DNA of 64,000 nt from Alphaproteobacteria bacterium (GTDB taxonomy: Bacteria; Pseudomonadota; Alphaproteobacteria; Micropepsales; Micropepsaceae), in contig WGNU01000004.1 in the NCBI GenBank assembly GCA_016124385.1, positions 1 through 64,000 of the forward strand, in the 5' to 3' direction. Of the stretch, positions 1 to 64,000 are shown one piece after another. The notes beneath the pieces were generated by a model that searched no databases, was not told the DNA's origin, and saw nothing but the letters and a program-made list of their open reading frames with translations. The position numbers and the translations under genes are program-made. The number at the start of each line of letters is the position of its first letter. The stretch's first letter is position 1.

Positions 1-129
1 ACGATCAACATGCTGCGGACCTGCGCGACGGAGCCCGCGCTCTTCTTCAACACGCCCAGCGCAGCGGAACTGCGCGCGACCTTCCAGAACATCGCCCAGG
101 ATCTCTCAAACCTCCGCGTCTCGAAATAA
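1..129 (+). CDS. TadG-like pilus assembly protein, C-terminal end (partial)
   Basis: An open frame enters from the left edge and stops at TAA 127-129, giving 42 residues. The tail (LRTCAT ... FFNTPSAAELRATFQNI ... LSNLRVSK) has the usual ending of TadG-type proteins with a von Willebrand A domain: a late cysteine, an aromatic pair, then an AELxxxFxxIAxxLxxLRxxK helix. These proteins are inner-membrane anchored with a periplasmic VWA domain and belong to Tad pilus loci, which fits the neighbouring pilus genes. Most of the gene lies outside the window, so domain content is inferred from the tail alone. Confidence 0.7.
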   Translation, partial: TINMLRTCATEPALFFNTPSAAELRATFQNIAQDLSNLRVSK

Positions 130-151
130 GAGGCGCGGCGCAACGGAAAAA

Positions 152-181
152 GCCGCCGGCGGGAAACGCCGGCGGCCTTTT
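152..181 (+). terminator. Rho-independent terminator, probably bidirectional
   Basis: A perfect 10-bp GC stem (gccgccggcg / cgccggcggc) with a 5-nt loop is followed by CCTTTT and preceded by AAAAA. It lies between the partial tadG-like gene and the convergent gene at 209-688, so it can end transcription from both sides. Confidence 0.85.
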
Positions 182-208
182 GATTGATCGCGTTGGAAGG
201 AGCGGGCG

Positions 209-688
209 CTACTCGCCTTCGCTGCCGCTCTCCGCGCCGGCCGTCGAGATGCCGACGCCAATCTTGTTCTCGATGTCTTCATAGAGCCCCTTGAAGTGCT
301 CTTCGCCTGGCACCAGCAGCAATTGGCAGTTCGGGCTGCAATTGTAGCTCGACTGGGCTGCGCCGCGGTTCACCGCGACCGTGCTCCCGCCGGTCGCCGA
401 AACGGCGACGCGGATATTCGCGATCTCAAGCCCGGCGGAATCGAGCGCGATGAAGTTTGTCACCCCATACGTGCGGCCGATGATGAACGCCGTCTGCGAG
501 TCCCGTAGCGAAACATCCGCGATCGAGGGGTTGCCCATCACGACATTGGCGACCGGCCGGTCGAGCCGCAGGATGCGGGCCTGGTCGATCTGAACTGAAA
601 CGTCGCTCGGCATGCCGGCCTGCGACGGCGCGGCCATCGCGAGGCTCACGGCCACCGAGGCCAAGGCCAGGCTGCGAATGCGAATCAT
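209..688 (-). CDS. Pilus assembly N-terminal-domain protein (CpaC-N paralogue)
   Basis: A 159-aa protein. The start at 688 is preferred over the longer track ORF (763) because GGAGGA lies 6 nt upstream and the product then begins with a clean Sec signal peptide (MIRIRS...AMAAPSQAG). The middle (residues about 30-95: VQIDQARILRLDRPVANVVMGNP... FIIGRTYGVTNF) is the short beta-rich domain at the N-terminus of CpaC/RcpA secretins. It resembles the same region of CpaC at 3702. There is no secretin domain; the C-terminal third has a CSPNC pair and an acidic tail. It is probably a periplasmic accessory of the Tad secretin. It is transcribed away from the Crp gene. Confidence 0.75.
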   Translation of the reverse strand: MIRIRSLALASVAVSLAMAAPSQAGMPSDVSVQIDQARILRLDRPVANVVMGNPSIADVSLRDSQTAFIIGRTYGVTNFIALDSAGLEIANIRVAVSATGGSTVAVNRGAAQSSYNCSPNCQLLLVPGEEHFKGLYEDIENKIGVGISTAGAESGSEGE

Positions 689-810
689 GTGGTCCTCCGC
701 AAAGGGGAAGATGGAGGGGGCCGCCACACTGGCTGCCGGTCCCCGCGTACCTTGGCCGATCACCCGCTAAGGAAGTCTGAAAGGGAAGACTCCAATCCAG
801 AGCGCGTGAT

Positions 811-826
811 TTCACGTGGCCTTAAC
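811..826. promoter_or_regulatory. Candidate CtrA-like site (one mismatch)
   Basis: TTCA-N7-TTAAC, one base off the TTAA-N7-TTAAC CtrA consensus. It lies in the divergent region between the pilus N-domain gene (start 688) and the Crp/Fnr gene (start 883), about 57 nt before the latter. Seen by eye only. Confidence 0.3.
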
Positions 827-882
827 GCGGCCTTGTTACGGACGTGTATCGGGAAGTTACGCGCAAGGAGTCTGAAGGATCC

Positions 883-1572
883 ATGACCGCCCTCGCATCC
901 CTCGATGACGTTCCCCTGTTCCGTGAACTCACGCCCAAGAAGCGCGAGGCCCTCTCGGCGATGTGCACGATCCGGCGCTACGCCGCCGGCGATGTCGTCG
1001 TGCCGGTGACCGCCGAAGGTGCGGTCGAAGTCGCGTTCGTGCTCGAAGGCGAGGTTCGGGTCGCGACCGCCAAGGGCGATGGCGAACTCATCGTCTTTGA
1101 AGATCTGGGTGTCGGCGACTGCTACGGCGCGCTGCATGCGATCGACCCCCGCGTCCCGCTGGGCAGCGTCATCGCGCGGACCGATTGCCGTCTGGGCATC
1201 CTTCCGGGAACAGAATTTCTTCGCGTGCTCGCGCAGAACGGTAAGGCGGCGATCGTATTGCTCCGCAGACTGACGGAGCGCCTCACCGAATTCGCCGAGC
1301 GCGCCGAGACGGCGCAAGGCGAGCGCAACTACGTACAGCGCATCTACGCCGAACTTCTCCGCCTCGCCGAACCGCCCGTCGAGGGCGAGAAAGCCGTGCG
1401 CGTGAGCGCGATGCCGCGCCACCGCGAGCTCGCCGACCGCCTGGAAACGCAAGAGGAGAACGTGACTGCCGCGATCGCGCATCTGCTGCGCGCGGGCCTC
1501 GCGCGCCGCGTTTTCCCCGGCCTTGAACTGACGGATCCCGCGCGGTTGCGCGCCCTTTGCGATCTCGCCTAA
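883..1572 (+). CDS. Crp/Fnr family transcriptional regulator
   Basis: A 229-aa protein. The ATG at 883 is chosen over the GTG at 844 because purine-rich AAGGAG/GAAGGA lies just upstream. Residues about 8-120 form the cyclic-nucleotide-binding beta barrel (PLFRELTPKKREALSAMCTIRRYAAGDVVV, then GVGDCYGAL). A long dimerisation helix follows, then a Crp-type winged helix from about 150 (HRELADRLETQEENVTAAIAHLLRAGL). No Fnr-type N-terminal cysteine cluster is visible. It sits inside the Tad locus between the CpaC-N paralogue and flp, so it may control pilus genes; that role is inference from position. Confidence 0.85.
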   Translation: MTALASLDDVPLFRELTPKKREALSAMCTIRRYAAGDVVVPVTAEGAVEVAFVLEGEVRVATAKGDGELIVFEDLGVGDCYGALHAIDPRVPLGSVIARTDCRLGILPGTEFLRVLAQNGKAAIVLLRRLTERLTEFAERAETAQGERNYVQRIYAELLRLAEPPVEGEKAVRVSAMPRHRELADRLETQEENVTAAIAHLLRAGLARRVFPGLELTDPARLRALCDLA

Positions 1573-1675
1573 AGGCGCGATCCGGAAAACAAGTCGAGAA
1601 TTAAGGATAAGTCTGAAGAAATCGGCAGATTTCCGGTCGAAAAATCTGCAAGGAAAACAATTTTTACCAAATCGT

Positions 1676-1691
1676 TTAAGCGAGCAGTAAC
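1676..1691. promoter_or_regulatory. Candidate CtrA-like site upstream of flp
   Basis: TTAA-N7-GTAAC, one base off TTAA-N7-TTAAC, about 94 nt before the flp start codon in an unusually AT-rich intergenic stretch. Caulobacter pilA is a known CtrA target, which makes the position sensible. The same variant recurs upstream of cpaA. Confidence 0.4.
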
Positions 1692-1784
1692 ACCTCACAA
1701 ATAAAACTGGGGGAAGTTCACATGACGCGGTTCGTGGCACGCCGACGGTGAGCTGGTGAGTGGTATGGTGTAAAGGAGGCTTTA

Positions 1785-1946
1785 ATGAGCCAGTTCTTCT
1801 CTCGCTTCTTCAAGGACGAGTCCGGCGCGACGGCCATCGAGTACGGCCTGATTGCGGCGGGCATTGCCGTTGCGATCATCGCGGCGGTTGACGCGCTGGG
1901 CACGGGTGTCAGCGACACCTTCACGGCCGTCGACAACGCGCTCTAA
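1785..1946 (+). CDS. flp: Flp/Fap-type class IVb pilin
   Basis: A 53-aa protein too short for the ORF track: MSQFFSRFFKDESGATAIEY, then a hydrophobic helix (GLIAAGIAVAIIAAV) and a short polar tail. The DESG^ATAIEYG sequence is the class IVb prepilin cleavage site, with the conserved Glu five residues and Tyr six residues after the cut. The Flp pilin is the major structural subunit of the Tad pilus and is processed by CpaA, encoded next. AAAGGAGG lies 5 nt before the ATG, a very strong ribosome binding site fitting high expression. A strong terminator follows, so the pilin can be transcribed on its own. Confidence 0.96.
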   Translation: MSQFFSRFFKDESGATAIEYGLIAAGIAVAIIAAVDALGTGVSDTFTAVDNAL

Positions 1947-2058
1947 GGCGCCAACGAGCCGCTTGGCCGCTGGTTTCCTCTGGGGTGCCTCCGTTGCGTA
2001 GTTCGGGGGCGGCTGAGGAAGAGGCCGGCAGTTAAGATCAGCTTAGATAAGTAGTCGG

Positions 2059-2096
2059 ACCGCCGAAGGGGGCCATCCTTCGGCGGTTCTTCTTTT
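2059..2096 (+). terminator. Rho-independent terminator after flp
   Basis: A perfect 11-bp stem (accgccgaagg / ccttcggcggt) with a 7-nt loop and a TCTTCTTTT tail, about 110 nt after flp. It separates flp from the cpa operon. Apart from this hairpin and the sites at 2121-2147, nothing recognisable was seen in the 294-nt gap before cpaA. Confidence 0.85.
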
Positions 2097-2120
2097 GAAA
2101 ACTTGATCTCGGGGGATGAC

Positions 2121-2147
2121 TAAAATTGAGCTTAAGGCGCCGGTAAC
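2121..2147. promoter_or_regulatory. Overlapping candidate CtrA-like sites upstream of cpaA
   Basis: Two overlapping half-site pairs share the TTAA at 2132-2135: TAAA-N7-TTAA (2121-2135) and TTAA-N7-GTAAC (2132-2147). The second is the same variant as the site before flp. They end about 93 nt before the cpaA ATG, downstream of the flp terminator, where a promoter for the cpa operon is expected. Confidence 0.4.
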
Positions 2148-2240
2148 AGGTCTGTCCCTAAAGTGAAATCTTGGGAGGCGCGGGGAGTTTCCAATCCTGG
2201 AACGGGGCTCGCGCTCGGCTGAACCTAAGGCGACACGGAC

Positions 2241-2753
2241 ATGCTCGACGCCGCGATCCTCGCCGTCTTTCCGGCTGCCCTTCTCGTGGCGGCCTGGTCG
2301 GATGTCACGAGCTTCATCATTCCAAACGCGGTGAGCTTGACGCTGCTGGGCGCCTTCCCGCTCGCGGTGCTGCTTTTGGGCCTGCCCTCAGATGCGCTCG
2401 CCTGGCACGCGGGCCTGGGGGCACTCGTCCTCGTCATCTCGATGGTGCTCTTCGCGCTTGGCGCATTCGGCGGCGGCGATGCGAAGCTCGTCGCAGCAGC
2501 GGCGCTGTGGCTCGGCCCGGAGGCGCTCGCCTGGTTCGTGATGGTGACCGCGTTCGCGGGCGGCGCGCTCGCGATGACGCTCTTGATGTTTCGCCGGTTC
2601 CCGTTGCCCGCGTCCCTGGCGGAGCGCGCATGGGTGCTGCGTCTTCACAACGGGAAGAACGGAATCCCCTACGGATTGGCGATCGCCGTCGGCGGTATCA
2701 CGGCGTTCGCGCAGACACCTTGGATCGCGCTTGCGGGTCACGGGGCGGGCTAG
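2241..2753 (+). CDS. cpaA: Prepilin peptidase CpaA/TadV
   Basis: A 170-aa polytopic membrane protein, the aspartic prepilin peptidase that cleaves Flp and pseudopilins. Residues about 21-29 (DVTSFIIPN) carry the first catalytic Asp next to a transmembrane helix, and the GGGDAK loop near residue 80 carries the second, together the GxGD-family pair. GIPYGLAI near residue 150 is the usual C-terminal helix. Like other CpaA/TadV proteins it lacks the N-terminal methylase domain of PilD. It is the first gene of the cpa operon, 117 nt before cpaB. Confidence 0.92.
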   Translation: MLDAAILAVFPAALLVAAWSDVTSFIIPNAVSLTLLGAFPLAVLLLGLPSDALAWHAGLGALVLVISMVLFALGAFGGGDAKLVAAAALWLGPEALAWFVMVTAFAGGALAMTLLMFRRFPLPASLAERAWVLRLHNGKNGIPYGLAIAVGGITAFAQTPWIALAGHGAG

Positions 2754-2870
2754 CGCGGCAGGATAGGCACAGGGAAGTGAGTGAGCGTTAACCGTGAATT
2801 CAGTGAATTGTGGCTCGCTGGCAGGCGAGCAAGACGCCGCGGCCCGCGTTGAGGGCTTGGAGGAGAGCAA

Positions 2871-3689
2871 ATGAACATTGCGCGCATCGTCGTTCTCGTC
2901 GTCGCTGTCGTCGCGGCCGGTCTGGCTGCGGTTCTCGCGCGCGGATTGCTTTCGGGAGAGAATCAGCGTGAAGCGACCGCCGCGCCCGGACCCTCGGTCC
3001 CGATGACGGAGGTCCTCGTCGCTGCGAGCGAAATTCCGCTCGGCTCCAAAGTTCAGCCTGCTGATCTTCGCTGGCAGAAATGGCCGCGCGACGCTGTCGA
3101 TGCCCAATTCATCACCAAAGATGGCTCGCCCAATGCGATGTTGGACGAAGCGGGCGCTATCGCGCGCGTGACGGTTCTGGCGGGCGAGCCCATCACCGCG
3201 ACGAAAGTTCTTCACGCTGAAGCGGCCGGCTTCATGGCCGCCGCGCTGTCGCCCGGTAAGCGGGCCATCGCGGTCGAGATTGAACCGCACACGGGCGCGG
3301 GCGGTTTTATTCTGCCGAACGACCGTGTCGATGTGATCCTGACCGCTCAGGCACCGCGAGCAAATTCGCGCGTCACGCAATATGTGACCGCCACGATCCT
3401 CAAGAACATTCGCGTGCTTGCTATCGATCAGTCCGTCGGCGAGACGGGCGAGGACGAGAAGCCGAGCATTCTCGGCAAGACCGCCACCCTCGAATTATCA
3501 CCGGCCCAGGCCGAACTCGTTTCCCAGGCCTCCGCGCAGGGCACGATTTCCCTGTCGCTCGTCAGCCTGCAGGACGGCGAGACGGTGGCCGCGACCGAGA
3601 CCGAAACAGAAAAGCTGAGCAACACAAGCTCCGTCATTCAAGTGATCCGCTATGGCGTTCAGACGAACGTCTCCAAGGGCGTGCAGTAA
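2871..3689 (+). CDS. cpaB: Flp pilus assembly protein CpaB/RcpC
   Basis: A 272-aa protein with one N-terminal membrane anchor (IVVLVVAVVAAGLAAVLA) and an exported body. Residues about 45-110 are an SAF-type domain (VLVAASEIPLGSKVQPADLRWQKWP ... RVTVLAGEPITATKVL). This is followed by the RcpC/CpaB domain (GKRAIAVEIE ... GFILPNDRVDVILT). CpaB is a periplasmic component that works with the CpaC secretin. GGAGGAGAGC lies before the ATG. cpaC follows after 12 nt. Confidence 0.92.
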   Translation: MNIARIVVLVVAVVAAGLAAVLARGLLSGENQREATAAPGPSVPMTEVLVAASEIPLGSKVQPADLRWQKWPRDAVDAQFITKDGSPNAMLDEAGAIARVTVLAGEPITATKVLHAEAAGFMAAALSPGKRAIAVEIEPHTGAGGFILPNDRVDVILTAQAPRANSRVTQYVTATILKNIRVLAIDQSVGETGEDEKPSILGKTATLELSPAQAELVSQASAQGTISLSLVSLQDGETVAATETETEKLSNTSSVIQVIRYGVQTNVSKGVQ

Positions 3690-3701
3690 GGGGACCCGCG
3701 C

Positions 3702-5171
3702 ATGAACCCGCGCCGATATTTCCGTCTCGGCTTCGTGGCGACGCTCGCCGCGGCGCTCATTTTGCCCGTCGCCGCGAGTGCGGATGGTGGAGCGCCTCGC
3801 ACCCGCACGGTACAGATCCGCGCGACCGGTGATGGCCCCGCATCAGAGCGTTTGCTGCTCGGCCTCAACAAGGCCGCGATCGTGCAGCTTCCCTCCGATG
3901 CGGCGGATGTTCTGGTCTCCAACCCGACGATCGTCGATGCCGTCGTGCGCACGCCGCGCCGCATCTACATTCTGGGCACCGGTCTCGGTCAGACCAACGC
4001 GTTCTTCTTCGACCGCGCGGGCAAGCAAATCCTCAACCTCGAGATCCGCGTCGAGCACGACGTCACTGACCTCGGCGATCAGATCGCCGACGTGACGGGT
4101 GAGAGCGACATAAAGCCGAGTTCGGTCGGGGGCGCGATCATGTTGGGCGGCACCGCGACCTCGGGCCGCGATTCCACTTACGCGCAATCGGCGGCCGAGG
4201 CGCTGGTCGGGGATCCCGAGAAGGTCTCCAACGCGATCGGCGTAACGGGTCGCGAGCAGGTGATGCTGCGCGTCCGCGTTGCCGAGATGCAGCGCACGAT
4301 GGCCAAGCAGCTGGGCGTCGATCTGTCCGCGATCGGCAAATGGGGCGGCGACCAGGCCTCCTTCGCCTTCCAGCAGCTCAACCCCTTCTCGATCGTCGGC
4401 CGCGCGCTTGCAGAGAACAACTACATCCAGGTTGGCTCGATCAACAATGGCGACGATGTCGAAGGCGTCATCAAGGCGTTCGAGCGCGCGGGCATCCTGC
4501 GCACGCTGGCCGAACCGAACCTGACGGCGATCTCGGGCGAATCCGCGAACTTCCTGGCGGGCGGCGAATTCCCGGTCCCTGCGGCCCGCGACCGCGACGG
4601 CAACGTGACGATCGTCTTCAAGCCCTTTGGTGTCGGCCTCGGTTTCACGCCGGTCGTGCTCGATGAAGGGCGCATTTCGCTGCGCATCTCGACGGAAGTA
4701 TCCGAACTTTCCTCCGAAGGCTCCTTCGTCGCCGAAGGCGGGCAGTTCATCGACGAGAACAATCAGTTGATCGTGATCCCGGGCGTGACGATCCCGGCGC
4801 TCCGCGTGCGCAGGGCCGAGACGACCGTCGAGCTGCCGAGCGGCGGCAGCATGGTCATGGCGGGCCTCCTGCAGGAATCGATGAAGCAGAACCTCGACGG
4901 CTTCCCCGGCCTGAAGGACGTGCCGGTTCTCGGATCGCTGTTTCGCAGCCGTGACTTCCAGAACAGTGAAACCGAGCTCGTCGTCATCGTCACGCCCTAT
5001 CTCGTCAAGCCGACGTCGGAGCGCAATCTCGCCCTGCCGACCGATGGTTTCGCGAACCCCTCGGATCTGGAAACGATTTTCCTCGGTCACTTGAACCTCG
5101 TCTACGGCGACGGAAAGAACGCGCCGCCCAAGGGCCATCTCAGTTCGCAGGTCGGTTTCATCGTGGAATGA
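3702..5171 (+). CDS. cpaC: Tad pilus secretin CpaC/RcpA
   Basis: A 489-aa outer-membrane secretin of the Tad pilus. A Sec signal peptide (residues 1-27, ending VAASADG) is followed by the pilus N-terminal domain (about 45-125), a middle linker, and the secretin domain from about 240. The secretin signature is seen in VPVLGSLFRSRDFQNSETELVVIVTPYLVKP near residue 405-440. The expected gating segment (FLAGGEFPVPA) precedes it. The length matches the family. Confidence 0.95.
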   Translation: MNPRRYFRLGFVATLAAALILPVAASADGGAPRTRTVQIRATGDGPASERLLLGLNKAAIVQLPSDAADVLVSNPTIVDAVVRTPRRIYILGTGLGQTNAFFFDRAGKQILNLEIRVEHDVTDLGDQIADVTGESDIKPSSVGGAIMLGGTATSGRDSTYAQSAAEALVGDPEKVSNAIGVTGREQVMLRVRVAEMQRTMAKQLGVDLSAIGKWGGDQASFAFQQLNPFSIVGRALAENNYIQVGSINNGDDVEGVIKAFERAGILRTLAEPNLTAISGESANFLAGGEFPVPAARDRDGNVTIVFKPFGVGLGFTPVVLDEGRISLRISTEVSELSSEGSFVAEGGQFIDENNQLIVIPGVTIPALRVRRAETTVELPSGGSMVMAGLLQESMKQNLDGFPGLKDVPVLGSLFRSRDFQNSETELVVIVTPYLVKPTSERNLALPTDGFANPSDLETIFLGHLNLVYGDGKNAPPKGHLSSQVGFIVE

Positions 5172-5216
5172 GGAGCGGCGCCCTGGCGCCCGTGTAGAGA
5201 GAAAAGGTGGATTGAG

Positions 5217-5903
5217 ATGATGAAGTCAGTCTCCGGAAGCGTTCTCGCGCTCCTTCTCGTTGGCCTCGGCGGCTGCGTGACCTCGCAGGACGAAGTCATT
5301 GAGCGCACGACACCGGTCGCCCAGCGTCACCCGATCACGGTCGAGCCGATCGTCCGTGAACTGCGAATGACGCCCCAAGGAAGCGCCGGCCGGCTCAGCG
5401 AGGCGGACAAGGTCCAACTCGCGCAATTTGCCCGCACGTTCGTTCAGAGTTCGGACGCCAAACTCTCTGTTTCCGCGCCCGACGCGGCCGCCAAGCCCCG
5501 CGCGGGTGCCTCCGCCGCGTCCGAGGCGGTCGATGTCATCGTAAGCGCGGGCATTCCGCGCAGCCGTGTGCAGCTCGGCGCCTATCCGGCCGATGGCAGC
5601 AACGCGGTCGTCGTCTCCTACGTCGCCTATGTCGCGACCGGTCCGAATTGCGGCGATTGGAGCAGCAACTACGGCTCCTCGCCAGACAATACCTTGACGC
5701 CGAACTATGGCTGCGCGTCGCAGCACAATTTCGCAGCGATCCTTGCAGATCCGCGCGATCTCGTGACGCCGCGGACCGAGACGCCGGCGGACGGCGCACG
5801 CCGCGCGACTGTGCTTGAGAAATACCGGGCGGGCGAGGCCACTCAGACCCCGCGCGGGCAGGGTGAGCGCGGCGTCGTCAGCGACGTGTCGGTTCAACAG
5901 TAA
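5217..5903 (+). CDS. cpaD: Pilus assembly lipoprotein CpaD
   Basis: A 228-aa protein with a type II signal peptide and lipobox LGGC near residue 20 (ALLLVGLGGCVTSQ), so it should be a lipoprotein. The CpaD family pattern is visible: an OmpA-like alpha/beta stretch, then GPNCGDWSSNYGSSPDNTLT and NYGCASQHNFAAILADPRDLVTPR, with the conserved CxxW and GCA motifs. CpaD helps stabilise and localise the CpaC secretin. Two adjacent ATGs (5217, 5220) are possible starts; the choice does not change the lipobox. Confidence 0.93.
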   Translation: MMKSVSGSVLALLLVGLGGCVTSQDEVIERTTPVAQRHPITVEPIVRELRMTPQGSAGRLSEADKVQLAQFARTFVQSSDAKLSVSAPDAAAKPRAGASAASEAVDVIVSAGIPRSRVQLGAYPADGSNAVVVSYVAYVATGPNCGDWSSNYGSSPDNTLTPNYGCASQHNFAAILADPRDLVTPRTETPADGARRATVLEKYRAGEATQTPRGQGERGVVSDVSVQQ

Positions 5904-5932
5904 GCAACGCGTTTGAGGCCGGAGAGGTCAGT

Positions 5933-7198
5933 ATGTCACAGGCGAAAGAGCGGATGGAACCGGCGACAGAGGCCTATGGCACGTCCGTGCGCGACCGGCC
6001 GGTTCCGCGCATTTCGATTCACGCGTTCTGCGAGAAGCAGGAAACGAGCAAGGTGATCGAGCAGGCGGCGCAGGATCGCCGTCTCGCAAAGGCCCATGTG
6101 ACGCTTCATCCCGGCGGCATCCGCGCGGCCGCGAAGTACTTCGCCGACAGCTCGACGCCGAACTTGATCCTCGTTGAGTGCAATGAGCGCGGCTCGGCCG
6201 TGCTGGATTGCCTGGAGGAACTCGCTCAGGTCTGCGATCCGAACTCGAAGGTCATCGTGATCGGCGAAGACAACGACATTGCGCTCTACCGCGAACTGAT
6301 CCGCCAGGGCGTGAACGAATATCTCGTCGGCCCGCTTGAACCGCTGCAGATCATCGAGGCGATTTCGGCGCTCTACGCGGGGCCTGAATCGGCGCCGATT
6401 GGCCGCGTCTTCGCCTTCATCGGAGCCAAGGGCGGCGCCGGCTCCTCGACGATCTGCCACAACGTTGCCTGGTCGATCGCCGAGCATCAGCGCATCGAAA
6501 CCGCGATCGTCGACCTCGACTTGCCGTTCGGCACGGCCGGCCTCGACTTCAACGAGGATCCCGGCCAAGGCGTCGCCGACGCGCTCGGCTCGCCGGAGCG
6601 CCTCGACGACGTGCTGCTCGACCGCTTGCTCGTGAAGTGCACGGAGCATCTGAGCATCTTCGCCGCGCCCGCGACGATCGACCGCGACTACGAGATCGAA
6701 GCGGACGCCTACGAGACGGTGCTCGACATCGTCCGTCAGACGGTGCCGTGCGTCATCGTCGACCTGCCGCATGTATGGTCGCCATGGGCGCGCAATATCC
6801 TCACGAACGCGGACGAGATCATCATCACCGCCGCGCCAGAGCTCGCGAGCTTGCGCAATGCGCGTAATCTCTTCGATCACCTCAAGCAGGCGCGTCCGAA
6901 CGATGCCGCGCCGCGCTTGATCCTCAATCAGGTTGGCATCGCGAAGCGGCCCGAGATTCCGGCGAAGGATTTCGCCGAGGCCCTGGGGAGCGAACCAGCG
7001 CTTGTCCTGCCTTTCGATCCGCCGCTCTTCGGCACGGCTGCCAACAACGGTCAGATGGTCTTCGACGTCAACGCGAATGCGCGCGCGGCGGAGGCTTTCC
7101 GCCAATTCGCAATGCAGCTCACGGGGCGCGAAGTCCGCGTCGAGGCGAAGCCGGCCAATCCGTTCTTGGAATTCTTCAAGGCGAAGAAGGCGAGCTAA
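5933..7198 (+). CDS. cpaE: Pilus localisation ATPase-like protein CpaE/TadZ
   Basis: A 421-aa protein. Residues about 25-145 form a response-regulator-like receiver fold, followed by a MinD/ParA-type domain from about 155. The P-loop reads AKGGAGSST: the deviant lysine before GG is kept, but the usual lysine before the final Ser/Thr is replaced by Ser, as in the atypical CpaE/TadZ group. DLDLPFG and VDLPHVWSPW mark later nucleotide-binding strands. CpaE positions the Tad secretion machine at the cell pole. cpaF follows after 3 nt. Confidence 0.93.
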   Translation: MSQAKERMEPATEAYGTSVRDRPVPRISIHAFCEKQETSKVIEQAAQDRRLAKAHVTLHPGGIRAAAKYFADSSTPNLILVECNERGSAVLDCLEELAQVCDPNSKVIVIGEDNDIALYRELIRQGVNEYLVGPLEPLQIIEAISALYAGPESAPIGRVFAFIGAKGGAGSSTICHNVAWSIAEHQRIETAIVDLDLPFGTAGLDFNEDPGQGVADALGSPERLDDVLLDRLLVKCTEHLSIFAAPATIDRDYEIEADAYETVLDIVRQTVPCVIVDLPHVWSPWARNILTNADEIIITAAPELASLRNARNLFDHLKQARPNDAAPRLILNQVGIAKRPEIPAKDFAEALGSEPALVLPFDPPLFGTAANNGQMVFDVNANARAAEAFRQFAMQLTGREVRVEAKPANPFLEFFKAKKAS

Positions 7199-7201
7199 GC
7201 G

Positions 7202-8716
7202 ATGTTCGGCAAGCGTGCGTCAGGGGGAGCGGATACCGTCAATCCGCCGGTGAGGCCAAAGCCCGCGGCAGTGGCGCCGCAGCCGGCTGCCGCAGCGCCG
7301 CCCCCGCCGCCGGCCGCGGCCGAGACACCCGCCGTCGCTCAAACGCCGCCACCCGCGCCCACCGCCCAGCCGACCGTCGTCGGCAAGGCGAAGGCGCCGC
7401 CCAAGGCCAGCCCGCCGCGCGTGCTGGCCGTCGATGATCGCTCGGAAGACTATTTCGCAGTTAAGACCACCGTCTTCAACGCGCTGATCGATACGATCGA
7501 TCTTTCCCAGCTCGCCCAACTCGATGCGGAATCGGCGCGCGAGGAAATTCGCGACATCGTCAACGAGATCATTTCGATCAAAGCGGTCGTGATGTCGATC
7601 GCCGAGCAGGAGCAGCTGTTGCAGGACATCTGCAACGACGTGCTCGGCTATGGCCCGCTCGAGCCGCTCCTCGCCCGCGATGACATCGCGGACATCATGG
7701 TCAATGGCGCGAGCCGCGTCTTCATCGAAGTCGCCGGCCGCGTGCAGCTCACGAACGTGCGCTTCCGCGACAACGGCCAGCTGATGAACATCTGTCAGCG
7801 GATCGTCAGCCAGGTCGGCCGGCGCGTCGATGAAAGCTCGCCGATCTGCGACGCGCGCTTGCCCGACGGTAGCCGCGTCAATGTGATCGCCCCGCCGCTC
7901 GCCATCGACGGCCCCGCCCTCACCATTCGTAAGTTCAAGAAGGACAAGCTGAAGATGGACGATCTCGTCCGCTTCGGCTCGATCACCAAGGCGGGTGCCG
8001 CTGTCTTGAACATCGTCGGCAATGTCCGCTGCAACGTTGTCATCTCCGGCGGTACGGGTTCGGGTAAGACGACGCTTCTGAACTGCATGACCGGTTCGAT
8101 CGCCGATGATGAGCGCATCATCACCTGCGAGGACGCGGCCGAGCTTCAGCTGCAGCAGCCCCATGTCGTGCGTCTCGAAACGCGCCCGCCGAATCTTGAA
8201 GGGCACGGTCAGATCACGATGCGCGATCTCGTGCGGAACTGCCTGCGTATGCGCCCTGAGCGGATCATCGTCGGCGAGGTCCGCGGACCGGAGGCGTTCG
8301 ACCTCCTTCAGGCGATGAACACGGGCCATGACGGCTCGATGGGCACGCTCCACGCCAATAGCCCGCGTGAAGCGCTCTCGCGCCTTGAATCGATGATCAC
8401 GATGGGCGGCTTCGCACTGCCTTCCAAGACCATCCGCGAGATGATCGTCGCCTCGGTGGATGTCATCGTGCAGGCCGCTCGTCTTCGGGATGGTTCGCGT
8501 CGCATTACTCACGTGACCGAAGTGATCGGCATGGAAGGCGATGTCATCATCACCCAGGATTTGATGCTCTTCGAAATCGATGGCGAGGACGAGACCGGCC
8601 GCATCCGGGGCAAGCACGTCTCGACCGGTATTTCGCGTCCGAACTTCTGGGAACGCGCGCGCTACTACAATCGTGAGCGCGAGCTTCTGGAATCCCTCGA
8701 GAGCATGGCGGCATAA
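7202..8716 (+). CDS. cpaF: Tad secretion ATPase CpaF/TadA
   Basis: A 504-aa type II/IV secretion ATPase that powers Flp pilus assembly. A low-complexity Pro/Ala-rich N-terminus (residues about 15-75) precedes the conserved N-domain (YGPLEPLLARDDIADIMVNG). The RecA-like domain has Walker A GGTGSGKTT near residue 281-290, an Asp-box/Walker B region (RPERIIVGEVRG) and the His-box GTLHANSP. It is longer than the minimal core because of the Pro-rich linker. It lies 3 nt after cpaE and 5 nt before tadB. Confidence 0.96.
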   Translation: MFGKRASGGADTVNPPVRPKPAAVAPQPAAAAPPPPPAAAETPAVAQTPPPAPTAQPTVVGKAKAPPKASPPRVLAVDDRSEDYFAVKTTVFNALIDTIDLSQLAQLDAESAREEIRDIVNEIISIKAVVMSIAEQEQLLQDICNDVLGYGPLEPLLARDDIADIMVNGASRVFIEVAGRVQLTNVRFRDNGQLMNICQRIVSQVGRRVDESSPICDARLPDGSRVNVIAPPLAIDGPALTIRKFKKDKLKMDDLVRFGSITKAGAAVLNIVGNVRCNVVISGGTGSGKTTLLNCMTGSIADDERIITCEDAAELQLQQPHVVRLETRPPNLEGHGQITMRDLVRNCLRMRPERIIVGEVRGPEAFDLLQAMNTGHDGSMGTLHANSPREALSRLESMITMGGFALPSKTIREMIVASVDVIVQAARLRDGSRRITHVTEVIGMEGDVIITQDLMLFEIDGEDETGRIRGKHVSTGISRPNFWERARYYNRERELLESLESMAA

Positions 8717-8721
8717 TCGCG

Positions 8722-9723
8722 ATGGCGGATCACCAGCTCTACATGATGGTGGGTCTGATAGTCCTCGGCTTCATCGCCGTGGGTGCGGTGGCTTTCGCGT
8801 TTCTGAGCCCGACGATGGCCGGCGGCGATATCGCGCAAAAGCGGCTTGACGGCGTCATGGGCCCAAAGGCAAAGGGCTCGCGTATCAAGGATCTGACGGC
8901 CGAGAACAACGCGCAGCGCCGCAAGCAGGTTCAGGACACGTTGAAGGAGCTTGAGCGCAAGCAGCAGGAACAGAAAAAACGCATCACGCTGGCGGCGCGG
9001 ATTGAGCAGGCGGGCCTCGATTGGGACGAGCGAACGTTCTGGATGGTGAGCGGCATTTGCGGCCTTGCGGTTACGGCCGCGATGATGCTGTCGGGCCAGC
9101 CGCTTTACACGGCTCCGATCGCCGGCTTTGCGGCCGGCTTGGGCGTGCCGCGCTGGGCACTCTCGTTTCTGAAGGCGCGCCGCGAGAAGAAGTTCCTCCT
9201 CGAATTCGCGAACGCGATCGACATCATCGTGCGCGGCGTCAAGGCAGGCCTGCCGCTCAACGATTGCTTGAGGGTCATCGCGTCGGAAAGCCCAGAACCG
9301 GTCGGCCCTGAGTTCCGCTCGCTCGTCGAGGGCCTGAAGATCGGCGTAACGCTGGAGCAGGGGCTGAAGCGAATGTATGAGCGCACGCCGCTGCCTGAAG
9401 TGAATTTCTTCGCGATCGTGCTGACGATTCAGCAGAAGACGGGCGGCAACCTCTCAGAAGCGCTCGGCAATTTGGCGGGCGTGCTGCGCGACCGCAAGCG
9501 CATGAAAGGCAAGGTCGACGCGATGTCGTCCGAAGCCAAGGCCTCCGCCGGTATCATCGGCTCGCTGCCGATCGCGGTCATGCTGCTCGTTTACATCTCG
9601 ACGCCGGACTATATCGCGACGCTCTTCACCGAGCGTGTCGGCAATCTCATGCTGCTCGGCAGCGCCGTGTGGATGTCCGCGGGGGTCTACGTGATGCGCA
9701 CGATGATCAACTTCAAGATCTAG
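8722..9723 (+). CDS. tadB: Tad inner-membrane platform protein TadB
   Basis: A 333-aa GspF-like membrane protein. One helix at residues 6-30, a charged cytoplasmic stretch (about 50-95), two helices near 105-145, the type II secretion F domain at about 165-290 (EFANAIDIIVRGVKAGLPLNDCLRVI ... GGNLSEALGNLAGVLRDR), and C-terminal helices. With TadC it forms the platform on which the CpaF ATPase acts. The start 5 nt after cpaF suggests translational coupling. Confidence 0.92.
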   Translation: MADHQLYMMVGLIVLGFIAVGAVAFAFLSPTMAGGDIAQKRLDGVMGPKAKGSRIKDLTAENNAQRRKQVQDTLKELERKQQEQKKRITLAARIEQAGLDWDERTFWMVSGICGLAVTAAMMLSGQPLYTAPIAGFAAGLGVPRWALSFLKARREKKFLLEFANAIDIIVRGVKAGLPLNDCLRVIASESPEPVGPEFRSLVEGLKIGVTLEQGLKRMYERTPLPEVNFFAIVLTIQQKTGGNLSEALGNLAGVLRDRKRMKGKVDAMSSEAKASAGIIGSLPIAVMLLVYISTPDYIATLFTERVGNLMLLGSAVWMSAGVYVMRTMINFKI

Positions 9724-9732
9724 GGCGCGGCC

Positions 9733-10698
9733 ATGAACCTTGGGATCTTCAATCTTCTCTTCGATCAGAGCTTCGTCGTCACGGCGCTGGCCTCGGTCGC
9801 CGCCTTCGCGACGATCCTGACGCTAGGTCTGCCCTATCTCGAATCCGATCGCCTGAACGCGCGCCTGAAGTCGGTTGCGACGCGGCGCGAGGAATTGCGG
9901 CGCGCCCAGCGCGAGGCGCTGTCGAAGAAAAGCACGCTGCGCTCCACGCCCGTCGGCTTCATGAAGCGCACAGTCGATCAGCTGAACCTTGAGAACATCC
10001 TTCAGAGTGCGAATACGAAGGAAAAGCTCGCAATGGCCGGCTATCGTGGCCAGGGCCCGCTCATCACCTTCATGTTCTTCCGCTTCGTGATGCCGATCCT
10101 CCTGTTCGCGGCGGCGATCGTCTACCTCTTCGTCATGGGCAAGTACAACGCGCCGCCCTTCGCCAAGCTCGGCATGTCGGCGGGTGCGGCGCTGGTCGGC
10201 TTTTATGTGCCAGACCTTTTCGTCTCGAACATGATTTCGCGCCGCCAGGAATCGATCATGAAGGCGTTTCCCGACGCCCTCGACCTCCTTTTGATTTGCG
10301 TTGAATCCGGCATGTCCATCGAGGCCGCGTTCAACCGCGTCGCGTCCGAGATCGGTTCCTCCTCGATCGAGCTTGCCGAGGAATTGTCGCTGACGACGGC
10401 GGAACTCTCCTACCTGCCGGATCGCAAGCAGGCGTACGAGAATTTGGCCAAGCGCACAGGCCATCCTGGCGTCAAGGCGGTCTGTACGTCGCTGATCCAG
10501 GCCGAGCGCTATGGCACGCCGCTCGGCACCGCCCTGCGCGTGATGGCGCAGGAAAATCGCGAGCTGCGCATGCAGGCGGCCGAGAAGAAGGCGGCGTCAT
10601 TGCCCGCCAAGCTCACGGTGCCGATGATCGTCTTCTTCCTGCCGGTGCTCTTCGTGGTCATTCTGGGCCCGGCGGCGATGAAGGTGATGAAGCTTTAA
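9733..10698 (+). CDS. tadC: Tad inner-membrane platform protein TadC
   Basis: A 321-aa second GspF-domain protein, paired with TadB. A membrane helix near residues 13-33, two more near 108-160, and the F domain at about 180-300 (FPDALDLLLICVESGMSIEAAFNRVASEIG ... GTPLGTALRVMAQENRELR), followed by a C-terminal helix (LTVPMIVFFLPVLFVVILGPAAM). It is the last gene of the cpa operon on this strand and is followed by a clear terminator. Confidence 0.92.
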   Translation: MNLGIFNLLFDQSFVVTALASVAAFATILTLGLPYLESDRLNARLKSVATRREELRRAQREALSKKSTLRSTPVGFMKRTVDQLNLENILQSANTKEKLAMAGYRGQGPLITFMFFRFVMPILLFAAAIVYLFVMGKYNAPPFAKLGMSAGAALVGFYVPDLFVSNMISRRQESIMKAFPDALDLLLICVESGMSIEAAFNRVASEIGSSSIELAEELSLTTAELSYLPDRKQAYENLAKRTGHPGVKAVCTSLIQAERYGTPLGTALRVMAQENRELRMQAAEKKAASLPAKLTVPMIVFFLPVLFVVILGPAAMKVMKL

Positions 10699-10742
10699 GC
10701 GGCCGACGCCGCACACCGAACACGGCACACCGCGTCTACGAA

Positions 10743-10766
10743 AAGACCCGCCTCTCGGCGGGTCTT
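10743..10766. terminator. Bidirectional terminator between tadC and tadD
   Basis: A perfect 10-bp stem (aagacccgcc / ggcgggtctt) with loop TCTC, ending in TT on the plus strand and read as TTTT-rich on the minus strand. It lies between the converging tadC and tadD genes. Confidence 0.75.
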
Positions 10767-10791
10767 GCTCGTTCGAGAGGGTCGTGCGCGC

Positions 10792-11724
10792 TTAAGGCGT
10801 GGGCGTCGTCGTGATGGGCTTGGGCGCCGTGCTCGCCGTGAACTGCTCGTAGTACTGCACGTTGTTGCGCGCCTGCGCGGGCGAGAGATCCTCGCGTGAG
10901 ACGCGCTCGGCGGCCGTGAGGTCGCCCTTCAGACCAAGGACCAAAGCGAGGTTCTGGCGAACGCGCGCGCTGGCGGCCGGATTGGCCGCCGCTTCGCTCA
11001 GATAACGCTGCGCGCCGTCGAGATCGCCGGCGAGCGCGAGCGTGAGGCCCAGATTGTTGAGGACGCTGACCTCGCCGGGCGCGAGCTTGAGCGCGGCCTC
11101 GTAGCGGGCGCGCGCCTCCTCGTGCCGGCCAAGCTGATCATAGGCGACGCCTTCGGCCGAGAGCATTTCCCAGTCGGGCTGCTGCATCTGCGCGGCGCGT
11201 GAGAGGAACGGCAGCGCGTCCTTCGCGCGGCCGGCGGCGACCAGCGCCTTGCCGTACTCTGCCAGAAGGCCGGCATGGTCGGGCGCGCGCACGAGCGCGG
11301 GCTTGAGGGCCGTGACGGCCGAATTGCCCGAGCCGAGGCGGCGCAGCGCCACCGAGAAGGCGATCTGCGCCTCGATGTCGTCGGGGTTGGCCTGCGCCTT
11401 GCCGGCAAGAACGACGGCCTGGGCGACCGGATCATTGGGATCGGCCTGGGCAAGGCCTTCGCTGGCCGCACCGGGCGCCGCCCCGGCAGTGGCGGCCGCG
11501 GCCTCGGCCGGCGCTTCGCCGACATTGCCGACGGGCTTCAGACCCTGCGGCGTCATCACCGATACGCCGGTGATGGCGCGCGAGGAACCGTTGGGGGCGG
11601 TGGCGGTGCTCGCCGTCGTGCCGGCGTCGCCGGTCGCGCAGGCCGAGAGAAGACTGGCCGCCGCAGCGCTCATGGCGAGGTGAGCGAAGCGCTTGCGCAA
11701 GGAGAACGCCCGAGACGCCGTCAT
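10792..11724 (-). CDS. tadD: TPR lipoprotein TadD
   Basis: A 310-aa protein. The start at 11724 is preferred over 11766 because GGGAG lies 7 nt upstream and the product begins with an intact lipoprotein signal (lipobox LLSAC near residue 28). Residues about 95-290 contain tetratricopeptide repeats (PDHAGLLAEYGKALVAAGRAKDALPFLSRAA; YDQLGRHEEARARYEAALKLAPGEVSVLNNLGLTLALAGDLDGAQRYL). TadD-type TPR lipoproteins are needed for Tad pilus assembly. It converges on the cpa operon, a common arrangement. Confidence 0.88.
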   Translation of the reverse strand: MTASRAFSLRKRFAHLAMSAAAASLLSACATGDAGTTASTATAPNGSSRAITGVSVMTPQGLKPVGNVGEAPAEAAAATAGAAPGAASEGLAQADPNDPVAQAVVLAGKAQANPDDIEAQIAFSVALRRLGSGNSAVTALKPALVRAPDHAGLLAEYGKALVAAGRAKDALPFLSRAAQMQQPDWEMLSAEGVAYDQLGRHEEARARYEAALKLAPGEVSVLNNLGLTLALAGDLDGAQRYLSEAAANPAASARVRQNLALVLGLKGDLTAAERVSREDLSPAQARNNVQYYEQFTASTAPKPITTTPTP

Positions 11725-11814
11725 CGTCAAACTCCCAATTGAAGCGGTCCCGCGCGAGGGACGCACGGAGCCAGCGGAGGCTTAGAGCTCGACGCCCATG
11801 ATCCTCGCGGATGC

Positions 11815-11829
11815 ATAACAAAGGCTTAA
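11815..11829. promoter_or_regulatory. Candidate CtrA-like site upstream of tadD (weak)
   Basis: Read on the minus strand this is TTAA-N7-TTAT, one base off the TTAA-N7-TTAA core, about 91 nt before the tadD start. It lies in the 212-nt divergent region shared with the TAXI gene. Confidence 0.25.
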
Positions 11830-11936
11830 GCGAGGCCTAGCCGAAAAAAGACGAAGCCCGTGATCTGGCTCGCGTTTACGCTGCTGGGAGGCGGGCCTAT
11901 AGTGCCGCCGCGCGGCCGCTTCGCCTCGCCGCGCGC

Positions 11937-12965
11937 ATGATGGGATCGATGGCACGCATCTTAGGGATCGCACTGTTGCTGGCGTCGGCCGTGCTTGTCA
12001 TGAGCATGGCCTCGCCGAGTCAGACGCAGACCCGCATGTCGTTCCAGATCGCGACGGGCTCGCCGGCGGGCACGTATTATCCTATCGGCCAAATGCTCGC
12101 CTCCATCATTTCCAATCCACCGGGCGTCGGGCGATGCCAGGAGCCGGGCCGCTGCGGCCCGCCCGGGCTCCTCGCGGCTGCGCGCGCCTCCGATGGCGCG
12201 GTCGCCAATGCCCGCGCGGTGAACGAGGGGCGCGTTCCCTCTGCGCTCGTTCAATCGGATATCGCCCAAATGGCCGCGAGCGGCGAGGGCGTCTTCGCCA
12301 AGGAAGGCCCGCGCGACCGCCTGCGCGCGATCGCCAATCTGTTTCCTGAATTCGTCCATATCGTCGCCTCGACGGAATCGGGCGTGACGCGGCTGAGCGA
12401 CCTCCGGCGCAAGCGCGTCGCGGTGGATGCGCCCGAGTCCGGCACGCGCGCGACGGCGATGCGCATCTTCGGCGCGCTCGGCCTCAACGCCCGCAACATG
12501 AAGCTGAGCGATGAATCGGCCGAGCCGGCGGCGCGCCGCCTGGAGGAAGGCTCGCTCGATGCCTTCGTCTTTGTGGGGGGACCGCCCCTCGGCGTGATCG
12601 CGGATCTGATCGCCTCCGGCAAGGCGCGGCTGGTGCCGATCACCGGCAAGGCGATCACCGCGCTGACGGCGGAGGCGAAGGCCTTGCGGATCGCGCAGAT
12701 CCCCTCTTCATTTTATCCGGGCGCGGAGGACACGCCGACTATCGCCGTCTCCGCGCTGTGGGTCGTCAGTTCCGAGGTGCCCGACACGATCGTCGAGGCG
12801 GTGACGCGCGCGTTGTGGCATCCCGCCAACCGCCGCCTCCTTGATTCCGGGCATCCGATGGGGCGGCTGATCCGCCCGGAAGTGGCGATGCTGGGTCTAC
12901 CGATCCCGCTTCACCCGGGCGCCGAACGCGCCTATCGCGAACTGGCCGGCACGGCGGACCGCTGA
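11937..12965 (+). CDS. TAXI-family TRAP transporter solute-binding protein
   Basis: A 342-aa exported protein. After an N-terminal signal (ILGIALLLASAVLVMSMA) comes the TAXI pattern FQIATGSPAGTYYPIGQMLASII, then a periplasmic binding-protein II fold (LVQSDIAQMA; ESGVTRLSDLRRKRVAVDAPESGTRATA). A CQEPGRC pair forms a small loop near residue 65-71. No TRAP membrane subunit lies nearby, so the partner and ligand are unknown. The start is uncertain: ATGs at 11937, 11940 and 11949 are all in frame and none has a strong ribosome binding site. The gene converges on the dehydrogenase at 12968 with a 2-nt gap. Confidence 0.85.
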   Translation: MMGSMARILGIALLLASAVLVMSMASPSQTQTRMSFQIATGSPAGTYYPIGQMLASIISNPPGVGRCQEPGRCGPPGLLAAARASDGAVANARAVNEGRVPSALVQSDIAQMAASGEGVFAKEGPRDRLRAIANLFPEFVHIVASTESGVTRLSDLRRKRVAVDAPESGTRATAMRIFGALGLNARNMKLSDESAEPAARRLEEGSLDAFVFVGGPPLGVIADLIASGKARLVPITGKAITALTAEAKALRIAQIPSSFYPGAEDTPTIAVSALWVVSSEVPDTIVEAVTRALWHPANRRLLDSGHPMGRLIRPEVAMLGLPIPLHPGAERAYRELAGTADR

Positions 12966-12967
12966 GC

Positions 12968-13909
12968 CTAATAGCCGCGCGCCCGTTCCACGCAGTGCTC
13001 GGGGAGCCGCCCCGCTTCGATCCGCTTGATCCCGGCAACGACCGTCTCCGCAACGAACCGCGGATCGGTCAGCGCCGCGACATGGGGCGTGACGGTGACC
13101 CGCGGATGATCCCAAAAAGAACTGTCGGCCGGCAGCGGCTCCTCAGCGAAGACGTCGAGCGTTGCTTCGCTGAGGTGTCCGCGGTCGAGCGCGGCGAGGA
13201 GATCCACCTCGACGACGTGATCGCCGCGCGCCGCATTGATGATCGAGGCGCCCTTCGGCAGCAGCGCCAGCCGATCGGCGTTGAGGAGGTGGCGCGTCTC
13301 GGGCGTCAGCGGTAGGAGGCAGATGAGGATGTCGCTGCGCGCGAGAACCTGATCGAGTCCCTCGGCGCCGGTGTGGCACGCGATGCCATCGATTGATTTC
13401 TGGGTGCGGCTCCATCCGGCAAGGTCATACCCGAAGGGACGGAGCATCTGTGCCGCGGCGCTCCCCAGCACGCCCAACCCCAGAAGACCCACGCGCACGT
13501 CGCGCGCGGGCGGCACGGCGAGCGGCCGCCATGCGCGCTCGCGCTGGGCGAGGTCGAAGGCGCGCTGGCGGCGATGGTGGCGGAGCGTGTGGAGAACGAT
13601 GTACTCGCTCATCGACGTCGTGAGCGAGGGATCGACGACGCGGACCAGCGGGACATTGGGCGGCAGCGAGGGATCACTCAGCAGATGATCGACCCCGGCG
13701 CCGAGCGAGAAGATGCCGGCCAGATTCGGAAACTGCGCGAGCCAGCCCGCCGGCGGCTTCCAGACGAGCGCATAGGCGACTTCGTTCGGGTCGCCAATCT
13801 CCGGCGCGGTCCTGATGTCGATCGCCGCGCCGGCGTCGGCGAGGTGACCGCGCCACAGGGCGGCGTCATCGCTCGGCGATGAAAAGACGAGCGCGCCGCG
13901 CCCCGCCAC
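12968..13909 (-). CDS. D-2-hydroxyacid dehydrogenase (glyoxylate/hydroxypyruvate reductase A type)
   Basis: A 313-aa NAD(P)-dependent dehydrogenase that interconverts 2-keto and D-2-hydroxy acids. The Rossmann motif GLGVLG lies at residues 144-149. The catalytic Arg (NAARGDHV), Glu (DVFAEEPLP) and His (VTPHVAA) are all present, and the short GhrA-like N-terminal domain matches. The GTG at 13909 is chosen because the track ORF otherwise runs back through the cytochrome c gene. It begins 4 nt after that gene's stop, so translation is probably coupled. No clear ribosome binding site is visible. Confidence 0.82.
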   Translation of the reverse strand: MAGRGALVFSSPSDDAALWRGHLADAGAAIDIRTAPEIGDPNEVAYALVWKPPAGWLAQFPNLAGIFSLGAGVDHLLSDPSLPPNVPLVRVVDPSLTTSMSEYIVLHTLRHHRRQRAFDLAQRERAWRPLAVPPARDVRVGLLGLGVLGSAAAQMLRPFGYDLAGWSRTQKSIDGIACHTGAEGLDQVLARSDILICLLPLTPETRHLLNADRLALLPKGASIINAARGDHVVEVDLLAALDRGHLSEATLDVFAEEPLPADSSFWDHPRVTVTPHVAALTDPRFVAETVVAGIKRIEAGRLPEHCVERARGY

Positions 13910-13913
13910 GCGG

Positions 13914-14546
13914 TTATTGCGGCGCGGCTGGCGCCTCGCCGCCTTCGGGCGCCGCGTCGGGGGCAGGCGCTTCTTCCGGCGCAGCGGCGGGACTGGGCGC
14001 CGGCAGCGGCTGCGGCGTGTCTGCCCAGGTGCGCATGTAAGCGATGAGGTTGATGCGATCTTCTGACTTCGAGAGGCCCGCGAAAGACATCTTCGTGCCG
14101 GGGATGGCCGCATTCGGCTTGCGCAGGAACTCATAAAGCGCAGCGTAGGTCCACATACCCTCTTCCGCTTTCATCGCAGCCGAATAGCTGAAATAGGCAT
14201 TGTGAGCGTGCGGTCCGCCGACGATGTCCCACAAATTGGGGCCAATCTTGTTTGCGCCGCCTTTGTCCCAAGAATGGCACTGCGTACACCGGCCGGCGAC
14301 CCGCTCACCGGCTGCAACGTCCGCACTCGCGAGGACGACGCCGAAATCGGGCAGCGTGTCCGCCGGCACATCGGTCTCCGTGCCGCCCTGTTCGCCGGCG
14401 TCTTCGGTTGCCACCGCGACCGCGTATCCCGGGGTCTGCGGCGCTTCGACGTAAAAGATCGCGTTGCCGACCTCGTTGATCGCAAAGAGCGAGAGGACGG
14501 CGAAGCCAAGCGCCATGAGGATCTTATTGATCTCGAAGGAATCCAT
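13914..14546 (-). CDS. Membrane-anchored c-type cytochrome (CycM-like)
   Basis: A 210-aa protein. The ATG at 14546 has GGAG about 9 nt upstream; the longer track ORF is not protein-like before it. An uncleaved N-terminal helix (residues about 8-30, LMALGFAVLSLFAINEVGNAIF) anchors it. Residues 75-175 are a class I cytochrome c with heme site CTQCH (87-91) and axial Met in GTKMSFAGL. The tail is a Pro/Ala/Glu-rich low-complexity segment. It probably carries electrons between the bc1 complex and terminal oxidases. The cytochrome-kdsB-pheA neighbourhood is common in alphaproteobacteria. Confidence 0.9.
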   Translation of the reverse strand: MDSFEINKILMALGFAVLSLFAINEVGNAIFYVEAPQTPGYAVAVATEDAGEQGGTETDVPADTLPDFGVVLASADVAAGERVAGRCTQCHSWDKGGANKIGPNLWDIVGGPHAHNAYFSYSAAMKAEEGMWTYAALYEFLRKPNAAIPGTKMSFAGLSKSEDRINLIAYMRTWADTPQPLPAPSPAAAPEEAPAPDAAPEGGEAPAAPQ

Positions 14547-14731
14547 GGAAAGCAGCTCCAGGCGGCCAGCGGGACGGGCCGGGTGGTCGGAAGGCGTCCT
14601 CTTGTGCCACGGGGGCCCGCCCCGTTGAAGGGACGCAGGAACGACGCACGACGGTAGTTTATCTAGTTGACGCAAGCGCTTGTGTCGCGGCATGAGCCTT
14701 GCGGCGATGCGTCGCAGAATGAGGGTGGGAG

Positions 14732-15514
14732 ATGGCAGTGGCGGCGACATGGGCGGAGCGGGCGATCGTCTTGATCCCCGCGCGGATGGCCTCGACGCGC
14801 TTGCCGGGCAAGCCGCTGGCCGTGATCGCGGGCGAGCCCATGATCGTCCAGGTGTGGCGCCGTGCCCGGGAAGCCGGGTTTGCGAACGTCGCGGTCGCCT
14901 GCGCGGAACGCGAGATCGCCGCGGCAATCGAGGCGGCAGGCGGCGCGGCGGTGCTGACGGACCCCGCGCACCCCTCGGGCTCGGACCGCATCTGGGAAGC
15001 GCTCGGCCACCTCGATCCGGACGGGCGCTTCGACCTCATCATCAATCTCCAGGGCGATCTGCCGACCATTGCCCCGGATGCGATCGCCGCCGCCGGCCGG
15101 GTGGTCGCGGAAGGCGCGGACGATATCGGAACGCTCGCCGCACCCATCCAAGAGGGCGATGCGGACCGCGCGAACCCGAACGTCACCAAGGCGATCATCG
15201 CCTGGGAGGAGGGCGAAAAACGCGGCCGCGCGCTCTATTTCACCCGCGCCTCCGCGCCAGCCGGGCCAGGCCCGCTTTGGCACCATGTCGGCATCTATGC
15301 CTATCGCCGGGCGGCGCTCTCGCGTTTCGTCGCGCTGCCGCCGTCCCCGCTTGAAAAGCGCGAGCGGCTGGAGCAATTGCGGGCCCTGGAAGCGGGCATG
15401 ACGATCGGCATCGCCCGGATCGAGGGCGTACCGCTCGGCGTCGACACGCCGGAAGATCTTGAGAAGGCCCGCGCGATCCTTGAGAGCACGGCCGGGAAGG
15501 GAAGTGACCGATGA
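14732..15514 (+). CDS. kdsB: 3-deoxy-manno-octulosonate cytidylyltransferase
   Basis: A 260-aa enzyme that activates Kdo as CMP-Kdo for lipopolysaccharide synthesis. The N-terminal nucleotide-binding motif (IPARMASTRLPGKPL, residues about 16-30), the HPSGSDRIWEA loop and NLQGDLPTI are typical. Length fits the family. It overlaps pheA by 4 nt (ATGA), so the two are co-transcribed. It is divergent from the cytochrome c gene across a 185-nt gap. Confidence 0.95.
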   Translation: MAVAATWAERAIVLIPARMASTRLPGKPLAVIAGEPMIVQVWRRAREAGFANVAVACAEREIAAAIEAAGGAAVLTDPAHPSGSDRIWEALGHLDPDGRFDLIINLQGDLPTIAPDAIAAAGRVVAEGADDIGTLAAPIQEGDADRANPNVTKAIIAWEEGEKRGRALYFTRASAPAGPGPLWHHVGIYAYRRAALSRFVALPPSPLEKRERLEQLRALEAGMTIGIARIEGVPLGVDTPEDLEKARAILESTAGKGSDR

Positions 15515-16374
15515 CGAACGCGCGCCGCACGATCGCGTTTCAGGGCGAGCCGGGAGCGAACTCCCACATCGCCTGCCGCGAAGTGATGCCGGACGGCGAG
15601 GCGCTGCCCTGCGCGACGTTCGAGGATGCCTTCGCTGCCGTCGCCGACGGCCGCGCCCAGCTGGCGATGATCCCGATCGAGAACTCGCTCCACGGCCGCA
15701 TCGCCGACATCCACCATCTCCTGCCCGATTCCGGCCTCTACATCACCGGCGAACACTTTCTGCGCGTGCACCACCAATTGTTGGCCGTGAAGGGCGCAAC
15801 GCTCGAAGGCCTCAAATCGGTGATCAGCCAGGTGCCGGCGCTTGGCCAATGCCGAAACATCATCAAGCGCCTGGGGCTGAAGGCCATCGCGGGCGCCGAT
15901 ACCGCCGGCTCCGCCCGCCATGTCGCCGAAGTGAAGGACAAGACGCTCGCCGCGCTCGCAACGGATCTCGCCGCCGAAATCTACGGCCTTGAAGTGCTCG
16001 CGAAAGACGTCGAGGACGCGCCGCACAACACGACACGCTTTCTCCTGATGGCGAACGAGCCCGACGATGCCGAACACACGGGCGATCCGGTCGTGACGAG
16101 CTTCGTGTTCCGGGTACGGAACGTTCCGGCTGCGCTCTATAAGGCGATGGGCGGGTTCGCGACGAACGGCGTCAACATGACCAAGCTCGAGAGCTATCAG
16201 ATCGACGGCACGTTCACCGCGACTCAATTCTATGCCGATATCGAGGGCCACCCGGAGGAGCGCAGCGTCCGCCTCGCGCTCGAGGAGCTGCAATTCTTCA
16301 CGACGCATTTGCGCATTCTGGGCGTCTATCCCGCTCACCCGTATCGCCAGATCGCGGCCGGAAGGCGCGCCTAA
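15511..16374 (+). CDS. pheA: Prephenate dehydratase
   Basis: A 287-aa monofunctional prephenate dehydratase that makes phenylpyruvate in phenylalanine synthesis. The catalytic domain (IAFQGEPGANSHIACREVMP ... MIPIENSLHGRI) contains the essential Thr-Arg-Phe motif in NTTRFLLM near residue 171-178. A C-terminal ACT domain (SFVFRVRNVPAALYKAMGGFATNGVNMTKLESY) should bind phenylalanine for feedback control. There is no chorismate mutase domain. It converges on the VOC gene with a 7-nt gap. Confidence 0.95.
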   Translation: MTNARRTIAFQGEPGANSHIACREVMPDGEALPCATFEDAFAAVADGRAQLAMIPIENSLHGRIADIHHLLPDSGLYITGEHFLRVHHQLLAVKGATLEGLKSVISQVPALGQCRNIIKRLGLKAIAGADTAGSARHVAEVKDKTLAALATDLAAEIYGLEVLAKDVEDAPHNTTRFLLMANEPDDAEHTGDPVVTSFVFRVRNVPAALYKAMGGFATNGVNMTKLESYQIDGTFTATQFYADIEGHPEERSVRLALEELQFFTTHLRILGVYPAHPYRQIAAGRRA

Positions 16375-16381
16375 CGCGGCC

Positions 16382-16795
16382 TCAGGCAAACGGATCGTAG
16401 GTGCCGAAGCTCCACACATGCCCTTGCGGATCGCGCGCGGCGAATTCGCGGCTGCCGTAGTCCGTGTCGCGCGGTCCGTAGAGGATCTCCGCTCCTTCGC
16501 GCTTGGCCCGCGCGCAGAGTTCGTCAGGATTGGAAACCACCACGTACACGGCCTGTGTTGTAGCATTGATCGCGAGCGGATCGGCGATCCGAGCGGCGCG
16601 CTGCCATTCGTCGTCAGCGATCGTGCCGACCATGATCATGCCGTGCGTGTGCGTCAGCTGAGCGTGGGCGATCGTGCCCCCCTCGCCGTCGACGAGCATC
16701 TGCGTCTTGAAGCCGAAGGCCCGCTCCAGCCAGGCAATGGCGCTCGCGGCGTCGCGGTACCGCAGCGTGGGAATGAGCGTGGGGTGCGCGGTCAT
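16382..16795 (-). CDS. VOC family (glyoxalase/bleomycin-resistance fold) protein
   Basis: A 137-aa single-domain protein: LIPTLRYRDAASAIAWLERAFGFKTQML at the start, FAARDPQGHVWSFGTYDPF at the end. These are the beta-alpha-beta-beta-beta modules of the vicinal oxygen chelate fold, closest to the PhnB/YerK-like group. The substrate cannot be read from sequence. AAGGAGAC precedes the ATG. It follows the AraC regulator on the same strand after 71 nt and may be its target. Confidence 0.8.
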   Translation of the reverse strand: MTAHPTLIPTLRYRDAASAIAWLERAFGFKTQMLVDGEGGTIAHAQLTHTHGMIMVGTIADDEWQRAARIADPLAINATTQAVYVVVSNPDELCARAKREGAEILYGPRDTDYGSREFAARDPQGHVWSFGTYDPFA

Positions 16796-16866
16796 GGAAT
16801 GTCTCCTTCCTCGTGTGTGTTAGAGGAAAGCCTAAGCGGCAGGCGGATCGCCGGTATTGGAGAATT

Positions 16867-17727
16867 TTAATGGGGGTCGATGGTGGCGAACGGCGAAGTC
16901 AAGCTCTGCGCGTGATGTTCGCCGGGCGTGGCGTCCGCGAGCGCACGGAAATCGCGAATGAGATGGGACTGATCCGCATAGCCGCACGTGGCGGCGATCT
17001 GCGCCCAATCGGGGTTGGCGGCCGTGAGCGCGAGGCCCTCGGCGTGCGAGAAGCGCAGCACGCGCGCAAAGGTTTTGGGCGGCAATCCCACGTGATCGCG
17101 AAAGAGCCGGATGAGGCGCGGTCGGCTGACGGCGAGATCGCTCGCCAGCCGCGCGATCGAATAATGGCCGCGCCGCCGCATGAGGACGGCAACGCCCTCA
17201 GCCACATCGCTGTGCGGCACCTTGCCAGCGGCCGCCCGTTCACCCAGCCAACGCACTGCAAGCGCGAAGCGGGCGGACCAGTCATTCACCTCCGCCATCG
17301 CGTCCCGCAACAGCCCGAGCGAGGGTCCGACGACGTCCTCGATTGCGACGGTCCGGTTCGTCAGCTCGGCCATCGAAACGCCAAGAACCCTGTAGGCCCC
17401 GAGCGGTGTGAGGTCGATCTGCAATCCGTGCTGGTGGCCGCAATAGGATGTAAGCACGCTGACGTCGTGAAGGCCCGCAACGAAGCTGGTCAGCGCCGCC
17501 GAGCGCTCCGGTCGATGCGCATAGCCGATGTCGATTCGCGGCCCGAAGCTGATGATGAGCGGCACGCCGCCATGCGGCGGCTGGCGCCGCACAACGAGCT
17601 CTTGTGAACGTTCCAGATAGCCGGAAAAGCGCCGCGCGATGCCCTGAAGATGCCGCGGCGGCACGGCAATCGTCATCTCGCCCGCGTACCCCTCATAGTC
17701 GAGGGACTCGACGCGGGACGCGCTCAT
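16867..17727 (-). CDS. AraC family transcriptional regulator
   Basis: A 286-aa regulator. The start at 17727 is set by a 4-nt ATGA overlap with nudC; the longer track ORF is a shadow. The N-terminal about 170 residues are a sensing region with no family name I can assign. The C-terminal AraC double helix-turn-helix spans about 190-275 ([46 protein letters not shown] ... [23 protein letters not shown]). It is co-transcribed with nudC. Confidence 0.88.
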
Positions 17728-18656
17728 CCCGCCTTCGTCGCCCAGGTCTTGATGAGGTGGTGCGCGATCGCGAGCGGCGGGGGGGCGAACAGCCCCTCGC
17801 CCTTGCCGTCGAGGATGCGCAGAACCTCCTCGCGCGTGAACCAGCGCGCGTGCTCGATCTCGACGCCATCGACCGTCACCGCCTCGGTCTCGGCCTCCGC
17901 AAAACAGCCGATCATCAGCGAGGACGGGTAGGGCCAGGGCTGCGTCGCGTAGAACTGGACGTTGCCGACGGTAACGCCCGTTTCCTCCCGCAGCTCGCGG
18001 ATGACCGCGTCCTCGATGGTCTCGCCGGGCTCCAGGAACCCCGCGAGCGCCGAATAAAACCCCTTCGGCCATTGCGGCCCGCGGCCGAGCAGACATTGAT
18101 CGCCGCGCGTCGCCAGCATGATGACGACCGGATCGGTGCGCGGAAAATGCTCGGCCTTGCACGCACCGCACAGGCGTTTGTAGCCCGCGTCCATTGCCTT
18201 CGTCGGCGCGCCGCATTCCGCGCAGAACTGATGCCGCTTGTGCCAGTCGATGAGCGACTTGGCCTGCGCGAGGATCGCCGCATCGCCGGCCGGGATTTCC
18301 ATCGCGACGCCGCGCAGATCGGCGAACGTGCCGAGCCCCTCGAGCGGCCCCTGTTCGCTGGGGTCCGGCCCCTCGCTCGCATCGATTGCGAAATAGGCGC
18401 CGTGCTTGTCGAGGCCGAGAAAGATCGTGATGACGTCCGGCCGCAGCATCGATTTGACGAGCGTGGGCCGCACGAAGCCGACTTCGCGCTTTTTTGAGCC
18501 CGGCGCCTTGATGATGAACGGGTTGAGGTTGCGGAACGGCACGATCAGCGTCTTGTCGTCCTGCAATTGCGCGGCGATCCAGCCCGGATCGACGCGCTTG
18601 TCGCTCGCGCGGTCGAGCGGATTGTTGGCGAAGATGTTGGGATTGCGCGGGGTCAT
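17724..18656 (-). CDS. nudC: NAD+ diphosphatase / NAD-cap decapping Nudix hydrolase
   Basis: A 310-aa NudC-type enzyme hydrolysing NADH/NAD+ and NAD-capped RNA ends. All signatures are present: the four-cysteine zinc site (CAECGAPT ... [14 protein letters not shown]), the Nudix box [20 protein letters not shown] and the NudC-specific [10 protein letters not shown]. The ATG at 18656 (MTPRNPNIF) is preferred over an upstream TTG at 18716, though neither has a strong ribosome binding site. The stop overlaps the AraC gene start. Confidence 0.93.
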
Positions 18657-18724
18657 GGTCCGGCCGGAAGGAGTGTCGGTGGCAGCGACGCTGGCACGCC
18701 GGCCAAGGATCGGCAACCTTGGCC

Positions 18725-18755
18725 TTGCCTAGAGGCGCCCTCGCCCTGATATAAC
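18725..18755 (+). promoter_or_regulatory. Candidate sigma70-type promoter for the SRP RNA
   Basis: TTGCCT (18725-18730), 19 nt, then TATAAC (18750-18755), ending 5-6 nt before the inferred RNA 5' end. Confidence 0.5.
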
Positions 18756-18759
18756 GCCC

Positions 18760-18858
18760 TGGGAGGTTGGCGGCGGACGGGTTCCTCGCCAACCCGGTCA
18801 GGTCCGGAAGGAAGCAGCCGTAACGAGACCGGCCCGGGTCGTTGTTCAGCCTCCCACC
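18760..18858 (+). ncRNA. ffs: Signal recognition particle RNA, bacterial small type (4.5S)
   Basis: The conserved apical domain ggtcaggtccggaaggaagc, followed by agccgtaacgagacc, is present at about 18796-18830. The outer stem closes between gggaggttg (18761-) and cagcctccc (-18855). With Ffh it targets membrane proteins to the Sec translocon. It lies just before dnaX, the usual alphaproteobacterial order. The ends are set from the outer stem and may be off by a few bases. Confidence 0.93.
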
Positions 18859-18892
18859 TGTTTGATGCCTCGGCCCCACGCGAAAGGCGGCG

Positions 18893-20629
18893 ATGGACGA
18901 CGAACCCACGCTCGGATTGGGCGGGGCGGGGCCTGCCCCCCGTGCCGAAGCCTACCGGGTGCTCGCGCGCAAATACCGTCCGCAGACCTTTGAGGGGCTG
19001 ATCGGCCAGGCGGCGATGGTGAGGACGCTCGCCAACGCCTTCGCGCTCGGCCGCATCGCGCATGCCTTCATGCTGACGGGCGTGCGCGGCGTCGGCAAGA
19101 CGACGACCGCCCGCATCATCGCGCGCGCGCTCAATTGCACGGGCGCTGACGGCACCAATAAGGCGCCGACGATGACGCCCTGCGGGCAATGCGAGGCCTG
19201 CATCGCCATCGCCGAGTCGCGCCACATGGATGTGCTCGAGATGGACGCGGCCTCGCGCACCGGCATCGACGACATCCGCGAGATCGTCGAGAGCGTGCGC
19301 TACGCCCCCGCCGGCGGGCGCTACAAGGTCTACATCATCGATGAAGTGCACATGCTCTCGAAGGCCGCCTTCAACGGCCTTCTGAAGACACTCGAGGAGC
19401 CGCCGCCGCACGTCATCTTCATCTTCGCGACGACAGAAATCCGCCGCGTGCCGGTGACGGTGCTCTCGCGCTGCCAGCGCTTCGATCTGCGCCGCATCGA
19501 TGCGGCGGCGCTGGTCACGCATTTGCGCGGCATTTGCGAAGCGGAAAAAGTCGCCATCGAGGACGCCGCCCTCGCGCTCATCGCCCGCGCGGCGGAGGGC
19601 TCGGTCCGCGACGCGCTCTCGCTGCTCGATCAGGCGATCGCGCATGGCGAGGAGGGAACGCCCATCGCGGCCGCCCCGGTGCGCGAGATGCTCGGCCTTG
19701 CCGATCGCGCGAGGAGCCTCGATCTCTTCGAGGCGCTGATGCGCGGCGACCTCAAACGCGCGCTCGAAGAACTCCGCGCGCAATACAATGCGGGCGCGGA
19801 GCCGCTGCTCGTCATCGAGGATCTGCTCGAGATCACGCATGCGCTGACGCGCCTGCGCGCGGTGCCCGATGCCGTGACGGATCCCGGCCTCACCGACGCG
19901 GCGTCGGGCCGTGCGGCCGGGATGGCGAAGGCGCTGCCCGTCTCCATTCTCTCGCGTTGCTGGCAGGTCCTGCTGAAGGGCCTCTCGGAAGTGCGCGAGG
20001 CGCCGCAGGCGATCGATGCCGCCGAGATGCTTCTCATCCGCCTGGCCTTCGCGGCCGATCTGCCGAGCCCCGAGCGATTGATCGCCGAGATGACCGACAC
20101 GCAAGGCACGACCGGCGATGGGGCGCCCCGTCCGCCATCGCCGCCCGCGCCGCGGTCGCAGCCGCGCGGCACGGTGGAAGCGATGCCGAGGCAAGCGCCG
20201 CCGCGCGAGGTTGAAGAAGAAGCTGCCGCGCCGCGGCTCCAGCGTTTCGAGGACGTCGTCGCGCTAGCCGGCAGCCACCGCGACATGCTCTTCAAGCGCG
20301 CGCTGGAACGCCAGGTGCATCTCGTGCATTTCTCTGCCGGACGAATCGATCTGCGCTTGGCGCCCGACGCGCCGAACGATCTCGCCGCGCAATTGTCCCG
20401 CAAACTCCAGGCTTGGACGGGCGAGCGCTGGCTGATCTCGGTCGTGAGCGAGGAAGGCGCGCCCACCCTTCATGACCAGCGCCGCGCCGATGCGGCCGCG
20501 AACGAGGCCTCCGCCCGCGAACACGAATTGGTGCAGGCCGCGCTTGCTGCCTTTCCGGGCGCCCGGCTCGTCACGGTCCGCACGCCCATCGAAGACGCCG
20601 CGCCCGACATAGAGGAGATGGAAGAATGA
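18893..20629 (+). CDS. dnaX: DNA polymerase III subunits gamma/tau
   Basis: A 578-aa clamp-loader ATPase. AAA+ domain with YRVLARKYRPQTFEGLIGQ, Walker A GVRGVGKTT (about 62-70), a zinc module (NCTG ... PCGQCEAC), Walker B-type IIDEVHML and the SRC motif (LSRCQRFDLR). The C-terminal third has an acidic/Pro-rich linker and a tau-like region that binds the polymerase and helicase. It overlaps ybaB by 4 nt. I saw no obvious slippery sequence for gamma synthesis. Confidence 0.96.
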   Translation: MDDEPTLGLGGAGPAPRAEAYRVLARKYRPQTFEGLIGQAAMVRTLANAFALGRIAHAFMLTGVRGVGKTTTARIIARALNCTGADGTNKAPTMTPCGQCEACIAIAESRHMDVLEMDAASRTGIDDIREIVESVRYAPAGGRYKVYIIDEVHMLSKAAFNGLLKTLEEPPPHVIFIFATTEIRRVPVTVLSRCQRFDLRRIDAAALVTHLRGICEAEKVAIEDAALALIARAAEGSVRDALSLLDQAIAHGEEGTPIAAAPVREMLGLADRARSLDLFEALMRGDLKRALEELRAQYNAGAEPLLVIEDLLEITHALTRLRAVPDAVTDPGLTDAASGRAAGMAKALPVSILSRCWQVLLKGLSEVREAPQAIDAAEMLLIRLAFAADLPSPERLIAEMTDTQGTTGDGAPRPPSPPAPRSQPRGTVEAMPRQAPPREVEEEAAAPRLQRFEDVVALAGSHRDMLFKRALERQVHLVHFSAGRIDLRLAPDAPNDLAAQLSRKLQAWTGERWLISVVSEEGAPTLHDQRRADAAANEASAREHELVQAALAAFPGARLVTVRTPIEDAAPDIEEMEE

Positions 20630-20946
20630 AATTCGGCGACATCCTCAAACAGGCGCAGGCGCTGCAATCCAAGATGGGCGAGATGCAGGAGCGCATCGAG
20701 GCCATCGAAGTCGAGGGATCGAGCGGCGGCGGGCTCGTCCGCGTGACGCTGGGCGGCAAGTCGGCGCTGAAGCGGGTCGCGATCGATCCCTCGCTCCTCA
20801 AGCCGGAAGAACAGGGCATCTTGGAAGATCTCATCATCGCCGCGCACAACGACGCCAAGACGAAGCTCGAACAGCAGATGCAGGACGAGATGGGCAAGCT
20901 CACCGGCGGCATGGGTCTGCCCGGCGGCTTCAAGCTGCCGTTCTGA
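20626..20946 (+). CDS. ybaB: Nucleoid-associated protein YbaB/EbfC
   Basis: A 106-aa small DNA-binding protein. It begins with the helical KFGDILKQAQALQSKMGEMQERIEAIEVEG and has the characteristic GGGLVRVTLGGKSALKRVAIDPSLL strand region. It starts with a 4-nt overlap of dnaX and is followed by recR after 6 nt. Confidence 0.94.
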   Translation: MKFGDILKQAQALQSKMGEMQERIEAIEVEGSSGGGLVRVTLGGKSALKRVAIDPSLLKPEEQGILEDLIIAAHNDAKTKLEQQMQDEMGKLTGGMGLPGGFKLPF

Positions 20947-20952
20947 TCCCCC

Positions 20953-21561
20953 ATGCGCCGGCGCGCGATGGCCGGGCCCGAGATCGAGCGCCTGATCCAG
21001 CTCCTCTCCAAGCTCCCGGGATTGGGTCCGCGTTCCGCGCGGCGCGCGGCCTTGGCGCTCGTCAAGCGCAAGGCCGATCTGATGGAGCCGCTCGCCAAGG
21101 CGCTGGCCGAGGCGGGCCGCGCGATCAAGAGTTGCAGCGTGTGCCGCAATCTCGATTCGCAGGACCCCTGTTCGATCTGTGCCGATCCCGAGCGCGATAC
21201 GCGCGCGCTCTGCATCGTTGAGGATGTCGGCGACCTCTGGGCGATGGAGCGCGCGGGCGTTTTCTCCGGCCGCTATCACGTTCTCGGCGGCACGCTCTCG
21301 GCGCTTGACGGCCGCGGGCCCGAGGCGCTGGGCCTCGATCTTCTGCTGAACCGGCTGGAGGCCCCCGGAATCGAGGAAGTAATCCTCGCGCTCAACGCGA
21401 CGGTCGAGGGCCAGGCGACGGCCCATTACATCGCCGATCGGCTGCATGGCCACCGCGTCGGCCTGACCCGGCTCGCCCACGGCATGCCGATGGGCGGCGA
21501 ACTGGGCTATCTGGACGACGGCACGCTGGGCGCCGCGTTCCGCGCGCGCCGCAAGGTCTGA
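20953..21561 (+). CDS. recR: Recombination mediator protein RecR
   Basis: A 202-aa RecFOR-pathway protein that loads RecA at gaps. N-terminal helix-hairpin-helix ([21 protein letters not shown]), a four-cysteine zinc finger ([16 protein letters not shown]), then a Toprim domain ([17 protein letters not shown]) and a Walker B-like tail ([12 protein letters not shown]). An internal ATG at 20968 (MAGPEIERL) is an alternative start matching typical RecR lengths. Confidence 0.95.
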
Positions 21562-21644
21562 CGATTAATCAGTTGGATTTGCCTGGGAACCGGCCCCCGG
21601 CCCTCGTGTTTCTGTCTTCGGGAGAGCGTGAAGACAGGAGACAC

Positions 21645-22418
21645 ATGATGACAACCGACTTTTCGAAAGCATTGATTGCCGGTGCGTCCAGCCTCGCGCT
21701 GCTCATTGGCGCGGGAAGCGCCGTCTCGGCTGAAGAGACGCGCATGCACACCGAATCGACGGCGGAAATGAAGGCCGAAGCGACGACGGAGCAGAATGCG
21801 CTCGTGGACGACGCACGTTACACCGTTGAACGGTTCACGACCGATGATCAGATGACGTGGCTTCGCGATAATATCGGCGATGCCAAGGCCATCATGATTG
21901 TGCCGGAGCAGGTCAAGGGCGCGTTTATCGTCGGCGCGTCCGGCGGTAACGGCGTTGTCCTCAGCCGCACGGGCGAGGGCGATTGGTCCTATCCCGCGTT
22001 CTACACGGTCGGCTCGCTGAGCGTTGGCTTCCAGGCTGGCGGCGAGGTGTCCGAGATCGTGCTCGTTGCGATGACCGACGCGGGCGCCGAGGCGTTCAAG
22101 TCGCCGCAGTTCAAGCTGGGCGGCGATGTGTCGATCGCGGCGGGCCCCGTGGGCATCGGCGCGAAGGCGCAGACCATCGACATCGTCGCGTTCTCGCGCT
22201 CGCAGGGCCTCTTCGGCGGCATCAGCCTTGAAGGCGCCGTCGTGGACGTTCGCGAGGAGTGGAACCACGCGTATTACGGCAAGACCGTGACGCCGGCTGA
22301 AATTCTCGCCGCGGATGGAGCCTCGAACGACCAGGCGGGCGATCTGATCGCCGCGTTGAAGGCGTTCGAGACGCAGGCTCCGACCGCCGAGCCCATGAAA
22401 CCGCAAGCGGTGAACTAA
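21645..22418 (+). CDS. Exported SYLF-domain (YSC84-like) protein
   Basis: A 257-aa protein. The ATG at 21645 has CAGGAG 4 nt upstream; the track's earlier start is not needed. A signal peptide (ALIAGASSLALLIGAGSAVSA) is followed by a linker and an SYLF lipid-binding domain (about 50-230): AKAIMIVPEQVKGAFIVGASGGNGVVLSR, SVGFQAGGEVSEIVLVAM and GGDVSIAAGPVGIGAKA. Bacterial SYLF proteins are periplasmic or outer-membrane associated and mostly uncharacterised. A strong terminator follows. Confidence 0.85.
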   Translation: MMTTDFSKALIAGASSLALLIGAGSAVSAEETRMHTESTAEMKAEATTEQNALVDDARYTVERFTTDDQMTWLRDNIGDAKAIMIVPEQVKGAFIVGASGGNGVVLSRTGEGDWSYPAFYTVGSLSVGFQAGGEVSEIVLVAMTDAGAEAFKSPQFKLGGDVSIAAGPVGIGAKAQTIDIVAFSRSQGLFGGISLEGAVVDVREEWNHAYYGKTVTPAEILAADGASNDQAGDLIAALKAFETQAPTAEPMKPQAVN

Positions 22419-22461
22419 GCGGAAACTCTCCCCCCAACCGCATGAAAGACCGCTGACGGTG

Positions 22462-22495
22462 ACACCGCGGCCCACGAGTATGGGCCGCGGTGTTG
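22462..22495 (+). terminator. Rho-independent terminator after the SYLF gene
   Basis: A perfect 13-bp stem (acaccgcggccca / tgggccgcggtgt) with a 6-nt loop, followed by TG and few Ts. It also lies after the minus-strand small gene at 22518. Confidence 0.65.
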
Positions 22496-22517
22496 TCTGT
22501 AGGCGGATGATCGGAGG

Positions 22518-22670
22518 CTAGAGTTCGGCGTAGTGCGTGGGCGTTGCCCGCGCATCCGGCGTGCCTTGGTCTTCGCTGGTCAACGTAAGGCCGATCAGCG
22601 CGATCAAGAGCAGCGTCGCGAGAGGCCAGGACCAGCGGCTCTCGAACTCGTCATGGCGGTCATCGAACAT
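22518..22670 (-). CDS. Small single-pass membrane protein (50 aa), unknown function
   Basis: Not in the ORF track because of its length. The frame reads MFDDRHDEFESRWSWPLATL followed by LLIALIGLTL and a polar tail ending HYAEL. The N-terminus is acidic and should be cytoplasmic or membrane-facing; residues about 16-31 form one hydrophobic helix. GGGAG lies 7 nt before the ATG, supporting translation. A perfect TTAA-N7-TTAAC palindrome lies 58-73 nt upstream. I do not recognise a family. Confidence 0.65.
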   Translation of the reverse strand: MFDDRHDEFESRWSWPLATLLLIALIGLTLTSEDQGTPDARATPTHYAEL

Positions 22671-22727
22671 GCGGGATCTCCCGGCGATGGATGAACAGCG
22701 TTGCGCTCTAGAAGGCGTCCCTTAACC

Positions 22728-22743
22728 TTAACGCGAGGTTAAC
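22728..22743. promoter_or_regulatory. Perfect CtrA-box-like palindrome
   Basis: TTAA-N7-TTAAC, an exact match to the CtrA consensus, overlapping the rmuC stop codon. On the minus strand it lies about 58 nt before the 50-aa membrane protein gene, a usual distance for a promoter-overlapping CtrA site. A further TTAAC directly abuts it at 22722-22726. Confidence 0.5.
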
Positions 22744-23902
22744 CCAGCGCTTGGCGCTGCGTCGGAGTGTCCCGTTGCGGGACATCGAGCGCGGGAATTC
22801 GCGGCGCGTCGCCATCCTCGCTCTCAAGCTCGACTTCGGTGATGCGGTCGGCCGCGCGCGTCAGCTTGTCGGCGGACGTCATCAGGTCGCGCAGATCGCG
22901 CTGCGCCAGGTCGAAATGTTGTTCCAGCTTTTGCGCGCGATCCTTGAGGCGCCGAACGTCGTCGGCGAGCCGTCCGACTTCGCGCTGAATGATGCCGGCT
23001 TGCGCATGCATGCGCGCATCCTTCATGACCGCGCGCATCGTGTGCAGTGTCGCCATCAAGGTGGTGGGCGAGACGATATAGACCTTGAGCGCGTGCGCGC
23101 GCTGCACGACGTCGGTGAAATTGGCGTGCAGCTCGGCGTAGATCGCCTCCGACGGCAGGAACATGAGCGCCGATTCCGCCGTCTCGCCGGGTACGATGTA
23201 GCGCTCCTTGATGTCGCTCGCATGCTTCAGAACCGCGATGCGGAATTGCCGCGCGGCCTGATCGCGCTGGCTATCGTCGCTCGCCTGGCGCATCGCCGCA
23301 TAGGCTTCGAGCGGGAACTTCGCATCGATCGCGATCGGCCCGGGCGGCGCGGGCAGCGTCACCAAACAATCGACGCGCGCGCGGTTTGACAGCGTCGCCT
23401 GGAAGCGGAACGCATCGGGCGCGAGCGCCATCTTGACGATGTCCTCGAGCTGAATTTCGCCGAACGCGCCGCGCGCCTGCTTGTTGGAGAGAATGTCCTG
23501 AAGACCGACGACATCCTGTCCGAGCGCGGCCATCGCGCGCTGCGCCTCATCGATGACGGCGAGGCGCGCCGCCAGATCGGAAAGGCTCTGCGAGGTCTTC
23601 TCCGCGCTCTCGCTCACATGCGTGTTGAGCCTTTGCGACACCTGATCGAGCCGTGCGTCGAGTAGCTGCGTGAGTTGCGAGGACTGATGCGTGTTCGATT
23701 GACTGAGCTGGCTGAGCCGGCCCGCCAGATCGTGCTGCGCCGAGACGAGCGCCTGCAACTGCTCGCGGAGAGCCGCCTCGCCGGCTTCTTCGGGTTCGCC
23801 CTCTTCGGTGCGGCGCAGATCGAGGGTTAAGACCGCGATCACCAACACCAGCAATCCAAGGCCGAGAAGCGAGAGTTCGAGAAGCCCGAAGCTGAGCGGC
23901 AT
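22739..23902 (-). CDS. rmuC: DNA recombination protein RmuC
   Basis: A 387-aa protein. The start at 23902 has AAGGAAGGA upstream and gives an N-terminal membrane anchor ([21 protein letters not shown]). A coiled coil follows (about 45-130, rich in Q/L heptads), then the RmuC domain: [32 protein letters not shown] and [32 protein letters not shown]. RmuC limits inversions at short repeats; the core is nuclease-like (the D-K of IDAKFP). Confidence 0.93.
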
Positions 23903-23971
23903 GGCGCGGATCCTTCCTTGAGGCGGGGCGGGCCGGCGGCGGGCGTCTTGACGCCCCAAGCGCGCACGCCT

Positions 23972-24508
23972 ATGTCCCGGCAAATGGCACTCCGTCCGAT
24001 CATAACGGCACCTGATTCGCGCCTCAAAGTCATCTCGACGCCCGTGGAGCGCGTGGACGACGATCTGCGCGCGCTGATGGACGACATGCTGGAGACGATG
24101 TATGCGGCGCCCGGCATCGGCCTTGCCGCGATCCAGGTGGGCGTGCCCAAGCGGGTGATCGTCATGGATCTGGCGCCCGAAGGCGAATTGCCCGAGCCGC
24201 GCTATTTCGTGAATCCGGTCATCGAATGGACGTCGGAGGATCTCGCCCGCTACGAGGAAGGCTGCCTCTCGGTGCCCGAATTCTACGAGGACGTCGAGCG
24301 GCCGGCCCGCTGCCATGTCCGCTATCTGGGCTATGACGGAACGGAACAGCTCCTCGAAGCGGAAGGCCTGCTCGCTACCTGCCTGCAGCACGAGATGGAC
24401 CATTTGGAGGGCGTCCTCTTCATCGACCATCTCTCGCGGCTGAAGCGCGACATGATCCTCCGTAAGCTGAAGAAATCCAAGAGGCATGACGCGACAGCGG
24501 AGGCATGA
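23972..24508 (+). CDS. def: Peptide deformylase
   Basis: A 178-aa enzyme removing the N-formyl group from nascent proteins. All three metal/active-site motifs are present: [17 protein letters not shown] and QHEMDHLEG. The start is either ATG 23972 (MSRQMALRP) or 23984 (MALRP, closer to the usual length); neither has a strong ribosome binding site. It overlaps fmt by 4 nt, giving the classic def-fmt pair. Confidence 0.95.
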
Positions 24509-25437
24509 TGGGCACGCCCCTGCGCCTCGCCTTCATGGGCACGCCGGATTTCGCCGTGCCGAGCCTCCTTGCGTTGCTGGACGCGGGGCATGAAATCGCC
24601 GCGGTCTATACGCAGCCGCCACGGCCGGCGGGGCGCGGCCAGCGCGAAACGAAGTCGCCCGTTCATCAAGCCGCCGAAGCGAAGGGCCTGGACGTTCGAA
24701 CACCCCGCACGCTGAAGGACGAGGCGGCGCAGGCCGCCTTCGCCGCGCTTGGCCTCGATATCGCGATCGTCGTCGCCTACGGACAGATTCTGCCCAAACC
24801 GATCCTTGAGGCGCCGCGCCTCGGCTGTCTCAACGTCCACGCCTCGCTGCTGCCGCGCTGGCGGGGCGCTGCGCCGATTCAGCGCGCGCTCCTCGCGGGC
24901 GATACGGAAACGGGCGTCATGGTGATGGCGATGGAGGAAGGGCTCGATACCGGTCCCGTCTACGCGGCCGCGACGCTCGCCATTCCGCCGAACGCGACGG
25001 GCGGCTGGCTGCACGATGAATTGTCCGCGCGCGGCGCGCGGCTTCTCGCCGAGACGCTGCCGGCGATTGCCGTGGGCGATCTCGTGGCGCGCCCGCAAGG
25101 CAGCGAGGGCGTCACCTATGCCAAGAAGATCACCGCCGATGATCTCCGCCTCGATTGGCGTGAGACGGCCGAGGAGGCCGAGCGCCGCGTCCGCGCGTTC
25201 GCGCCTGCGCCCGGCGCTTGGTTTCCGCTCGGCGAAGAGCGCATCAAGGTTCTGGAGGCGGAGATCATCGCCGCCTCGGGCACGCCGGGCGAGGCGCTCG
25301 ATGACCGGCTGACGATCGCCTGCGCCGCCGGCGCGCTGCGCCTCCTGCGCGTTCAGCGCGCCGGCAAGGCGGCGATGAGCGCGGCGGAGTTCCTGCGCGG
25401 GCGCGCGGTTCCCGCTGGCACGCGGCTCGGCGCCTGA
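24505..25437 (+). CDS. fmt: Methionyl-tRNA formyltransferase
   Basis: A 310-aa enzyme that formylates initiator Met-tRNA. N-terminal Rossmann-like domain ([20 protein letters not shown]) and the catalytic Asn-His-Asp region ([26 protein letters not shown] ... GLDTGPV). The smaller C-terminal domain binds tRNA. It overlaps def by 4 nt and its TGA shares one base with the truA ATG. Confidence 0.96.
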
Positions 25438-26174
25438 TGCCGCGCTTCAAGCTCACGGTGGAATATGACGGCACGCCATTCGTCGGCTGGCAGCGTCAGG
25501 AGAACGGCCCCTCCGTGCAGGCGCTGATCGAGGATGCGGTGCTGGCCTTCGCGGGCGAGGATCGCCGCCTTCAGGCGGCGGGACGCACCGATGCGGGCGT
25601 TCACGCGCTCGGCCAAGTCGCGCATGTCGATCTCGAGAAGGATTGGCCGGAGGGTACGGTCCGCGATGCGCTCAACGCGCATCTCCGCCCCCATCCGATC
25701 GCGATTCTGTCGGCGGAGCGCGTCGGCGATGACTTCGAGGCGCGCTTCTCCGCGCGCGAGCGGGAGTATCTTTATCGCATCGTGACTCGCCGCGCGCCCC
25801 TGGCGCTCGAGGCGAACCGGGCCTGGCACATCAATCACGCGCTCGATGCGGACGCGATGCACGCGGCCGCCGACAGACTGATCGGCCGGCATGATTTCAC
25901 GACCTTCCGCGCCGCGCAGTGTCAGGCGAAGTCACCCGTCAAGACGCTCGACCAGTTGGAGGTCTTTTCGCGCGGCGATGAGATTCACGTGACCGCCCGC
26001 GCGCGCTCGTTCCTGCACCATCAGGTGCGCTCGATGGTCGGTACACTGAAGAAAGTCGGCGAGGGCGCGTGGACGCCCGCCGACGTCGCCGCAGCGCTGG
26101 CGGCGAAGGACCGCGCGTCCTGCGGCCCCATGGCGCCGTCCTGCGGGCTCTATCTCGTGCGCGTCGGCTACTGA
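25437..26174 (+). CDS. truA: tRNA pseudouridine(38-40) synthase
   Basis: A 245-aa enzyme. [18 protein letters not shown] at the start, the catalytic Asp in [17 protein letters not shown] (about 50-66) and the late [17 protein letters not shown] motif identify TruA. It is coupled to fmt by a TGATG junction. Its end overlaps the convergent murI by 7 nt, so no terminator separates them. Confidence 0.96.
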
Positions 26175-27028
26175 TTGAGATCGACGAGTTCGACGCTTGT
26201 CGGATCGATCGGCGCGTTGAGGAAGAGGCTGCCCACCCGCGCGAACCGCTCCGGCGCGTCGGTCGCCAGAAACACCGGCGCGTCCGCCTGGTCCGTGCGG
26301 CCTGAGAAAAGCCCCCGCTGCTCGAGGATCCCCTCGAGCGCCGCCGCCGTCGTCTCCGCGCTATCGACGAGCGTCACGTCCGCCCCGCACGCCTTGCCGA
26401 TCACGCCCTTGAGCGCCGGGAAATGCGTGCAGCCCAGCACGAGCGTGTCCGGGTGCTCGGCCTGGCGGAACAGCGGCGAGAGATATTCCGCCGCCGCGTC
26501 GCGCGCGATGGCGTTGTCGTGCCAGCCTTCCTCGGCGAGCGCGACGAAGAGCGCGCAGGCAAGCTGCGAGACGCGCGCGTTCGGCATCAGCGCCTGGATG
26601 GCCCGCACATAGGCGCCGCCCCTGACGGTTCCCTCGGTCGCGATGACGCCGATATGCCCGCTCGCGGTCGCGCGGACTGCCGCGCTGGCGCCGGGCGACA
26701 CGACGCCCAGCACCGGCACGGGCGAGAGCGCGGCTTCGAGCGCCGGCAGGCCCGCCGCCGAGGCGGTGTTGCAGGCGATGACGATGGCCTTGACGTCGTG
26801 CCGGCGCAGCTGCCTGGCCGCCTGAACGGCATAGCGCGTCACGGTCTCGGGGCTCTTCGTGCCGTAGGGGAGGCGCGCCGTGTCGCCCAGATAGATCAGC
26901 CGCTCGCTGGGCAGGCGCTGCGCCACCGCCCGCATGACGGTGAGCCCGCCGATCCCCGAATCGAAAATGCCGATGGGCCGCGCGTCATGCGCCGGACTGG
27001 ACGAGAGAGATGAGCGCGCCGAGGGCAA
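26168..27028 (-). CDS. murI: Glutamate racemase
   Basis: A 286-aa enzyme supplying D-glutamate for peptidoglycan. [16 protein letters not shown], the first catalytic Cys in [12 protein letters not shown] and the second in LGCTHFPAL are present. The frame opens with TTG at 27028, the only ordinary start codon between an upstream in-frame TGA and the conserved domain. It overlaps the upstream membrane-protein gene by 44 nt, so translational coupling is likely. Confidence 0.93.
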
Positions 27029-27638
27029 GGGTGATCACCAAGCTGAGCAGGACATCGATCAAGATGAGACCTGCTGCGGTGAAACCGGGCACCCGCAGGG
27101 TCTGCATCGCGATCGTCCAGCGGAAGTAAAATGCGAAAGCCATTGCGGCGATATTAAGGAACGAGACGATCGCGACGGAGAGGACCCCTAAGGCGAAGAG
27201 GGCGAAGGGCACGCTGGTGATCGCAACGGTCGGCACGGCCGACCAATTATGCGCGACGATGAAGGGGATATAGCGGTCGGTGACGCCCAGCAGCCGCGCC
27301 AGATAGACCATGGCGATCGGGAACGCAGCCCATTGCAGCAGATAGGCGACGAACTCGAAGAAGAGGCCCGCCGCCGTGTAGGGGGGAAGGGGCGATAGCC
27401 CCTGGCTAGGGTCGAGTTGGACGGCGGCATTGTAATAGTCGCGCTGGACGAGTACCAGAAAGCCGAAAAGCGGCAGCAGGAGGATCGCCGCCGCGAACGA
27501 GCGGAAAAAGCCGGTGACGCTCTGATCGAGGGCCTCGGCCGCGGCCGGATCTCGCTGCAGCAGCCCCCAGACCGCCCGCAAGTGACGCGACACATACGAG
27601 GCCGTGAACGGCTCGGCCGGCGGTTCGGTGTCGCTCAC
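26985..27638 (-). CDS. Polytopic membrane protein, unknown function
   Basis: A 217-aa protein with about five hydrophobic segments (near residues 48-65, 88-112, 128-142, 145-170 and 192-214). The short cytoplasmic start reads YVSRHLRAVWGLLQRDPAAAEAL. I do not recognise a defined domain. The GTG start overlaps the dapE stop by 4 nt (GTGA) and its 3' end overlaps murI, so the three genes form one operon: dapE, this gene, murI. Confidence 0.7.
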   Translation of the reverse strand: MSDTEPPAEPFTASYVSRHLRAVWGLLQRDPAAAEALDQSVTGFFRSFAAAILLLPLFGFLVLVQRDYYNAAVQLDPSQGLSPLPPYTAAGLFFEFVAYLLQWAAFPIAMVYLARLLGVTDRYIPFIVAHNWSAVPTVAITSVPFALFALGVLSVAIVSFLNIAAMAFAFYFRWTIAMQTLRVPGFTAAGLILIDVLLSLVITLALGALISLVQSGA

Positions 27639-28813
27639 GAGCTAATCCCCCCGGCAAAATAGCGCTTCAGCGCGTCGGCATAGATGTCACTGAGCGCGCG
27701 GATGTCCGACAGCCGGGCGTTCTCGTCAGCCTTGTGCATGCTTTGCCCGACAAGGCCAAGCTCGGCCACCGGGCAATAATCCTTGATGAAGCGCGCGTCC
27801 GACGTACCCCCGCTGGTCGAGGGCTCGGGCGTGCGCCCCGTCACCTGCGCGACGGCGTTTGAGAGCAGCGCGATGAAGGGTCCGGGCGGCGTCAAGAACG
27901 CCCGCGCGCCGATTTCCGTCGTCATGGAAAAAGCGCCGCCCTGCTCACTGATCACGGCTTCAGCGGTTTCGCGCACCCATTGGAAGAGCGATTCGGCCGT
28001 GTGCAGATCGTTGTGCCGCACGTTTATCAGCGCCCGCGCAGTCGCTGGAATCAGGTTGGTGACCGTGTTGCCGACATCGACGCTGAGGATCTCAAGGTTC
28101 GACGGCGGAAAATGCGGCGTTCCCTCGTCGAGCGCCCGGGCATCGAGCCGGCGCAGGATCTCGAGCATTTTCGGCACCGGATTGTCGGCGAGATGGGGAT
28201 AGGCAACATGGCCTTGCGCGCCCGTCACCGTCAGGCGAACGGTCGCGCTGCCCCGCCGCCCGACCTTGATTGTATCGCCGACGGCCTCGAGCGAGGTCGG
28301 CTCGCCGACGAGGCAATGGTCGGGCCGGATGCCCTCGGCCGCGAGCGCTTCCATCAGTTTGACGGTGCCGTTGACGCTCGGCCCTTCTTCATCGCCGGTG
28401 ATCAGCAGGCTGATCGTTCCGCCCTTGCGCGCCTCGGCCGGCAGCCGCGCGGCGGCGGTGATGAAGGCGGCGATCGCGCTTTTCATGTCGGCCGCGCCCC
28501 GCCCGAACAGGCGCCCCTGATCGATCAGCCCGCCGAAGGGATCAAGGCTCCACGCCGCGGCCTCGCCGACCGGCACCGTGTCCAGGTGCCCGGCAAAGGC
28601 AAAATGCGGCGCGCCTTCGCCGAGGCGCGCGAAGAGATTGTCAACCGGCGGGGTTCCCGGCGCCTCGAAGCGCAGCATCCGGCAGGTGAAGCCCTGCGCC
28701 TCCAAGACCCCTGTCAAATGCTGGAAGGCCGCGCCGCAATCGGGCGTCACGCTCGCGATTCGGATCATCGCTTGAGCGAGTGGCACGGGATCATCGGCGA
28801 GGGGAGGGCACAT
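27635..28813 (-). CDS. dapE: Succinyl-diaminopimelate desuccinylase
   Basis: A 392-aa M20 zinc hydrolase in the succinylase branch of lysine/meso-DAP synthesis. Metal ligands are visible in FAGHLDTVPVG (His, Asp) and GDEEGPSVNGT (Glu), with a late SGGTSDARF carrying another ligand. The start MCPPLADDPVPLAQAMIRIASVTP at 28813 matches the family's N-terminus; the long track ORF upstream is a shadow. dapD, another gene of the pathway, lies 1.3 kb further on. Confidence 0.94.
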   Translation of the reverse strand: MCPPLADDPVPLAQAMIRIASVTPDCGAAFQHLTGVLEAQGFTCRMLRFEAPGTPPVDNLFARLGEGAPHFAFAGHLDTVPVGEAAAWSLDPFGGLIDQGRLFGRGAADMKSAIAAFITAAARLPAEARKGGTISLLITGDEEGPSVNGTVKLMEALAAEGIRPDHCLVGEPTSLEAVGDTIKVGRRGSATVRLTVTGAQGHVAYPHLADNPVPKMLEILRRLDARALDEGTPHFPPSNLEILSVDVGNTVTNLIPATARALINVRHNDLHTAESLFQWVRETAEAVISEQGGAFSMTTEIGARAFLTPPGPFIALLSNAVAQVTGRTPEPSTSGGTSDARFIKDYCPVAELGLVGQSMHKADENARLSDIRALSDIYADALKRYFAGGISS

Positions 28814-28918
28814 GGCCGCCGATTTAGACGCGAGCCATTGCGTTCCGTCAATTGCCGCGCACGGCGCCCTGCCGTAAGGAGGAGGGAACAACGACAAACA
28901 GGGGAAGGAAGGGCGGCC

Positions 28919-29803
28919 ATGACGGGACGGCTGAACGGCAAGGTGGCGGTGATCACGGGCGCGGCAAGCGGCATCGGCCACGCAACCGTCGAGCTCTTCG
29001 TGCGCGAGGGCGCGAAAGTCATCGCCGCGGACATTCAGGACGACAAAGGCGCACGGCTCGAAGAGGCACACGGGGCCTCTGTCCATTATGTCCATTGCAA
29101 CGTGATGGAAGAGGTGCAGATCAAGGCGGCCGTCGATGCGGCAACCGCGAAGTTCGGCCGGCTCGACTGCATCTTCAATAACGCGGGCAGCGGCGGCGCG
29201 CTCGATCCGATCGAGGCGATCTCCGCCGAATCCTTCGCCGATGTCATGAACCTCCACGTCCGCGCCGCGCTCTGGGGCATGAAATACGCGGTCCCCGTGA
29301 TGCGCGCGGCAGGCGGCGGTTCGATCATTTCGACGGGCTCGATCGCCGGTCTGCGCTCGGGCTACGGGCCGATCCTCTACTCGACCGCCAAGGGCGCGGT
29401 CATCCACATGACGCGGGTCGCCGCCGCGATGCTGGGCGCGGACAAGATCCGCGTGAACTGCATCTGCCCGGGGGGCATCGCGACACCGATCTTCGCCAAG
29501 GCCGCGGGGATGGCGACGCAGGTCGCCGACACGACCGTCGCCGCCGTCGCCGAGGCGCTGAAACAGATCCAGCCCCTGCCGATCGCCGGCCAGCCCGAGG
29601 ATATCGCGGAAGGCGCGGCCTATCTCGCGAGCGACGGCGCGAAGTTCGTCTCGGGCCACGCGCTTATCATCGATGGCGGCATCACGGTCGGCGAGTTCCG
29701 CCAGGGCGAGGGCGCGGCCTTCGCGGGCGTGCTGCAGGCGGTGGGCGTCGATCCGGCGGCGATGCAGGCCGTGCTCGCGAGCCTGAGCGCGCAACCCCAT
29801 TGA
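28919..29803 (+). CDS. Short-chain dehydrogenase/reductase
   Basis: A 294-aa SDR. Cofactor motif TGAASGIG (residues about 14-21), NNAG near 88 and a Ser-Tyr-Lys triad (STGSIAGLRSGYGPILYSTAKGAV). An Asp after beta-2 (AADIQDD) suggests NAD(H). It is longer at the C-terminus than most SDRs (extra about 30 residues after IIDGGITVGEF). A GGAAGG-rich ribosome binding site precedes the ATG. It is followed by, and overlaps, an ABM-type monooxygenase gene. Confidence 0.88.
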   Translation: MTGRLNGKVAVITGAASGIGHATVELFVREGAKVIAADIQDDKGARLEEAHGASVHYVHCNVMEEVQIKAAVDAATAKFGRLDCIFNNAGSGGALDPIEAISAESFADVMNLHVRAALWGMKYAVPVMRAAGGGSIISTGSIAGLRSGYGPILYSTAKGAVIHMTRVAAAMLGADKIRVNCICPGGIATPIFAKAAGMATQVADTTVAAVAEALKQIQPLPIAGQPEDIAEGAAYLASDGAKFVSGHALIIDGGITVGEFRQGEGAAFAGVLQAVGVDPAAMQAVLASLSAQPH

Positions 29804-30108
29804 TGGGTAGGCTGATCATCGCGGGCACGGTACGGCTTGGCGCCGGCCATCTGGAAAAGGCGCGCCCGCACATGGCCCGCATGATCGAGGCCTCGCGCGC
29901 CGAGGACGGCTGCCTCGTCTATTCCTATGCGCTCGACGTGGCGGACCCGACCTGCGTGCGCGTCTTCGAGGTCTGGCGAGACGCGGAGGCGTTCGAGGCG
30001 CATACGCGGAGCGATCACATCAAGGCCTGGCGCGCGGTGTGGTCCGAGATCGGCCTCTCGGACCGCGACCTCACGCGCTACGAGATTGCGGCGTCGCAGC
30101 CGACCTAG
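29803..30108 (+). CDS. Antibiotic-biosynthesis-monooxygenase (ABM) domain protein
   Basis: A 101-aa dimeric ferredoxin-like fold protein: [42 protein letters not shown], then [23 protein letters not shown]. These resemble YgiN-like quinol monooxygenases. The ATG at 29803 shares its A with the SDR stop (TGATG), so the pair are co-translated. It may act on a quinol or aromatic product of the SDR, an inference from linkage. Confidence 0.83.
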
Positions 30109-30929
30109 TCGCGCAGCAGCTCGTTGATCGCGGTTTTGGAGCGCGTGCGCGCGTCGACCGTCTTCACGATGACCGCGCAATAGAGCGAGGGCCGCCCTTC
30201 GCCGCCCGGCATCGCGCCAGCGACGACGACCGAATAGGGCGGGACGCGCCCCATGTGGATCTCGCCCGTCGCCCGGTCGACGATCTTGGTCGATTGGCCG
30301 AGATAGACGCCCATACCCAGCACTGCGCCCTCACCGACGATCACGCCCTCGGCGACTTCGGAGCGCGCGCCGATGAAGCAATTGTCCTCGATGATGACAG
30401 GGTTCGCTTGCAGCGGCTCCAGCACGCCGCCGATCCCCGCGCCGCCCGAGATATGGCAATTCGCGCCGATCTGCGCGCACGACCCGACCGTCGCCCAGGT
30501 GTCGACCATCGTCCCTTCGCCGACATGGGCGCCCAGATTGACGAACGAGGGCATCAGCACCGCGCCCTTCGCGATGAAGGCCGACCGCCGCACGATCGCG
30601 CCCGGCACGGCGCGGAACCCCGCCGCTTGAAAGTCGCGCGCGCTCCAGCCCTCGAATTTGGAGGGCACCTTGTCCCACCAATGGCTGGCCTCGCCCGGCG
30701 CGCCCGCGATGAGCGCCATGTCGTTGAGTCGGAAAGACAGCAGCACGGCCTTCTTCAGCCATTGCTGGACGAGCCATTCGCCGTTGAATTTCTCCGCGAT
30801 GCGCAATTCGCCGCGATCGAGTCGGGTCAGCGCTTCCTCGACCGCCTCGCGCACCGGTCCCGTGGTGGCCGAGGAAATCTTCTCGCGCTCCTCGAACGCG
30901 GCCTCGATGGTGGCGGCAAGCTGGCTCAT
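30105..30929 (-). CDS. dapD: 2,3,4,5-tetrahydropyridine-2,6-dicarboxylate N-succinyltransferase
   Basis: A 274-aa trimeric left-handed beta-helix acyltransferase in lysine/DAP synthesis. The N-terminal helical domain ([28 protein letters not shown]) is followed by hexapeptide repeats ([34 protein letters not shown]) and the typical [30 protein letters not shown] precedes the ATG at 30929. Its start codon overlaps the stop of the HAD gene. Confidence 0.96.
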
Positions 30930-31642
30930 GCTGGGGTCCTCAAGCGAATCTGCGACAGGAATTGGGTGAGATCCTCGGTCACGTGATGGATGTGGTCCTG
31001 ATCGGGCGGATCTTGCGGACCCTGGCGCGACCAGGGGGCATCGTTGCGCAGCCACACGGTCGTCATGCCGAGCGTGTGGGCCGGTAGCAGATTGCGCGCG
31101 AGGTCTTCGAACATCGCGGCCCGCGCGGGCTCGAGCGCGGTCGCGGCGACCAGATGATCGAACGCCTCGCGGAAGGGTTTGGGGCGATAGCCGGTCGCGA
31201 CGATGTCGATGATCCCCTCGAAATGGGCCTCGAGCCCCAGCCGTCCGAGCACGCGCTCGGCATGGGCGATGCTGCCATTTGTGAAGACGATCCGCCGGCC
31301 GGGCAGCCGCGCGATCGCCGCGCCGAGCGCTGGGTCGGGCGTGATCGCGGTCAGGTCGATATCGTGAACGAACTCTAAATAGGCGAGCGGGTCGATCCCG
31401 TCGCGGGCCATCAAGCCGTTCAGCGTCGTGCCGTAGTCCCGGTAGTAGTCCTTCTGGAGCGTCCGCGCCGCCTCATCGTCGACGCCCAGGTGCCGCGACA
31501 CGAACGCGCGCATGCGCTCGTCGATCTGCGCGAACAAGTTGCAGGCGGCCGGATAGAGCGTGTTGTCGAGGTCGAAGACCCAGGTCTCGACATGCTCGAA
31601 ATCGGGCGATGGGGAGGGCTCGGGCGGCATGCCGCGGACCAT
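30926..31642 (-). CDS. HAD-family pyrimidine 5'-nucleotidase-like phosphatase
   Basis: A 238-aa HAD hydrolase. Motif I is [11 protein letters not shown] (Asp nucleophile), motif II FTNGS, motif III region RPKP and motif [14 protein letters not shown]. The DNTLYP signature and the [12 protein letters not shown] cap fit the SDT1/Phm8-like pyrimidine nucleotidase group. Starts at 31642 or 31630 are possible. It overlaps dapD by 4 nt, a linkage common in alphaproteobacteria though the metabolic reason is unclear. Confidence 0.85.
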
Positions 31643-31692
31643 GGTCGAAGCCCCTGTCCAAGGCAAGCGGCCCCAGGACGGGAAGCGAGCCC

Positions 31693-31708
31693 TTAAGCAC
31701 CCCTTAAC
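31693..31708. promoter_or_regulatory. Perfect CtrA-box-like site between the HAD and diguanylate cyclase genes
   Basis: TTAA-N7-TTAAC exactly. It lies 40 nt before the diguanylate cyclase ATG and 50 nt from the divergent HAD gene start, so it could act on either promoter. Confidence 0.5.
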
Positions 31709-31748
31709 GCCGTCTCGCCTAGTCTTTCCGGCGGACGGGGAATCGTGA

Positions 31749-33512
31749 ATGACGCGCTGGCGCAAGATCTTGGAGTTCCCGGGCTTGGGTGGGCCTGGCC
31801 GGGCCGCAGAGCCGCAACACGCGGTGCGTGTGCAAACCGAATCGCTCTTTTCCGACTATCCTGGCGGCGTCTTCATTTTGAACGAGGATGGCCGGCTCGT
31901 CGTCGCCAATAGCGCCGCCGCGCCGATTGTTGCCCTTCTCGATGCTGAGAACCTCGACACCGAGGCGGCTGAGAAGCTGCGCCACGCGATCGGGCGGGCC
32001 TCGCGCGGCGATGTCTATTTCGGCCGCATCGTGTGCCAGCGCCAGGATGACCCGCACGGCGGCAGCCGCACCTTCGACCTGACGCTCATGCCGGGCGGCC
32101 CGGTGATCCTCGGCCTCTTCCAGGAAGCGACCCTCGAGCGCAACCTGATGACGGCCCTGAAGGCCTCGCGCGAACTCTTCCGCGATCTCGTCTCGTGCTC
32201 TTCGGATTTCGCCTGGGAAACCGACATCGCGGGCGCCTTCACCTATGTCAGCCGCTCGGGCGCCGCCAGTTACACCGCGCAGGATCTGATTGGCCGGCAG
32301 GCCGCCAACCTCATGTATTTGAGCGACGACGAGGAGGCCATGCCGACCGCGTGCCCATTTCTGGCGCGCGACATCGTGACGGAAGCCGAAGCCTGGCTCA
32401 CGGGCGCCGACGGCGCGCAGCTTTGCTTCCTGGTGTCGGCCATGCCGATTTTTGACGAGGCCGGCCATTGGCGCGGCGCGCGCGGCACGGCGCGCGACGT
32501 CACCGAAATTCGCGCCCGCGAGCGCGAGCTGGCCCAGGCCCGCTCCCTCGAAGCGTTGTCGCACGCCATCATTACGTCCGTCCTGAGCGAGCGCGATCCC
32601 TCGCGCATGCTGCTCGCCGCGACCGATGCGTTGCGCAAGGCCGTTGGCGCGTCGAGTTGCTGGTTCCTTGAGCGCGAGCTGGGGCGGGGCGATTCGACGC
32701 CGCGCTGGCGCATCGCCGCGGTCTCGGGCGCGGACGAGGAGGCGCTGGATCTGCCGCCCTTCCTGCTGCGCGCGGCCGAGGACGCGGCAGAGGATCTGGA
32801 GGAGCCGCGTCGCCTCATCAATGAAGCGGGGCACGGCGTCGTCCTGGGGATCGGCCGTCAGGGCGCGGCCCTCGGTGTCGTCGCGCTCCTGTGCGACAGC
32901 CCGGCCGCGCCTGACCGCGACGCCGTGTCGCTGATCCGCGCGATCGCAGGCCATTTGAGCGTCGCCTTTTCGCAGGCGCTCCTTGTGCGGGAGCTGCAGG
33001 AAAGCTCCCACAGCGATCCGCTCTCGGGCCTCCTCAACCGGCGCGGCTTCCTCAACCAGGCGCATCGCCGGCTCGAGCAGCATCGCCGCATGGGGCGCCA
33101 AGCGAGCCTCTTTTATCTCGATCTCGATGACTTCAAGGGGATCAATGATCGCTACGGCCACGCGAAGGGCGACGCGACGATCCACATGGTTGGCGAAGTG
33201 CTGTCCGCGATGACGCGCGCGGGCGATCTCGTGGTGCGCTTCGGCGGCGATGAATTCGGTGTCTTCTTCGAGGAAGCCGACATCGGCCATTTGACCCGCA
33301 AAGCCGAGCAGATCTCGAACGCGATCCGCGACGGCGCGCGCGCGCTTGGCATTGAGGGCGGCACGGGCGTTTCGATCGGCGCGGCGACCTTCGCGCGCGG
33401 CAGCACCGAATCGCTTGAGGATCTCATCGCCAAGGCCGACCGCGCGCTCTATGCGGCCAAGGCGGCCGGCAAGAAATGCTATCGCATCGCCGAGGAACCG
33501 GAGGCGGCCTGA
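31749..33512 (+). CDS. PAS-GAF diguanylate cyclase
   Basis: A 587-aa soluble protein making cyclic di-GMP. An N-terminal PAS-like region (about 30-130), a second PAS (about 150-260, ending with the ARGTARDVTEIRARERE linker), a GAF-like domain (about 265-410), and a GGDEF domain (about 425-580). The active site FGGDEFG is intact at about 498-504. An inhibitory RxxD site (RAGD) sits exactly five residues before it, so product inhibition is expected. The start has no clear ribosome binding site. It is coupled to the DUF2336 gene (TGATG). Confidence 0.9.
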   Translation: MTRWRKILEFPGLGGPGRAAEPQHAVRVQTESLFSDYPGGVFILNEDGRLVVANSAAAPIVALLDAENLDTEAAEKLRHAIGRASRGDVYFGRIVCQRQDDPHGGSRTFDLTLMPGGPVILGLFQEATLERNLMTALKASRELFRDLVSCSSDFAWETDIAGAFTYVSRSGAASYTAQDLIGRQAANLMYLSDDEEAMPTACPFLARDIVTEAEAWLTGADGAQLCFLVSAMPIFDEAGHWRGARGTARDVTEIRARERELAQARSLEALSHAIITSVLSERDPSRMLLAATDALRKAVGASSCWFLERELGRGDSTPRWRIAAVSGADEEALDLPPFLLRAAEDAAEDLEEPRRLINEAGHGVVLGIGRQGAALGVVALLCDSPAAPDRDAVSLIRAIAGHLSVAFSQALLVRELQESSHSDPLSGLLNRRGFLNQAHRRLEQHRRMGRQASLFYLDLDDFKGINDRYGHAKGDATIHMVGEVLSAMTRAGDLVVRFGGDEFGVFFEEADIGHLTRKAEQISNAIRDGARALGIEGGTGVSIGAATFARGSTESLEDLIAKADRALYAAKAAGKKCYRIAEEPEAA

Positions 33513-34786
33513 TGCTTAAGAATCTCCTCGCAAGAGTCTTTCATCGCAAGGTTCTCCCCAGCGAGATCGACTACGTCCAGGCGCGCGACGCGCTGGAAAC
33601 GCAAGCGCTCGCTGTTCGCCGCGAACTCGCCGCGCGCGACGATGTCGAACCCGAGATCCTCTATTATCTCGCGCAGGATGAGTCCGCCGATGTCCGCCGC
33701 GGGGTCGCGGCCAACGCGAAGACGCCGCAGCAGGCGAACAAGATCCTCGCGGACGATGAGAACGATGACGTCCGCTGCGAACTCGCAACGAAGATCGCGC
33801 GGCTTGTGCCAACGCTCGATTCGGGAACCGCCGACCGCGTCCTCGACCTCGCGATCGAGGTGCTCGAGAAGCTGGCCGCCGACAAGCTGCCGCGCGTGCG
33901 CCAGATCATCGCCGAAGAAATCAAGCACGCGGCCAATGTACCGCCGACCCTGGTGCGCCGCCTCGCGCGCGACGTGGAGGCGATCGTCGCAGCCCCGGTT
34001 CTGGAGTACTCCCCGCTCCTGTCGGATGAGGATTTGATCGAGATCATCGCCTCCGGCACCGTGACGGGCGCCCTTCAGGCGGTCTCGCGCCGGCGCAACC
34101 TGGCGGGTGATGTCGCGAACGCGGTGGTTGCCACGCTGGACATCCCCGCTGTCGCCGCGCTTCTCACCAACCCGACCGCCCAGATCCGCGAGGATACGCT
34201 CGACCGCATCATCGAGAACGCCGAAGGGATCGAGGAGTGGCATCAGCCGCTCGTGCTACGGCCCGATCTCTCGATGCGCGCCGTACGCCGCATCGCGGGC
34301 TTCGTGGCCTATGCGCTGCTTGAGAAATTGCAGGAGCGCACAAACCTCGACGAGCAGACCGCCACGGCGATCAAGAAGCGCGTGCGCGAGCGCATCGCGG
34401 TCGAGGATCTGAGCGAGGATCAAACGAAGGCGGTCGAGCGCGCCCGGCAGCGCGTCGCCGAGGCGCAGCGGCGCAACGCGCTCAACGATAGCTTCGTCAT
34501 CGATGCGCTGGAGGCGGGCGATCGCGCCGTGGTTTTGGAAGCCCTCGCTGCGCTGGCGGACGTTCCACCCTTCGCGGTCGACCGCATCATCGCCGCGCGC
34601 AGCGGCAAGGCGCTCACCTCGCTCGTCTGGAAGGCGGGGCTTACGATGCGCACGAGCCTCAAGCTGCAGGCGGGATTTGCCAAGATCCCGGTCTCAGAGA
34701 TGGTGCTCGCGCGGAACGGCGTCGACTTCCCGCTCGAGCCGTCCGAGATGTCCTGGCACCTGAATTATTTCGGCGTCGCCGCCTAG
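33512..34786 (+). CDS. DUF2336 domain protein (HEAT-like repeats)
   Basis: A 424-aa, almost wholly helical protein. Repeated helical pairs such as DDVEPEILYYLAQDESADVRRGVAANAKTP and ILADDENDDVRCELATKIARL resemble HEAT/Armadillo repeats and match the alphaproteobacterial DUF2336 family. It has no catalytic motif; a scaffold or partner role is likely. It starts on the last base of the diguanylate cyclase gene, so the two should be made together. It converges on argB across 13 nt. Confidence 0.85.
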   Translation: MLKNLLARVFHRKVLPSEIDYVQARDALETQALAVRRELAARDDVEPEILYYLAQDESADVRRGVAANAKTPQQANKILADDENDDVRCELATKIARLVPTLDSGTADRVLDLAIEVLEKLAADKLPRVRQIIAEEIKHAANVPPTLVRRLARDVEAIVAAPVLEYSPLLSDEDLIEIIASGTVTGALQAVSRRRNLAGDVANAVVATLDIPAVAALLTNPTAQIREDTLDRIIENAEGIEEWHQPLVLRPDLSMRAVRRIAGFVAYALLEKLQERTNLDEQTATAIKKRVRERIAVEDLSEDQTKAVERARQRVAEAQRRNALNDSFVIDALEAGDRAVVLEALAALADVPPFAVDRIIAARSGKALTSLVWKAGLTMRTSLKLQAGFAKIPVSEMVLARNGVDFPLEPSEMSWHLNYFGVAA

Positions 34787-34799
34787 GCACGCAGCGGCA

Positions 34800-35741
34800 C
34801 TAGCCAGCGCGGATCAGCGTGCCGGCGCCATGCTGCGTAAAGAGTTCGATGAGGAGCGCGTGCGGCACGCGTCCATCGAGGATGACGACACCTTCGACGC
34901 CCGATTCCGCCGCCGCGATGCAGGTCTCGACCTTGGGGATCATGCCGCCCGAGATCGTGCCGTCGGCGATAAGGCGCCGGCATTCCGAAACCGTCAGATC
35001 ACTGATGACCTGTCCGTCCTTGTCGAGCACGCCCGGAACGTCGGTGAGGAGGAACAGCCGCGTCGCGCCCATCGCGCCCGCGACGGCGCCCGCGACCGTG
35101 TCGGCGTTGATATTGTAGGTCGCGCCCTCCGGCCCCACGCCGATCGGCGCGATGATCGGGATGAGATCCGAGCCGATGATCGTGTCGAGCACTTCGGGAT
35201 TGACCGCCGCCGGCTCGCCGACGAAACCGAGATCGACCGCCTCGTCCTCGCCGGTCTCCGGGTTGCGCCGGCGCTTTTCGAGCTTGCGCGCGACGATGAG
35301 ATTGCCGTCCTTGCCCGAAAGGCCGACCGCGCGCCCGCCTTCGCCGTTGATGGCGGTGACGAGCTGTTTGTTGATCGAGCCCGTCAGTACCATCTCGACG
35401 ATCTCCATCGCCGCCTTGTCGGTGACGCGCAGGCCATCGATGAAGCTCGACTTGATCGACAGGCGCTCAAGCATGTGGCCGATCTGCGGGCCGCCGCCAT
35501 GCACGACGATGGGCTCGATTCCCGTTTGCTTCATGAGCACGACGTCTTGCGCGAAATGGTCGGTCGCTTCTTCACCGGCCATCGCGTGGCCGCCATATTT
35601 CACGACGATGATCTTGCCGTCATAGCGCAGGATGAAGGGCAGCGCCTCGACGATGGTCTGCGCGGCGCTGCGCCACTTCGCCACCTGGCGGAGCGAAAAG
35701 CTGCGTTCGTCGCTTCTGGGCGTGTCTTCGGGCCCGGCCAT
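34800..35741 (-). CDS. argB: Acetylglutamate kinase
   Basis: A 313-aa amino-acid kinase in arginine synthesis. Motifs: [11 protein letters not shown] (phosphate binding), [13 protein letters not shown] (substrate loop), [18 protein letters not shown] and [13 protein letters not shown]. An N-terminal helix ([26 protein letters not shown]) is the extension seen in arginine-sensitive hexameric enzymes. AAGGAG lies 7 nt before the ATG at 35741. Confidence 0.96.
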
Positions 35742-35838
35742 GGTCGGCGCTCCTTCCGCGCGAGGGCAAACCGCGGGCTTATAGCGAAAGCGGGCCGCTC
35801 GCACTAGAGTTTCTGGCAGGCGGCGCGAGCGAGGAACC

Positions 35839-36246
35839 ATGACGGAGCGAACGGCGACATGTGGCTGCGGCGCGGTAACCGCGCGCGCGACGGGCGATCC
35901 GGTGGTCGTCGCGTGCCATTGTGCGGATTGTCAGCGCCGCACGGGCTCGGTTTTCGGTGTCGGCGCCTATTATCCAAAGGAGGCGGTCGCCATCACGGGA
36001 TCGACGAACCGCTTCACGCGGCCGACGGCCTCGGGCGGCGAGTTCCGGCAGAATTTCTGCCCGCGCTGCGGCACCACCCTGTTCTGGAACGCCGACAACA
36101 ACCCCGATCTGATCGGCATCGCGGTCGGTGCCTTCGTCGATCCGCAATTCCCGGCCCCCGTGCGCTCCGTCTGGGAGCAAACGATCCATCATTGGGTGAC
36201 GGTCGGTCCGGCCGGCCTCCACAAATTGCGCGGCCGCGAAAGCTAG
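35839..36246 (+). CDS. GFA (glutathione-dependent formaldehyde-activating-like) zinc protein
   Basis: A 135-aa protein with the GFA/CENP-V fold. Zinc-ligand motifs CGCGAV near the start, [12 protein letters not shown] (about 32-43) and [10 protein letters not shown] are all present. The family includes proteins once called S-(hydroxymethyl)glutathione synthase; the actual activity of most members is unknown. It overlaps the convergent engB by 4 nt. Confidence 0.86.
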
Positions 36247-36899
36247 TCGGCGAGGCTTTCCAGTTCCGCGCGCAGCGCCGCGATGCCGTCGCCGCGCGAG
36301 GACGACGTGACATGTAGAACGGGGTGCGCTGCGCCGTGCTTTTTCGTCTCGGCCGATACCGCGGCGATTGTCCGCGCGAGGTCGCCCGCCTTGGGCGCGT
36401 CGGCTTTCGTCAAGACGATCTGATAGGAAACGGCCGCCTGGTCCAGCACCGCCATCACGTCGCGGTCGAGATCTTTCAGCCCGTGCCGGCTGTCGATCAG
36501 CAGCAGCACACGGCGAAGGCTCGGCCGCCCGCGCAAATAGTCGATGATGAGCGTGTTCCACACTTTCGACTGCGATTTTGCGACGCGCGCATAGCCGTAA
36601 CCCGGCAGGTCGACGACATGGAGCCGTCCGCCCAGCGCGAAGAAATTGATCTCGCGCGTGCGCCCGGGCGTGTGCGACACGCGCGCGAGGCTGCGCCGAT
36701 GGGTGAGCGCGTTGAGAAGGCTCGACTTGCCGACATTCGAGCGGCCCGCGAAGGCGATCTCGGGCAGCGTGTTGGGCGGCAATCCATCCGCGCGCGCGGC
36801 CGCGAAGAAGAACGCGCAGTCCTGCGCGAAGAGAACGCGCCCGCGCTCGATCGCCTCCTCGCTGAAATCGGGACTAGTGGCCGGAGGGTCCTGCGTCAC
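36243..36899 (-). CDS. engB: Ribosome biogenesis GTPase EngB/YsxC
   Basis: A 218-aa circularly standard G-domain. G1 is GRSNVGKSSLLN, G2 includes TPGRTREINFF, G3 DLPGYGYARV and G4 TKAD. It is needed for late 50S subunit assembly. The start at 36899 overlaps the yidC end by 26 nt, placing it last in the rpmH-rnpA-yidD-yidC-engB operon. Confidence 0.95.
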   Translation of the reverse strand: MTQDPPATSPDFSEEAIERGRVLFAQDCAFFFAAARADGLPPNTLPEIAFAGRSNVGKSSLLNALTHRRSLARVSHTPGRTREINFFALGGRLHVVDLPGYGYARVAKSQSKVWNTLIIDYLRGRPSLRRVLLLIDSRHGLKDLDRDVMAVLDQAAVSYQIVLTKADAPKAGDLARTIAAVSAETKKHGAAHPVLHVTSSSRGDGIAALRAELESLAD

Positions 36900-38691
36900 C
36901 GGCCCGTCCGTTTCGCACGCGATCGATGAGCCCCTTCAGCCAGCCCGGCATGCCGAACCGGTTGAGCCCTTCGATCGGCACGCCCATGCGCCGCATGATC
37001 ACGGCCTGCTGCAAAATCGACAGCAAATTGTTCCACGTCCAATAGATGACGAGCCCGGCCGGGAACGTCGCCAGCATGAACGTGAAGATCCACGGCATCA
37101 GCGAGAAGATGCGCTGCTGGATCGGGTCCGTCGGCGGCGGGTTCAATTGCATCTGGACCCACATCGACACACCCATGATGAGTGGCCAGATGCCGATATG
37201 GAGCGGCAGGCCCAAATAGTACTCGGGCACCGTGAACGGCAGGAGCCCGAAGAGATTGAAGATCGACGTGGGGTCGGGCGCCGAGAGGTCCTGGATCCAG
37301 CCGAAGAATGGCGCGTGCCGCATTTCGATGGTGACGAACAACACCTTGTAGAGCGAGAAGAACACCGGAATCTGGATGAGCACCGGCAGACAGCCCATTA
37401 CCGGGTTCACCTTCTCGCGCCGATAGAGCTCCATCAGCTGCTTTTGCTGCTCCATCGGATCATCTTTGTACTGATCGCGCAGCCGCATCATCTCCGGCTG
37501 CACTTTCTTCATCTTGCTCATCGCCTCATAGGAGCGGTTGGCGAGCGGGAAGAAGACCAGCTTGATGAGAACGGTGAGGAGCAGGATCGCCACGCCGAAA
37601 TTCCCGACGAGGTGGTAGAGCCAGTCGAGCACGATAAAAATCGGCTTCGTGATGATGAAGAACCAGCCCCAGTCTACGGCAAGGTCGAACCGGTCGAGCT
37701 TGGGTCCTTCCTCGGCATAGCGATCGACGATCGAGACGACCTTGGCGCCGGCGAAAAGATGATGTGTCGCGCTCGCGCTGGCGCCGGGTGCGATGGTCAT
37801 CGGCGAGGCATGGATGAAATCGGTCTGGAAGATCTCGCGCGGCCCCTCGGCGCGGTCGGTGAAGCTCGCGCGGATGGTGGTGTCCTGCTGCGGCGCGACG
37901 GCGGCCATCCAGTATTTGTCGGTGATGCCGATCCACCCGCCGGTGGAATCCGTCCTGATCGTGCCTGCGTCGCGCACCTCGGAATAGTCGACTTCCTGCA
38001 GCGTCTCGTTGAAAACGCCGATGAGCCCTTCGTGGAGCACCCAATAGGTCATGTGCTGCGGCTGGCCGTGCCGCGAGATAAGCGCGTAGGGATAGAGATC
38101 GACGGGCGCCTCGCCCGTGTTCTCAACCGTCTCGACCACCGTGAAGAGATAGTTCTGATCGAGCGAAATCTCGCGGCGGAAGAAAAGTCCCTGCCCATTG
38201 TCCCAGGTGAGCACGACGGGCGAGCTGGGCGAGAGCTTCGCCCCATTCGAGTGCCACTCGGTTGTCTCGTTCGGCAGCGCCATCGTCGCGTTGGCGGCCG
38301 GCGCGAAGCCGAACTCGGCGTAATAGGGCGTCGCCGTGCCCGTCGGCGCGAAGAGCACGATCTCCGGGCTCTTGGGATCGTTGGTCTCGCGATAACCGTG
38401 GAGCTGCAGATCATCGATCCGCGAGCCGCGCAGGCGGATCGAGCCGCCGAGCTTCTGGCTCGTGATCGGGATCCGTTGACCGGACGTGGCGACGGCCTCT
38501 TCGCGTGGCAGCGCGATCTGCGGCGCGGCGACGCTAGGGGCCGTTGGGGCCGCGCTCTCGGACTGAGCGGCGGCCTGCCGGCGCTCCATCTCGGCCTGCG
38601 TCTGCGGGCCGATCACCAGGAACTGCCACGCCACGATGACGAGCACCGACAGAGCGATGGCGAGAACGAGATTACGCGTATCGGAGCTCAT
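36874..38691 (-). CDS. yidC: Membrane protein insertase YidC
   Basis: A 605-aa Oxa1-family insertase of the gram-negative type. N-terminal helix (residues 6-24), a large periplasmic domain (about 60-340), then the conserved membrane core: FNLAVDWGWFFIITKPIF-like first helix, LLTVLIKLVFFPLANRSYEAMSKMKKVQPEM, and MGCLPVLIQIPVFFSLYKVLF. The conserved hydrophilic-groove Arg lies in the first core helix region. Ends with a basic tail. Overlaps yidD (ATGA). Confidence 0.96.
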   Translation of the reverse strand: MSSDTRNLVLAIALSVLVIVAWQFLVIGPQTQAEMERRQAAAQSESAAPTAPSVAAPQIALPREEAVATSGQRIPITSQKLGGSIRLRGSRIDDLQLHGYRETNDPKSPEIVLFAPTGTATPYYAEFGFAPAANATMALPNETTEWHSNGAKLSPSSPVVLTWDNGQGLFFRREISLDQNYLFTVVETVENTGEAPVDLYPYALISRHGQPQHMTYWVLHEGLIGVFNETLQEVDYSEVRDAGTIRTDSTGGWIGITDKYWMAAVAPQQDTTIRASFTDRAEGPREIFQTDFIHASPMTIAPGASASATHHLFAGAKVVSIVDRYAEEGPKLDRFDLAVDWGWFFIITKPIFIVLDWLYHLVGNFGVAILLLTVLIKLVFFPLANRSYEAMSKMKKVQPEMMRLRDQYKDDPMEQQKQLMELYRREKVNPVMGCLPVLIQIPVFFSLYKVLFVTIEMRHAPFFGWIQDLSAPDPTSIFNLFGLLPFTVPEYYLGLPLHIGIWPLIMGVSMWVQMQLNPPPTDPIQQRIFSLMPWIFTFMLATFPAGLVIYWTWNNLLSILQQAVIMRRMGVPIEGLNRFGMPGWLKGLIDRVRNGRAGDAGPSGH

Positions 38692-38966
38692 GCGGAGGGG
38701 CGCGCTTTCTCTGCTGGCGGAACGGGATCAAAGCCCTCGCCCGACCCGAGCAGCCGGACCGGGTGGCAGCGCGACAGGCGGCGAACGGCGAGCCACGTGC
38801 CCTTGAGGGGTCCGTGCACGCGCAGCGCCTCAAGGGCATAGGCGGAACAGGTCGGCTGGAACCGGCACGACGGCGCCATCATTGGCGAAAGGGTCAGCCG
38901 ATAGAGATGGATCGGCACGGATAGCGCCGCGACTGAGAGGTGACGAAAGGCTTCGCTCAGAGTCAT
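38688..38966 (-). CDS. yidD: Membrane protein insertion efficiency factor YidD
   Basis: A 92-aa protein. The family core IHLYRLTLSPMMAPSCRFQPTCSAYALEALRVHG carries the conserved cysteines (CRF, TCS). It then continues KGTWLAVRRLSRCHPV, with a third Cys. It overlaps rnpA upstream and yidC downstream by 4 nt each. Confidence 0.95.
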   Translation of the reverse strand: MTLSEAFRHLSVAALSVPIHLYRLTLSPMMAPSCRFQPTCSAYALEALRVHGPLKGTWLAVRRLSRCHPVRLLGSGEGFDPVPPAEKARPSA

Positions 38967-39427
38967 TGATCCGCGCCTTTCCGGGACTTGCGGCTGGGCG
39001 CGGCTTTGTCGCCCTGCTGGTTGACGCGCCGGAGCGCGGCGGCGAGATCCGCCATGAGGACGGCCATGGGCCGGGTGAGGGCGCCGCGGCGGCCGACGAG
39101 AACATAGTCGGTGCCGTGCTGCGCATAAAGGGGAAGGACTTGCCGTGCCGCTTCCTTGAGGCGCCGCCGGGCGCGGTTTCGTGTCACGGCGTTACCGATT
39201 TTCTTGGTGACCGTGAAGCCGACGCGCGCGCGAGTGGGCGTGGGCCCCTGGCGGACGGCTTGGAGAATGAAGGCGTCGGTTGCCACGCGGCCCCCTTGCG
39301 CGGCCTTCAGGAAATCACGGCGGACCTTGATGCGCGCGATCGGCGCGGCGGCGGGTGCGGCCGTGATCTCAGGCAGACAGCTTTTTCCGCCCGTTGGCCC
39401 GGCGATTGGCGAGGATTTTCCGGCCAT
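38963..39427 (-). CDS. rnpA: Ribonuclease P protein component
   Basis: The basic protein subunit of RNase P. The conserved domain begins at [15 protein letters not shown] and includes [25 protein letters not shown], the RNR motif that binds RNA. The only in-frame ATG is at 39427, which makes a 154-aa protein whose gene overlaps rpmH by 59 nt. No ATG, GTG or TTG lies between it and the conserved domain. A typical RnpA would start near residue 30, so a non-standard start just after rpmH is the alternative. Confidence 0.88.
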
Positions 39428-39503
39428 TCTTCGTCGCGCTCCGCAGGCGGAACCCGTGGCGGCGCTTCCGGACCAGTTTGCTTGGTTGATAGGTGCGCTT
39501 CAT
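39369..39503 (-). CDS. rpmH: 50S ribosomal protein L34
   Basis: A 44-aa protein too short for the track: [20 protein letters not shown] followed by [20 protein letters not shown] and KLSA. This is the full family sequence at the usual length. It is the first gene of the rpmH-rnpA-yidD-yidC-engB operon, and its 3' end lies inside the rnpA frame. Confidence 0.98.
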
Positions 39504-39539
39504 GGCGCCTCAAGACCCCGGCGTTTTCGTGAGGGCGGG

Positions 39540-39568
39540 TTAATACCCATGGGGGCTCCCCAAGTCAA
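39540..39568 (-). promoter_or_regulatory. Sigma70-type promoter for rpmH operon
   Basis: On the minus strand, TTGACT (39568-39563), 17 nt, then TATTAA (39545-39540), about 37 nt before the rpmH start codon. Both boxes are near consensus and spacing is ideal. Confidence 0.65.
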
Positions 39569-39697
39569 CAAAGGCCTGGAAACAGACCAATTTCGCTCTC
39601 ACGCGAGCGTCATTGGCGGGTGAGGGCGCCGCCTGACTATATGAATGCGCGGCGTCACCGATCGCCACGGCGCCAACGGCCAAGAGCCGCGAGGATC

Positions 39698-40528
39698 ATG
39701 TTCGCGAGACTGATGGGAGCAATGATGGTCATGGCCGCGATCGCGGGCGCACCGGCCCGGGCCGAGGGAACCCTCGCCGCCTATTTCGGGGAGGCCTCCG
39801 GCGGGGCGGACGATGTCAACCACGCTGCGTTCGATGCGATTCTCAAAACCTATGTACGAAAGGGCGCGGACGGCATCAACCGCGTCGACTACACGGCCCT
39901 GAAGGCGGGCGAGGACCGCGCGGCCTTGAGCGCCTATCTGCGAGACCTTGAGGCCGTCCACGTACGGGACTTGCCCCGGCCCGCGCAGTTCGCTTTTTGG
40001 ATCAACCTCTATAACGCCCTCACGCTCGACGTAGTGGTCCAGCGCTACCCGGTAAGGTCGATCCGCGACATCGCTATTTCGCCCGGACTCTTTTCCATCG
40101 GCCCCTGGGGCAAGAAACTGGTGACGGTCGAAGGCAAGAGCCTTTCCCTCGACAATATCGAGCACGACATTCTGCGCGCGATCTGGCGCGACCCGCGCAT
40201 TCACTACGCGGTCAATTGCGCCTCGCTCGGCTGCCCGAACCTTCAGGATCGCGCCTTCACCGCGCAGAACGTCGAGCGGCTGCTCGACGAGGCCGCCCGC
40301 GCCTACGTCAACCATCCGCGCGGCGTGCGGATCGAGGGCGGGCGCCTTATCGCCTCCAGCCTCTATGATTGGTACGCGAAGGATTTCCGGGCCGAAGAGG
40401 GCGGGCTTCTCGGCCATCTCGGCCGTTATGCGATGCCTGCGCTGGCCGCCGAGCTGAAGACCTTCGGCCGCGTCTCGCGCTACACATACGATTGGGCGCT
40501 GAACGACATTGAGCGCGAAGGCCGGTAA
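39698..40528 (+). CDS. Exported DUF547 protein
   Basis: A 276-aa protein. The ATG at 39698 has GAGG upstream and begins a signal peptide (MFARLMGAMMVMAAIAGAPARA). The DUF547 core is clear: FWINLYNALTLDVVVQRYPVRSIRDI, LDNIEHDILRAIWRDPRIHYAVNCASLGCPNL and FTAQNVERLLDEAARAYVNHPRGV. The conserved NCAS-xGCP cysteines are kept. The biochemical role is not established. It is followed after 15 nt by the TVP38 gene. Confidence 0.88.
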   Translation: MFARLMGAMMVMAAIAGAPARAEGTLAAYFGEASGGADDVNHAAFDAILKTYVRKGADGINRVDYTALKAGEDRAALSAYLRDLEAVHVRDLPRPAQFAFWINLYNALTLDVVVQRYPVRSIRDIAISPGLFSIGPWGKKLVTVEGKSLSLDNIEHDILRAIWRDPRIHYAVNCASLGCPNLQDRAFTAQNVERLLDEAARAYVNHPRGVRIEGGRLIASSLYDWYAKDFRAEEGGLLGHLGRYAMPALAAELKTFGRVSRYTYDWALNDIEREGR

Positions 40529-40543
40529 GGGACGGGGCGGGAC

Positions 40544-41275
40544 ATGGAACGACCGATCGAGGAAGCGGCAAAGCCGGGGTTTCGCTTTATGCGCCTGGCG
40601 CCGCTCGCCGTGATCCTCTTCGCTGCGGTCGCCTTTTTTGGCCTCGGCCTCAATCGCTACGTGACGCTCGACACGCTGCGCGACAACCGCGAGGCGCTGC
40701 AGGCCTATGTCGCGGCGAACCCGGTCGTCGCGCCCGCCGCCTTCATCGCCGTCTACGCGCTCTCGACGGCGCTCTCCTTGCCCCTCGGCGCGCTTCTCAC
40801 GCTGACCGGCGGCTTTCTTTTCGGCACGCTCTTGGGCACCGGCCTTGTTGTCGCCGGCGCAACGTTGGGCGCGACGATCCTCTTCATCGCCGTCAAGGCG
40901 GGCCTCGCCGATGCGCTCCGCGCCAGCGCCGGCGAGGCGCTCGCCCGCATGGAGAAGGGGTTCGCGGCGAATGCCTTCTCCTATCTTCTGTTCTTACGGC
41001 TCGTGCCGGTCTTTCCCTTCTTCATCGTCAATGTCGTGCCGGCGTTCCTGGGCGTTTCCCTCGCGACGTTCGTCGTTGCGACATTTGTTGGCATCATTCC
41101 CGGCTCGTTCGTCTATGCGAGCGTCGGCAACGGCCTCGGTGCGCTCTTCGACAAGGGCCTCGAGCCCGATCTCGGCATCATCTTCAATTGGGATATCTTG
41201 ATTCCGATCCTGGGCTTGGCCGTGCTTGCGCTCATCCCGGTTGCGGTGAGGGCCTGGAGCGGCCGCAAGACATGA
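40544..41275 (+). CDS. TVP38/TMEM64 (DedA-superfamily) membrane protein
   Basis: A 243-aa protein with about five to six membrane segments. The VTT domain shows the family signatures FIAVYALSTALSLPLGALLTLTGGFLFG and a late GFAANAFSYLLFLRLVPVFPFFIVNVVPAFLGV followed by GIIPGSFVYASVG. These carry the conserved Gly/Arg re-entrant elements. The flavin disulfide reductase gene starts 13 nt downstream, a pairing seen in many proteobacteria. Confidence 0.9.
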   Translation: MERPIEEAAKPGFRFMRLAPLAVILFAAVAFFGLGLNRYVTLDTLRDNREALQAYVAANPVVAPAAFIAVYALSTALSLPLGALLTLTGGFLFGTLLGTGLVVAGATLGATILFIAVKAGLADALRASAGEALARMEKGFAANAFSYLLFLRLVPVFPFFIVNVVPAFLGVSLATFVVATFVGIIPGSFVYASVGNGLGALFDKGLEPDLGIIFNWDILIPILGLAVLALIPVAVRAWSGRKT

Positions 41276-41288
41276 CGGCGGGGGAGCT

Positions 41289-42713
41289 ATGACGGGAAGG
41301 ATCAAGGCCGACATCTGCGTCATCGGCGGCGGATCGGGCGGGCTTTCGCTCGCCGCGGGCGCCGCGCAGCTTGGCCAGAAAGTCGTGCTCATCGAAAAGG
41401 GCAAGATGGGCGGCGACTGCCTCAACTATGGCTGCGTTCCCTCGAAGGCGCTGATCGCGGCTTCCAAACGCGCGCACGCGTTCCGCGCGAGCGCCGAATT
41501 CGGCATCGCGCCGGCCGAGCCCGTAATCGACTTTCGGCGCGTGCACGACCACATCCACGAGGTCATCGCGGCGATCGCGCCGATCGACAGCGTCGAGCGC
41601 TTCGAGGGGCTGGGCGTGACGGTCATCCAGGCGCCCGCCCGCTTCACTGGCCCGATGGAGATCGAGGCGGGCGGAAAAACGATCCGCGCGCGCCGCATCG
41701 TTATCGCGACGGGATCGCGTGCGGGCGTGCCGCCCATCCCGGGCCTGAGCGAGGTGCCTTACCTCACGAACGAGACGCTCTTCGACAATGTCGCGCTGCC
41801 CCGCCACCTCATCATCATCGGCGCGGGGCCGATCGGCATGGAGATGGCGCAGGCCCATCGCCGCCTGGGCGCGGAGGTGACGGTGCTCGATGCCGGTCCC
41901 GCCCTCGCCAAGGATGATCCCGAACTCACCAAGATCGTTCTGGATCGGCTGCGCCACGAGGGCATCGTCCTGCGCGAGAGCGTAAAGATCGCCCGCGTCG
42001 CGGGAACGGACGGTGCGATCACGGTGACGCTCTCGGGCGATGCCGGTGAGGAGACGATCACCGGCAGTCATCTGCTCGTCGCCGCCGGGCGCGTCCCCAA
42101 TGTCGAAGGTCTCGATCTTGAAAAGGCGGGCGTGCGCTACAGCCGCAGAGGCATCGAGGTCGATTCGCGGCTGCGCAGCAGCAACAAGAAGATATTCGCC
42201 GTCGGCGACGTCGCGGGCGGACTTCAGTTCACCCATGTCGCGAACTATCACGCGGGCCTCGTCATCCGGAACGTGCTCTTCCGCTTTCCGGCTTCACAGG
42301 ACACGCGCGCAATTCCCTGGTGCACCTATACTGATCCCGAACTGGCCCATGTCGGCCTCACCGAAGAGGAAGCGCGCAAGTCACACGGCCAGGTGACCGT
42401 GCTGCGCTGGCACCTCAAGGAAAATGACCGCGCCCAGGCCGAGCGCGAGACCGAGGGCCTGGCGAAGATCGTCGTCGACAAGCGCGGGCGCATCCTCGGC
42501 GCCTCCATCGTCGCGCCGGGTGCCGGCGACCTGATCCAGGTGTGGGTGCTGGCGATCACCAAGAAACTGAAGATCGCCGACGTGCAGGCGATGGTCGTCG
42601 CCTACCCGACGCTCGGCGAGATCAGCAAGCGCGCGGCGGGCGCCTATTTCACGCCCACATTGTTCTCGCCCCGCGTGCGCCTTCTCGTCCGTTTGCTGAC
42701 CAGCATCGGCTGA
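41289..42713 (+). CDS. FAD-dependent disulfide oxidoreductase (mercuric-reductase/lipoamide-dehydrogenase-like)
   Basis: A 474-aa class I flavin disulfide reductase. FAD motif GGGSGGLSLA, redox-active Cys pair GGDCLNYGCVPSK (C44, C49), NAD(P)-binding GAGPIGMEMA and the second FAD motif IFAVGDVAGG. The C-terminal interface reads VVAYPTLGEI, where lipoamide dehydrogenases have His-Pro-Thr; the His is Tyr here. The mercuric-reductase terminal Cys pair is absent. It is therefore unlikely to be either enzyme proper. It is linked to the TVP38 gene. Confidence 0.88.
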   Translation: MTGRIKADICVIGGGSGGLSLAAGAAQLGQKVVLIEKGKMGGDCLNYGCVPSKALIAASKRAHAFRASAEFGIAPAEPVIDFRRVHDHIHEVIAAIAPIDSVERFEGLGVTVIQAPARFTGPMEIEAGGKTIRARRIVIATGSRAGVPPIPGLSEVPYLTNETLFDNVALPRHLIIIGAGPIGMEMAQAHRRLGAEVTVLDAGPALAKDDPELTKIVLDRLRHEGIVLRESVKIARVAGTDGAITVTLSGDAGEETITGSHLLVAAGRVPNVEGLDLEKAGVRYSRRGIEVDSRLRSSNKKIFAVGDVAGGLQFTHVANYHAGLVIRNVLFRFPASQDTRAIPWCTYTDPELAHVGLTEEEARKSHGQVTVLRWHLKENDRAQAERETEGLAKIVVDKRGRILGASIVAPGAGDLIQVWVLAITKKLKIADVQAMVVAYPTLGEISKRAAGAYFTPTLFSPRVRLLVRLLTSIG

Positions 42714-42760
42714 TCGCGACACCCTGACGAATCGCCGGCGGTTCTGCTATCAGAGCCGCC

Positions 42761-44197
42761 ATGACTGTTTGGCAAAGATTGAGGGCGCTGGGCCGCCGGC
42801 TGGTCGCGCCGTTCACGCGCAGCCTGTCGGGACGGCTTCTCCTGCTCACGATCGCCTTCGTGATGTTGAGCGAAGTCATCGTCTATATTCCCTCGCTCTG
42901 CCTCTATCACACAAACTTGCTCTCGATGCGCCTTGCCGCAGCCCAATTGGCCGCGCTGCCGCTTTCCGAGACGGATCGCGATGCCCTCTCGGATGATCTG
43001 CGCCGCGAATTGCTCGCGAACGCGGGTGTCATCGCGGTCTCGCTCAAGCGCTCCGAAACGCGCGAACTTTACCTCGCCGAGGAGATGCCGCCGCAGATCG
43101 ACGCGGCCTTCGACATTACGTCGCCGACGTATCTCTCGATGCTCGCTGACACGTTTGATGCGCTGACAGCGCCGGCTGGCCGCACGATCCGCATCATGGG
43201 GGTGCCCCGCCTGCGCGGCGGCGAGAAGATCGACGTCGTGATGAACGAGGACGAGATTCGCGGCGAGTTGTTCGCCTATTCACAGCGCATCTTTCTGCTC
43301 TCGCTGCTTATTTCCGGCGCGACGGCGCTCCTCGTCTTCGTCAGCGTTTCATGGGCCTTCGTGCGGCCGGTGCAGCGCCTGACGCGCAACATGCTCGCCT
43401 TCCGCGAACGGCCAGAGGATGCGTACCGCATCCTGGAGCCCTCCGGCCGGGAAGATGAGATCGGCCGTGCGGAAGAAACCCTCGCCCAGATGCAGAGCGA
43501 GCTGCGCATGGCGCTGCATCAGCGCGCGCATCTGGCGGCACTGGGCACGTCGGTCGCCAAGATCAATCACGATTTGCGTAATCTGCTTGCGACCGCGCAA
43601 TTGACCTCCGATCGCATCGCGACCGTCAGCGATCCGGCGGTCCAGCGTTTGGCGCCCCGCCTCATCAGCGCGATCGACCGCGCGGTGGAGCTCACTTCGG
43701 CCACCCTGCGCTATGCCCGCGCGGAGGAGGCGGCGCCCCAACGCCGCCTCGTTCCCCTGCGCCCGGTCGTCGAGGAGGTGCTGACCGCCTGCGAAACGCA
43801 AGGCCCCGTCACGGTCGAAAACCTCGTGCCGGGCGAGATCGAGATCGACGCCGATCCGGATCAATTGTTCCGCCTTCTGATGAATATCGTTCGCAACGCC
43901 GTTCAGGTGCTCGAGGCGCAGGGCCAGGGCAGCGTACGCGTCATCGCGATCAAGAGCGCGGGCAAGGCCGTCATCGACATCGCGGATAACGGCCCGGGCA
44001 TCCCCGAACGTGCACGCGAACATCTCTTCGAGCCCTTCACGGGCAGCGCGCGCAGCGGCGGCACCGGCCTTGGCCTTGCGATCGCGAAGGAGCTTGCGCT
44101 CGCCCATGGCGGCGACATCACGCTGATCCGCACGGGCGCGGAGGGAACCGTCTTTCGCATCACGATTCCCGATTCCGATCTCGAGGACGGCGCGTGA
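42761..44197 (+). CDS. Sensor histidine kinase, orphan
   Basis: A 478-aa membrane kinase. Helix near residues 25-50, a periplasmic segment to about 175, a second helix (FLLSLLISGATALLVFVSVSWAFV), a HAMP region (PVQRLTRNMLAF), the phosphoacceptor box VAKINHDLRNLLATAQL (His about 270), then an ATPase domain with LLMNIVRNAVQVL (N box), DNGPGIP (G1) and GGTGLGLAIAKEL (G2). No response regulator lies beside it. Its stop overlaps the tam start (GTGA). Confidence 0.9.
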   Translation: MTVWQRLRALGRRLVAPFTRSLSGRLLLLTIAFVMLSEVIVYIPSLCLYHTNLLSMRLAAAQLAALPLSETDRDALSDDLRRELLANAGVIAVSLKRSETRELYLAEEMPPQIDAAFDITSPTYLSMLADTFDALTAPAGRTIRIMGVPRLRGGEKIDVVMNEDEIRGELFAYSQRIFLLSLLISGATALLVFVSVSWAFVRPVQRLTRNMLAFRERPEDAYRILEPSGREDEIGRAEETLAQMQSELRMALHQRAHLAALGTSVAKINHDLRNLLATAQLTSDRIATVSDPAVQRLAPRLISAIDRAVELTSATLRYARAEEAAPQRRLVPLRPVVEEVLTACETQGPVTVENLVPGEIEIDADPDQLFRLLMNIVRNAVQVLEAQGQGSVRVIAIKSAGKAVIDIADNGPGIPERAREHLFEPFTGSARSGGTGLGLAIAKELALAHGGDITLIRTGAEGTVFRITIPDSDLEDGA

Positions 44198-44973
44198 GCT
44201 GGGACCCCGGCCAATATTTGCGCTTCACGGATGAACGCAATCGCCCGGCGATGGACCTGCTCGCGCGCGTTCCGCTGGATGTGCCCGCGCGCATCATCGA
44301 TCTGGGCTGCGGGCCGGGGAACAGCACGGCGCTTCTGGCCGCCCGCTTTCCGCGCGCCGCGCTTTTAGGCGTTGATTCCTCGCGCGAGATGCTGGCGCGC
44401 GCCCGCCGCGAGGGCCCGCCAAACTCGGATTGGCTGGAAGCGGATGCCGGCAGCTTCACGCCGGCCGTCCCGCCCGACCTCATTTTTTCCAATGCGCTCT
44501 TTCAATGGGTGCCGGATCACGCGCCGATCCTCGCCCGCCTGCTCGGCACGCTCGCGCCGGGTGGCGTGCTGGCGGTTCAGATGCCGCGCAATTTCGACGC
44601 TCCCTCCCATCGCGCGATCCGCGAAGTGGCGGCGGAAAGTCCCTGGGCGGCGGTGCTCAAGCCGCTGATCCGCGAAGACCCGGTCGCCGGACCCGAGAAG
44701 TATTTTGCCGCGCTGCACCCAAGAGCCGCGAGCCTCGACCTCTGGGAGACCGAATATTGCCACGCGTTGTCGGGGGAGCATCCGGTCCTCGAATGGGTGA
44801 AAGGCACGGCGCTGCGGCCCCTGCTCGCGGTTCTGGATAGTCATCACCGCGACGTCTTTCTGTCACATTTGGCCGAACGACTGGCGCGCGCCTATCCAAG
44901 GCGTGACGATGGCGTGACACTGTTTCCCTTTAGACGACTATTTATTGTAGCGACACATTCCCCCGAACACTAG
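44194..44973 (+). CDS. tam: Trans-aconitate 2-methyltransferase
   Basis: A 259-aa SAM-dependent methyltransferase. The Tam signature WDPGQYLRFTDERNRPAMDLLARV is followed by motif I IIDLGCGPGNSTALLA and a late DHAPILARLLGTLAPGGVLAVQMPRNFDAPSH. It methylates trans-aconitate, which otherwise inhibits aconitase. The GTG start at 44194 overlaps the kinase gene by 4 nt. Confidence 0.92.
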   Translation: MSWDPGQYLRFTDERNRPAMDLLARVPLDVPARIIDLGCGPGNSTALLAARFPRAALLGVDSSREMLARARREGPPNSDWLEADAGSFTPAVPPDLIFSNALFQWVPDHAPILARLLGTLAPGGVLAVQMPRNFDAPSHRAIREVAAESPWAAVLKPLIREDPVAGPEKYFAALHPRAASLDLWETEYCHALSGEHPVLEWVKGTALRPLLAVLDSHHRDVFLSHLAERLARAYPRRDDGVTLFPFRRLFIVATHSPEH

Positions 44974-45044
44974 ATTTTGCTGCGGCTGCGCAATCCCGCC
45001 GGTACACTCGGGCAAGACGAATCACCGCAAGGGGAGAGCTCGCG

Positions 45045-45692
45045 ATGGCAATGGTCGTCACGGTGGCGCAGCAGAAGGGCGGCGCAGGCAAGACCTCGGT
45101 GGCGGCCCATCTGGCCTGCGCCTGGGCGGGGCGCGATCTGAACGGCTCGGCCAAGCGCGTCACGCTCATCGATCTCGATCCGCAGGAAAGCCTCACGGCC
45201 TGGTTCCGCCTCCGGGAGGAGCTGCTGGGGGACGATGAAAAGATCGATCTGCGCCCGACCAGCGGCTGGCGCGTGACGAGCGAGATCCAGCGCGCCCAGC
45301 GCGATTCCGACCTCGTCATCGTCGACAGTCCGCCGCACACCGAAACCTCGACCCGCATCGCGATCCGCTCGGCCGATCTGATCGTCGTGCCGTGTCAATT
45401 ATCGCCGATGGACGTTTGGGCCTCGCGCCCGACGCTCGAAATGATCGAGAAGGAAAAGCGCCAGGCGCTGGTCGTGCTCAACCGCGTGCCGCCCCGCGCG
45501 CGCCTCGCCGATGAATTGGTGCTGCAGCTGAAGCGCGACCGGGTGCCCCTGGCGCGCGCCGCGCTCGGCAATCGCGTCGCCTATGCCGCGAGCCTGATGG
45601 GCGGGCGCGGCGTCACCGAGGCCGAGCCTCATTCCGTTGCGGCCGCCGAGGTGCGCCTCCTCGCCAGCGAAGTCTTGCGCCGGGCGCACTAA
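45045..45692 (+). CDS. ParA-family ATPase, orphan
   Basis: A 215-aa MinD/ParA-type ATPase. The deviant Walker A QQKGGAGKTS is at residues 9-18, followed by LIDLDPQESLTAWF and IVDSPPHTE. No N-terminal helix-turn-helix and no adjacent ParB, so it is not a chromosomal or plasmid partition pair. It probably positions another cargo. The glk gene starts 19 nt after it. Confidence 0.88.
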   Translation: MAMVVTVAQQKGGAGKTSVAAHLACAWAGRDLNGSAKRVTLIDLDPQESLTAWFRLREELLGDDEKIDLRPTSGWRVTSEIQRAQRDSDLVIVDSPPHTETSTRIAIRSADLIVVPCQLSPMDVWASRPTLEMIEKEKRQALVVLNRVPPRARLADELVLQLKRDRVPLARAALGNRVAYAASLMGGRGVTEAEPHSVAAAEVRLLASEVLRRAH

Positions 45693-45711
45693 CCGCGCCA
45701 CAACGGAGATC

Positions 45712-46680
45712 ATGATCTCCGAGGCGCGCGCACTACTGGCGGATGTCGGCGGCACGAATGTCCGCTTCGCGCTCTCCGATTCGAGCGGCGCGCCGACCGC
45801 CATCACCATTCATCAGACGGCGGACTATCCCCATTTCGAGGCGGCGGCCGCTGCCTATCTCGCGCAATTCGGCCACCCGATCTTGAGTGCCGTCGTCGTT
45901 TGCGCGGCCGGGCCGCTCGCCGATGGCCGCATCCACATGACGAACTGCCCCTGGGTGATCGACCCGCAAGCGATCGCGGCGGCGACCGGCTGCCCACGCG
46001 TGCAACTCGTGAACGATTTCGCCGCGATGGCCGCCGCGCTCCCGCATCTCCCTGACGGCTCCTGCCATCCCATCGGCGGCGGCACGATTGACGCCTCCGC
46101 CCCGCGTGTCGTCATCGGCCCTGGCACGGGCCTCGGCGTCGCCGCGCTTGTCCCCGCCGGCGAGGGGCGCTCGGTCGTCGTGCCGTCCGAGGGCGGCAAC
46201 ATCTCGCTTGCGCCCGAAACGCCGCGCGAGATCGCGATCATCGAGCGCCTGACGCGCGTGGGCGCGCCCCTGCGCGTCGAACAGCTGCTCTCGGGCTCCG
46301 GCTTGCCCAACCTCTATGCCGCGCTCGCCGCATTGGAAGGGGAAGAGGCCACTCCGCTCACCGCCGCCGAGATCGCCGCGCGCGCGGCGGGGAAAGGCGA
46401 TCCGCTCGCCCTTGAGACGCTGCAGATCTTTGCTGGCTGGCTCGGCGCCTTCGCTGGCGACATGGCGCTCGTCTTCACCGCGCGGGGCGGCGTCTATCTG
46501 GGCGGCGGCATCCTGCCCAAATGGGGCGCGCTCTTCGATGAGCGCGTCTTTCGCACGCGCTTCGAGGGCAAGGGCGTCTTCCGCGACTATCTGACGGGCA
46601 TTCCTGTCTTGCGTATCGAGCGAGAGGACACGGCGCTTTTCGGCCTCGCCGCGCTCGCCCGCGAAGCATCCGCGCGCTAA
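45712..46680 (+). CDS. glk: Glucokinase
   Basis: A 322-aa enzyme of the bacterial Glk family. ATP-binding LLADVGGTNVRFAL (residues about 8-21), catalytic region LVNDFAAMAAALPHL (Asp base), VIGPGTGLGVAAL and VYLGGGILPKW. CGGAG precedes the ATG at 45712; the track's earlier start lies in parA. It opens the Embden-Meyerhof or Entner-Doudoroff use of glucose. Confidence 0.94.
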   Translation: MISEARALLADVGGTNVRFALSDSSGAPTAITIHQTADYPHFEAAAAAYLAQFGHPILSAVVVCAAGPLADGRIHMTNCPWVIDPQAIAAATGCPRVQLVNDFAAMAAALPHLPDGSCHPIGGGTIDASAPRVVIGPGTGLGVAALVPAGEGRSVVVPSEGGNISLAPETPREIAIIERLTRVGAPLRVEQLLSGSGLPNLYAALAALEGEEATPLTAAEIAARAAGKGDPLALETLQIFAGWLGAFAGDMALVFTARGGVYLGGGILPKWGALFDERVFRTRFEGKGVFRDYLTGIPVLRIEREDTALFGLAALAREASAR

Positions 46681-46714
46681 GTTTGCGCCTGGCAATCGCG
46701 GAGGAACAGCAATC

Positions 46715-47110
46715 GTGGCGAAACTCGAACATTTTACGCGGCCGGAAGTCGCCGCACTCGGTCTGCCGTTCTCCGAGGCCGTGCGCCTCGGCGACACGAT
46801 CTATCTCTCGGGCCAGCTCGGCATGCAGCCGGGCACCGCCAAGCTCGTGCCTGGCGGCATCGAGGCGGAATCGCGCCAGACGATGGAGAACATCGGAACG
46901 ACATTGAAGGCGCTGGGCCTCGGCTATGGCGACATCGTCAAATGCCTCGTCATGCTCACCGACATGAGCGAATGGGCGACTTTCAACGCGGTCTACGTCA
47001 CCTATTTCGAGAAGGGTCGCTTCCCCGCGCGCAGCGCGCTCGGCGCGAACGGGCTAGCGCTCGGCGCGCGCGTCGAGGTCGAGTGCATCGTCCGCGCGCC
47101 GTCGAGCTAG
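46715..47110 (+). CDS. RidA-family deaminase
   Basis: A 131-aa YjgF/RidA protein. GLPFSEAVRLGDTIYLSGQLG, then NIGTTLKALGLGYGDIVKCLVMLTDMSEWATFNAVYVTYF and FPARSALGANGLALGARVEVECI. The catalytic Arg (PARSA) and the terminal Glu-Cys are kept. Such proteins hydrolyse reactive enamines and imines made by PLP enzymes. 7 nt before the peptidase gene. Confidence 0.92.
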   Translation: MAKLEHFTRPEVAALGLPFSEAVRLGDTIYLSGQLGMQPGTAKLVPGGIEAESRQTMENIGTTLKALGLGYGDIVKCLVMLTDMSEWATFNAVYVTYFEKGRFPARSALGANGLALGARVEVECIVRAPSS

Positions 47111-47117
47111 GCGGGCG

Positions 47118-48137
47118 ATGCGCCCCGGACCCCGCAATCTCATCACCGATGTCGAGGGGCTGACCGTCGGCCACGCGGCGGACGCGCGCGCTTGGACGGG
47201 AACGACCGTGATCCTGCCGCGCGATCGCGCGGTCGCCTCCGTCGCGACATTCGGCGGCGCGCCCGGCACGCGCGAGACCGACGCGCTTCAGCCCGAAACG
47301 CTGGTCGAGGCGGTCGATGCGATCGTGCTCTCGGGCGGCTCGGTCTTCGGGCTGGCGGCGGCGGACGGCGTCGTGGCCTGGCTGGCGGAGCAGGGGCGCG
47401 GCTTTGCGATCGGCGGCGTGCGCGCGCCCGTCGTCCCCGCCGCGATCCTCTTTGATCTGACGAATGGCGGCGAGAAGGAGTGGGGCGCGGAGCCGCCTTA
47501 TCGCGCGCTCGGCCGCGCGGCGGTGGCCGCCGCCGCCAGCGACCACGCGCTCGGCAATGCGGGCGCGGGCTTCGGCGCGCGCGCCGGCGCCTATAAGGGC
47601 GGCCTCGGCTCGGTCTCGGTCGCGGACGAGGGTTTCACGGTCGGCGCGCTCATCGCCGCCAACCCGTTCGGCTCGCCGGTGATGCCGGGCACGGGCACGC
47701 TCTGGGCGTTCGCGCTCGAACAGCAGCGCGAACTGGGCCATCAGCATCCCCCCGCCCCCGTGACGGATGCGCTCCGCGCCGCCTTCCCTGCGGACGTGAA
47801 GGGCGCGCCGGTCGCCGGCACCAATACGACCATCGGCGTCGTTGCGACCGATGCGACGCTGACGCCGGCCGAAGCGAAGCGCTTGGCGATCATGGGGCAA
47901 TCAGGCCTTGCCCGCGCCGTACGCCCGATCCATACGCCCTTTGACGGCGACGTCATCTTCGCGCTGGCGACGGGCGCGCGCCCGCTGCCGGAGCCGCGCG
48001 CGGCCACCCTTCTGCGGCTCGGCCACATGGCGGCCGATTGCACCGCGCGGGCGCTGGCGCGCGGCGTCTTCGAAGCGCGCGCCCTCGGCCCCTGGCAGGC
48101 CTACCGCGATGTGCACCGGGCAAGCTTCGGCGTTTAG
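47118..48137 (+). CDS. P1-family (DmpA/NylC-like) self-processing N-terminal-nucleophile peptidase
   Basis: A 339-aa protein of the S58/P1 family. NLITDVEGLTVGHAAD is the usual opening and VLSGGSVFGLAAADGVVAWL is the second signature. GTNTTIGVVATDATLTPAEA near residue 234 is the autocleavage site: cleavage before Thr would expose the catalytic N-terminal Thr. Known members are aminopeptidases or nylon-oligomer hydrolases; the substrate here is unknown. Confidence 0.9.
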   Translation: MRPGPRNLITDVEGLTVGHAADARAWTGTTVILPRDRAVASVATFGGAPGTRETDALQPETLVEAVDAIVLSGGSVFGLAAADGVVAWLAEQGRGFAIGGVRAPVVPAAILFDLTNGGEKEWGAEPPYRALGRAAVAAAASDHALGNAGAGFGARAGAYKGGLGSVSVADEGFTVGALIAANPFGSPVMPGTGTLWAFALEQQRELGHQHPPAPVTDALRAAFPADVKGAPVAGTNTTIGVVATDATLTPAEAKRLAIMGQSGLARAVRPIHTPFDGDVIFALATGARPLPEPRAATLLRLGHMAADCTARALARGVFEARALGPWQAYRDVHRASFGV

Positions 48138-48225
48138 CCGCCTCTTCCCAGCGCGCCTCGCCAAGGATTTAATGCCGCCAAAGCAACACGCCGCGCAAAG
48201 ACGGCTGTCATCAGGGAGGAATGCG

Positions 48226-49842
48226 ATGGCCTGGAACTACGGCGATATCATGGACCGCGTGGCGAAGGTCGTGCCGTCCGGCGCGCCGGCCCTCATCCAC
48301 GGCGACCGCGTGATCGATTGGCAGACCTTCGATCGCCGCACGAACGCGCTCGCCCGCGCGCTGATCCTGCGCGGCCACGCGCCCGACGACAAGCTGGCGA
48401 TCCTGCTGCGCAACAGCCCGGAATACATGGAAGCGACGATCGCCGCCTTCAAAGGCCGCTTCGTCCACGTGAACGTCAACTACCGCTACAAGGCCGACGA
48501 GCTCCACTACATCTTCGACAATTCGCAGAGCCGGATCGTCGTCTTTGGCAGCGAGTTCGCGCCGCTGATCGCCGAAATACGCGACCGCCTGCCCGACGTG
48601 AAGACCTGGCTTCAGGTCGATGTCGATGGAACGCCGCGTCCCGATTTCGCGCTCGCCTATGAAAGCCTCATCGCCGGCAACGATGGACCGCCGCTGCAGA
48701 TCACCCGCTCGCCCGACGACATCTTCATGCTCTATACGGGCGGCACGACCGGCATGCCCAAGGGCGTGATGTGGCGGCACGATGATCTGCGCCAGACGCA
48801 GCTGAACCCCGCGCTGATGGAAGTCGTGCCGACCAATCTCGACGAGCACGCCAAGATCATCGAGACGCAAGGCCCCGGCAGCCGCTTCGTTCCCGCCTGC
48901 CCGCAGATGCACGGCACGGGCCTCCTCACCTCGTTCGGCGCGCTCGCGATGGGGGGCGCCGTCATCACCCTCGAAAGCCCGAGCTTCGATGCGGTGGAAC
49001 TCTGGAAGGCGGTCGATCGCTGGAAGGTGCAGAGCATCGCGATCGTGGGCGATGCGTTCGCCAAGCCCATGCTGCGCGCGCTCGAGGCCAATCCCGGCGC
49101 GTTCGATGTCTCATCGGTCGTCTCGATCATTTCCTCGGGCGTCATGTGGAGCGAGGAGGTGAAACGCGGCCTCATCCGCCTGATGCCGCAGGTCGCGTTG
49201 ATGGACAGTTTCGGCTCGTCCGAGGCGGTGGGCTTTGCGCTCTCTGTCGCGACGGCGGAAGGAACGAGCGAGACCGCGAAATTTCAGCTCGGCGAGGACG
49301 TCGCGGTCTTCACGCCGGATTTGAAGCCCGTCACGCCCGGCAGCACGGAGCCCGGCTACATCGCGCGCGGTGGCAACATTCCGGTCGGCTATTGGCGCGA
49401 CGAGGCGAAGACGGCAAAGACCTTCCCGACCATCGATGGGCGGCGCTGGTCCATCCCCGGCGATTACTGCCTGCTGCACGAGGATGGCACGATCACGCTG
49501 CTCGGGCGCGGCAGCGTGTGCATCAACACATCGGGCGAGAAGGTCTACCCGGAAGAGGTGGAGGAGATCTTGAAGGAGCACGGCGATGTGGAGGACGCGC
49601 TCGTCGTCGGCGTGCCGGATGAGCGTTGGGGCCAGGCCGTCACCGCCGTCGTCGAGCTGCGCAAGGGCGCCGCGTTCGACGAGAACGAACTGCGCGCCCA
49701 TGTCCGCGCGCGGCTTGCGGGCTATAAGACGCCCAAGCGCATCGTCGCGACGCCCCGGCTCTTCCGAGCGCCCAACGGCAAGGCGGACTACAAGGCGACG
49801 GCCGCCTTTGCGGTCGAAGCGCTGGGCGTCAAGGCAGGCTAG
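48226..49842 (+). CDS. AMP-dependent acyl-CoA synthetase
   Basis: A 538-aa ANL-family ligase. AMP-binding P-loop-like [11 protein letters not shown] (about 170-180), the [11 protein letters not shown] and [10 protein letters not shown] regions and the late [21 protein letters not shown] hinge plus the catalytic Lys in [14 protein letters not shown] lies just before the ATG at 48226. It activates a carboxylic acid, probably medium/long-chain or a cyclic acid; chain length cannot be told. Confidence 0.9.
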
Positions 49843-49991
49843 GGGAGCGGCCGGCCGCACGATGGTGGGCGGCTTGCGCGCCTGCCGGCCATGTCCACAC
49901 CATCGGGGGCGGGCTTGCATCTGCCGGCTCGACCCCTTAGCTTCCGCGCCTCGCATCGGCGACCGGCTCTTTCGGCGCCCACGCACGGCAG

Positions 49992-50068
49992 GCACCCGTA
50001 GCTCAGCTGGATAGAGCACCAGACTACGAATCTGGGGGTCAGAGGTTCGAATCCTTTCGGGTGCGCCA
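49992..50068 (+). tRNA. tRNA-Arg (anticodon ACG)
   Basis: A full 77-nt cloverleaf: acceptor GCACCCG/CGGGTGC, D arm GCTC-AGCTGGATA-GAGC, anticodon arm CCAGA-CTACGAA-TCTGG, T arm AGAGG-TTCGAAT-CCTTT, with encoded CCA. The anticodon ACG reads CGU/CGC/CGA after A34 deamination. Confidence 0.98.
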
Positions 50069-50167
50069 TTTCTTGTTCGTCACCGTCTCCGGTGGCGGTT
50101 CTGGCCAGGAGCAGGTCAGACGCGCTGAACAACATCGACGGTGCTGTGTGCTACAGGGGTCAAGGCA

Positions 50168-50638
50168 TCACCTGCCGGATGCGGCCGCCTCCAGCGCAGC
50201 GATATCGATCTTGTGCATTGTCATCATTGCCGCTTGTGCTCGCCCTGCCGCCACGCGATCGGGCTGGCCCAAAAGGCGTGGCAGGGCCTCCGGCACGATT
50301 TGCCAGGAGACGCCGAACCGGTCGATGAGCCATCCGCACAGGCTCTCCTCGCCTCCGCCAGCAAGCAGCGCCGACCACAACTGGTCGGTCTCATCCTGAT
50401 TTTTCGTCAGCACACTGATCGATGCCGCAGGGGTGAGCTTATGATGCGGGCCCGCGGTGAGGTGCATCATCGGCGCGCCGTGAAGGGTGTACTCCACAAC
50501 CATTGGATCGGATGGTCTCCCGTGGTCGAGGACCGTATCGACAGCGCTCCATGGCAGCAGGGAAACGTAAAACTGCGCCGCCTCCAATCCACCCTTTTCG
50601 AACCACAGGCAGGTGCGGACCTTGGAACGGTAGGTCAC
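50168..50638 (-). CDS. PhnB-like VOC protein (two half-modules)
   Basis: A 156-aa protein. The GTG start at 50638 overlaps the upstream VOC gene stop (GTGA). VRTCLWFEKGGLEAAQFYVSLLPWSAV and FGVSWQIVPEALPRLL match the PhnB/3-demethylubiquinone-methyltransferase-like VOC group. These mostly uncharacterised proteins are often in pairs under a TetR or ArsR regulator, as here. Metal ligands cannot be confirmed by eye. Confidence 0.82.
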   Translation of the reverse strand: MTYRSKVRTCLWFEKGGLEAAQFYVSLLPWSAVDTVLDHGRPSDPMVVEYTLHGAPMMHLTAGPHHKLTPAASISVLTKNQDETDQLWSALLAGGGEESLCGWLIDRFGVSWQIVPEALPRLLGQPDRVAAGRAQAAMMTMHKIDIAALEAAASGR

Positions 50639-51054
50639 GGCGCCTTGCTCCCTGTGAAGTTCAGCATCCACGGCGTCCCGAAGCGATCGGTGAACATGGC
50701 GAAGCGGTCTGCCCAGAAGGTCTCGCCAGTCGGCATCTCGACGCGCCGCGCGCCCTTACCCAACGCATCATGAAGCCGCTCGAAGTGATCGAGCGAAGGG
50801 GCCTCGATCTGCACCCGGAATCCTTGCGGCGCCTGATACATGTCACCGGAATTGTCCGAGCCCATCATGCGCATGTCGCCGATGCGCACGATCATATTCA
50901 TGACCAGATTGTCGCCGCCCGGCATGCGGTCTTCCGGCCTTGCGGCGTCCTTGTTGCGAAACACGCTTTCGACGGTCCCGCCCAGCGCGTGCGCATAGAG
51001 CGTCATCGCCTCAAAGCAGTCGCCCTTAAAAAAGAGATACACGTTTGGCGTCAC
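50635..51054 (-). CDS. PhnB-like VOC family protein
   Basis: A 139-aa protein with GTG start at 51054 and GAGGAG 6 nt upstream. VYLFFKGDCFEAMTLYAHALGGTVESVF and FWADRFAMFTDRFGTPWMLNF are the PhnB-type pattern. It begins 1 nt after the TetR stop, so TetR-VOC-VOC are one transcript. Function unknown. Confidence 0.83.
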   Translation of the reverse strand: MTPNVYLFFKGDCFEAMTLYAHALGGTVESVFRNKDAARPEDRMPGGDNLVMNMIVRIGDMRMMGSDNSGDMYQAPQGFRVQIEAPSLDHFERLHDALGKGARRVEMPTGETFWADRFAMFTDRFGTPWMLNFTGSKAP

Positions 51055-51055
51055 G

Positions 51056-51718
51056 TCACGCTCCTCGCTTGGTGGCTGGGTGGCTCTCCTCGACGGATGT
51101 GCCGCTTGAAAACACGCTGACGACATAGCGTCTGAGATGATCGAGGCTCTCGCGCGCGATGTCAGGGTCATTGGCCGCCTTGGCCAACACGAATGCGCCC
51201 TGGATCACGGCCTGCATGTGTCGCGCGAGGCTGGCAGCAGTCCAATCGCCTGCGATGCCTCGTGCCCGCATCGCCGCTGCGATGTCTGTCTCGAGCGTTT
51301 TCGCATGCCCGAAGATGCTCGCCGCGCACGCGTCGCGGATCGTGGGCGATGTGGCGTAGACCTCCTGCGTCATGGTGCCGACGAGGCAGGTGAATTCGGC
51401 GAGCTCGCCGGCGATGATCTCCTTGCGGAAATCGAGATAGGCGAGCACGCGATCGAGCGGGTTTGAAAGCGCTTGGTAGGGGGCTGCCGCGAACAAGGCG
51501 CTTGTCGTCTCGGTCCAAAACTGCGCCGCGGCCACGCCAAGCGACTCTTTGCTGCCGAACTGGTGAAAGAATGCGCCTTTCGTGACACTTGCCGCCTGGC
51601 AAAGGTCATCGACCGAACACCCGGCGAAGCCTTTTGCGCGGATCAAATCTCGCGCCGCCTCAAGGAGGCGCGTGCGGGCGTCACCGCGTTCGGGGTCACG
51701 TTTGGGCAAACGAGGCAT
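51056..51718 (-). CDS. TetR family transcriptional regulator
   Basis: A 220-aa regulator. N-terminal TetR helix-turn-helix (TRLLEAARDLIRAKGFAGCSVDDLCQAASVTKGAFFHQFGSKESLGV, about 16-61), then a helical ligand domain with a C-terminal TetR_C-like region. It leads a three-gene unit with two VOC proteins. A palindrome just upstream is a likely self-operator. Confidence 0.9.
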   Translation of the reverse strand: MPRLPKRDPERGDARTRLLEAARDLIRAKGFAGCSVDDLCQAASVTKGAFFHQFGSKESLGVAAAQFWTETTSALFAAAPYQALSNPLDRVLAYLDFRKEIIAGELAEFTCLVGTMTQEVYATSPTIRDACAASIFGHAKTLETDIAAAMRARGIAGDWTAASLARHMQAVIQGAFVLAKAANDPDIARESLDHLRRYVVSVFSSGTSVEESHPATKRGA

Positions 51719-51726
51719 TTAGAATA

Positions 51727-51744
51727 ATACCGTACAGTTGGTAT
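51727..51744. promoter_or_regulatory. Candidate TetR operator palindrome
   Basis: ATACC-N8-GGTAT (ataccgtacagttggtat), 9 nt upstream of the tetR start codon on the minus strand. The ACCGTAC...GGT form is typical of TetR-family operators. It also overlaps a possible -10 for tetR. Confidence 0.5.
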
Positions 51745-51972
51745 AAATGCAAGTACATGCTCGAAAGGCGGATGTCGATCTCAAGATCGAAACGCTGATC
51801 GACATGATGACGAACGGTCTTCAAGCGCCGATTTCCTAGCCGGCGTTGGAGGCTTTCCAGAAGGTTGCCCGCCCGCGCTAGCGGCAGTGCGGCGCGGTAC
51901 CCGCCCAGAATCTCCTTGAGTCGAAAATCAGAACGTGTTCCAAGTTTTCCAATTGTGATTGAGGAGGCTGGA

Positions 51973-52215
51973 ATGGTCGCGACACATTTGTCGAAAGTGC
52001 GAAGGTCGATCCTGCCCCACGCCGGGGATAGCTGGGCGACCATTGCCGGCCGGGAGTTGAGCGGCCTGTCGGAGCAAGAGGCGGTCGCCAAGTTGCAGAG
52101 CTGGAACCTGCACGTCTTCATGCGCGCGCCAGCGCCCGCCGAGAGTCCTCGCGCTGGCAATCCCATCCTCCCGAGCGACGTCATCTTCGTCGAACCCCCG
52201 CTCGCCAAGGCATGA
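51973..52215 (+). CDS. Small protein with LysM-like pattern, unknown function
   Basis: An 80-aa protein; the ATG at 51973 has GAGGAGGCTGG directly upstream, so the track's earlier start is not used. It has no signal peptide. The sequence GDSWATIAGRELSGLSEQEAVAKLQSWNLHVF ... ILPSDVIFVEPP recalls a LysM (GDSxxxIAxxxx ... LxxWNxxxx ... IxPxDxIxV) but has a longer middle. It overlaps the next gene by 4 nt and begins a tight operon. The 254-nt region before it holds no clear gene. Confidence 0.65.
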   Translation: MVATHLSKVRRSILPHAGDSWATIAGRELSGLSEQEAVAKLQSWNLHVFMRAPAPAESPRAGNPILPSDVIFVEPPLAKA

Positions 52216-52466
52216 GCGAGGCGTTCATCAAGTGCGTTCAATTGGCCGCGGCCCATGATGGCGAGGCCGAGTTGATCATCACGCTCGAATTCGAGAACGG
52301 CGGACGATCCCTGGTCACGCTCGATGAATGCGCGGCCCGCAATCTGCTGGAGGCTTGCGGAATCGAGGATCCGGACGCCTTGACGGGGACGAGCTGGGTG
52401 CGCGTGCGCGACGCGCTCGCCGCCTCGTCCGCCCGTTTCACACCATCCAGAACGCCAGAACTTTGA
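52212..52466 (+). CDS. Small acidic protein, unknown function
   Basis: An 84-aa protein: EAELIITLEFENGGRSLVTLDECAARNLLEACGIEDPDAL then TSWVRVRDAL. It appears to be a compact beta-alpha protein with no signal or membrane segment. Its ATG overlaps the previous stop (ATGA) and the deacylase gene starts 12 nt after it, so it is co-expressed with both. No family recognised. Confidence 0.6.
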   Translation: MSEAFIKCVQLAAAHDGEAELIITLEFENGGRSLVTLDECAARNLLEACGIEDPDALTGTSWVRVRDALAASSARFTPSRTPEL

Positions 52467-52478
52467 GGAATAAAGTCG

Positions 52479-54176
52479 ATGTATGATCTCATCATCCGCA
52501 ACGGCACGGTCGTCGACGGGACGGGCTTGCCCGCCTACGCGGCCGATGTCGCCGTGTCGGGCAACCGCATCGCCAGGATCGGCCGCATCGCGGAACGCGC
52601 CGACCGCGAGATCGACGCGGCGGGCAAGGTGGTCTCGCCGGGCTTCATCGACCCCCATACCCATTTCGACGCGCAATTGCTGTGGGATGGCTGCGCCAAG
52701 CCGGCCCTCTCGCATGGCGTGACGACCATCGTGCCCGGCAATTGTTCGCTCTCGCTCGCGCCCCTGAAGGCGTCGCAGCGCATGAAGCTGGTCGGCATGT
52801 TCAACCAGATCGAGGAAATGCCGCTCAAGGCCTTCAAGGAAGGCGTGGTCTGGGACTGGGAAACATTCGCCGAATACATCGCGCGCATTCGTAAGGGTTT
52901 GGCGATCAATGTGGCGCCCCTGGTCGGGCATAGCGTGCTGCGGCTGTGGGTGATGGACGGCGCCGCGATGGAACGCACGGCGAGCGACGCGGAAATCGCC
53001 GAAATGCAATCCGTGCTGCGCGAATGCCTTGATGCGGGCGCGGTCGGCCTGTCGACCAGCTATGTCGACATGGACGAAACGCTTCAGCCGGTGCCGAGCC
53101 GCTTTGCGGACGCGCGCGAGATCGACGCCTTGGCGAGCGTGCTGAGCGAATACGGCCGCATCCTGCAGATCGTGCCGGAATTCTACGACCCGGACCTGAC
53201 GATCGCTCGGCTCGATCAGCTCGCCGAGATTTCGCTGAAGCACGGCATCGCGACGACGTTCTCGCCGGTCTTCGTGAATGCGGACAACACGGATGCGGTC
53301 GAGCGGGTGATGGCGCGCGTTGATGAGCAATTCGCCCGCGGTGCCCGCGTGTGGCCGCAGGTACAGACGCGACCGATCGACATTTCCTTCTGCTTCAGCG
53401 TGCCGAGCCTGCTGTTCTTTCGCTTTCCCGGTTGGTATCGCTTGATGCGGTTCGGCACGCCCGAGGAGATCGTGGCGGCGTTCTCCGACCCTGAGCGCCG
53501 CGCCAAGCTGATCGCCGAGGCGAAGCCCTATCAGGCGCTGTGGCCGCGGCTGATCCTGCGTCAGGCCGCGACCGAGGCGAACCGGAAGTTGGTCGGCAAG
53601 ACGCTTGGCGAGATCGCCGAGACGCGCGGCACGAGCCCGATCGAGGCGATGATCGATCTGTCGCTGGAGGAGAACCTCGAGGCTCACTTCCTCGCGACGA
53701 GCATGGGCCACAATGATGACGCCCGGGTCGGCGGGCTTCTCAAGCATCCGCGTGTCCACATCGGCGCCAGCGACGGCGGCGCTCACATTCTCTCATTCTC
53801 GACATACGGCGACACGGGCTACCTGTTCGGCCATTTCGTCCGTGAGCTGAAGACAATGCGTCTCGAAGACGCGGTCAAAAAAATTACCTCCGACACGGCT
53901 GCCATTTGGGGCATCCCGGATCGCGGGCTCTTGCAGGTGGGCTATGTCGCCGACATCGCGATCTTCGATCCGCAGACGGTCGACCGCGACGTCGAGAGGT
54001 ATCAATGGGACGTGCCCGGCGACGGAAGCCGTTACGTGCGCGACCCCATCGGCGTCGACACCGTCATTGTCGGCGGGGGCATCGCGTGGTCGGCCGCGAA
54101 CGGATATCAGGAAGCGCGCGGCGACGTGCTCCCCGGCGCGCGCAACACCGGGCCGTTCCGCGAGGCCGCGGAATGA
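52479..54176 (+). CDS. N-acyl-D-amino-acid deacylase family amidohydrolase
   Basis: A 565-aa amidohydrolase. DLIIRNGTVVDGTGLPAYAADVAVSGNRIARIG at the start, metal-binding HTH in DPHTHFDAQLLWDG (H60, H62), GVTTIVPGNCSLSLAP and a late SDGGAHI (metal/catalytic Asp). Family members hydrolyse N-acyl-D-amino acids or related cyclic amides; substrate unknown. It is the third gene of the operon and overlaps the epoxide hydrolase gene by 4 nt. Confidence 0.88.
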   Translation: MYDLIIRNGTVVDGTGLPAYAADVAVSGNRIARIGRIAERADREIDAAGKVVSPGFIDPHTHFDAQLLWDGCAKPALSHGVTTIVPGNCSLSLAPLKASQRMKLVGMFNQIEEMPLKAFKEGVVWDWETFAEYIARIRKGLAINVAPLVGHSVLRLWVMDGAAMERTASDAEIAEMQSVLRECLDAGAVGLSTSYVDMDETLQPVPSRFADAREIDALASVLSEYGRILQIVPEFYDPDLTIARLDQLAEISLKHGIATTFSPVFVNADNTDAVERVMARVDEQFARGARVWPQVQTRPIDISFCFSVPSLLFFRFPGWYRLMRFGTPEEIVAAFSDPERRAKLIAEAKPYQALWPRLILRQAATEANRKLVGKTLGEIAETRGTSPIEAMIDLSLEENLEAHFLATSMGHNDDARVGGLLKHPRVHIGASDGGAHILSFSTYGDTGYLFGHFVRELKTMRLEDAVKKITSDTAAIWGIPDRGLLQVGYVADIAIFDPQTVDRDVERYQWDVPGDGSRYVRDPIGVDTVIVGGGIAWSAANGYQEARGDVLPGARNTGPFREAAE

Positions 54177-55135
54177 GCTGGGCAGGCGTTGAGGAGCGCC
54201 GCGTCGCGACGAACGGGATCACGCTCAACATTGCGGAAGCGGGAGAAGGCCCTTTGATCCTTCTGCTGCACGGGTTTCCGGAGTCCTGGTACTCCTGGCG
54301 GCACCAATTCGCGCCGCTCGCCGCGGCGGGCTACCGCGTCGTTGCGCCTGACATGCGAGGCTACGGCAAGAGCGACAAGCCGCAGGCGATCGAGGCCTAT
54401 AATCAGGTTGAGGTGGCGAACGACATCATCGGACTCGTTCCCGCGCTCGGCTACGACAAGGCGGTTGTAGTCGGGCATGATTGGGGGGCGCCGACGGCGT
54501 GGGCCTGTGCGCTCCATCATCCCGGCACGGTTCGCGCGGTCGGCGCGCTGTCGGTGCCGTTCATGCCGCGCTCGCCGGTGCAGCCGATGCCGGCGATGCG
54601 GCAGATGTTCAAGGATCAATTCTTCTACCAGCTCTATTTTTTCGAGCCGGGCGTGGCGGAGGCCGAGTTCGAGGCCGATATCCGCACCGCGTTGAAGAAG
54701 TTCCTCATTCTGGGCGCCGGTGATACCGATCTCGCCGCGATGCCGATGAAACGGCCCGGCGATGATCTCCTCTCGGGCCTGCCCAATCCCGATACGCTGC
54801 CCGCGTGGTTGAGCGAGCGCGATCTCGATTTTTATGCGCAGGAGTTTACGCGGTCGGGCATGCGCGGACCGCTGAGCTACTATCGCAATCACGATCTGAC
54901 GTGGTCGCTGACCGAGGGTGCCCCGACATTCATCGATCAGCCGGCCTTTTTCGCGGCCGGCGCGAAAGACGGCGTCATTCTCATGGCCGCGGCCGCATTG
55001 CAGGCGATGCCCGGTTTCGTCCGCGACCTGCGCATCAATGAACTGATCCCCGGGATCGGCCATTGGACGCAGCAGGAAGCGCCGGAAGCGGTCAACCGGA
55101 TTGTTCTCAAGTTCCTCAGGGAAATCGACGGATGA
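54173..55135 (+). CDS. Epoxide hydrolase (alpha/beta hydrolase)
   Basis: A 320-aa soluble-epoxide-hydrolase-like enzyme. Oxyanion HGFPESWYSWRHQF, nucleophile Asp in VVGHDWGAPTAWACAL (D103), and the catalytic His in GIGHWTQQEAPEAVN. A cap Tyr is present in FFYQLYFF and SYYRNHDL. Asp at the nucleophile (not Ser) favours epoxide hydrolysis. ATGA overlaps both neighbours. Confidence 0.9.
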   Translation: MSWAGVEERRVATNGITLNIAEAGEGPLILLLHGFPESWYSWRHQFAPLAAAGYRVVAPDMRGYGKSDKPQAIEAYNQVEVANDIIGLVPALGYDKAVVVGHDWGAPTAWACALHHPGTVRAVGALSVPFMPRSPVQPMPAMRQMFKDQFFYQLYFFEPGVAEAEFEADIRTALKKFLILGAGDTDLAAMPMKRPGDDLLSGLPNPDTLPAWLSERDLDFYAQEFTRSGMRGPLSYYRNHDLTWSLTEGAPTFIDQPAFFAAGAKDGVILMAAAALQAMPGFVRDLRINELIPGIGHWTQQEAPEAVNRIVLKFLREIDG

Positions 55136-56652
55136 GCGAGTCGGTTCTGGTGGTTGGTGCGGGGATTGGCGGGCTTTGCACGGCCTTGTCGCTGGCGCCG
55201 ACGGGGCGCGCGATCACGATCCTGGAACGTGACCAGGCACCCCCCAGTCACGACCCGGACGTAACGTTCCTCGACTGGCATCGCCAGGGCGCGGGCCATA
55301 TCCGGCAGAGCCACGCGTTTCTGGCGCGCCTGCGCGGCATCATCAAGGCCTCGCATCCCGGCCTGCTCGCCAAGCTGAAGGACATGGGCGCGCGAGATCT
55401 CACATTCGAGATGATGCTCTCGGACATTCAGCGCCAATCCTATCAGCCCGTCCCGCTCGACGAGGATCTGACGATCATCACCAGCCGGCGCACGACGCTC
55501 GAGATGGCGATGCGCGAATATGTCGAAACGCTGGCGAACGTGACGATCCGCTCCGGCTTCTTCGTCCGCCGTCTCGTGACGCGCGAGCACGCCGGCGGCA
55601 TCGTCGAGGTGGTTGGTGTCTCGGGCGAAGAGAGCGGCAATCCGGTCGATCTCACGGCTGACATCATCGTGGATGCCAGCGGCAAATCCGGCTTCTTGAT
55701 CGAGCAATTGATGGAGGAAGGCGCGAACATCAAGGAAGAGATCGAAAGCGCCGGCATCTTGTACTACACGCGGCACTACCGCCTCCTGCCTGGCGTGGAA
55801 GAGCCGTCGCGGCGGGACAATCCGCCGCCGAACGGAGACCTCGGCTACATCAAGTTCGGCGTATTTCCGGGGGACAATGGCTGCTTTTCCATCACCGTCG
55901 CCATACCCGAAGTCGAGATCGAGCTGCGCAAGGCGGTCCTCAATCCCGATCGGTTCCACGCGATCACGTTGCAGATGCCGGGCCTTGAGCCTTGGACCAA
56001 CGCCAAGCGGTCCGAGCCGCGCGGCAAGGTCCATGGCATGGGCGACCTCTTGAGCCGCTGGCGCGACATCGTGGTCGACGGCGTGCCCGCGACCCGCAAC
56101 TATTTTCCGCTTGGCGATACCTTGATCCGCACCAATCCGCTCTATGGCCGGGGCTGTTCGTTCGCCGCGGTCAGTGCGGAATGCCTGCGTGAGGTTCTGG
56201 ACGAAACGAACGATCCGGTCGCGCGCCAGATCGCCTATCACAAGCGGCTGACGGCGGAGTTGCGCCCTTATTATCTCAATCAGCGCGCGCAGGACCGCTC
56301 GGCTATCAAGCGGGCGAAACGCGCGCTCACGCCCGGCTACAAGAAAAGCTGGCGGACAAGGCTGCTCGAAGGCTTCTTCGAGGATGGCGTCGCAATCGCG
56401 GTGCGGTACGACATATCCTTGCTGCGCGAGGCGATGCGCGGCTTCCATATGCTCGAGCATCCCAATAAATGGCTGTCGCGGCCGCGCAATCTCGCCAAAG
56501 TGCTTTTCTATTGGGCGCGTGGCAAGAAGCGCAACGCGCCGGCCTATCCGCCGAAACCGGGACCGGACCGCGAAGAGTTGATGCGGATCCTCGCCATCGA
56601 TCCGCAGGCTGACGTAATGCGACTTGCGCAGGAAGAAAGAGTTGCCGCCTAA
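55132..56652 (+). CDS. FAD-dependent oxidoreductase/monooxygenase-like protein
   Basis: A 506-aa flavoprotein. The dinucleotide motif VVGAGIGGLCTALSL (residues 5-19), an ILERDQ strand end that should bind the FAD ribose and GRGCSFAAVSAECLREVL as the second FAD contact. There is no WxWxIP halogenase motif. It resembles p-hydroxybenzoate-hydroxylase/epoxidase-fold enzymes. Next to an epoxide hydrolase, an epoxidase activity is possible (inference). Confidence 0.82.
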   Translation: MSESVLVVGAGIGGLCTALSLAPTGRAITILERDQAPPSHDPDVTFLDWHRQGAGHIRQSHAFLARLRGIIKASHPGLLAKLKDMGARDLTFEMMLSDIQRQSYQPVPLDEDLTIITSRRTTLEMAMREYVETLANVTIRSGFFVRRLVTREHAGGIVEVVGVSGEESGNPVDLTADIIVDASGKSGFLIEQLMEEGANIKEEIESAGILYYTRHYRLLPGVEEPSRRDNPPPNGDLGYIKFGVFPGDNGCFSITVAIPEVEIELRKAVLNPDRFHAITLQMPGLEPWTNAKRSEPRGKVHGMGDLLSRWRDIVVDGVPATRNYFPLGDTLIRTNPLYGRGCSFAAVSAECLREVLDETNDPVARQIAYHKRLTAELRPYYLNQRAQDRSAIKRAKRALTPGYKKSWRTRLLEGFFEDGVAIAVRYDISLLREAMRGFHMLEHPNKWLSRPRNLAKVLFYWARGKKRNAPAYPPKPGPDREELMRILAIDPQADVMRLAQEERVAA

Positions 56653-57382
56653 GGCAAAGGAGCCGGAAGACGCGAGCGTTGAATTCGACCTCGGCCGGCG
56701 AGAGCTTGCCAAGGCGGAGCGGCGCCTTCGAATCTTGCGCGCGGCCCGCGACCTCATCCGCGAGACGGGCGACACGGATCTTTCGATGCGCACATTGGCA
56801 CAGCGTGCCGACGTAAGCCTCTCCACGCCCTACAACTTGTTTGGATCGAAGCGCGCCGTCGTGCTCGCCGTGCTGGAGGACGTGCGCGATTTTGGCGAGC
56901 GCTTCAACAGGCTCAAGGCGGCGAACAGCATTGCGCGCATTTTCGCAGCCCATGAACTTGCGTTCGGCTACTACACACGCGATCCCGAATTCTATCGCAC
57001 GCTGTGGCGCGCTCTGCTCAATACGACGGGCGAGGACAACACGGGACTGGCGTCGCAGGAGCGTTTGGCGCGCACGCGCGCGATCTGGCTCGGTCTGGTT
57101 CAGGGCGCGGCGCAAGACGGCTATCTGCGGCCGGATCGCTCCGTGGATCTGGTCTTGCGCGCGATGGGGCAGTTGACGGGCGGGGCGCTGTTGTCATGGG
57201 CCATGGGCAGCCTTGCGACGGAGGCGCTGACCGCCTCGGTCGGTCTCGGCTACGCCCTGTGCCTCAACGGGGCCGCGACGCCGGCCGGGACCGCATTGCT
57301 GAGCGAGCGCATCGCGGCCTATGGGCAGACGCTTGCGCGTGTGGATCGCCAATCGCCCGACCGCTCGTCGGAGACGCTCTAG
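56642..57382 (+). CDS. TetR family transcriptional regulator
   Basis: A 246-aa regulator. LRILRAARDLIRETGDTDLSMRTLAQRADVSLSTPYNLFGSKRAVVLAVL is the TetR DNA-binding domain (about 28-77). The TTG at 56642 is chosen because AGGAAG lies 6 nt upstream; another TTG is at 56624. There is no ATG near. It overlaps the FAD gene, so it is the last gene of the six-gene unit starting at 51973 and may autoregulate it. Confidence 0.85.
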   Translation: MPPKAKEPEDASVEFDLGRRELAKAERRLRILRAARDLIRETGDTDLSMRTLAQRADVSLSTPYNLFGSKRAVVLAVLEDVRDFGERFNRLKAANSIARIFAAHELAFGYYTRDPEFYRTLWRALLNTTGEDNTGLASQERLARTRAIWLGLVQGAAQDGYLRPDRSVDLVLRAMGQLTGGALLSWAMGSLATEALTASVGLGYALCLNGAATPAGTALLSERIAAYGQTLARVDRQSPDRSSETL

Positions 57383-57443
57383 GCGCCGCGCCGCCGCTCC
57401 GGTCGATGCGCCTGCCCAAGCCGAAATGAGGCGAGCAGGGCCC

Positions 57444-57479
57444 CGGGTGGGGGGTGCTGCCTCAGACCCCACCCGAAAG
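57444..57479. repeat. Inverted repeat with CGGGTGGGG motif
   Basis: CGGGTGGGG (57444-57452) and its inverse CCCCACCCG (57467-57475) flank a 14-nt spacer. The right arm extended, read on the minus strand, is CTTTCGGGTGGGG, and it recurs exactly at 61499-61511. It may be a regulatory site for the MDR reductase gene. It lacks a T-run, so it is a poor terminator. Confidence 0.5.
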
Positions 57480-57588
57480 AAGGTGCCGGCGCGGCTTCCG
57501 CTGTGCAGGGTTGACCGCCAAGCATAAGGTCCCGGGCGCCCCGCGGCGCCCGAGAAACGGCCAACACCAACGACCGGAGGAACAGGCC

Positions 57589-58620
57589 ATGAGCGGCATC
57601 CCGAATGCGATCAAGAGCTGGTACTTCGCAGAACGGCCCAAGGGCGATCTCGACGACACGACGCTCGCCCTCCGCACCGTGCCGCTGCCCGAATTGGCCG
57701 ACGGGGAGATCCTGGTCCGCAATATCTATCTCTCGCTGGACGCAACGAACCGCGTATGGCTCAGCGACTGGGACAGCTACATGGAGCCGGTGCGCCTCGG
57801 CGAGCCGATGCGCGGCTTCATCATTGGTGAAGTCGTTCACTCGAAGAACGCGCAATTCCCCAAGGGAGCGTTGGTGTCGGGCCTTTCGAGCTGGTCGGAC
57901 TATGTCGTCACGAACGGCGAGGGCTTTCAGACCTATACGGGCATCGCCGGTCTCGATCTTGCTGAAGCGTTCGGCATTTTGACGGTCGCGGGCCCCACCG
58001 CCTATGTCGGCCTCGTCGAGATCGGCCAGCCCAAGCCTGGGGACACGGTGGTTGTCACCGCCGCGGCCGGGGCGGTCGGCGCGCTCGTCGGGCAGATCGC
58101 GAAGATTTATGGTTGCCGTGCGATCGGAATTGCCGGCTCGGCTGAAAAATGCGCATGGCTGACGCGCGAGCTCGGCTACGATGCGGCGATCAACTACCGC
58201 ACGGAAGACGTGGACAAGCGCCTCGCCGAGCTGGCGCCGGACGGCATCGACATCCAGTTCGAGAACGTCGGCGGCGATATTCTCGATTCAGGTCTCAAGC
58301 ACATGAAGAATGGAGGCCGCGTGATCATTTGCGGTCTTATCTCGACCTACAATTCGCCGGGCGAGACGGCGCCGGGTCCCAAGATGTTCCGCAACGTGAT
58401 CATGCGCCGTCTCCGGATCGAGGGCTTCGTCATTCTCGATTACCTGGCGCGCTATCCCGAGTTTCACGAGAAACTCTTAGGCTGGATGCGGGACGGCCGT
58501 CTGAAGTATCGCCTCCACGTCGTTGACGGTCTGGAGAACGCGGCGGGCGCGCTCAAACTTCTCTACACCGGCGGCAATCACGGCAAGCTGATGGTGAAGA
58601 TCGGCGATCCGCGCGCTTAA
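57589..58620 (+). CDS. MDR-superfamily NADP-dependent oxidoreductase (CurA/prostaglandin-reductase-like)
   Basis: A 343-aa zinc-independent alcohol-dehydrogenase-fold reductase. YFAERPKGDLDDTTLALRTVPLPEL and LSLDATNRVWLSDWDSYMEPVRLGEPMRG are the CurA/leukotriene-dehydrogenase start. The NADP motif AAAGAVGALVGQIAKIYG and FENVGGDIL follow. It reduces an activated C=C of an enone, substrate unknown. GGAGG precedes the ATG at 57589. Confidence 0.9.
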   Translation: MSGIPNAIKSWYFAERPKGDLDDTTLALRTVPLPELADGEILVRNIYLSLDATNRVWLSDWDSYMEPVRLGEPMRGFIIGEVVHSKNAQFPKGALVSGLSSWSDYVVTNGEGFQTYTGIAGLDLAEAFGILTVAGPTAYVGLVEIGQPKPGDTVVVTAAAGAVGALVGQIAKIYGCRAIGIAGSAEKCAWLTRELGYDAAINYRTEDVDKRLAELAPDGIDIQFENVGGDILDSGLKHMKNGGRVIICGLISTYNSPGETAPGPKMFRNVIMRRLRIEGFVILDYLARYPEFHEKLLGWMRDGRLKYRLHVVDGLENAAGALKLLYTGGNHGKLMVKIGDPRA

Positions 58621-58637
58621 CCCTCCAGCCTACTCGC

Positions 58638-58668
58638 TTGCCACGATCACTGATCTAGGCCCTATAAT
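58638..58668 (+). promoter_or_regulatory. Candidate sigma70 promoter for the LAL regulator
   Basis: TTGCCA (58638-58643), 19 nt, then a perfect TATAAT (58663-58668), about 70 nt before the ATG at 58739. A small palindrome, tgggtgcccca, lies downstream at 58697-58707. Confidence 0.45.
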
Positions 58669-58738
58669 CGGTATCGCGCAGGAAGGGCGGCTCCGCTGGG
58701 TGCCCCAAAAAAGAAGCGCGTCCACGGAGGAAGTGCCA

Positions 58739-61453
58739 ATGCCCGAGAGTGCGGGCAATCTTGGACTCACGCGACCGCGAGTTGACCCGGTCCGAAGCGT
58801 GCGCCGCGCCGCGCCGCTCGCGAAACTGAACGACTCGCCCCATGCCAAGCTCGTCGTCATCCACGCGCCCGCGGGGTTCGGCAAGACGACTTTGCTGCGC
58901 CAATATTGCGCGGAGCTGTCCGAACGCGGCGGCGGGCGATGCGTTTGGGTGCATCTCGATGAGACGGCGCGCGACGCTCCTCAGTTCATGCGCCTGGTCC
59001 ACACAGCCCTTCGCGGCCATCTCGGCGGCGCTGCGCAGAGACCGGCCGCGCGCGCGATCAAGAGTTCATCGCCGCGCGAAATCAGGGCGGCCCTCGACGC
59101 GGCGGGGCCCGGCACGGTCCTGGTGATCGACGACTACGAGCTCGCATGCCAGGCCGGCGCCAACGAGGTTCTCTATCAGCTTGTCCGCCAGCTTCCGCAG
59201 GGCGTCCGCATCTTTCTGGGAACCCGCGTGCTGCCGGGCGCGCTGACCTCGCGCTTGCTCGTCAAAGGAGAGGCGCTGGTGCTCGGCGCCGATGACGTCC
59301 GCTTTGGTTTGGGCGAAACGCGCGCGCTTTTCAGCGATTCGGCCGGTCTGGCGGGCGACGAGGTCGAGTGGATCCAGTCCTGCACGGAAGGCTGGCCCGC
59401 CGCGTTGCAGTGTTTCCGGCTGTGCATCAGCGGCGGACGGTTTCGCCGTGGTCTCGCGTACCAGGGAAACGGCGTCACGCCCGAACTGATCAGCTACCTC
59501 GCCACCGAAGTTTTCGAGGCCTTGAGCGAGCGCACCCGGCAATTGCTGCTGGCGACGTCGTTACCCGATCTCGTCTGTCCCGAACTCGTCGAGCACATTT
59601 CCGACGTTCGCTGCACGCAGGACGATCTCGAGGGCCTTGTCGAGGCGGGGCTCTTTCTCATGCCTGTCGATCTCGACCGCCGCTGGTACCGGTTTCACAA
59701 CGTGTTTCGCCGCGTGATGCTCGCCCGCCTGACGAGCGACCTCGATCCGCCGCAATTGCTGGCGCGTCATCGCCTGGCGGCGGATTGGTTCACGACGAAT
59801 GGCTACGAGGAGGAGGCGATCAAGCACCTCCTCGCGGCCAATGATCCAGAGGCGGCCGCCGCCTTGCTCGATCACCGCGCATGGCACCTCATCAACGAGG
59901 AGCGCCTCGATTTCATCACCAGCCTTGTCGATGAGTTGCCCGAGAAGACGGTCAAGAAATATCCCGACATTCAGGCCGCCGCGACGATCGCCTATGGGTT
60001 CCGCCGCGAGTTCGCGAAGGCGAACCGCATGCTCGAGGTCCATCGCCGCGATCTCGAACAGCTGAAGGACGCGGCGAGTGAGGAGCAATGGGGGCTCTTT
60101 AACAGCCTGCAGATCTTCGTTCTCGCGGCGCAGGACCGGATGGCCGAGGTCGCCTCGAACGCTGAGCTGACGCTGTCTCAACTCGCTCCCCGCCATGGCT
60201 TGCGTTACGCCGTCGCCCTGAACGCGCACGGCTTCTGGCTGCACGCCAACAGCAAGTTCGAAGAGGCGCGCAAGGAACTGTCCGAGGCGCGCCCGCTCCA
60301 CACGCATGAGCACTCGCTGTTCGGCCGCGCCTATCAGGAGGCGATCCTGAGCGGCGTCTTGACCGCGCAGGGGCGGATCAGCGATGCCAAGGCCAGCCTG
60401 AGAACGACGTTGCGCGAGATCGAGCAGGCCATTTCGGCGACGGCGGGCTCGACCATCGCCGCTTATCTCGCCGAGGCGCACTATGAACAGAACGAAACGG
60501 CGGCTGCCGAGGAGCTGCTCGCCGACTATCTCCCGCTGATCGACCAGCAGGCGATCGTCGATCCGCTCGCCATCACCCACCTGACGCGGGCGCGCATCGC
60601 GCTGCGCCGCAATCTTCCCGGCGAGGCCGATCGCATCATCGAACACATGATGGAGCTTGGGCATCGCCACGATCTGCGGCGCCTCGTCCATTACGGGCGC
60701 ACCGAGCTTGTCCGCCAGGCGACGCTCGCGGGCGACATGGATCTTGCGACGCGCCGGCTCGAAGCGTTCTTCGGCGGGGCGGAACCGAAGCTGCACGCCG
60801 ATCTGCTGTTTCACGCCGGTGAAATCGAGGCGCAGACGATCACCTATGCGCGCTATCTCGTGCATGCCGGCCGTTATGGCGAGGCGCGCGCGCTCCTGCA
60901 GACGCAACTACGCAAAGCTAAGCTGCTGCGCCGCCGGCGCCGGCAAATGAAGCTCGGTCTCCTGCTCGCGATCGCTCTGGATGAAGAGGGCGAAAAGGCC
61001 CTCGCGCGCCGCACGCTGCAGGATGCCCTCGAGATCGGCATGCCCGGCGAATTCGTCCGCTCGATCCTCGATGAGGGTCCGCGCATGACGCGTCTGCTCA
61101 AGGAGGTTTATTCCACCCGCGGCCGCCGGCCGGAGATCGTCGAGAATGATCCCGTAAACGCCTATGTGGAGTTTCTGCTGCGCACCGATGGCGAGCGGCT
61201 GGAGATCGAGGAGACGATCGAAGCGGGCGTGCTTGATGAGGACGCGGTGTTGCGGTTCGACACGCTCACCGCGCGCGAGCGCGAGATCCTGACGCTCGTC
61301 TCAAATGGCTTTGCGAACAAGGATTTGGCGGGCCGCTTGGGCGTGTCGACGAATACGGTGAAATGGCACCTGCGGAACGTCTTTGAGAAGCTGCAAATTT
61401 CCAATCGCGTTCAGGCCATTTCGGTGGCCCGGCATTTTGGTCTGATCAACTAG
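58739..61453 (+). CDS. LuxR-family MalT/LAL-type ATP-dependent regulator
   Basis: A 904-aa transcription activator. P-loop IHAPAGFGKTTLLRQY (about 41-56), a STAND/NACHT-like ATPase to about 300, a long helical TPR-like middle (about 380-800), and a C-terminal LuxR helix-turn-helix (LTAREREILTLVSNGFANKDLAGRLGVSTNTVKWHLRNVFEKL, about 842-884). GGAGGAAGTG precedes the ATG, so the track's earlier GTG is not used. MalT-type proteins are switched on by a small-molecule inducer and ATP. It lies beside the carboxylase-like cluster. Confidence 0.9.
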   Translation: MPESAGNLGLTRPRVDPVRSVRRAAPLAKLNDSPHAKLVVIHAPAGFGKTTLLRQYCAELSERGGGRCVWVHLDETARDAPQFMRLVHTALRGHLGGAAQRPAARAIKSSSPREIRAALDAAGPGTVLVIDDYELACQAGANEVLYQLVRQLPQGVRIFLGTRVLPGALTSRLLVKGEALVLGADDVRFGLGETRALFSDSAGLAGDEVEWIQSCTEGWPAALQCFRLCISGGRFRRGLAYQGNGVTPELISYLATEVFEALSERTRQLLLATSLPDLVCPELVEHISDVRCTQDDLEGLVEAGLFLMPVDLDRRWYRFHNVFRRVMLARLTSDLDPPQLLARHRLAADWFTTNGYEEEAIKHLLAANDPEAAAALLDHRAWHLINEERLDFITSLVDELPEKTVKKYPDIQAAATIAYGFRREFAKANRMLEVHRRDLEQLKDAASEEQWGLFNSLQIFVLAAQDRMAEVASNAELTLSQLAPRHGLRYAVALNAHGFWLHANSKFEEARKELSEARPLHTHEHSLFGRAYQEAILSGVLTAQGRISDAKASLRTTLREIEQAISATAGSTIAAYLAEAHYEQNETAAAEELLADYLPLIDQQAIVDPLAITHLTRARIALRRNLPGEADRIIEHMMELGHRHDLRRLVHYGRTELVRQATLAGDMDLATRRLEAFFGGAEPKLHADLLFHAGEIEAQTITYARYLVHAGRYGEARALLQTQLRKAKLLRRRRRQMKLGLLLAIALDEEGEKALARRTLQDALEIGMPGEFVRSILDEGPRMTRLLKEVYSTRGRRPEIVENDPVNAYVEFLLRTDGERLEIEETIEAGVLDEDAVLRFDTLTAREREILTLVSNGFANKDLAGRLGVSTNTVKWHLRNVFEKLQISNRVQAISVARHFGLIN

Positions 61454-61494
61454 TCAGGCCGCGCACCCCTCCGCGCGCAGCGCCAACTTTCGAC

Positions 61495-61522
61495 AATCCT
61501 TTCGGGTGGGGCACATCGCCCC
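61495..61522. promoter_or_regulatory. Motif region upstream of the carboxylase-like cluster
   Basis: AATCCTTTCGGGTGGGGCACATCGCCCC contains the 13-nt CTTTCGGGTGGGG shared with 57467-57479 (opposite strand) and a GGGGC-N5-GCCCC inverted repeat. Its first 14 nt also equal part of the tRNA-Arg 3' end. A regulator-binding site is the simpler reading. No other element was seen in the 146-nt gap. Confidence 0.4.
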
Positions 61523-61599
61523 TCGATCGCTAGGCTGGCCTCGACAACAACCGAGAGGCCGGCCGCATCGAGCCTGGCCTCCAACGAGGGACGAGGCGC

Positions 61600-63477
61600 G
61601 TGGGCTTGCTCGTGACGATCGACAATGGCGGCACACTGACGGATTTCTGTGCGACGGACGGCGAGCGCCTCATCCACACGAAATCCCTGACGACCCCGCA
61701 CGATCTCTCGGAATGTTTAATGAGCGGGTTGGCTTCCGTCGCCGAGATTTTTGGCGAGGGCGACGACCTCACGCGATTCATCTCCAAGATCGACTACATC
61801 CGCTATTCCACGACTCAGGGCACGAACGCACTGGTGGAGCGAAAAGGCCCGCGTCTGGGATGGCTGACCGACGAGGCGGCGTTGGTCTCCGCGGTGCGCG
61901 GCGCCAATGGCGAGCTCTTCGAGGCGATGGTCGGCGGGCGCGTCGCGATCACGGATCCGGGCGCGGATGAACAGCGCCTCGCCAAGGAAATTTCCCGTCT
62001 CGTCTCGGAAGGGGCTAACCGCATCGTCGTGGGCTATGCGGGCAAAGAAGCGGCCGAGTGGGAGCGGCGGACCAAGCGCCAGCTCTATCGTACGTTTCCG
62101 CGCCATCTGCTTGGCGCCGTGCCGCTTCTGTTCGCCTGCGAACTCGCCCCCATCGGCGCGCCGCATCGCCGCGTCTGGTCCGCGTTGCTCAACGCGTTCT
62201 TGCATCCCGCGATGGAGCAGTTTCTCTACAATGCCGAGAACAAGCTGCGCGCCCATCGCGCGCGCAATCCGCTCCTCGTGTTCCGCAACGACGGCAATTC
62301 GACACGCGTCGCCAAGACGATCGCGCTGAAGACGTACTCTTCGGGTCCCGAAGGCGGCATCGTCGGCGCACAGCAGATCATCCGCCACTATGGCATCCAA
62401 AGGGCCGTCTCCATCGATATCGGCGGCACGACGACGGACATCGCGTTCTTCGCTGAGGATCGCGTCGATCGCGACTTCTTCGGCGAGATCGAAGGATCGC
62501 CCGTCGCGATTCCGATGACCCGCGTCATGAGCGTCGGCGCAGGCGGCAGCTCGATCTTCAGCGTGAGCGGCGGCGCGCTGCGCGTCGGCCCCGAAAGCGT
62601 GGGATCGGCGCCCGGGCCCGCCTGTTTCGCGCGCGGCGGCACCGAAGCGACGATCACTGATGCGCTGTTGCTCGAAGGCGTTCTCGATCCCACGACTTAC
62701 TTCGGCGGCAAGCTGCGTCTCGATCCGGCGCGCGCCGAACGCGCCATCATGAGCCGCGTGGGCGAACCCTTGGGGCTCGATCTCCCCGGGGCCATTGAGG
62801 CGATGAAGAACGCCTATGAGCGCCGCATCGCCAAGGCCGTGCAGACCGAAGGGACGCTCACGCCCGGAACCGTGTTGATCGCCTTTGGTGGCGCGGGTCC
62901 CATGAGCGCGTGCGGCATTGCCCAGACACTCGGCTTGCGCGACGTCTTGATCCCGCGCCAGGCGGCGGTCTTCAGCGCTTATGGCATCGCCTTCTCCGAT
63001 GTTCAGCACAGCTACCGCACCAAGCTGGACGGCCGGCCGGTCGAGTCCGCCAAGGCGGATCTGCTCCGCCAGGCCGAGCGCGGCATGCGCGCGGAGGGCT
63101 TCGCGCTGTCGGACTGCACTACCCATTTCATGCAGCTGATCGAGGAGGGAGAGGCCTGCCGCGCGGCGCCCGTGAGTGACGCGCCGAAGGGGAAGGCATC
63201 GTCTTGGCTTGAGCTGACGGTGGTCAAGGCGATTCCCCGGATCACAATTCCTGAGGGTGCCCCCGAGCGCCGCCGCGACGCGGAATCGATTGGGGTGCGC
63301 CGCGGCCAGAAGCCTTTGCCGCTCTTCGAGCTGGAGGCCATGCGTCCCGGTGACGGGGGCGATGGCGCGTGCCTGATCGAGGAGCGCTTCTTCACCACCT
63401 ACGTTCCGCAAGGGTGGCGGTTTCTCATCGCCGCTTCGGGCGACATCTTCCTGACCAGAACGGAGGACGCGCGATGA
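61600..63477 (+). CDS. Hydantoinase/oxoprolinase-family subunit (acetophenone carboxylase alpha-like)
   Basis: A 625-aa HyuA-type actin-like ATPase subunit. The phosphate-binding motif is IDNGGTLTDFCATDG (usually DxGGTFTD), the second VSIDIGGTTTDIAFF (about 268-282) and the third FGGAGPMSACGIAQTL. It also has KTYSSGPEGGIVGAQ and GAGGSSIFSV. With the 132-aa protein next and a second HyuA-like gene after it, the order matches apc1-apc2-apc3 of acetophenone carboxylase. The GTG start has GAGG upstream. Its stop overlaps the next gene (ATGA). Confidence 0.85.
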   Translation: MGLLVTIDNGGTLTDFCATDGERLIHTKSLTTPHDLSECLMSGLASVAEIFGEGDDLTRFISKIDYIRYSTTQGTNALVERKGPRLGWLTDEAALVSAVRGANGELFEAMVGGRVAITDPGADEQRLAKEISRLVSEGANRIVVGYAGKEAAEWERRTKRQLYRTFPRHLLGAVPLLFACELAPIGAPHRRVWSALLNAFLHPAMEQFLYNAENKLRAHRARNPLLVFRNDGNSTRVAKTIALKTYSSGPEGGIVGAQQIIRHYGIQRAVSIDIGGTTTDIAFFAEDRVDRDFFGEIEGSPVAIPMTRVMSVGAGGSSIFSVSGGALRVGPESVGSAPGPACFARGGTEATITDALLLEGVLDPTTYFGGKLRLDPARAERAIMSRVGEPLGLDLPGAIEAMKNAYERRIAKAVQTEGTLTPGTVLIAFGGAGPMSACGIAQTLGLRDVLIPRQAAVFSAYGIAFSDVQHSYRTKLDGRPVESAKADLLRQAERGMRAEGFALSDCTTHFMQLIEEGEACRAAPVSDAPKGKASSWLELTVVKAIPRITIPEGAPERRRDAESIGVRRGQKPLPLFELEAMRPGDGGDGACLIEERFFTTYVPQGWRFLIAASGDIFLTRTEDAR

Positions 63478-63872
63478 AGGTCTTCGTCACGGATGCCCTG
63501 ACGATCGAGCTCGACACGGAGCGATGGCACTGCGCGCGCTGCGCGCATGACATCGCGCCCGCGCGCGCAAACTACAAATCCGGGCTCCTCGTGCGCGAGC
63601 GCGAGCCGTCGGAAATCCACGCGCCGATCATCGATCCCGCGCGCTACGAATTCACCTTCGCGCCGGACCCGGATTGGTGCCGCATCCTGGAATATTGCTG
63701 CCCCAATTGCGGGCGCCTGGTGGAAGTGGAGTATCTGCCGCCGGGCCATCCGCCGGCGCACGACATCGCGCTCGATATTGATGCGCTGAAGGCCCAATGG
63801 GCCGGGCGCGATCGCCTGGCGGCGCCGGTGCTCGGCCCGGATTTTATTCCGCCCCCCCATCACGATCACTGA
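63474..63872 (+). CDS. Acetone/acetophenone carboxylase gamma-like small subunit
   Basis: A 132-aa zinc-finger-like protein: WHCARCAHDIAPARANYKSGLLVRERE then PDWCRILEYCCPNCGRLVEVEYLPPG. Two CxxC pairs bind metal. The size (about 15 kDa) and order fit the acetone carboxylase gamma / Apc2 family. The start is set by the 4-nt overlap with the preceding gene. Confidence 0.82.
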   Translation: MKVFVTDALTIELDTERWHCARCAHDIAPARANYKSGLLVREREPSEIHAPIIDPARYEFTFAPDPDWCRILEYCCPNCGRLVEVEYLPPGHPPAHDIALDIDALKAQWAGRDRLAAPVLGPDFIPPPHHDH

Positions 63873-63886
63873 CGGATCGAAAAATC

Positions 63887-64000
63887 ATGCGGCGCGTTTC
63901 GGTAGACATCGGCGGCACGTTCACGGATTGCTCCCTCGTGTGGGACGGCAAGTTCGTTGAAGCGAAATCACTGACCACGCACCACAATCTCGCGCTTGGA
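63887..64000 (+). CDS. Hydantoinase/oxoprolinase-family subunit, N-terminal part (cut by window end)
   Basis: 38 residues are visible: MRRVSVDIGGTFTDCSLVWDGKFVEAKSLTTHHNLALG. The canonical VDIGGTFTD phosphate loop and the K(S/T)LTT motif mark a second HyuA-like subunit, Apc3-like by position. It starts 14 nt after the gamma-like gene and runs off the right edge. Confidence 0.85.
   Translation, partial: MRRVSVDIGGTFTDCSLVWDGKFVEAKSLTTHHNLALG

Follow-up and report, generated by a model that had tools for sequence, protein, structure and literature searches.

The 64,000-nucleotide stretch of DNA analysed here (the window) carries, at positions 51973–57382 of the + strand, six tightly packed genes (g1 to g6) that form an operon, predicted to be controlled by one repressor, whose gene order is shared by many bacteria from water and soil. 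Judged from sequence, the core of this operon is g1–g2–g3, two small proteins followed by an amidohydrolase, from which we infer a three-protein hydrolase that forms a physical complex. With moderate confidence, we interpret it as a new heteromeric metal-dependent hydrolase in which g3, with its altered metal site, would need the LysM-like g1 and the family-less g2, an organisation like that of urease but unrelated to it, and which would have been recruited to an epoxidase/epoxide hydrolase pair for an environmentally common alkene.

Layout of the six-gene operon

The six genes lie at the coordinates given by an initial annotation of the sequence. The first two are short: g1 (51973–52215, +) encodes an 80-aa cytoplasmic LysM-like protein and g2 (52212–52466, +) an 84-aa protein of three strands plus helices with no known family, both of which are predicted subunits of the g3 enzyme. 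The product of g3 (52479–54176, +; 565 aa) belongs to the amidohydrolase superfamily and is a divergent relative of D-aminoacylase that lacks the histidine ligands of strands 5 and 6. Next come g4 (54173–55135, +; 320 aa), an alpha/beta-hydrolase epoxide hydrolase (EH) of the EphA/sEH type; g5 (55132–56652, +; 506 aa), an FAD-dependent monooxygenase of the MonCI/Lsd18 epoxidase type; and g6 (56624–57382, +), a TetR-family putative repressor with a TTG start.

The genes are joined as a single operon with 4-nt ATGA overlaps at the g1/g2, g3/g4 and g4/g5 junctions and a 12-nt spacing between g2 and g3. This agrees with the initial description of ATGA overlaps or gaps of at most 12 nt, save at the g5/g6 junction, where the overlap is 29 nt if g6 starts at the TTG at 56624. 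The operon ends, as also described, in a TetR gene (g6; Pfam TetR_N, 1e-7). A divergent TetR gene (51056–51718) lies upstream of g1, so the operon promoter is expected in the 254-bp gap at 51719–51972. A simple scan recognised no sigma-70 promoter upstream of the operon, and no RNA element was found at Rfam thresholds.

About 200 nt past g6 lies a gene for a curcumin-reductase-like NADPH oxidoreductase (57589–58620), which we rejected as an operon member: it is unlinked elsewhere, save for a 35% homologue directly after g3 in one locus (L143). Beyond it are a MalT-type LuxR regulator (58700–61453) and a hydantoinase A/acetophenone-carboxylase-alpha-like gene (61600–63477), and 58700–63477 is a possible separate catabolic operon. 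Near the other end of the window, 2871–10698 holds a Tad/Flp pilus assembly cluster (RcpC/CpaB, secretin, T2SSE ATPase and two T2SSF proteins).

Conservation of gene set and order

An even sample of the class, comprising 385 genomes including the window's own, contained a g3 orthologue in two other genomes (79% identity). Both belong to different families, and both carry all six genes in identical order. A scan of named genomes yielded 80 loci with g3 at 66–81% identity, distributed among Henriciella, Hyphomonas, Caulobacterales, Sphingorhabdus, Polymorphobacter, Novosphingobium and many Gammaproteobacteria metagenome-assembled genomes (MAGs); a few records are MAGs named Acidobacteria, an assignment that reflects record names only. 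The six-gene order is kept in Henriciella, Hyphomonas and Caulobacterales, and g1–g2–g3 also recur in Sphingomonadales and Gammaproteobacteria. Wherever the contig reaches far enough, g1 and g2 precede g3 (76/76 loci). With enough sequence past g3, the EH and FAD genes are both next after it in 51 of 65 loci, and 10 of the 65 have g1–g2–g3 without EH or FAD; the hydrolase can therefore presumably serve without the oxidative pair, in another setting.

Because the order is shared with two genomes of other families and with many named genomes, the arrangement is more than chance. The initial annotation had proposed looking for the same gene set in other genomes and had named scattering of the genes in relatives as evidence against its reading; the six-gene order recurs across families and orders, and the genes stay together while the outer flanks vary. 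No flanking family is shared across the ~80 loci beyond a handful of them. Since the flanking genes are not conserved, the six-gene unit appears self-contained, and we rejected a wider conserved pathway on the same grounds.

A divergent amidohydrolase with two small companions

The g3 protein matches Pfam Amidohydro_3 (1e-29), and its best solved relative is D-aminoacylase (1M7J). It keeps the HTH motif, the GNC cysteine and the SDG aspartate, and H60, H62, C89 and D432 are invariant among the aligned orthologues, which have no invariant histidine between 152 and 410. No g3 orthologue has the metal histidines of strands 5 and 6, in whose place stand VPE.. and SP.F; they are also missing across the g3 clade, in relatives down to 27% identity. 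Set against the zinc-site residues of D-aminoacylase (C96, H220 and H250), g3 has the cysteine (C89) and neither histidine. The initial annotation had named g3 an N-acyl-D-amino-acid deacylase; with two metal-binding histidines of D-aminoacylase gone in every sequence compared, and missing clade-wide, that name is unjustified for g3. Some metal-dependent hydrolysis is still likely.

The two small genes, which the initial annotation overlooked, are constant companions of g3. The window's g1 and g2 proteins have no Pfam and no PDB sequence match, and we aligned 47 sequences of each family. The AF2 model of g1 (pLDDT 87.5) has two short strands flanking helices; its Foldseek matches are mostly LysM domains and weak (E about 1 or worse), and Pfam LysM weakly matches 3 of the 47 g1 members (best E 0.089). 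For g2 (pLDDT 84.9), the predicted fold has no confident structural match. Profile matches to g1 and g2 occur in exactly 3 of the 385 class genomes, those with the g3 orthologue, and are always adjacent to it; distant g3 relatives (42–46%) are present in genomes without g1 or g2.

A natural gene fusion links g1 to the amidohydrolase. On plasmid AP027328.1 of Sphingobium sp. TomTYG64, the first part of a 637-aa gene product is homologous to g3 (46%) and the part that follows it to g1 (46% over 70 residues). The next gene, a homologue of g2 (39% over 62 residues), begins at the stop codon of this fusion gene (BDX77473.1/BDX77474.1). Fusion of this kind is classical evidence of physical association and argues that g1 and g3 associate. 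The neighbours of the fusion gene are annotated as belonging to an aromatic meta-cleavage pathway. The fusion is known from one genome, with no second g3–g1 fusion in 140 further genomes near Novosphingobium, and the main text of the paper on tomato Sphingobium isolates names neither TomTYG64 nor an amidohydrolase.

An epoxidase-like flavoprotein and an epoxide hydrolase

The g4 protein is similar over its full length to EphA (PDB 5CW2; E 2.5e-80). Its nucleophile D103, H297, D266 and the cap tyrosines at 152/155 and 236/237 are kept in at least 97% of 56 sequences, and HGFP (33–36), which fits the HGxP motif, is also kept in this set. By its residues, g4 is an alpha/beta-hydrolase epoxide hydrolase with a complete catalytic set. 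The best PDB matches of g5 are MonCI (2.8e-16) and LasC/Lsd18 (2e-9), and its GxGxxG (9–14), GD (328–329) and P336..GRG (339–341) motifs are kept, so that both sequence similarity and flavin-binding motifs place it with MonCI-type enzymes. These features predict epoxidation of an alkene, and g5, being distant from MonCI, could instead be a hydroxylase. The initial pairing of a flavin epoxidase-like enzyme with an epoxide hydrolase is thus supported by both proteins.

Outside the operon, homologues of g5, among them a paralogue in the window's own genome, have an EH gene directly adjacent in 21 of 24 loci, in either order and usually reversed. Because g5 is nearest MonCI and g5-type genes adjoin EH genes in most of these loci, g5 and g4 are likely an epoxide-to-diol pair; for alkene epoxidation by g5, the association with EH lends indirect support. 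In our trees, the operon EH sequences form one clade, which includes that of locus L047, and the FAD genes that occupy their slot in the operon fall into two clades, alphaproteobacterial and gammaproteobacterial. The alphaproteobacterial operon FAD genes are nested among stand-alone alphaproteobacterial FAD genes, and those of gammaproteobacterial operons form another clade. Replacement of the FAD partner while the slot is kept argues that g4 and g5 act together, and is what selection for an oxidase to partner the EH would be expected to produce.

Related gene sets occur in several other settings. The window's own genome has a paralogous FAD–EH pair (G000:C4:38967-40439, L035). Like many of its relatives, this pair has PQQ-synthesis-like genes (radical SAM/SPASM, PqqC-like) in its neighbourhood, where an ABA4-like membrane protein is also often encoded. 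At 8200–15084 of L047 (G140:C27), an EH 74% identical to g4 stands with an FAD gene of the gammaproteobacterial operon type and no g1–g3; beside this pair are genes for a TonB receptor and acyl-CoA dehydrogenases, together with a TetR that shares 36% identity with g6. At 8667–13024 of L040 (G019:C44:93000-107097), genes resembling g5 (33%), g3 (31%) and EH (32%) lie together, without g1 or g2 and near a TonB-receptor-family gene. The g5/g3/EH triad may have recurred independently in this divergent set.

A putative operator associated with the terminal TetR gene

About 40 bp upstream of g1 lies a KstR-like palindrome, TCAGAACGTGTTCCAA (51928–51943, no strand), a putative binding site for g6 built on the core AACnnGTT, which in the window reads GAACRTGTTC. 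The core GAACGTGTTC is unique within the window, and the assembly (2.43 Mb, 74% complete) contains the exact 16-bp pattern at no other position. A counterpart is found within 90 bp upstream of g1 in all 29 loci with a downstream TetR gene and in 2 of 26 loci without one by the cut-off used; in one of these two, L127, the TetR falls just under the cut-off. Fisher's test gives p 1.3e-13 for the association, a value that overstates independence because related loci share ancestry. By this association, g6 would repress the operon.

The best NCBIfam match of g6 is KstR, a weak one (34.8 bits against a cut-off of 280). Compared with the published mycobacterial KstR motif, TnnAACnnGTTnnA (PMC1995591), the window site fits at the core AACnnGTT and the 3' A and has C, not T, at the first position; the 5' T is present in many orthologous sites. 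The sequence AGAACGTGTTCCA occurs in the KstR probe Rv0223c (PMC1995591).

Proposed pathway and alternative readings

We consider it reasonably probable that the six genes stand on their own as an operon for catabolism or detoxification, controlled by a repressor, in which g5 epoxidises the substrate, g4 converts the epoxide to a diol and g1–g2–g3 cleave a bond. The substrate is probably a hydrophobic alkene. In its absence, g6 would sit on the palindrome upstream of g1 and the operon would be silent; g6 would be released by an unsaturated, hydrophobic compound or by the CoA ester of that compound. The C=C bond would then be epoxidised by g5 with FAD, NAD(P)H and O2, the epoxide would be opened to a vicinal diol by g4, and g3, with its obligate partners g1 and g2, would carry out a metal-dependent cleavage of an amide, ester or lactone bond in the same substrate or product. 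We infer both the order of these reactions and the type of bond cut by g3 from sequence. The initial reading thus stands in part, with the single operon and its epoxidase–EH pair retained and the deacylase function withdrawn.

Rather than enzyme subunits, g1 and g2 might be independent regulators or chaperones merely co-transcribed with g3. LysM folds are known chiefly for binding glycans, and no function can be recognised in g2, both of which would suit such roles; however, the two proteins co-occur strictly with g3 only, and g1 is covalently fused in nature to a g3 homologue, so we regard this explanation as improbable. We give about the same small weight to a biosynthetic tailoring operon, in which the epoxidase and EH would modify a polyene or lipid made by the cell itself, in the manner of polyether biosynthesis. 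MonCI and Lsd18, the nearest solved relatives of g5, are indeed biosynthetic enzymes that epoxidise polyenes (PMC10560226), but no conserved synthase, carrier protein or transporter lies alongside the operon in the ~80 loci, and the aromatic meta-cleavage annotation of the cluster that contains the g3–g1 fusion speaks for catabolism rather than biosynthesis.

A module for steroid or sterol catabolism, with g5 and g4 acting on the alkene of a cholesterol-type substrate, would account for the KstR-like operator and for KstR being the best NCBIfam match of g6. Yet the KstR score of g6 is far under the cut-off, no further gene family accompanies the operon and KshA (PF19298) is missing from 15 of the 16 operon-bearing or related genomes tested; we rejected steroid catabolism as unsupported and consider it very unlikely. 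A catabolic or detoxification operon for a hydrophobic alkene, with a three-protein hydrolase at its core, remains our preferred reading.

The operon is widespread and undescribed, and it occurs in the cultivable genera Henriciella, Hyphomonas and Novosphingobium. Two small protein families without a Pfam entry are defined by it, along with a predicted multi-protein amidohydrolase of an unusual kind, and it puts in question the common database label of N-acyl-D-amino-acid deacylase. Our literature search found no relevant paper on the gene set, in line with the initial remark that no described pathway with this set was known, and, as far as we found in the literature searched, the proposed, unusual three-protein hydrolase has no earlier study. 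Since the gene set is compact and only one operator is predicted, reporter screening should be able to find the substrate.

Comparison with known systems

Each part of the operon resembles a known system and departs from it. The window site shares with the KstR operator a matching palindrome core and the AGAACGTGTTCCA of the Rv0223c probe, whereas g6 scores far below the KstR cut-off, the assembly has one exact site and no regulon, and operon carriers are mostly without KshA. MonCI and Lsd18/LasC are the best PDB sequence relatives of g5 and share its flavin motifs, but g5 is distant from them (E 1e-16 to 1e-9), and they serve polyketide biosynthesis, in which they partner with limonene-type epoxide hydrolases, not alpha/beta ones. 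The g4 protein has the full-length similarity and catalytic set of EphA and soluble epoxide hydrolases, although it forms its own clade tied to the operon. D-Aminoacylase and N-acyl-D-amino-acid deacylase (1M7J, 3GIP) have in common with g3 the amidohydrolase fold, the N-terminal half, the HTH motif, the GNC cysteine and the SDG aspartate; g3, in contrast, is ~80 residues longer, lacks the strand-5 and strand-6 histidine ligands and has two small partner proteins that appear obligate. Homology of g3 to UreC was rejected, as no urease family is among the Pfam matches of g3, g1 or g2. The likeness of g1–g2–g3 to urease is one of analogy only: in UreA, UreB and UreC, as here, two small subunits are encoded before an amidohydrolase, of ~565 aa in urease.
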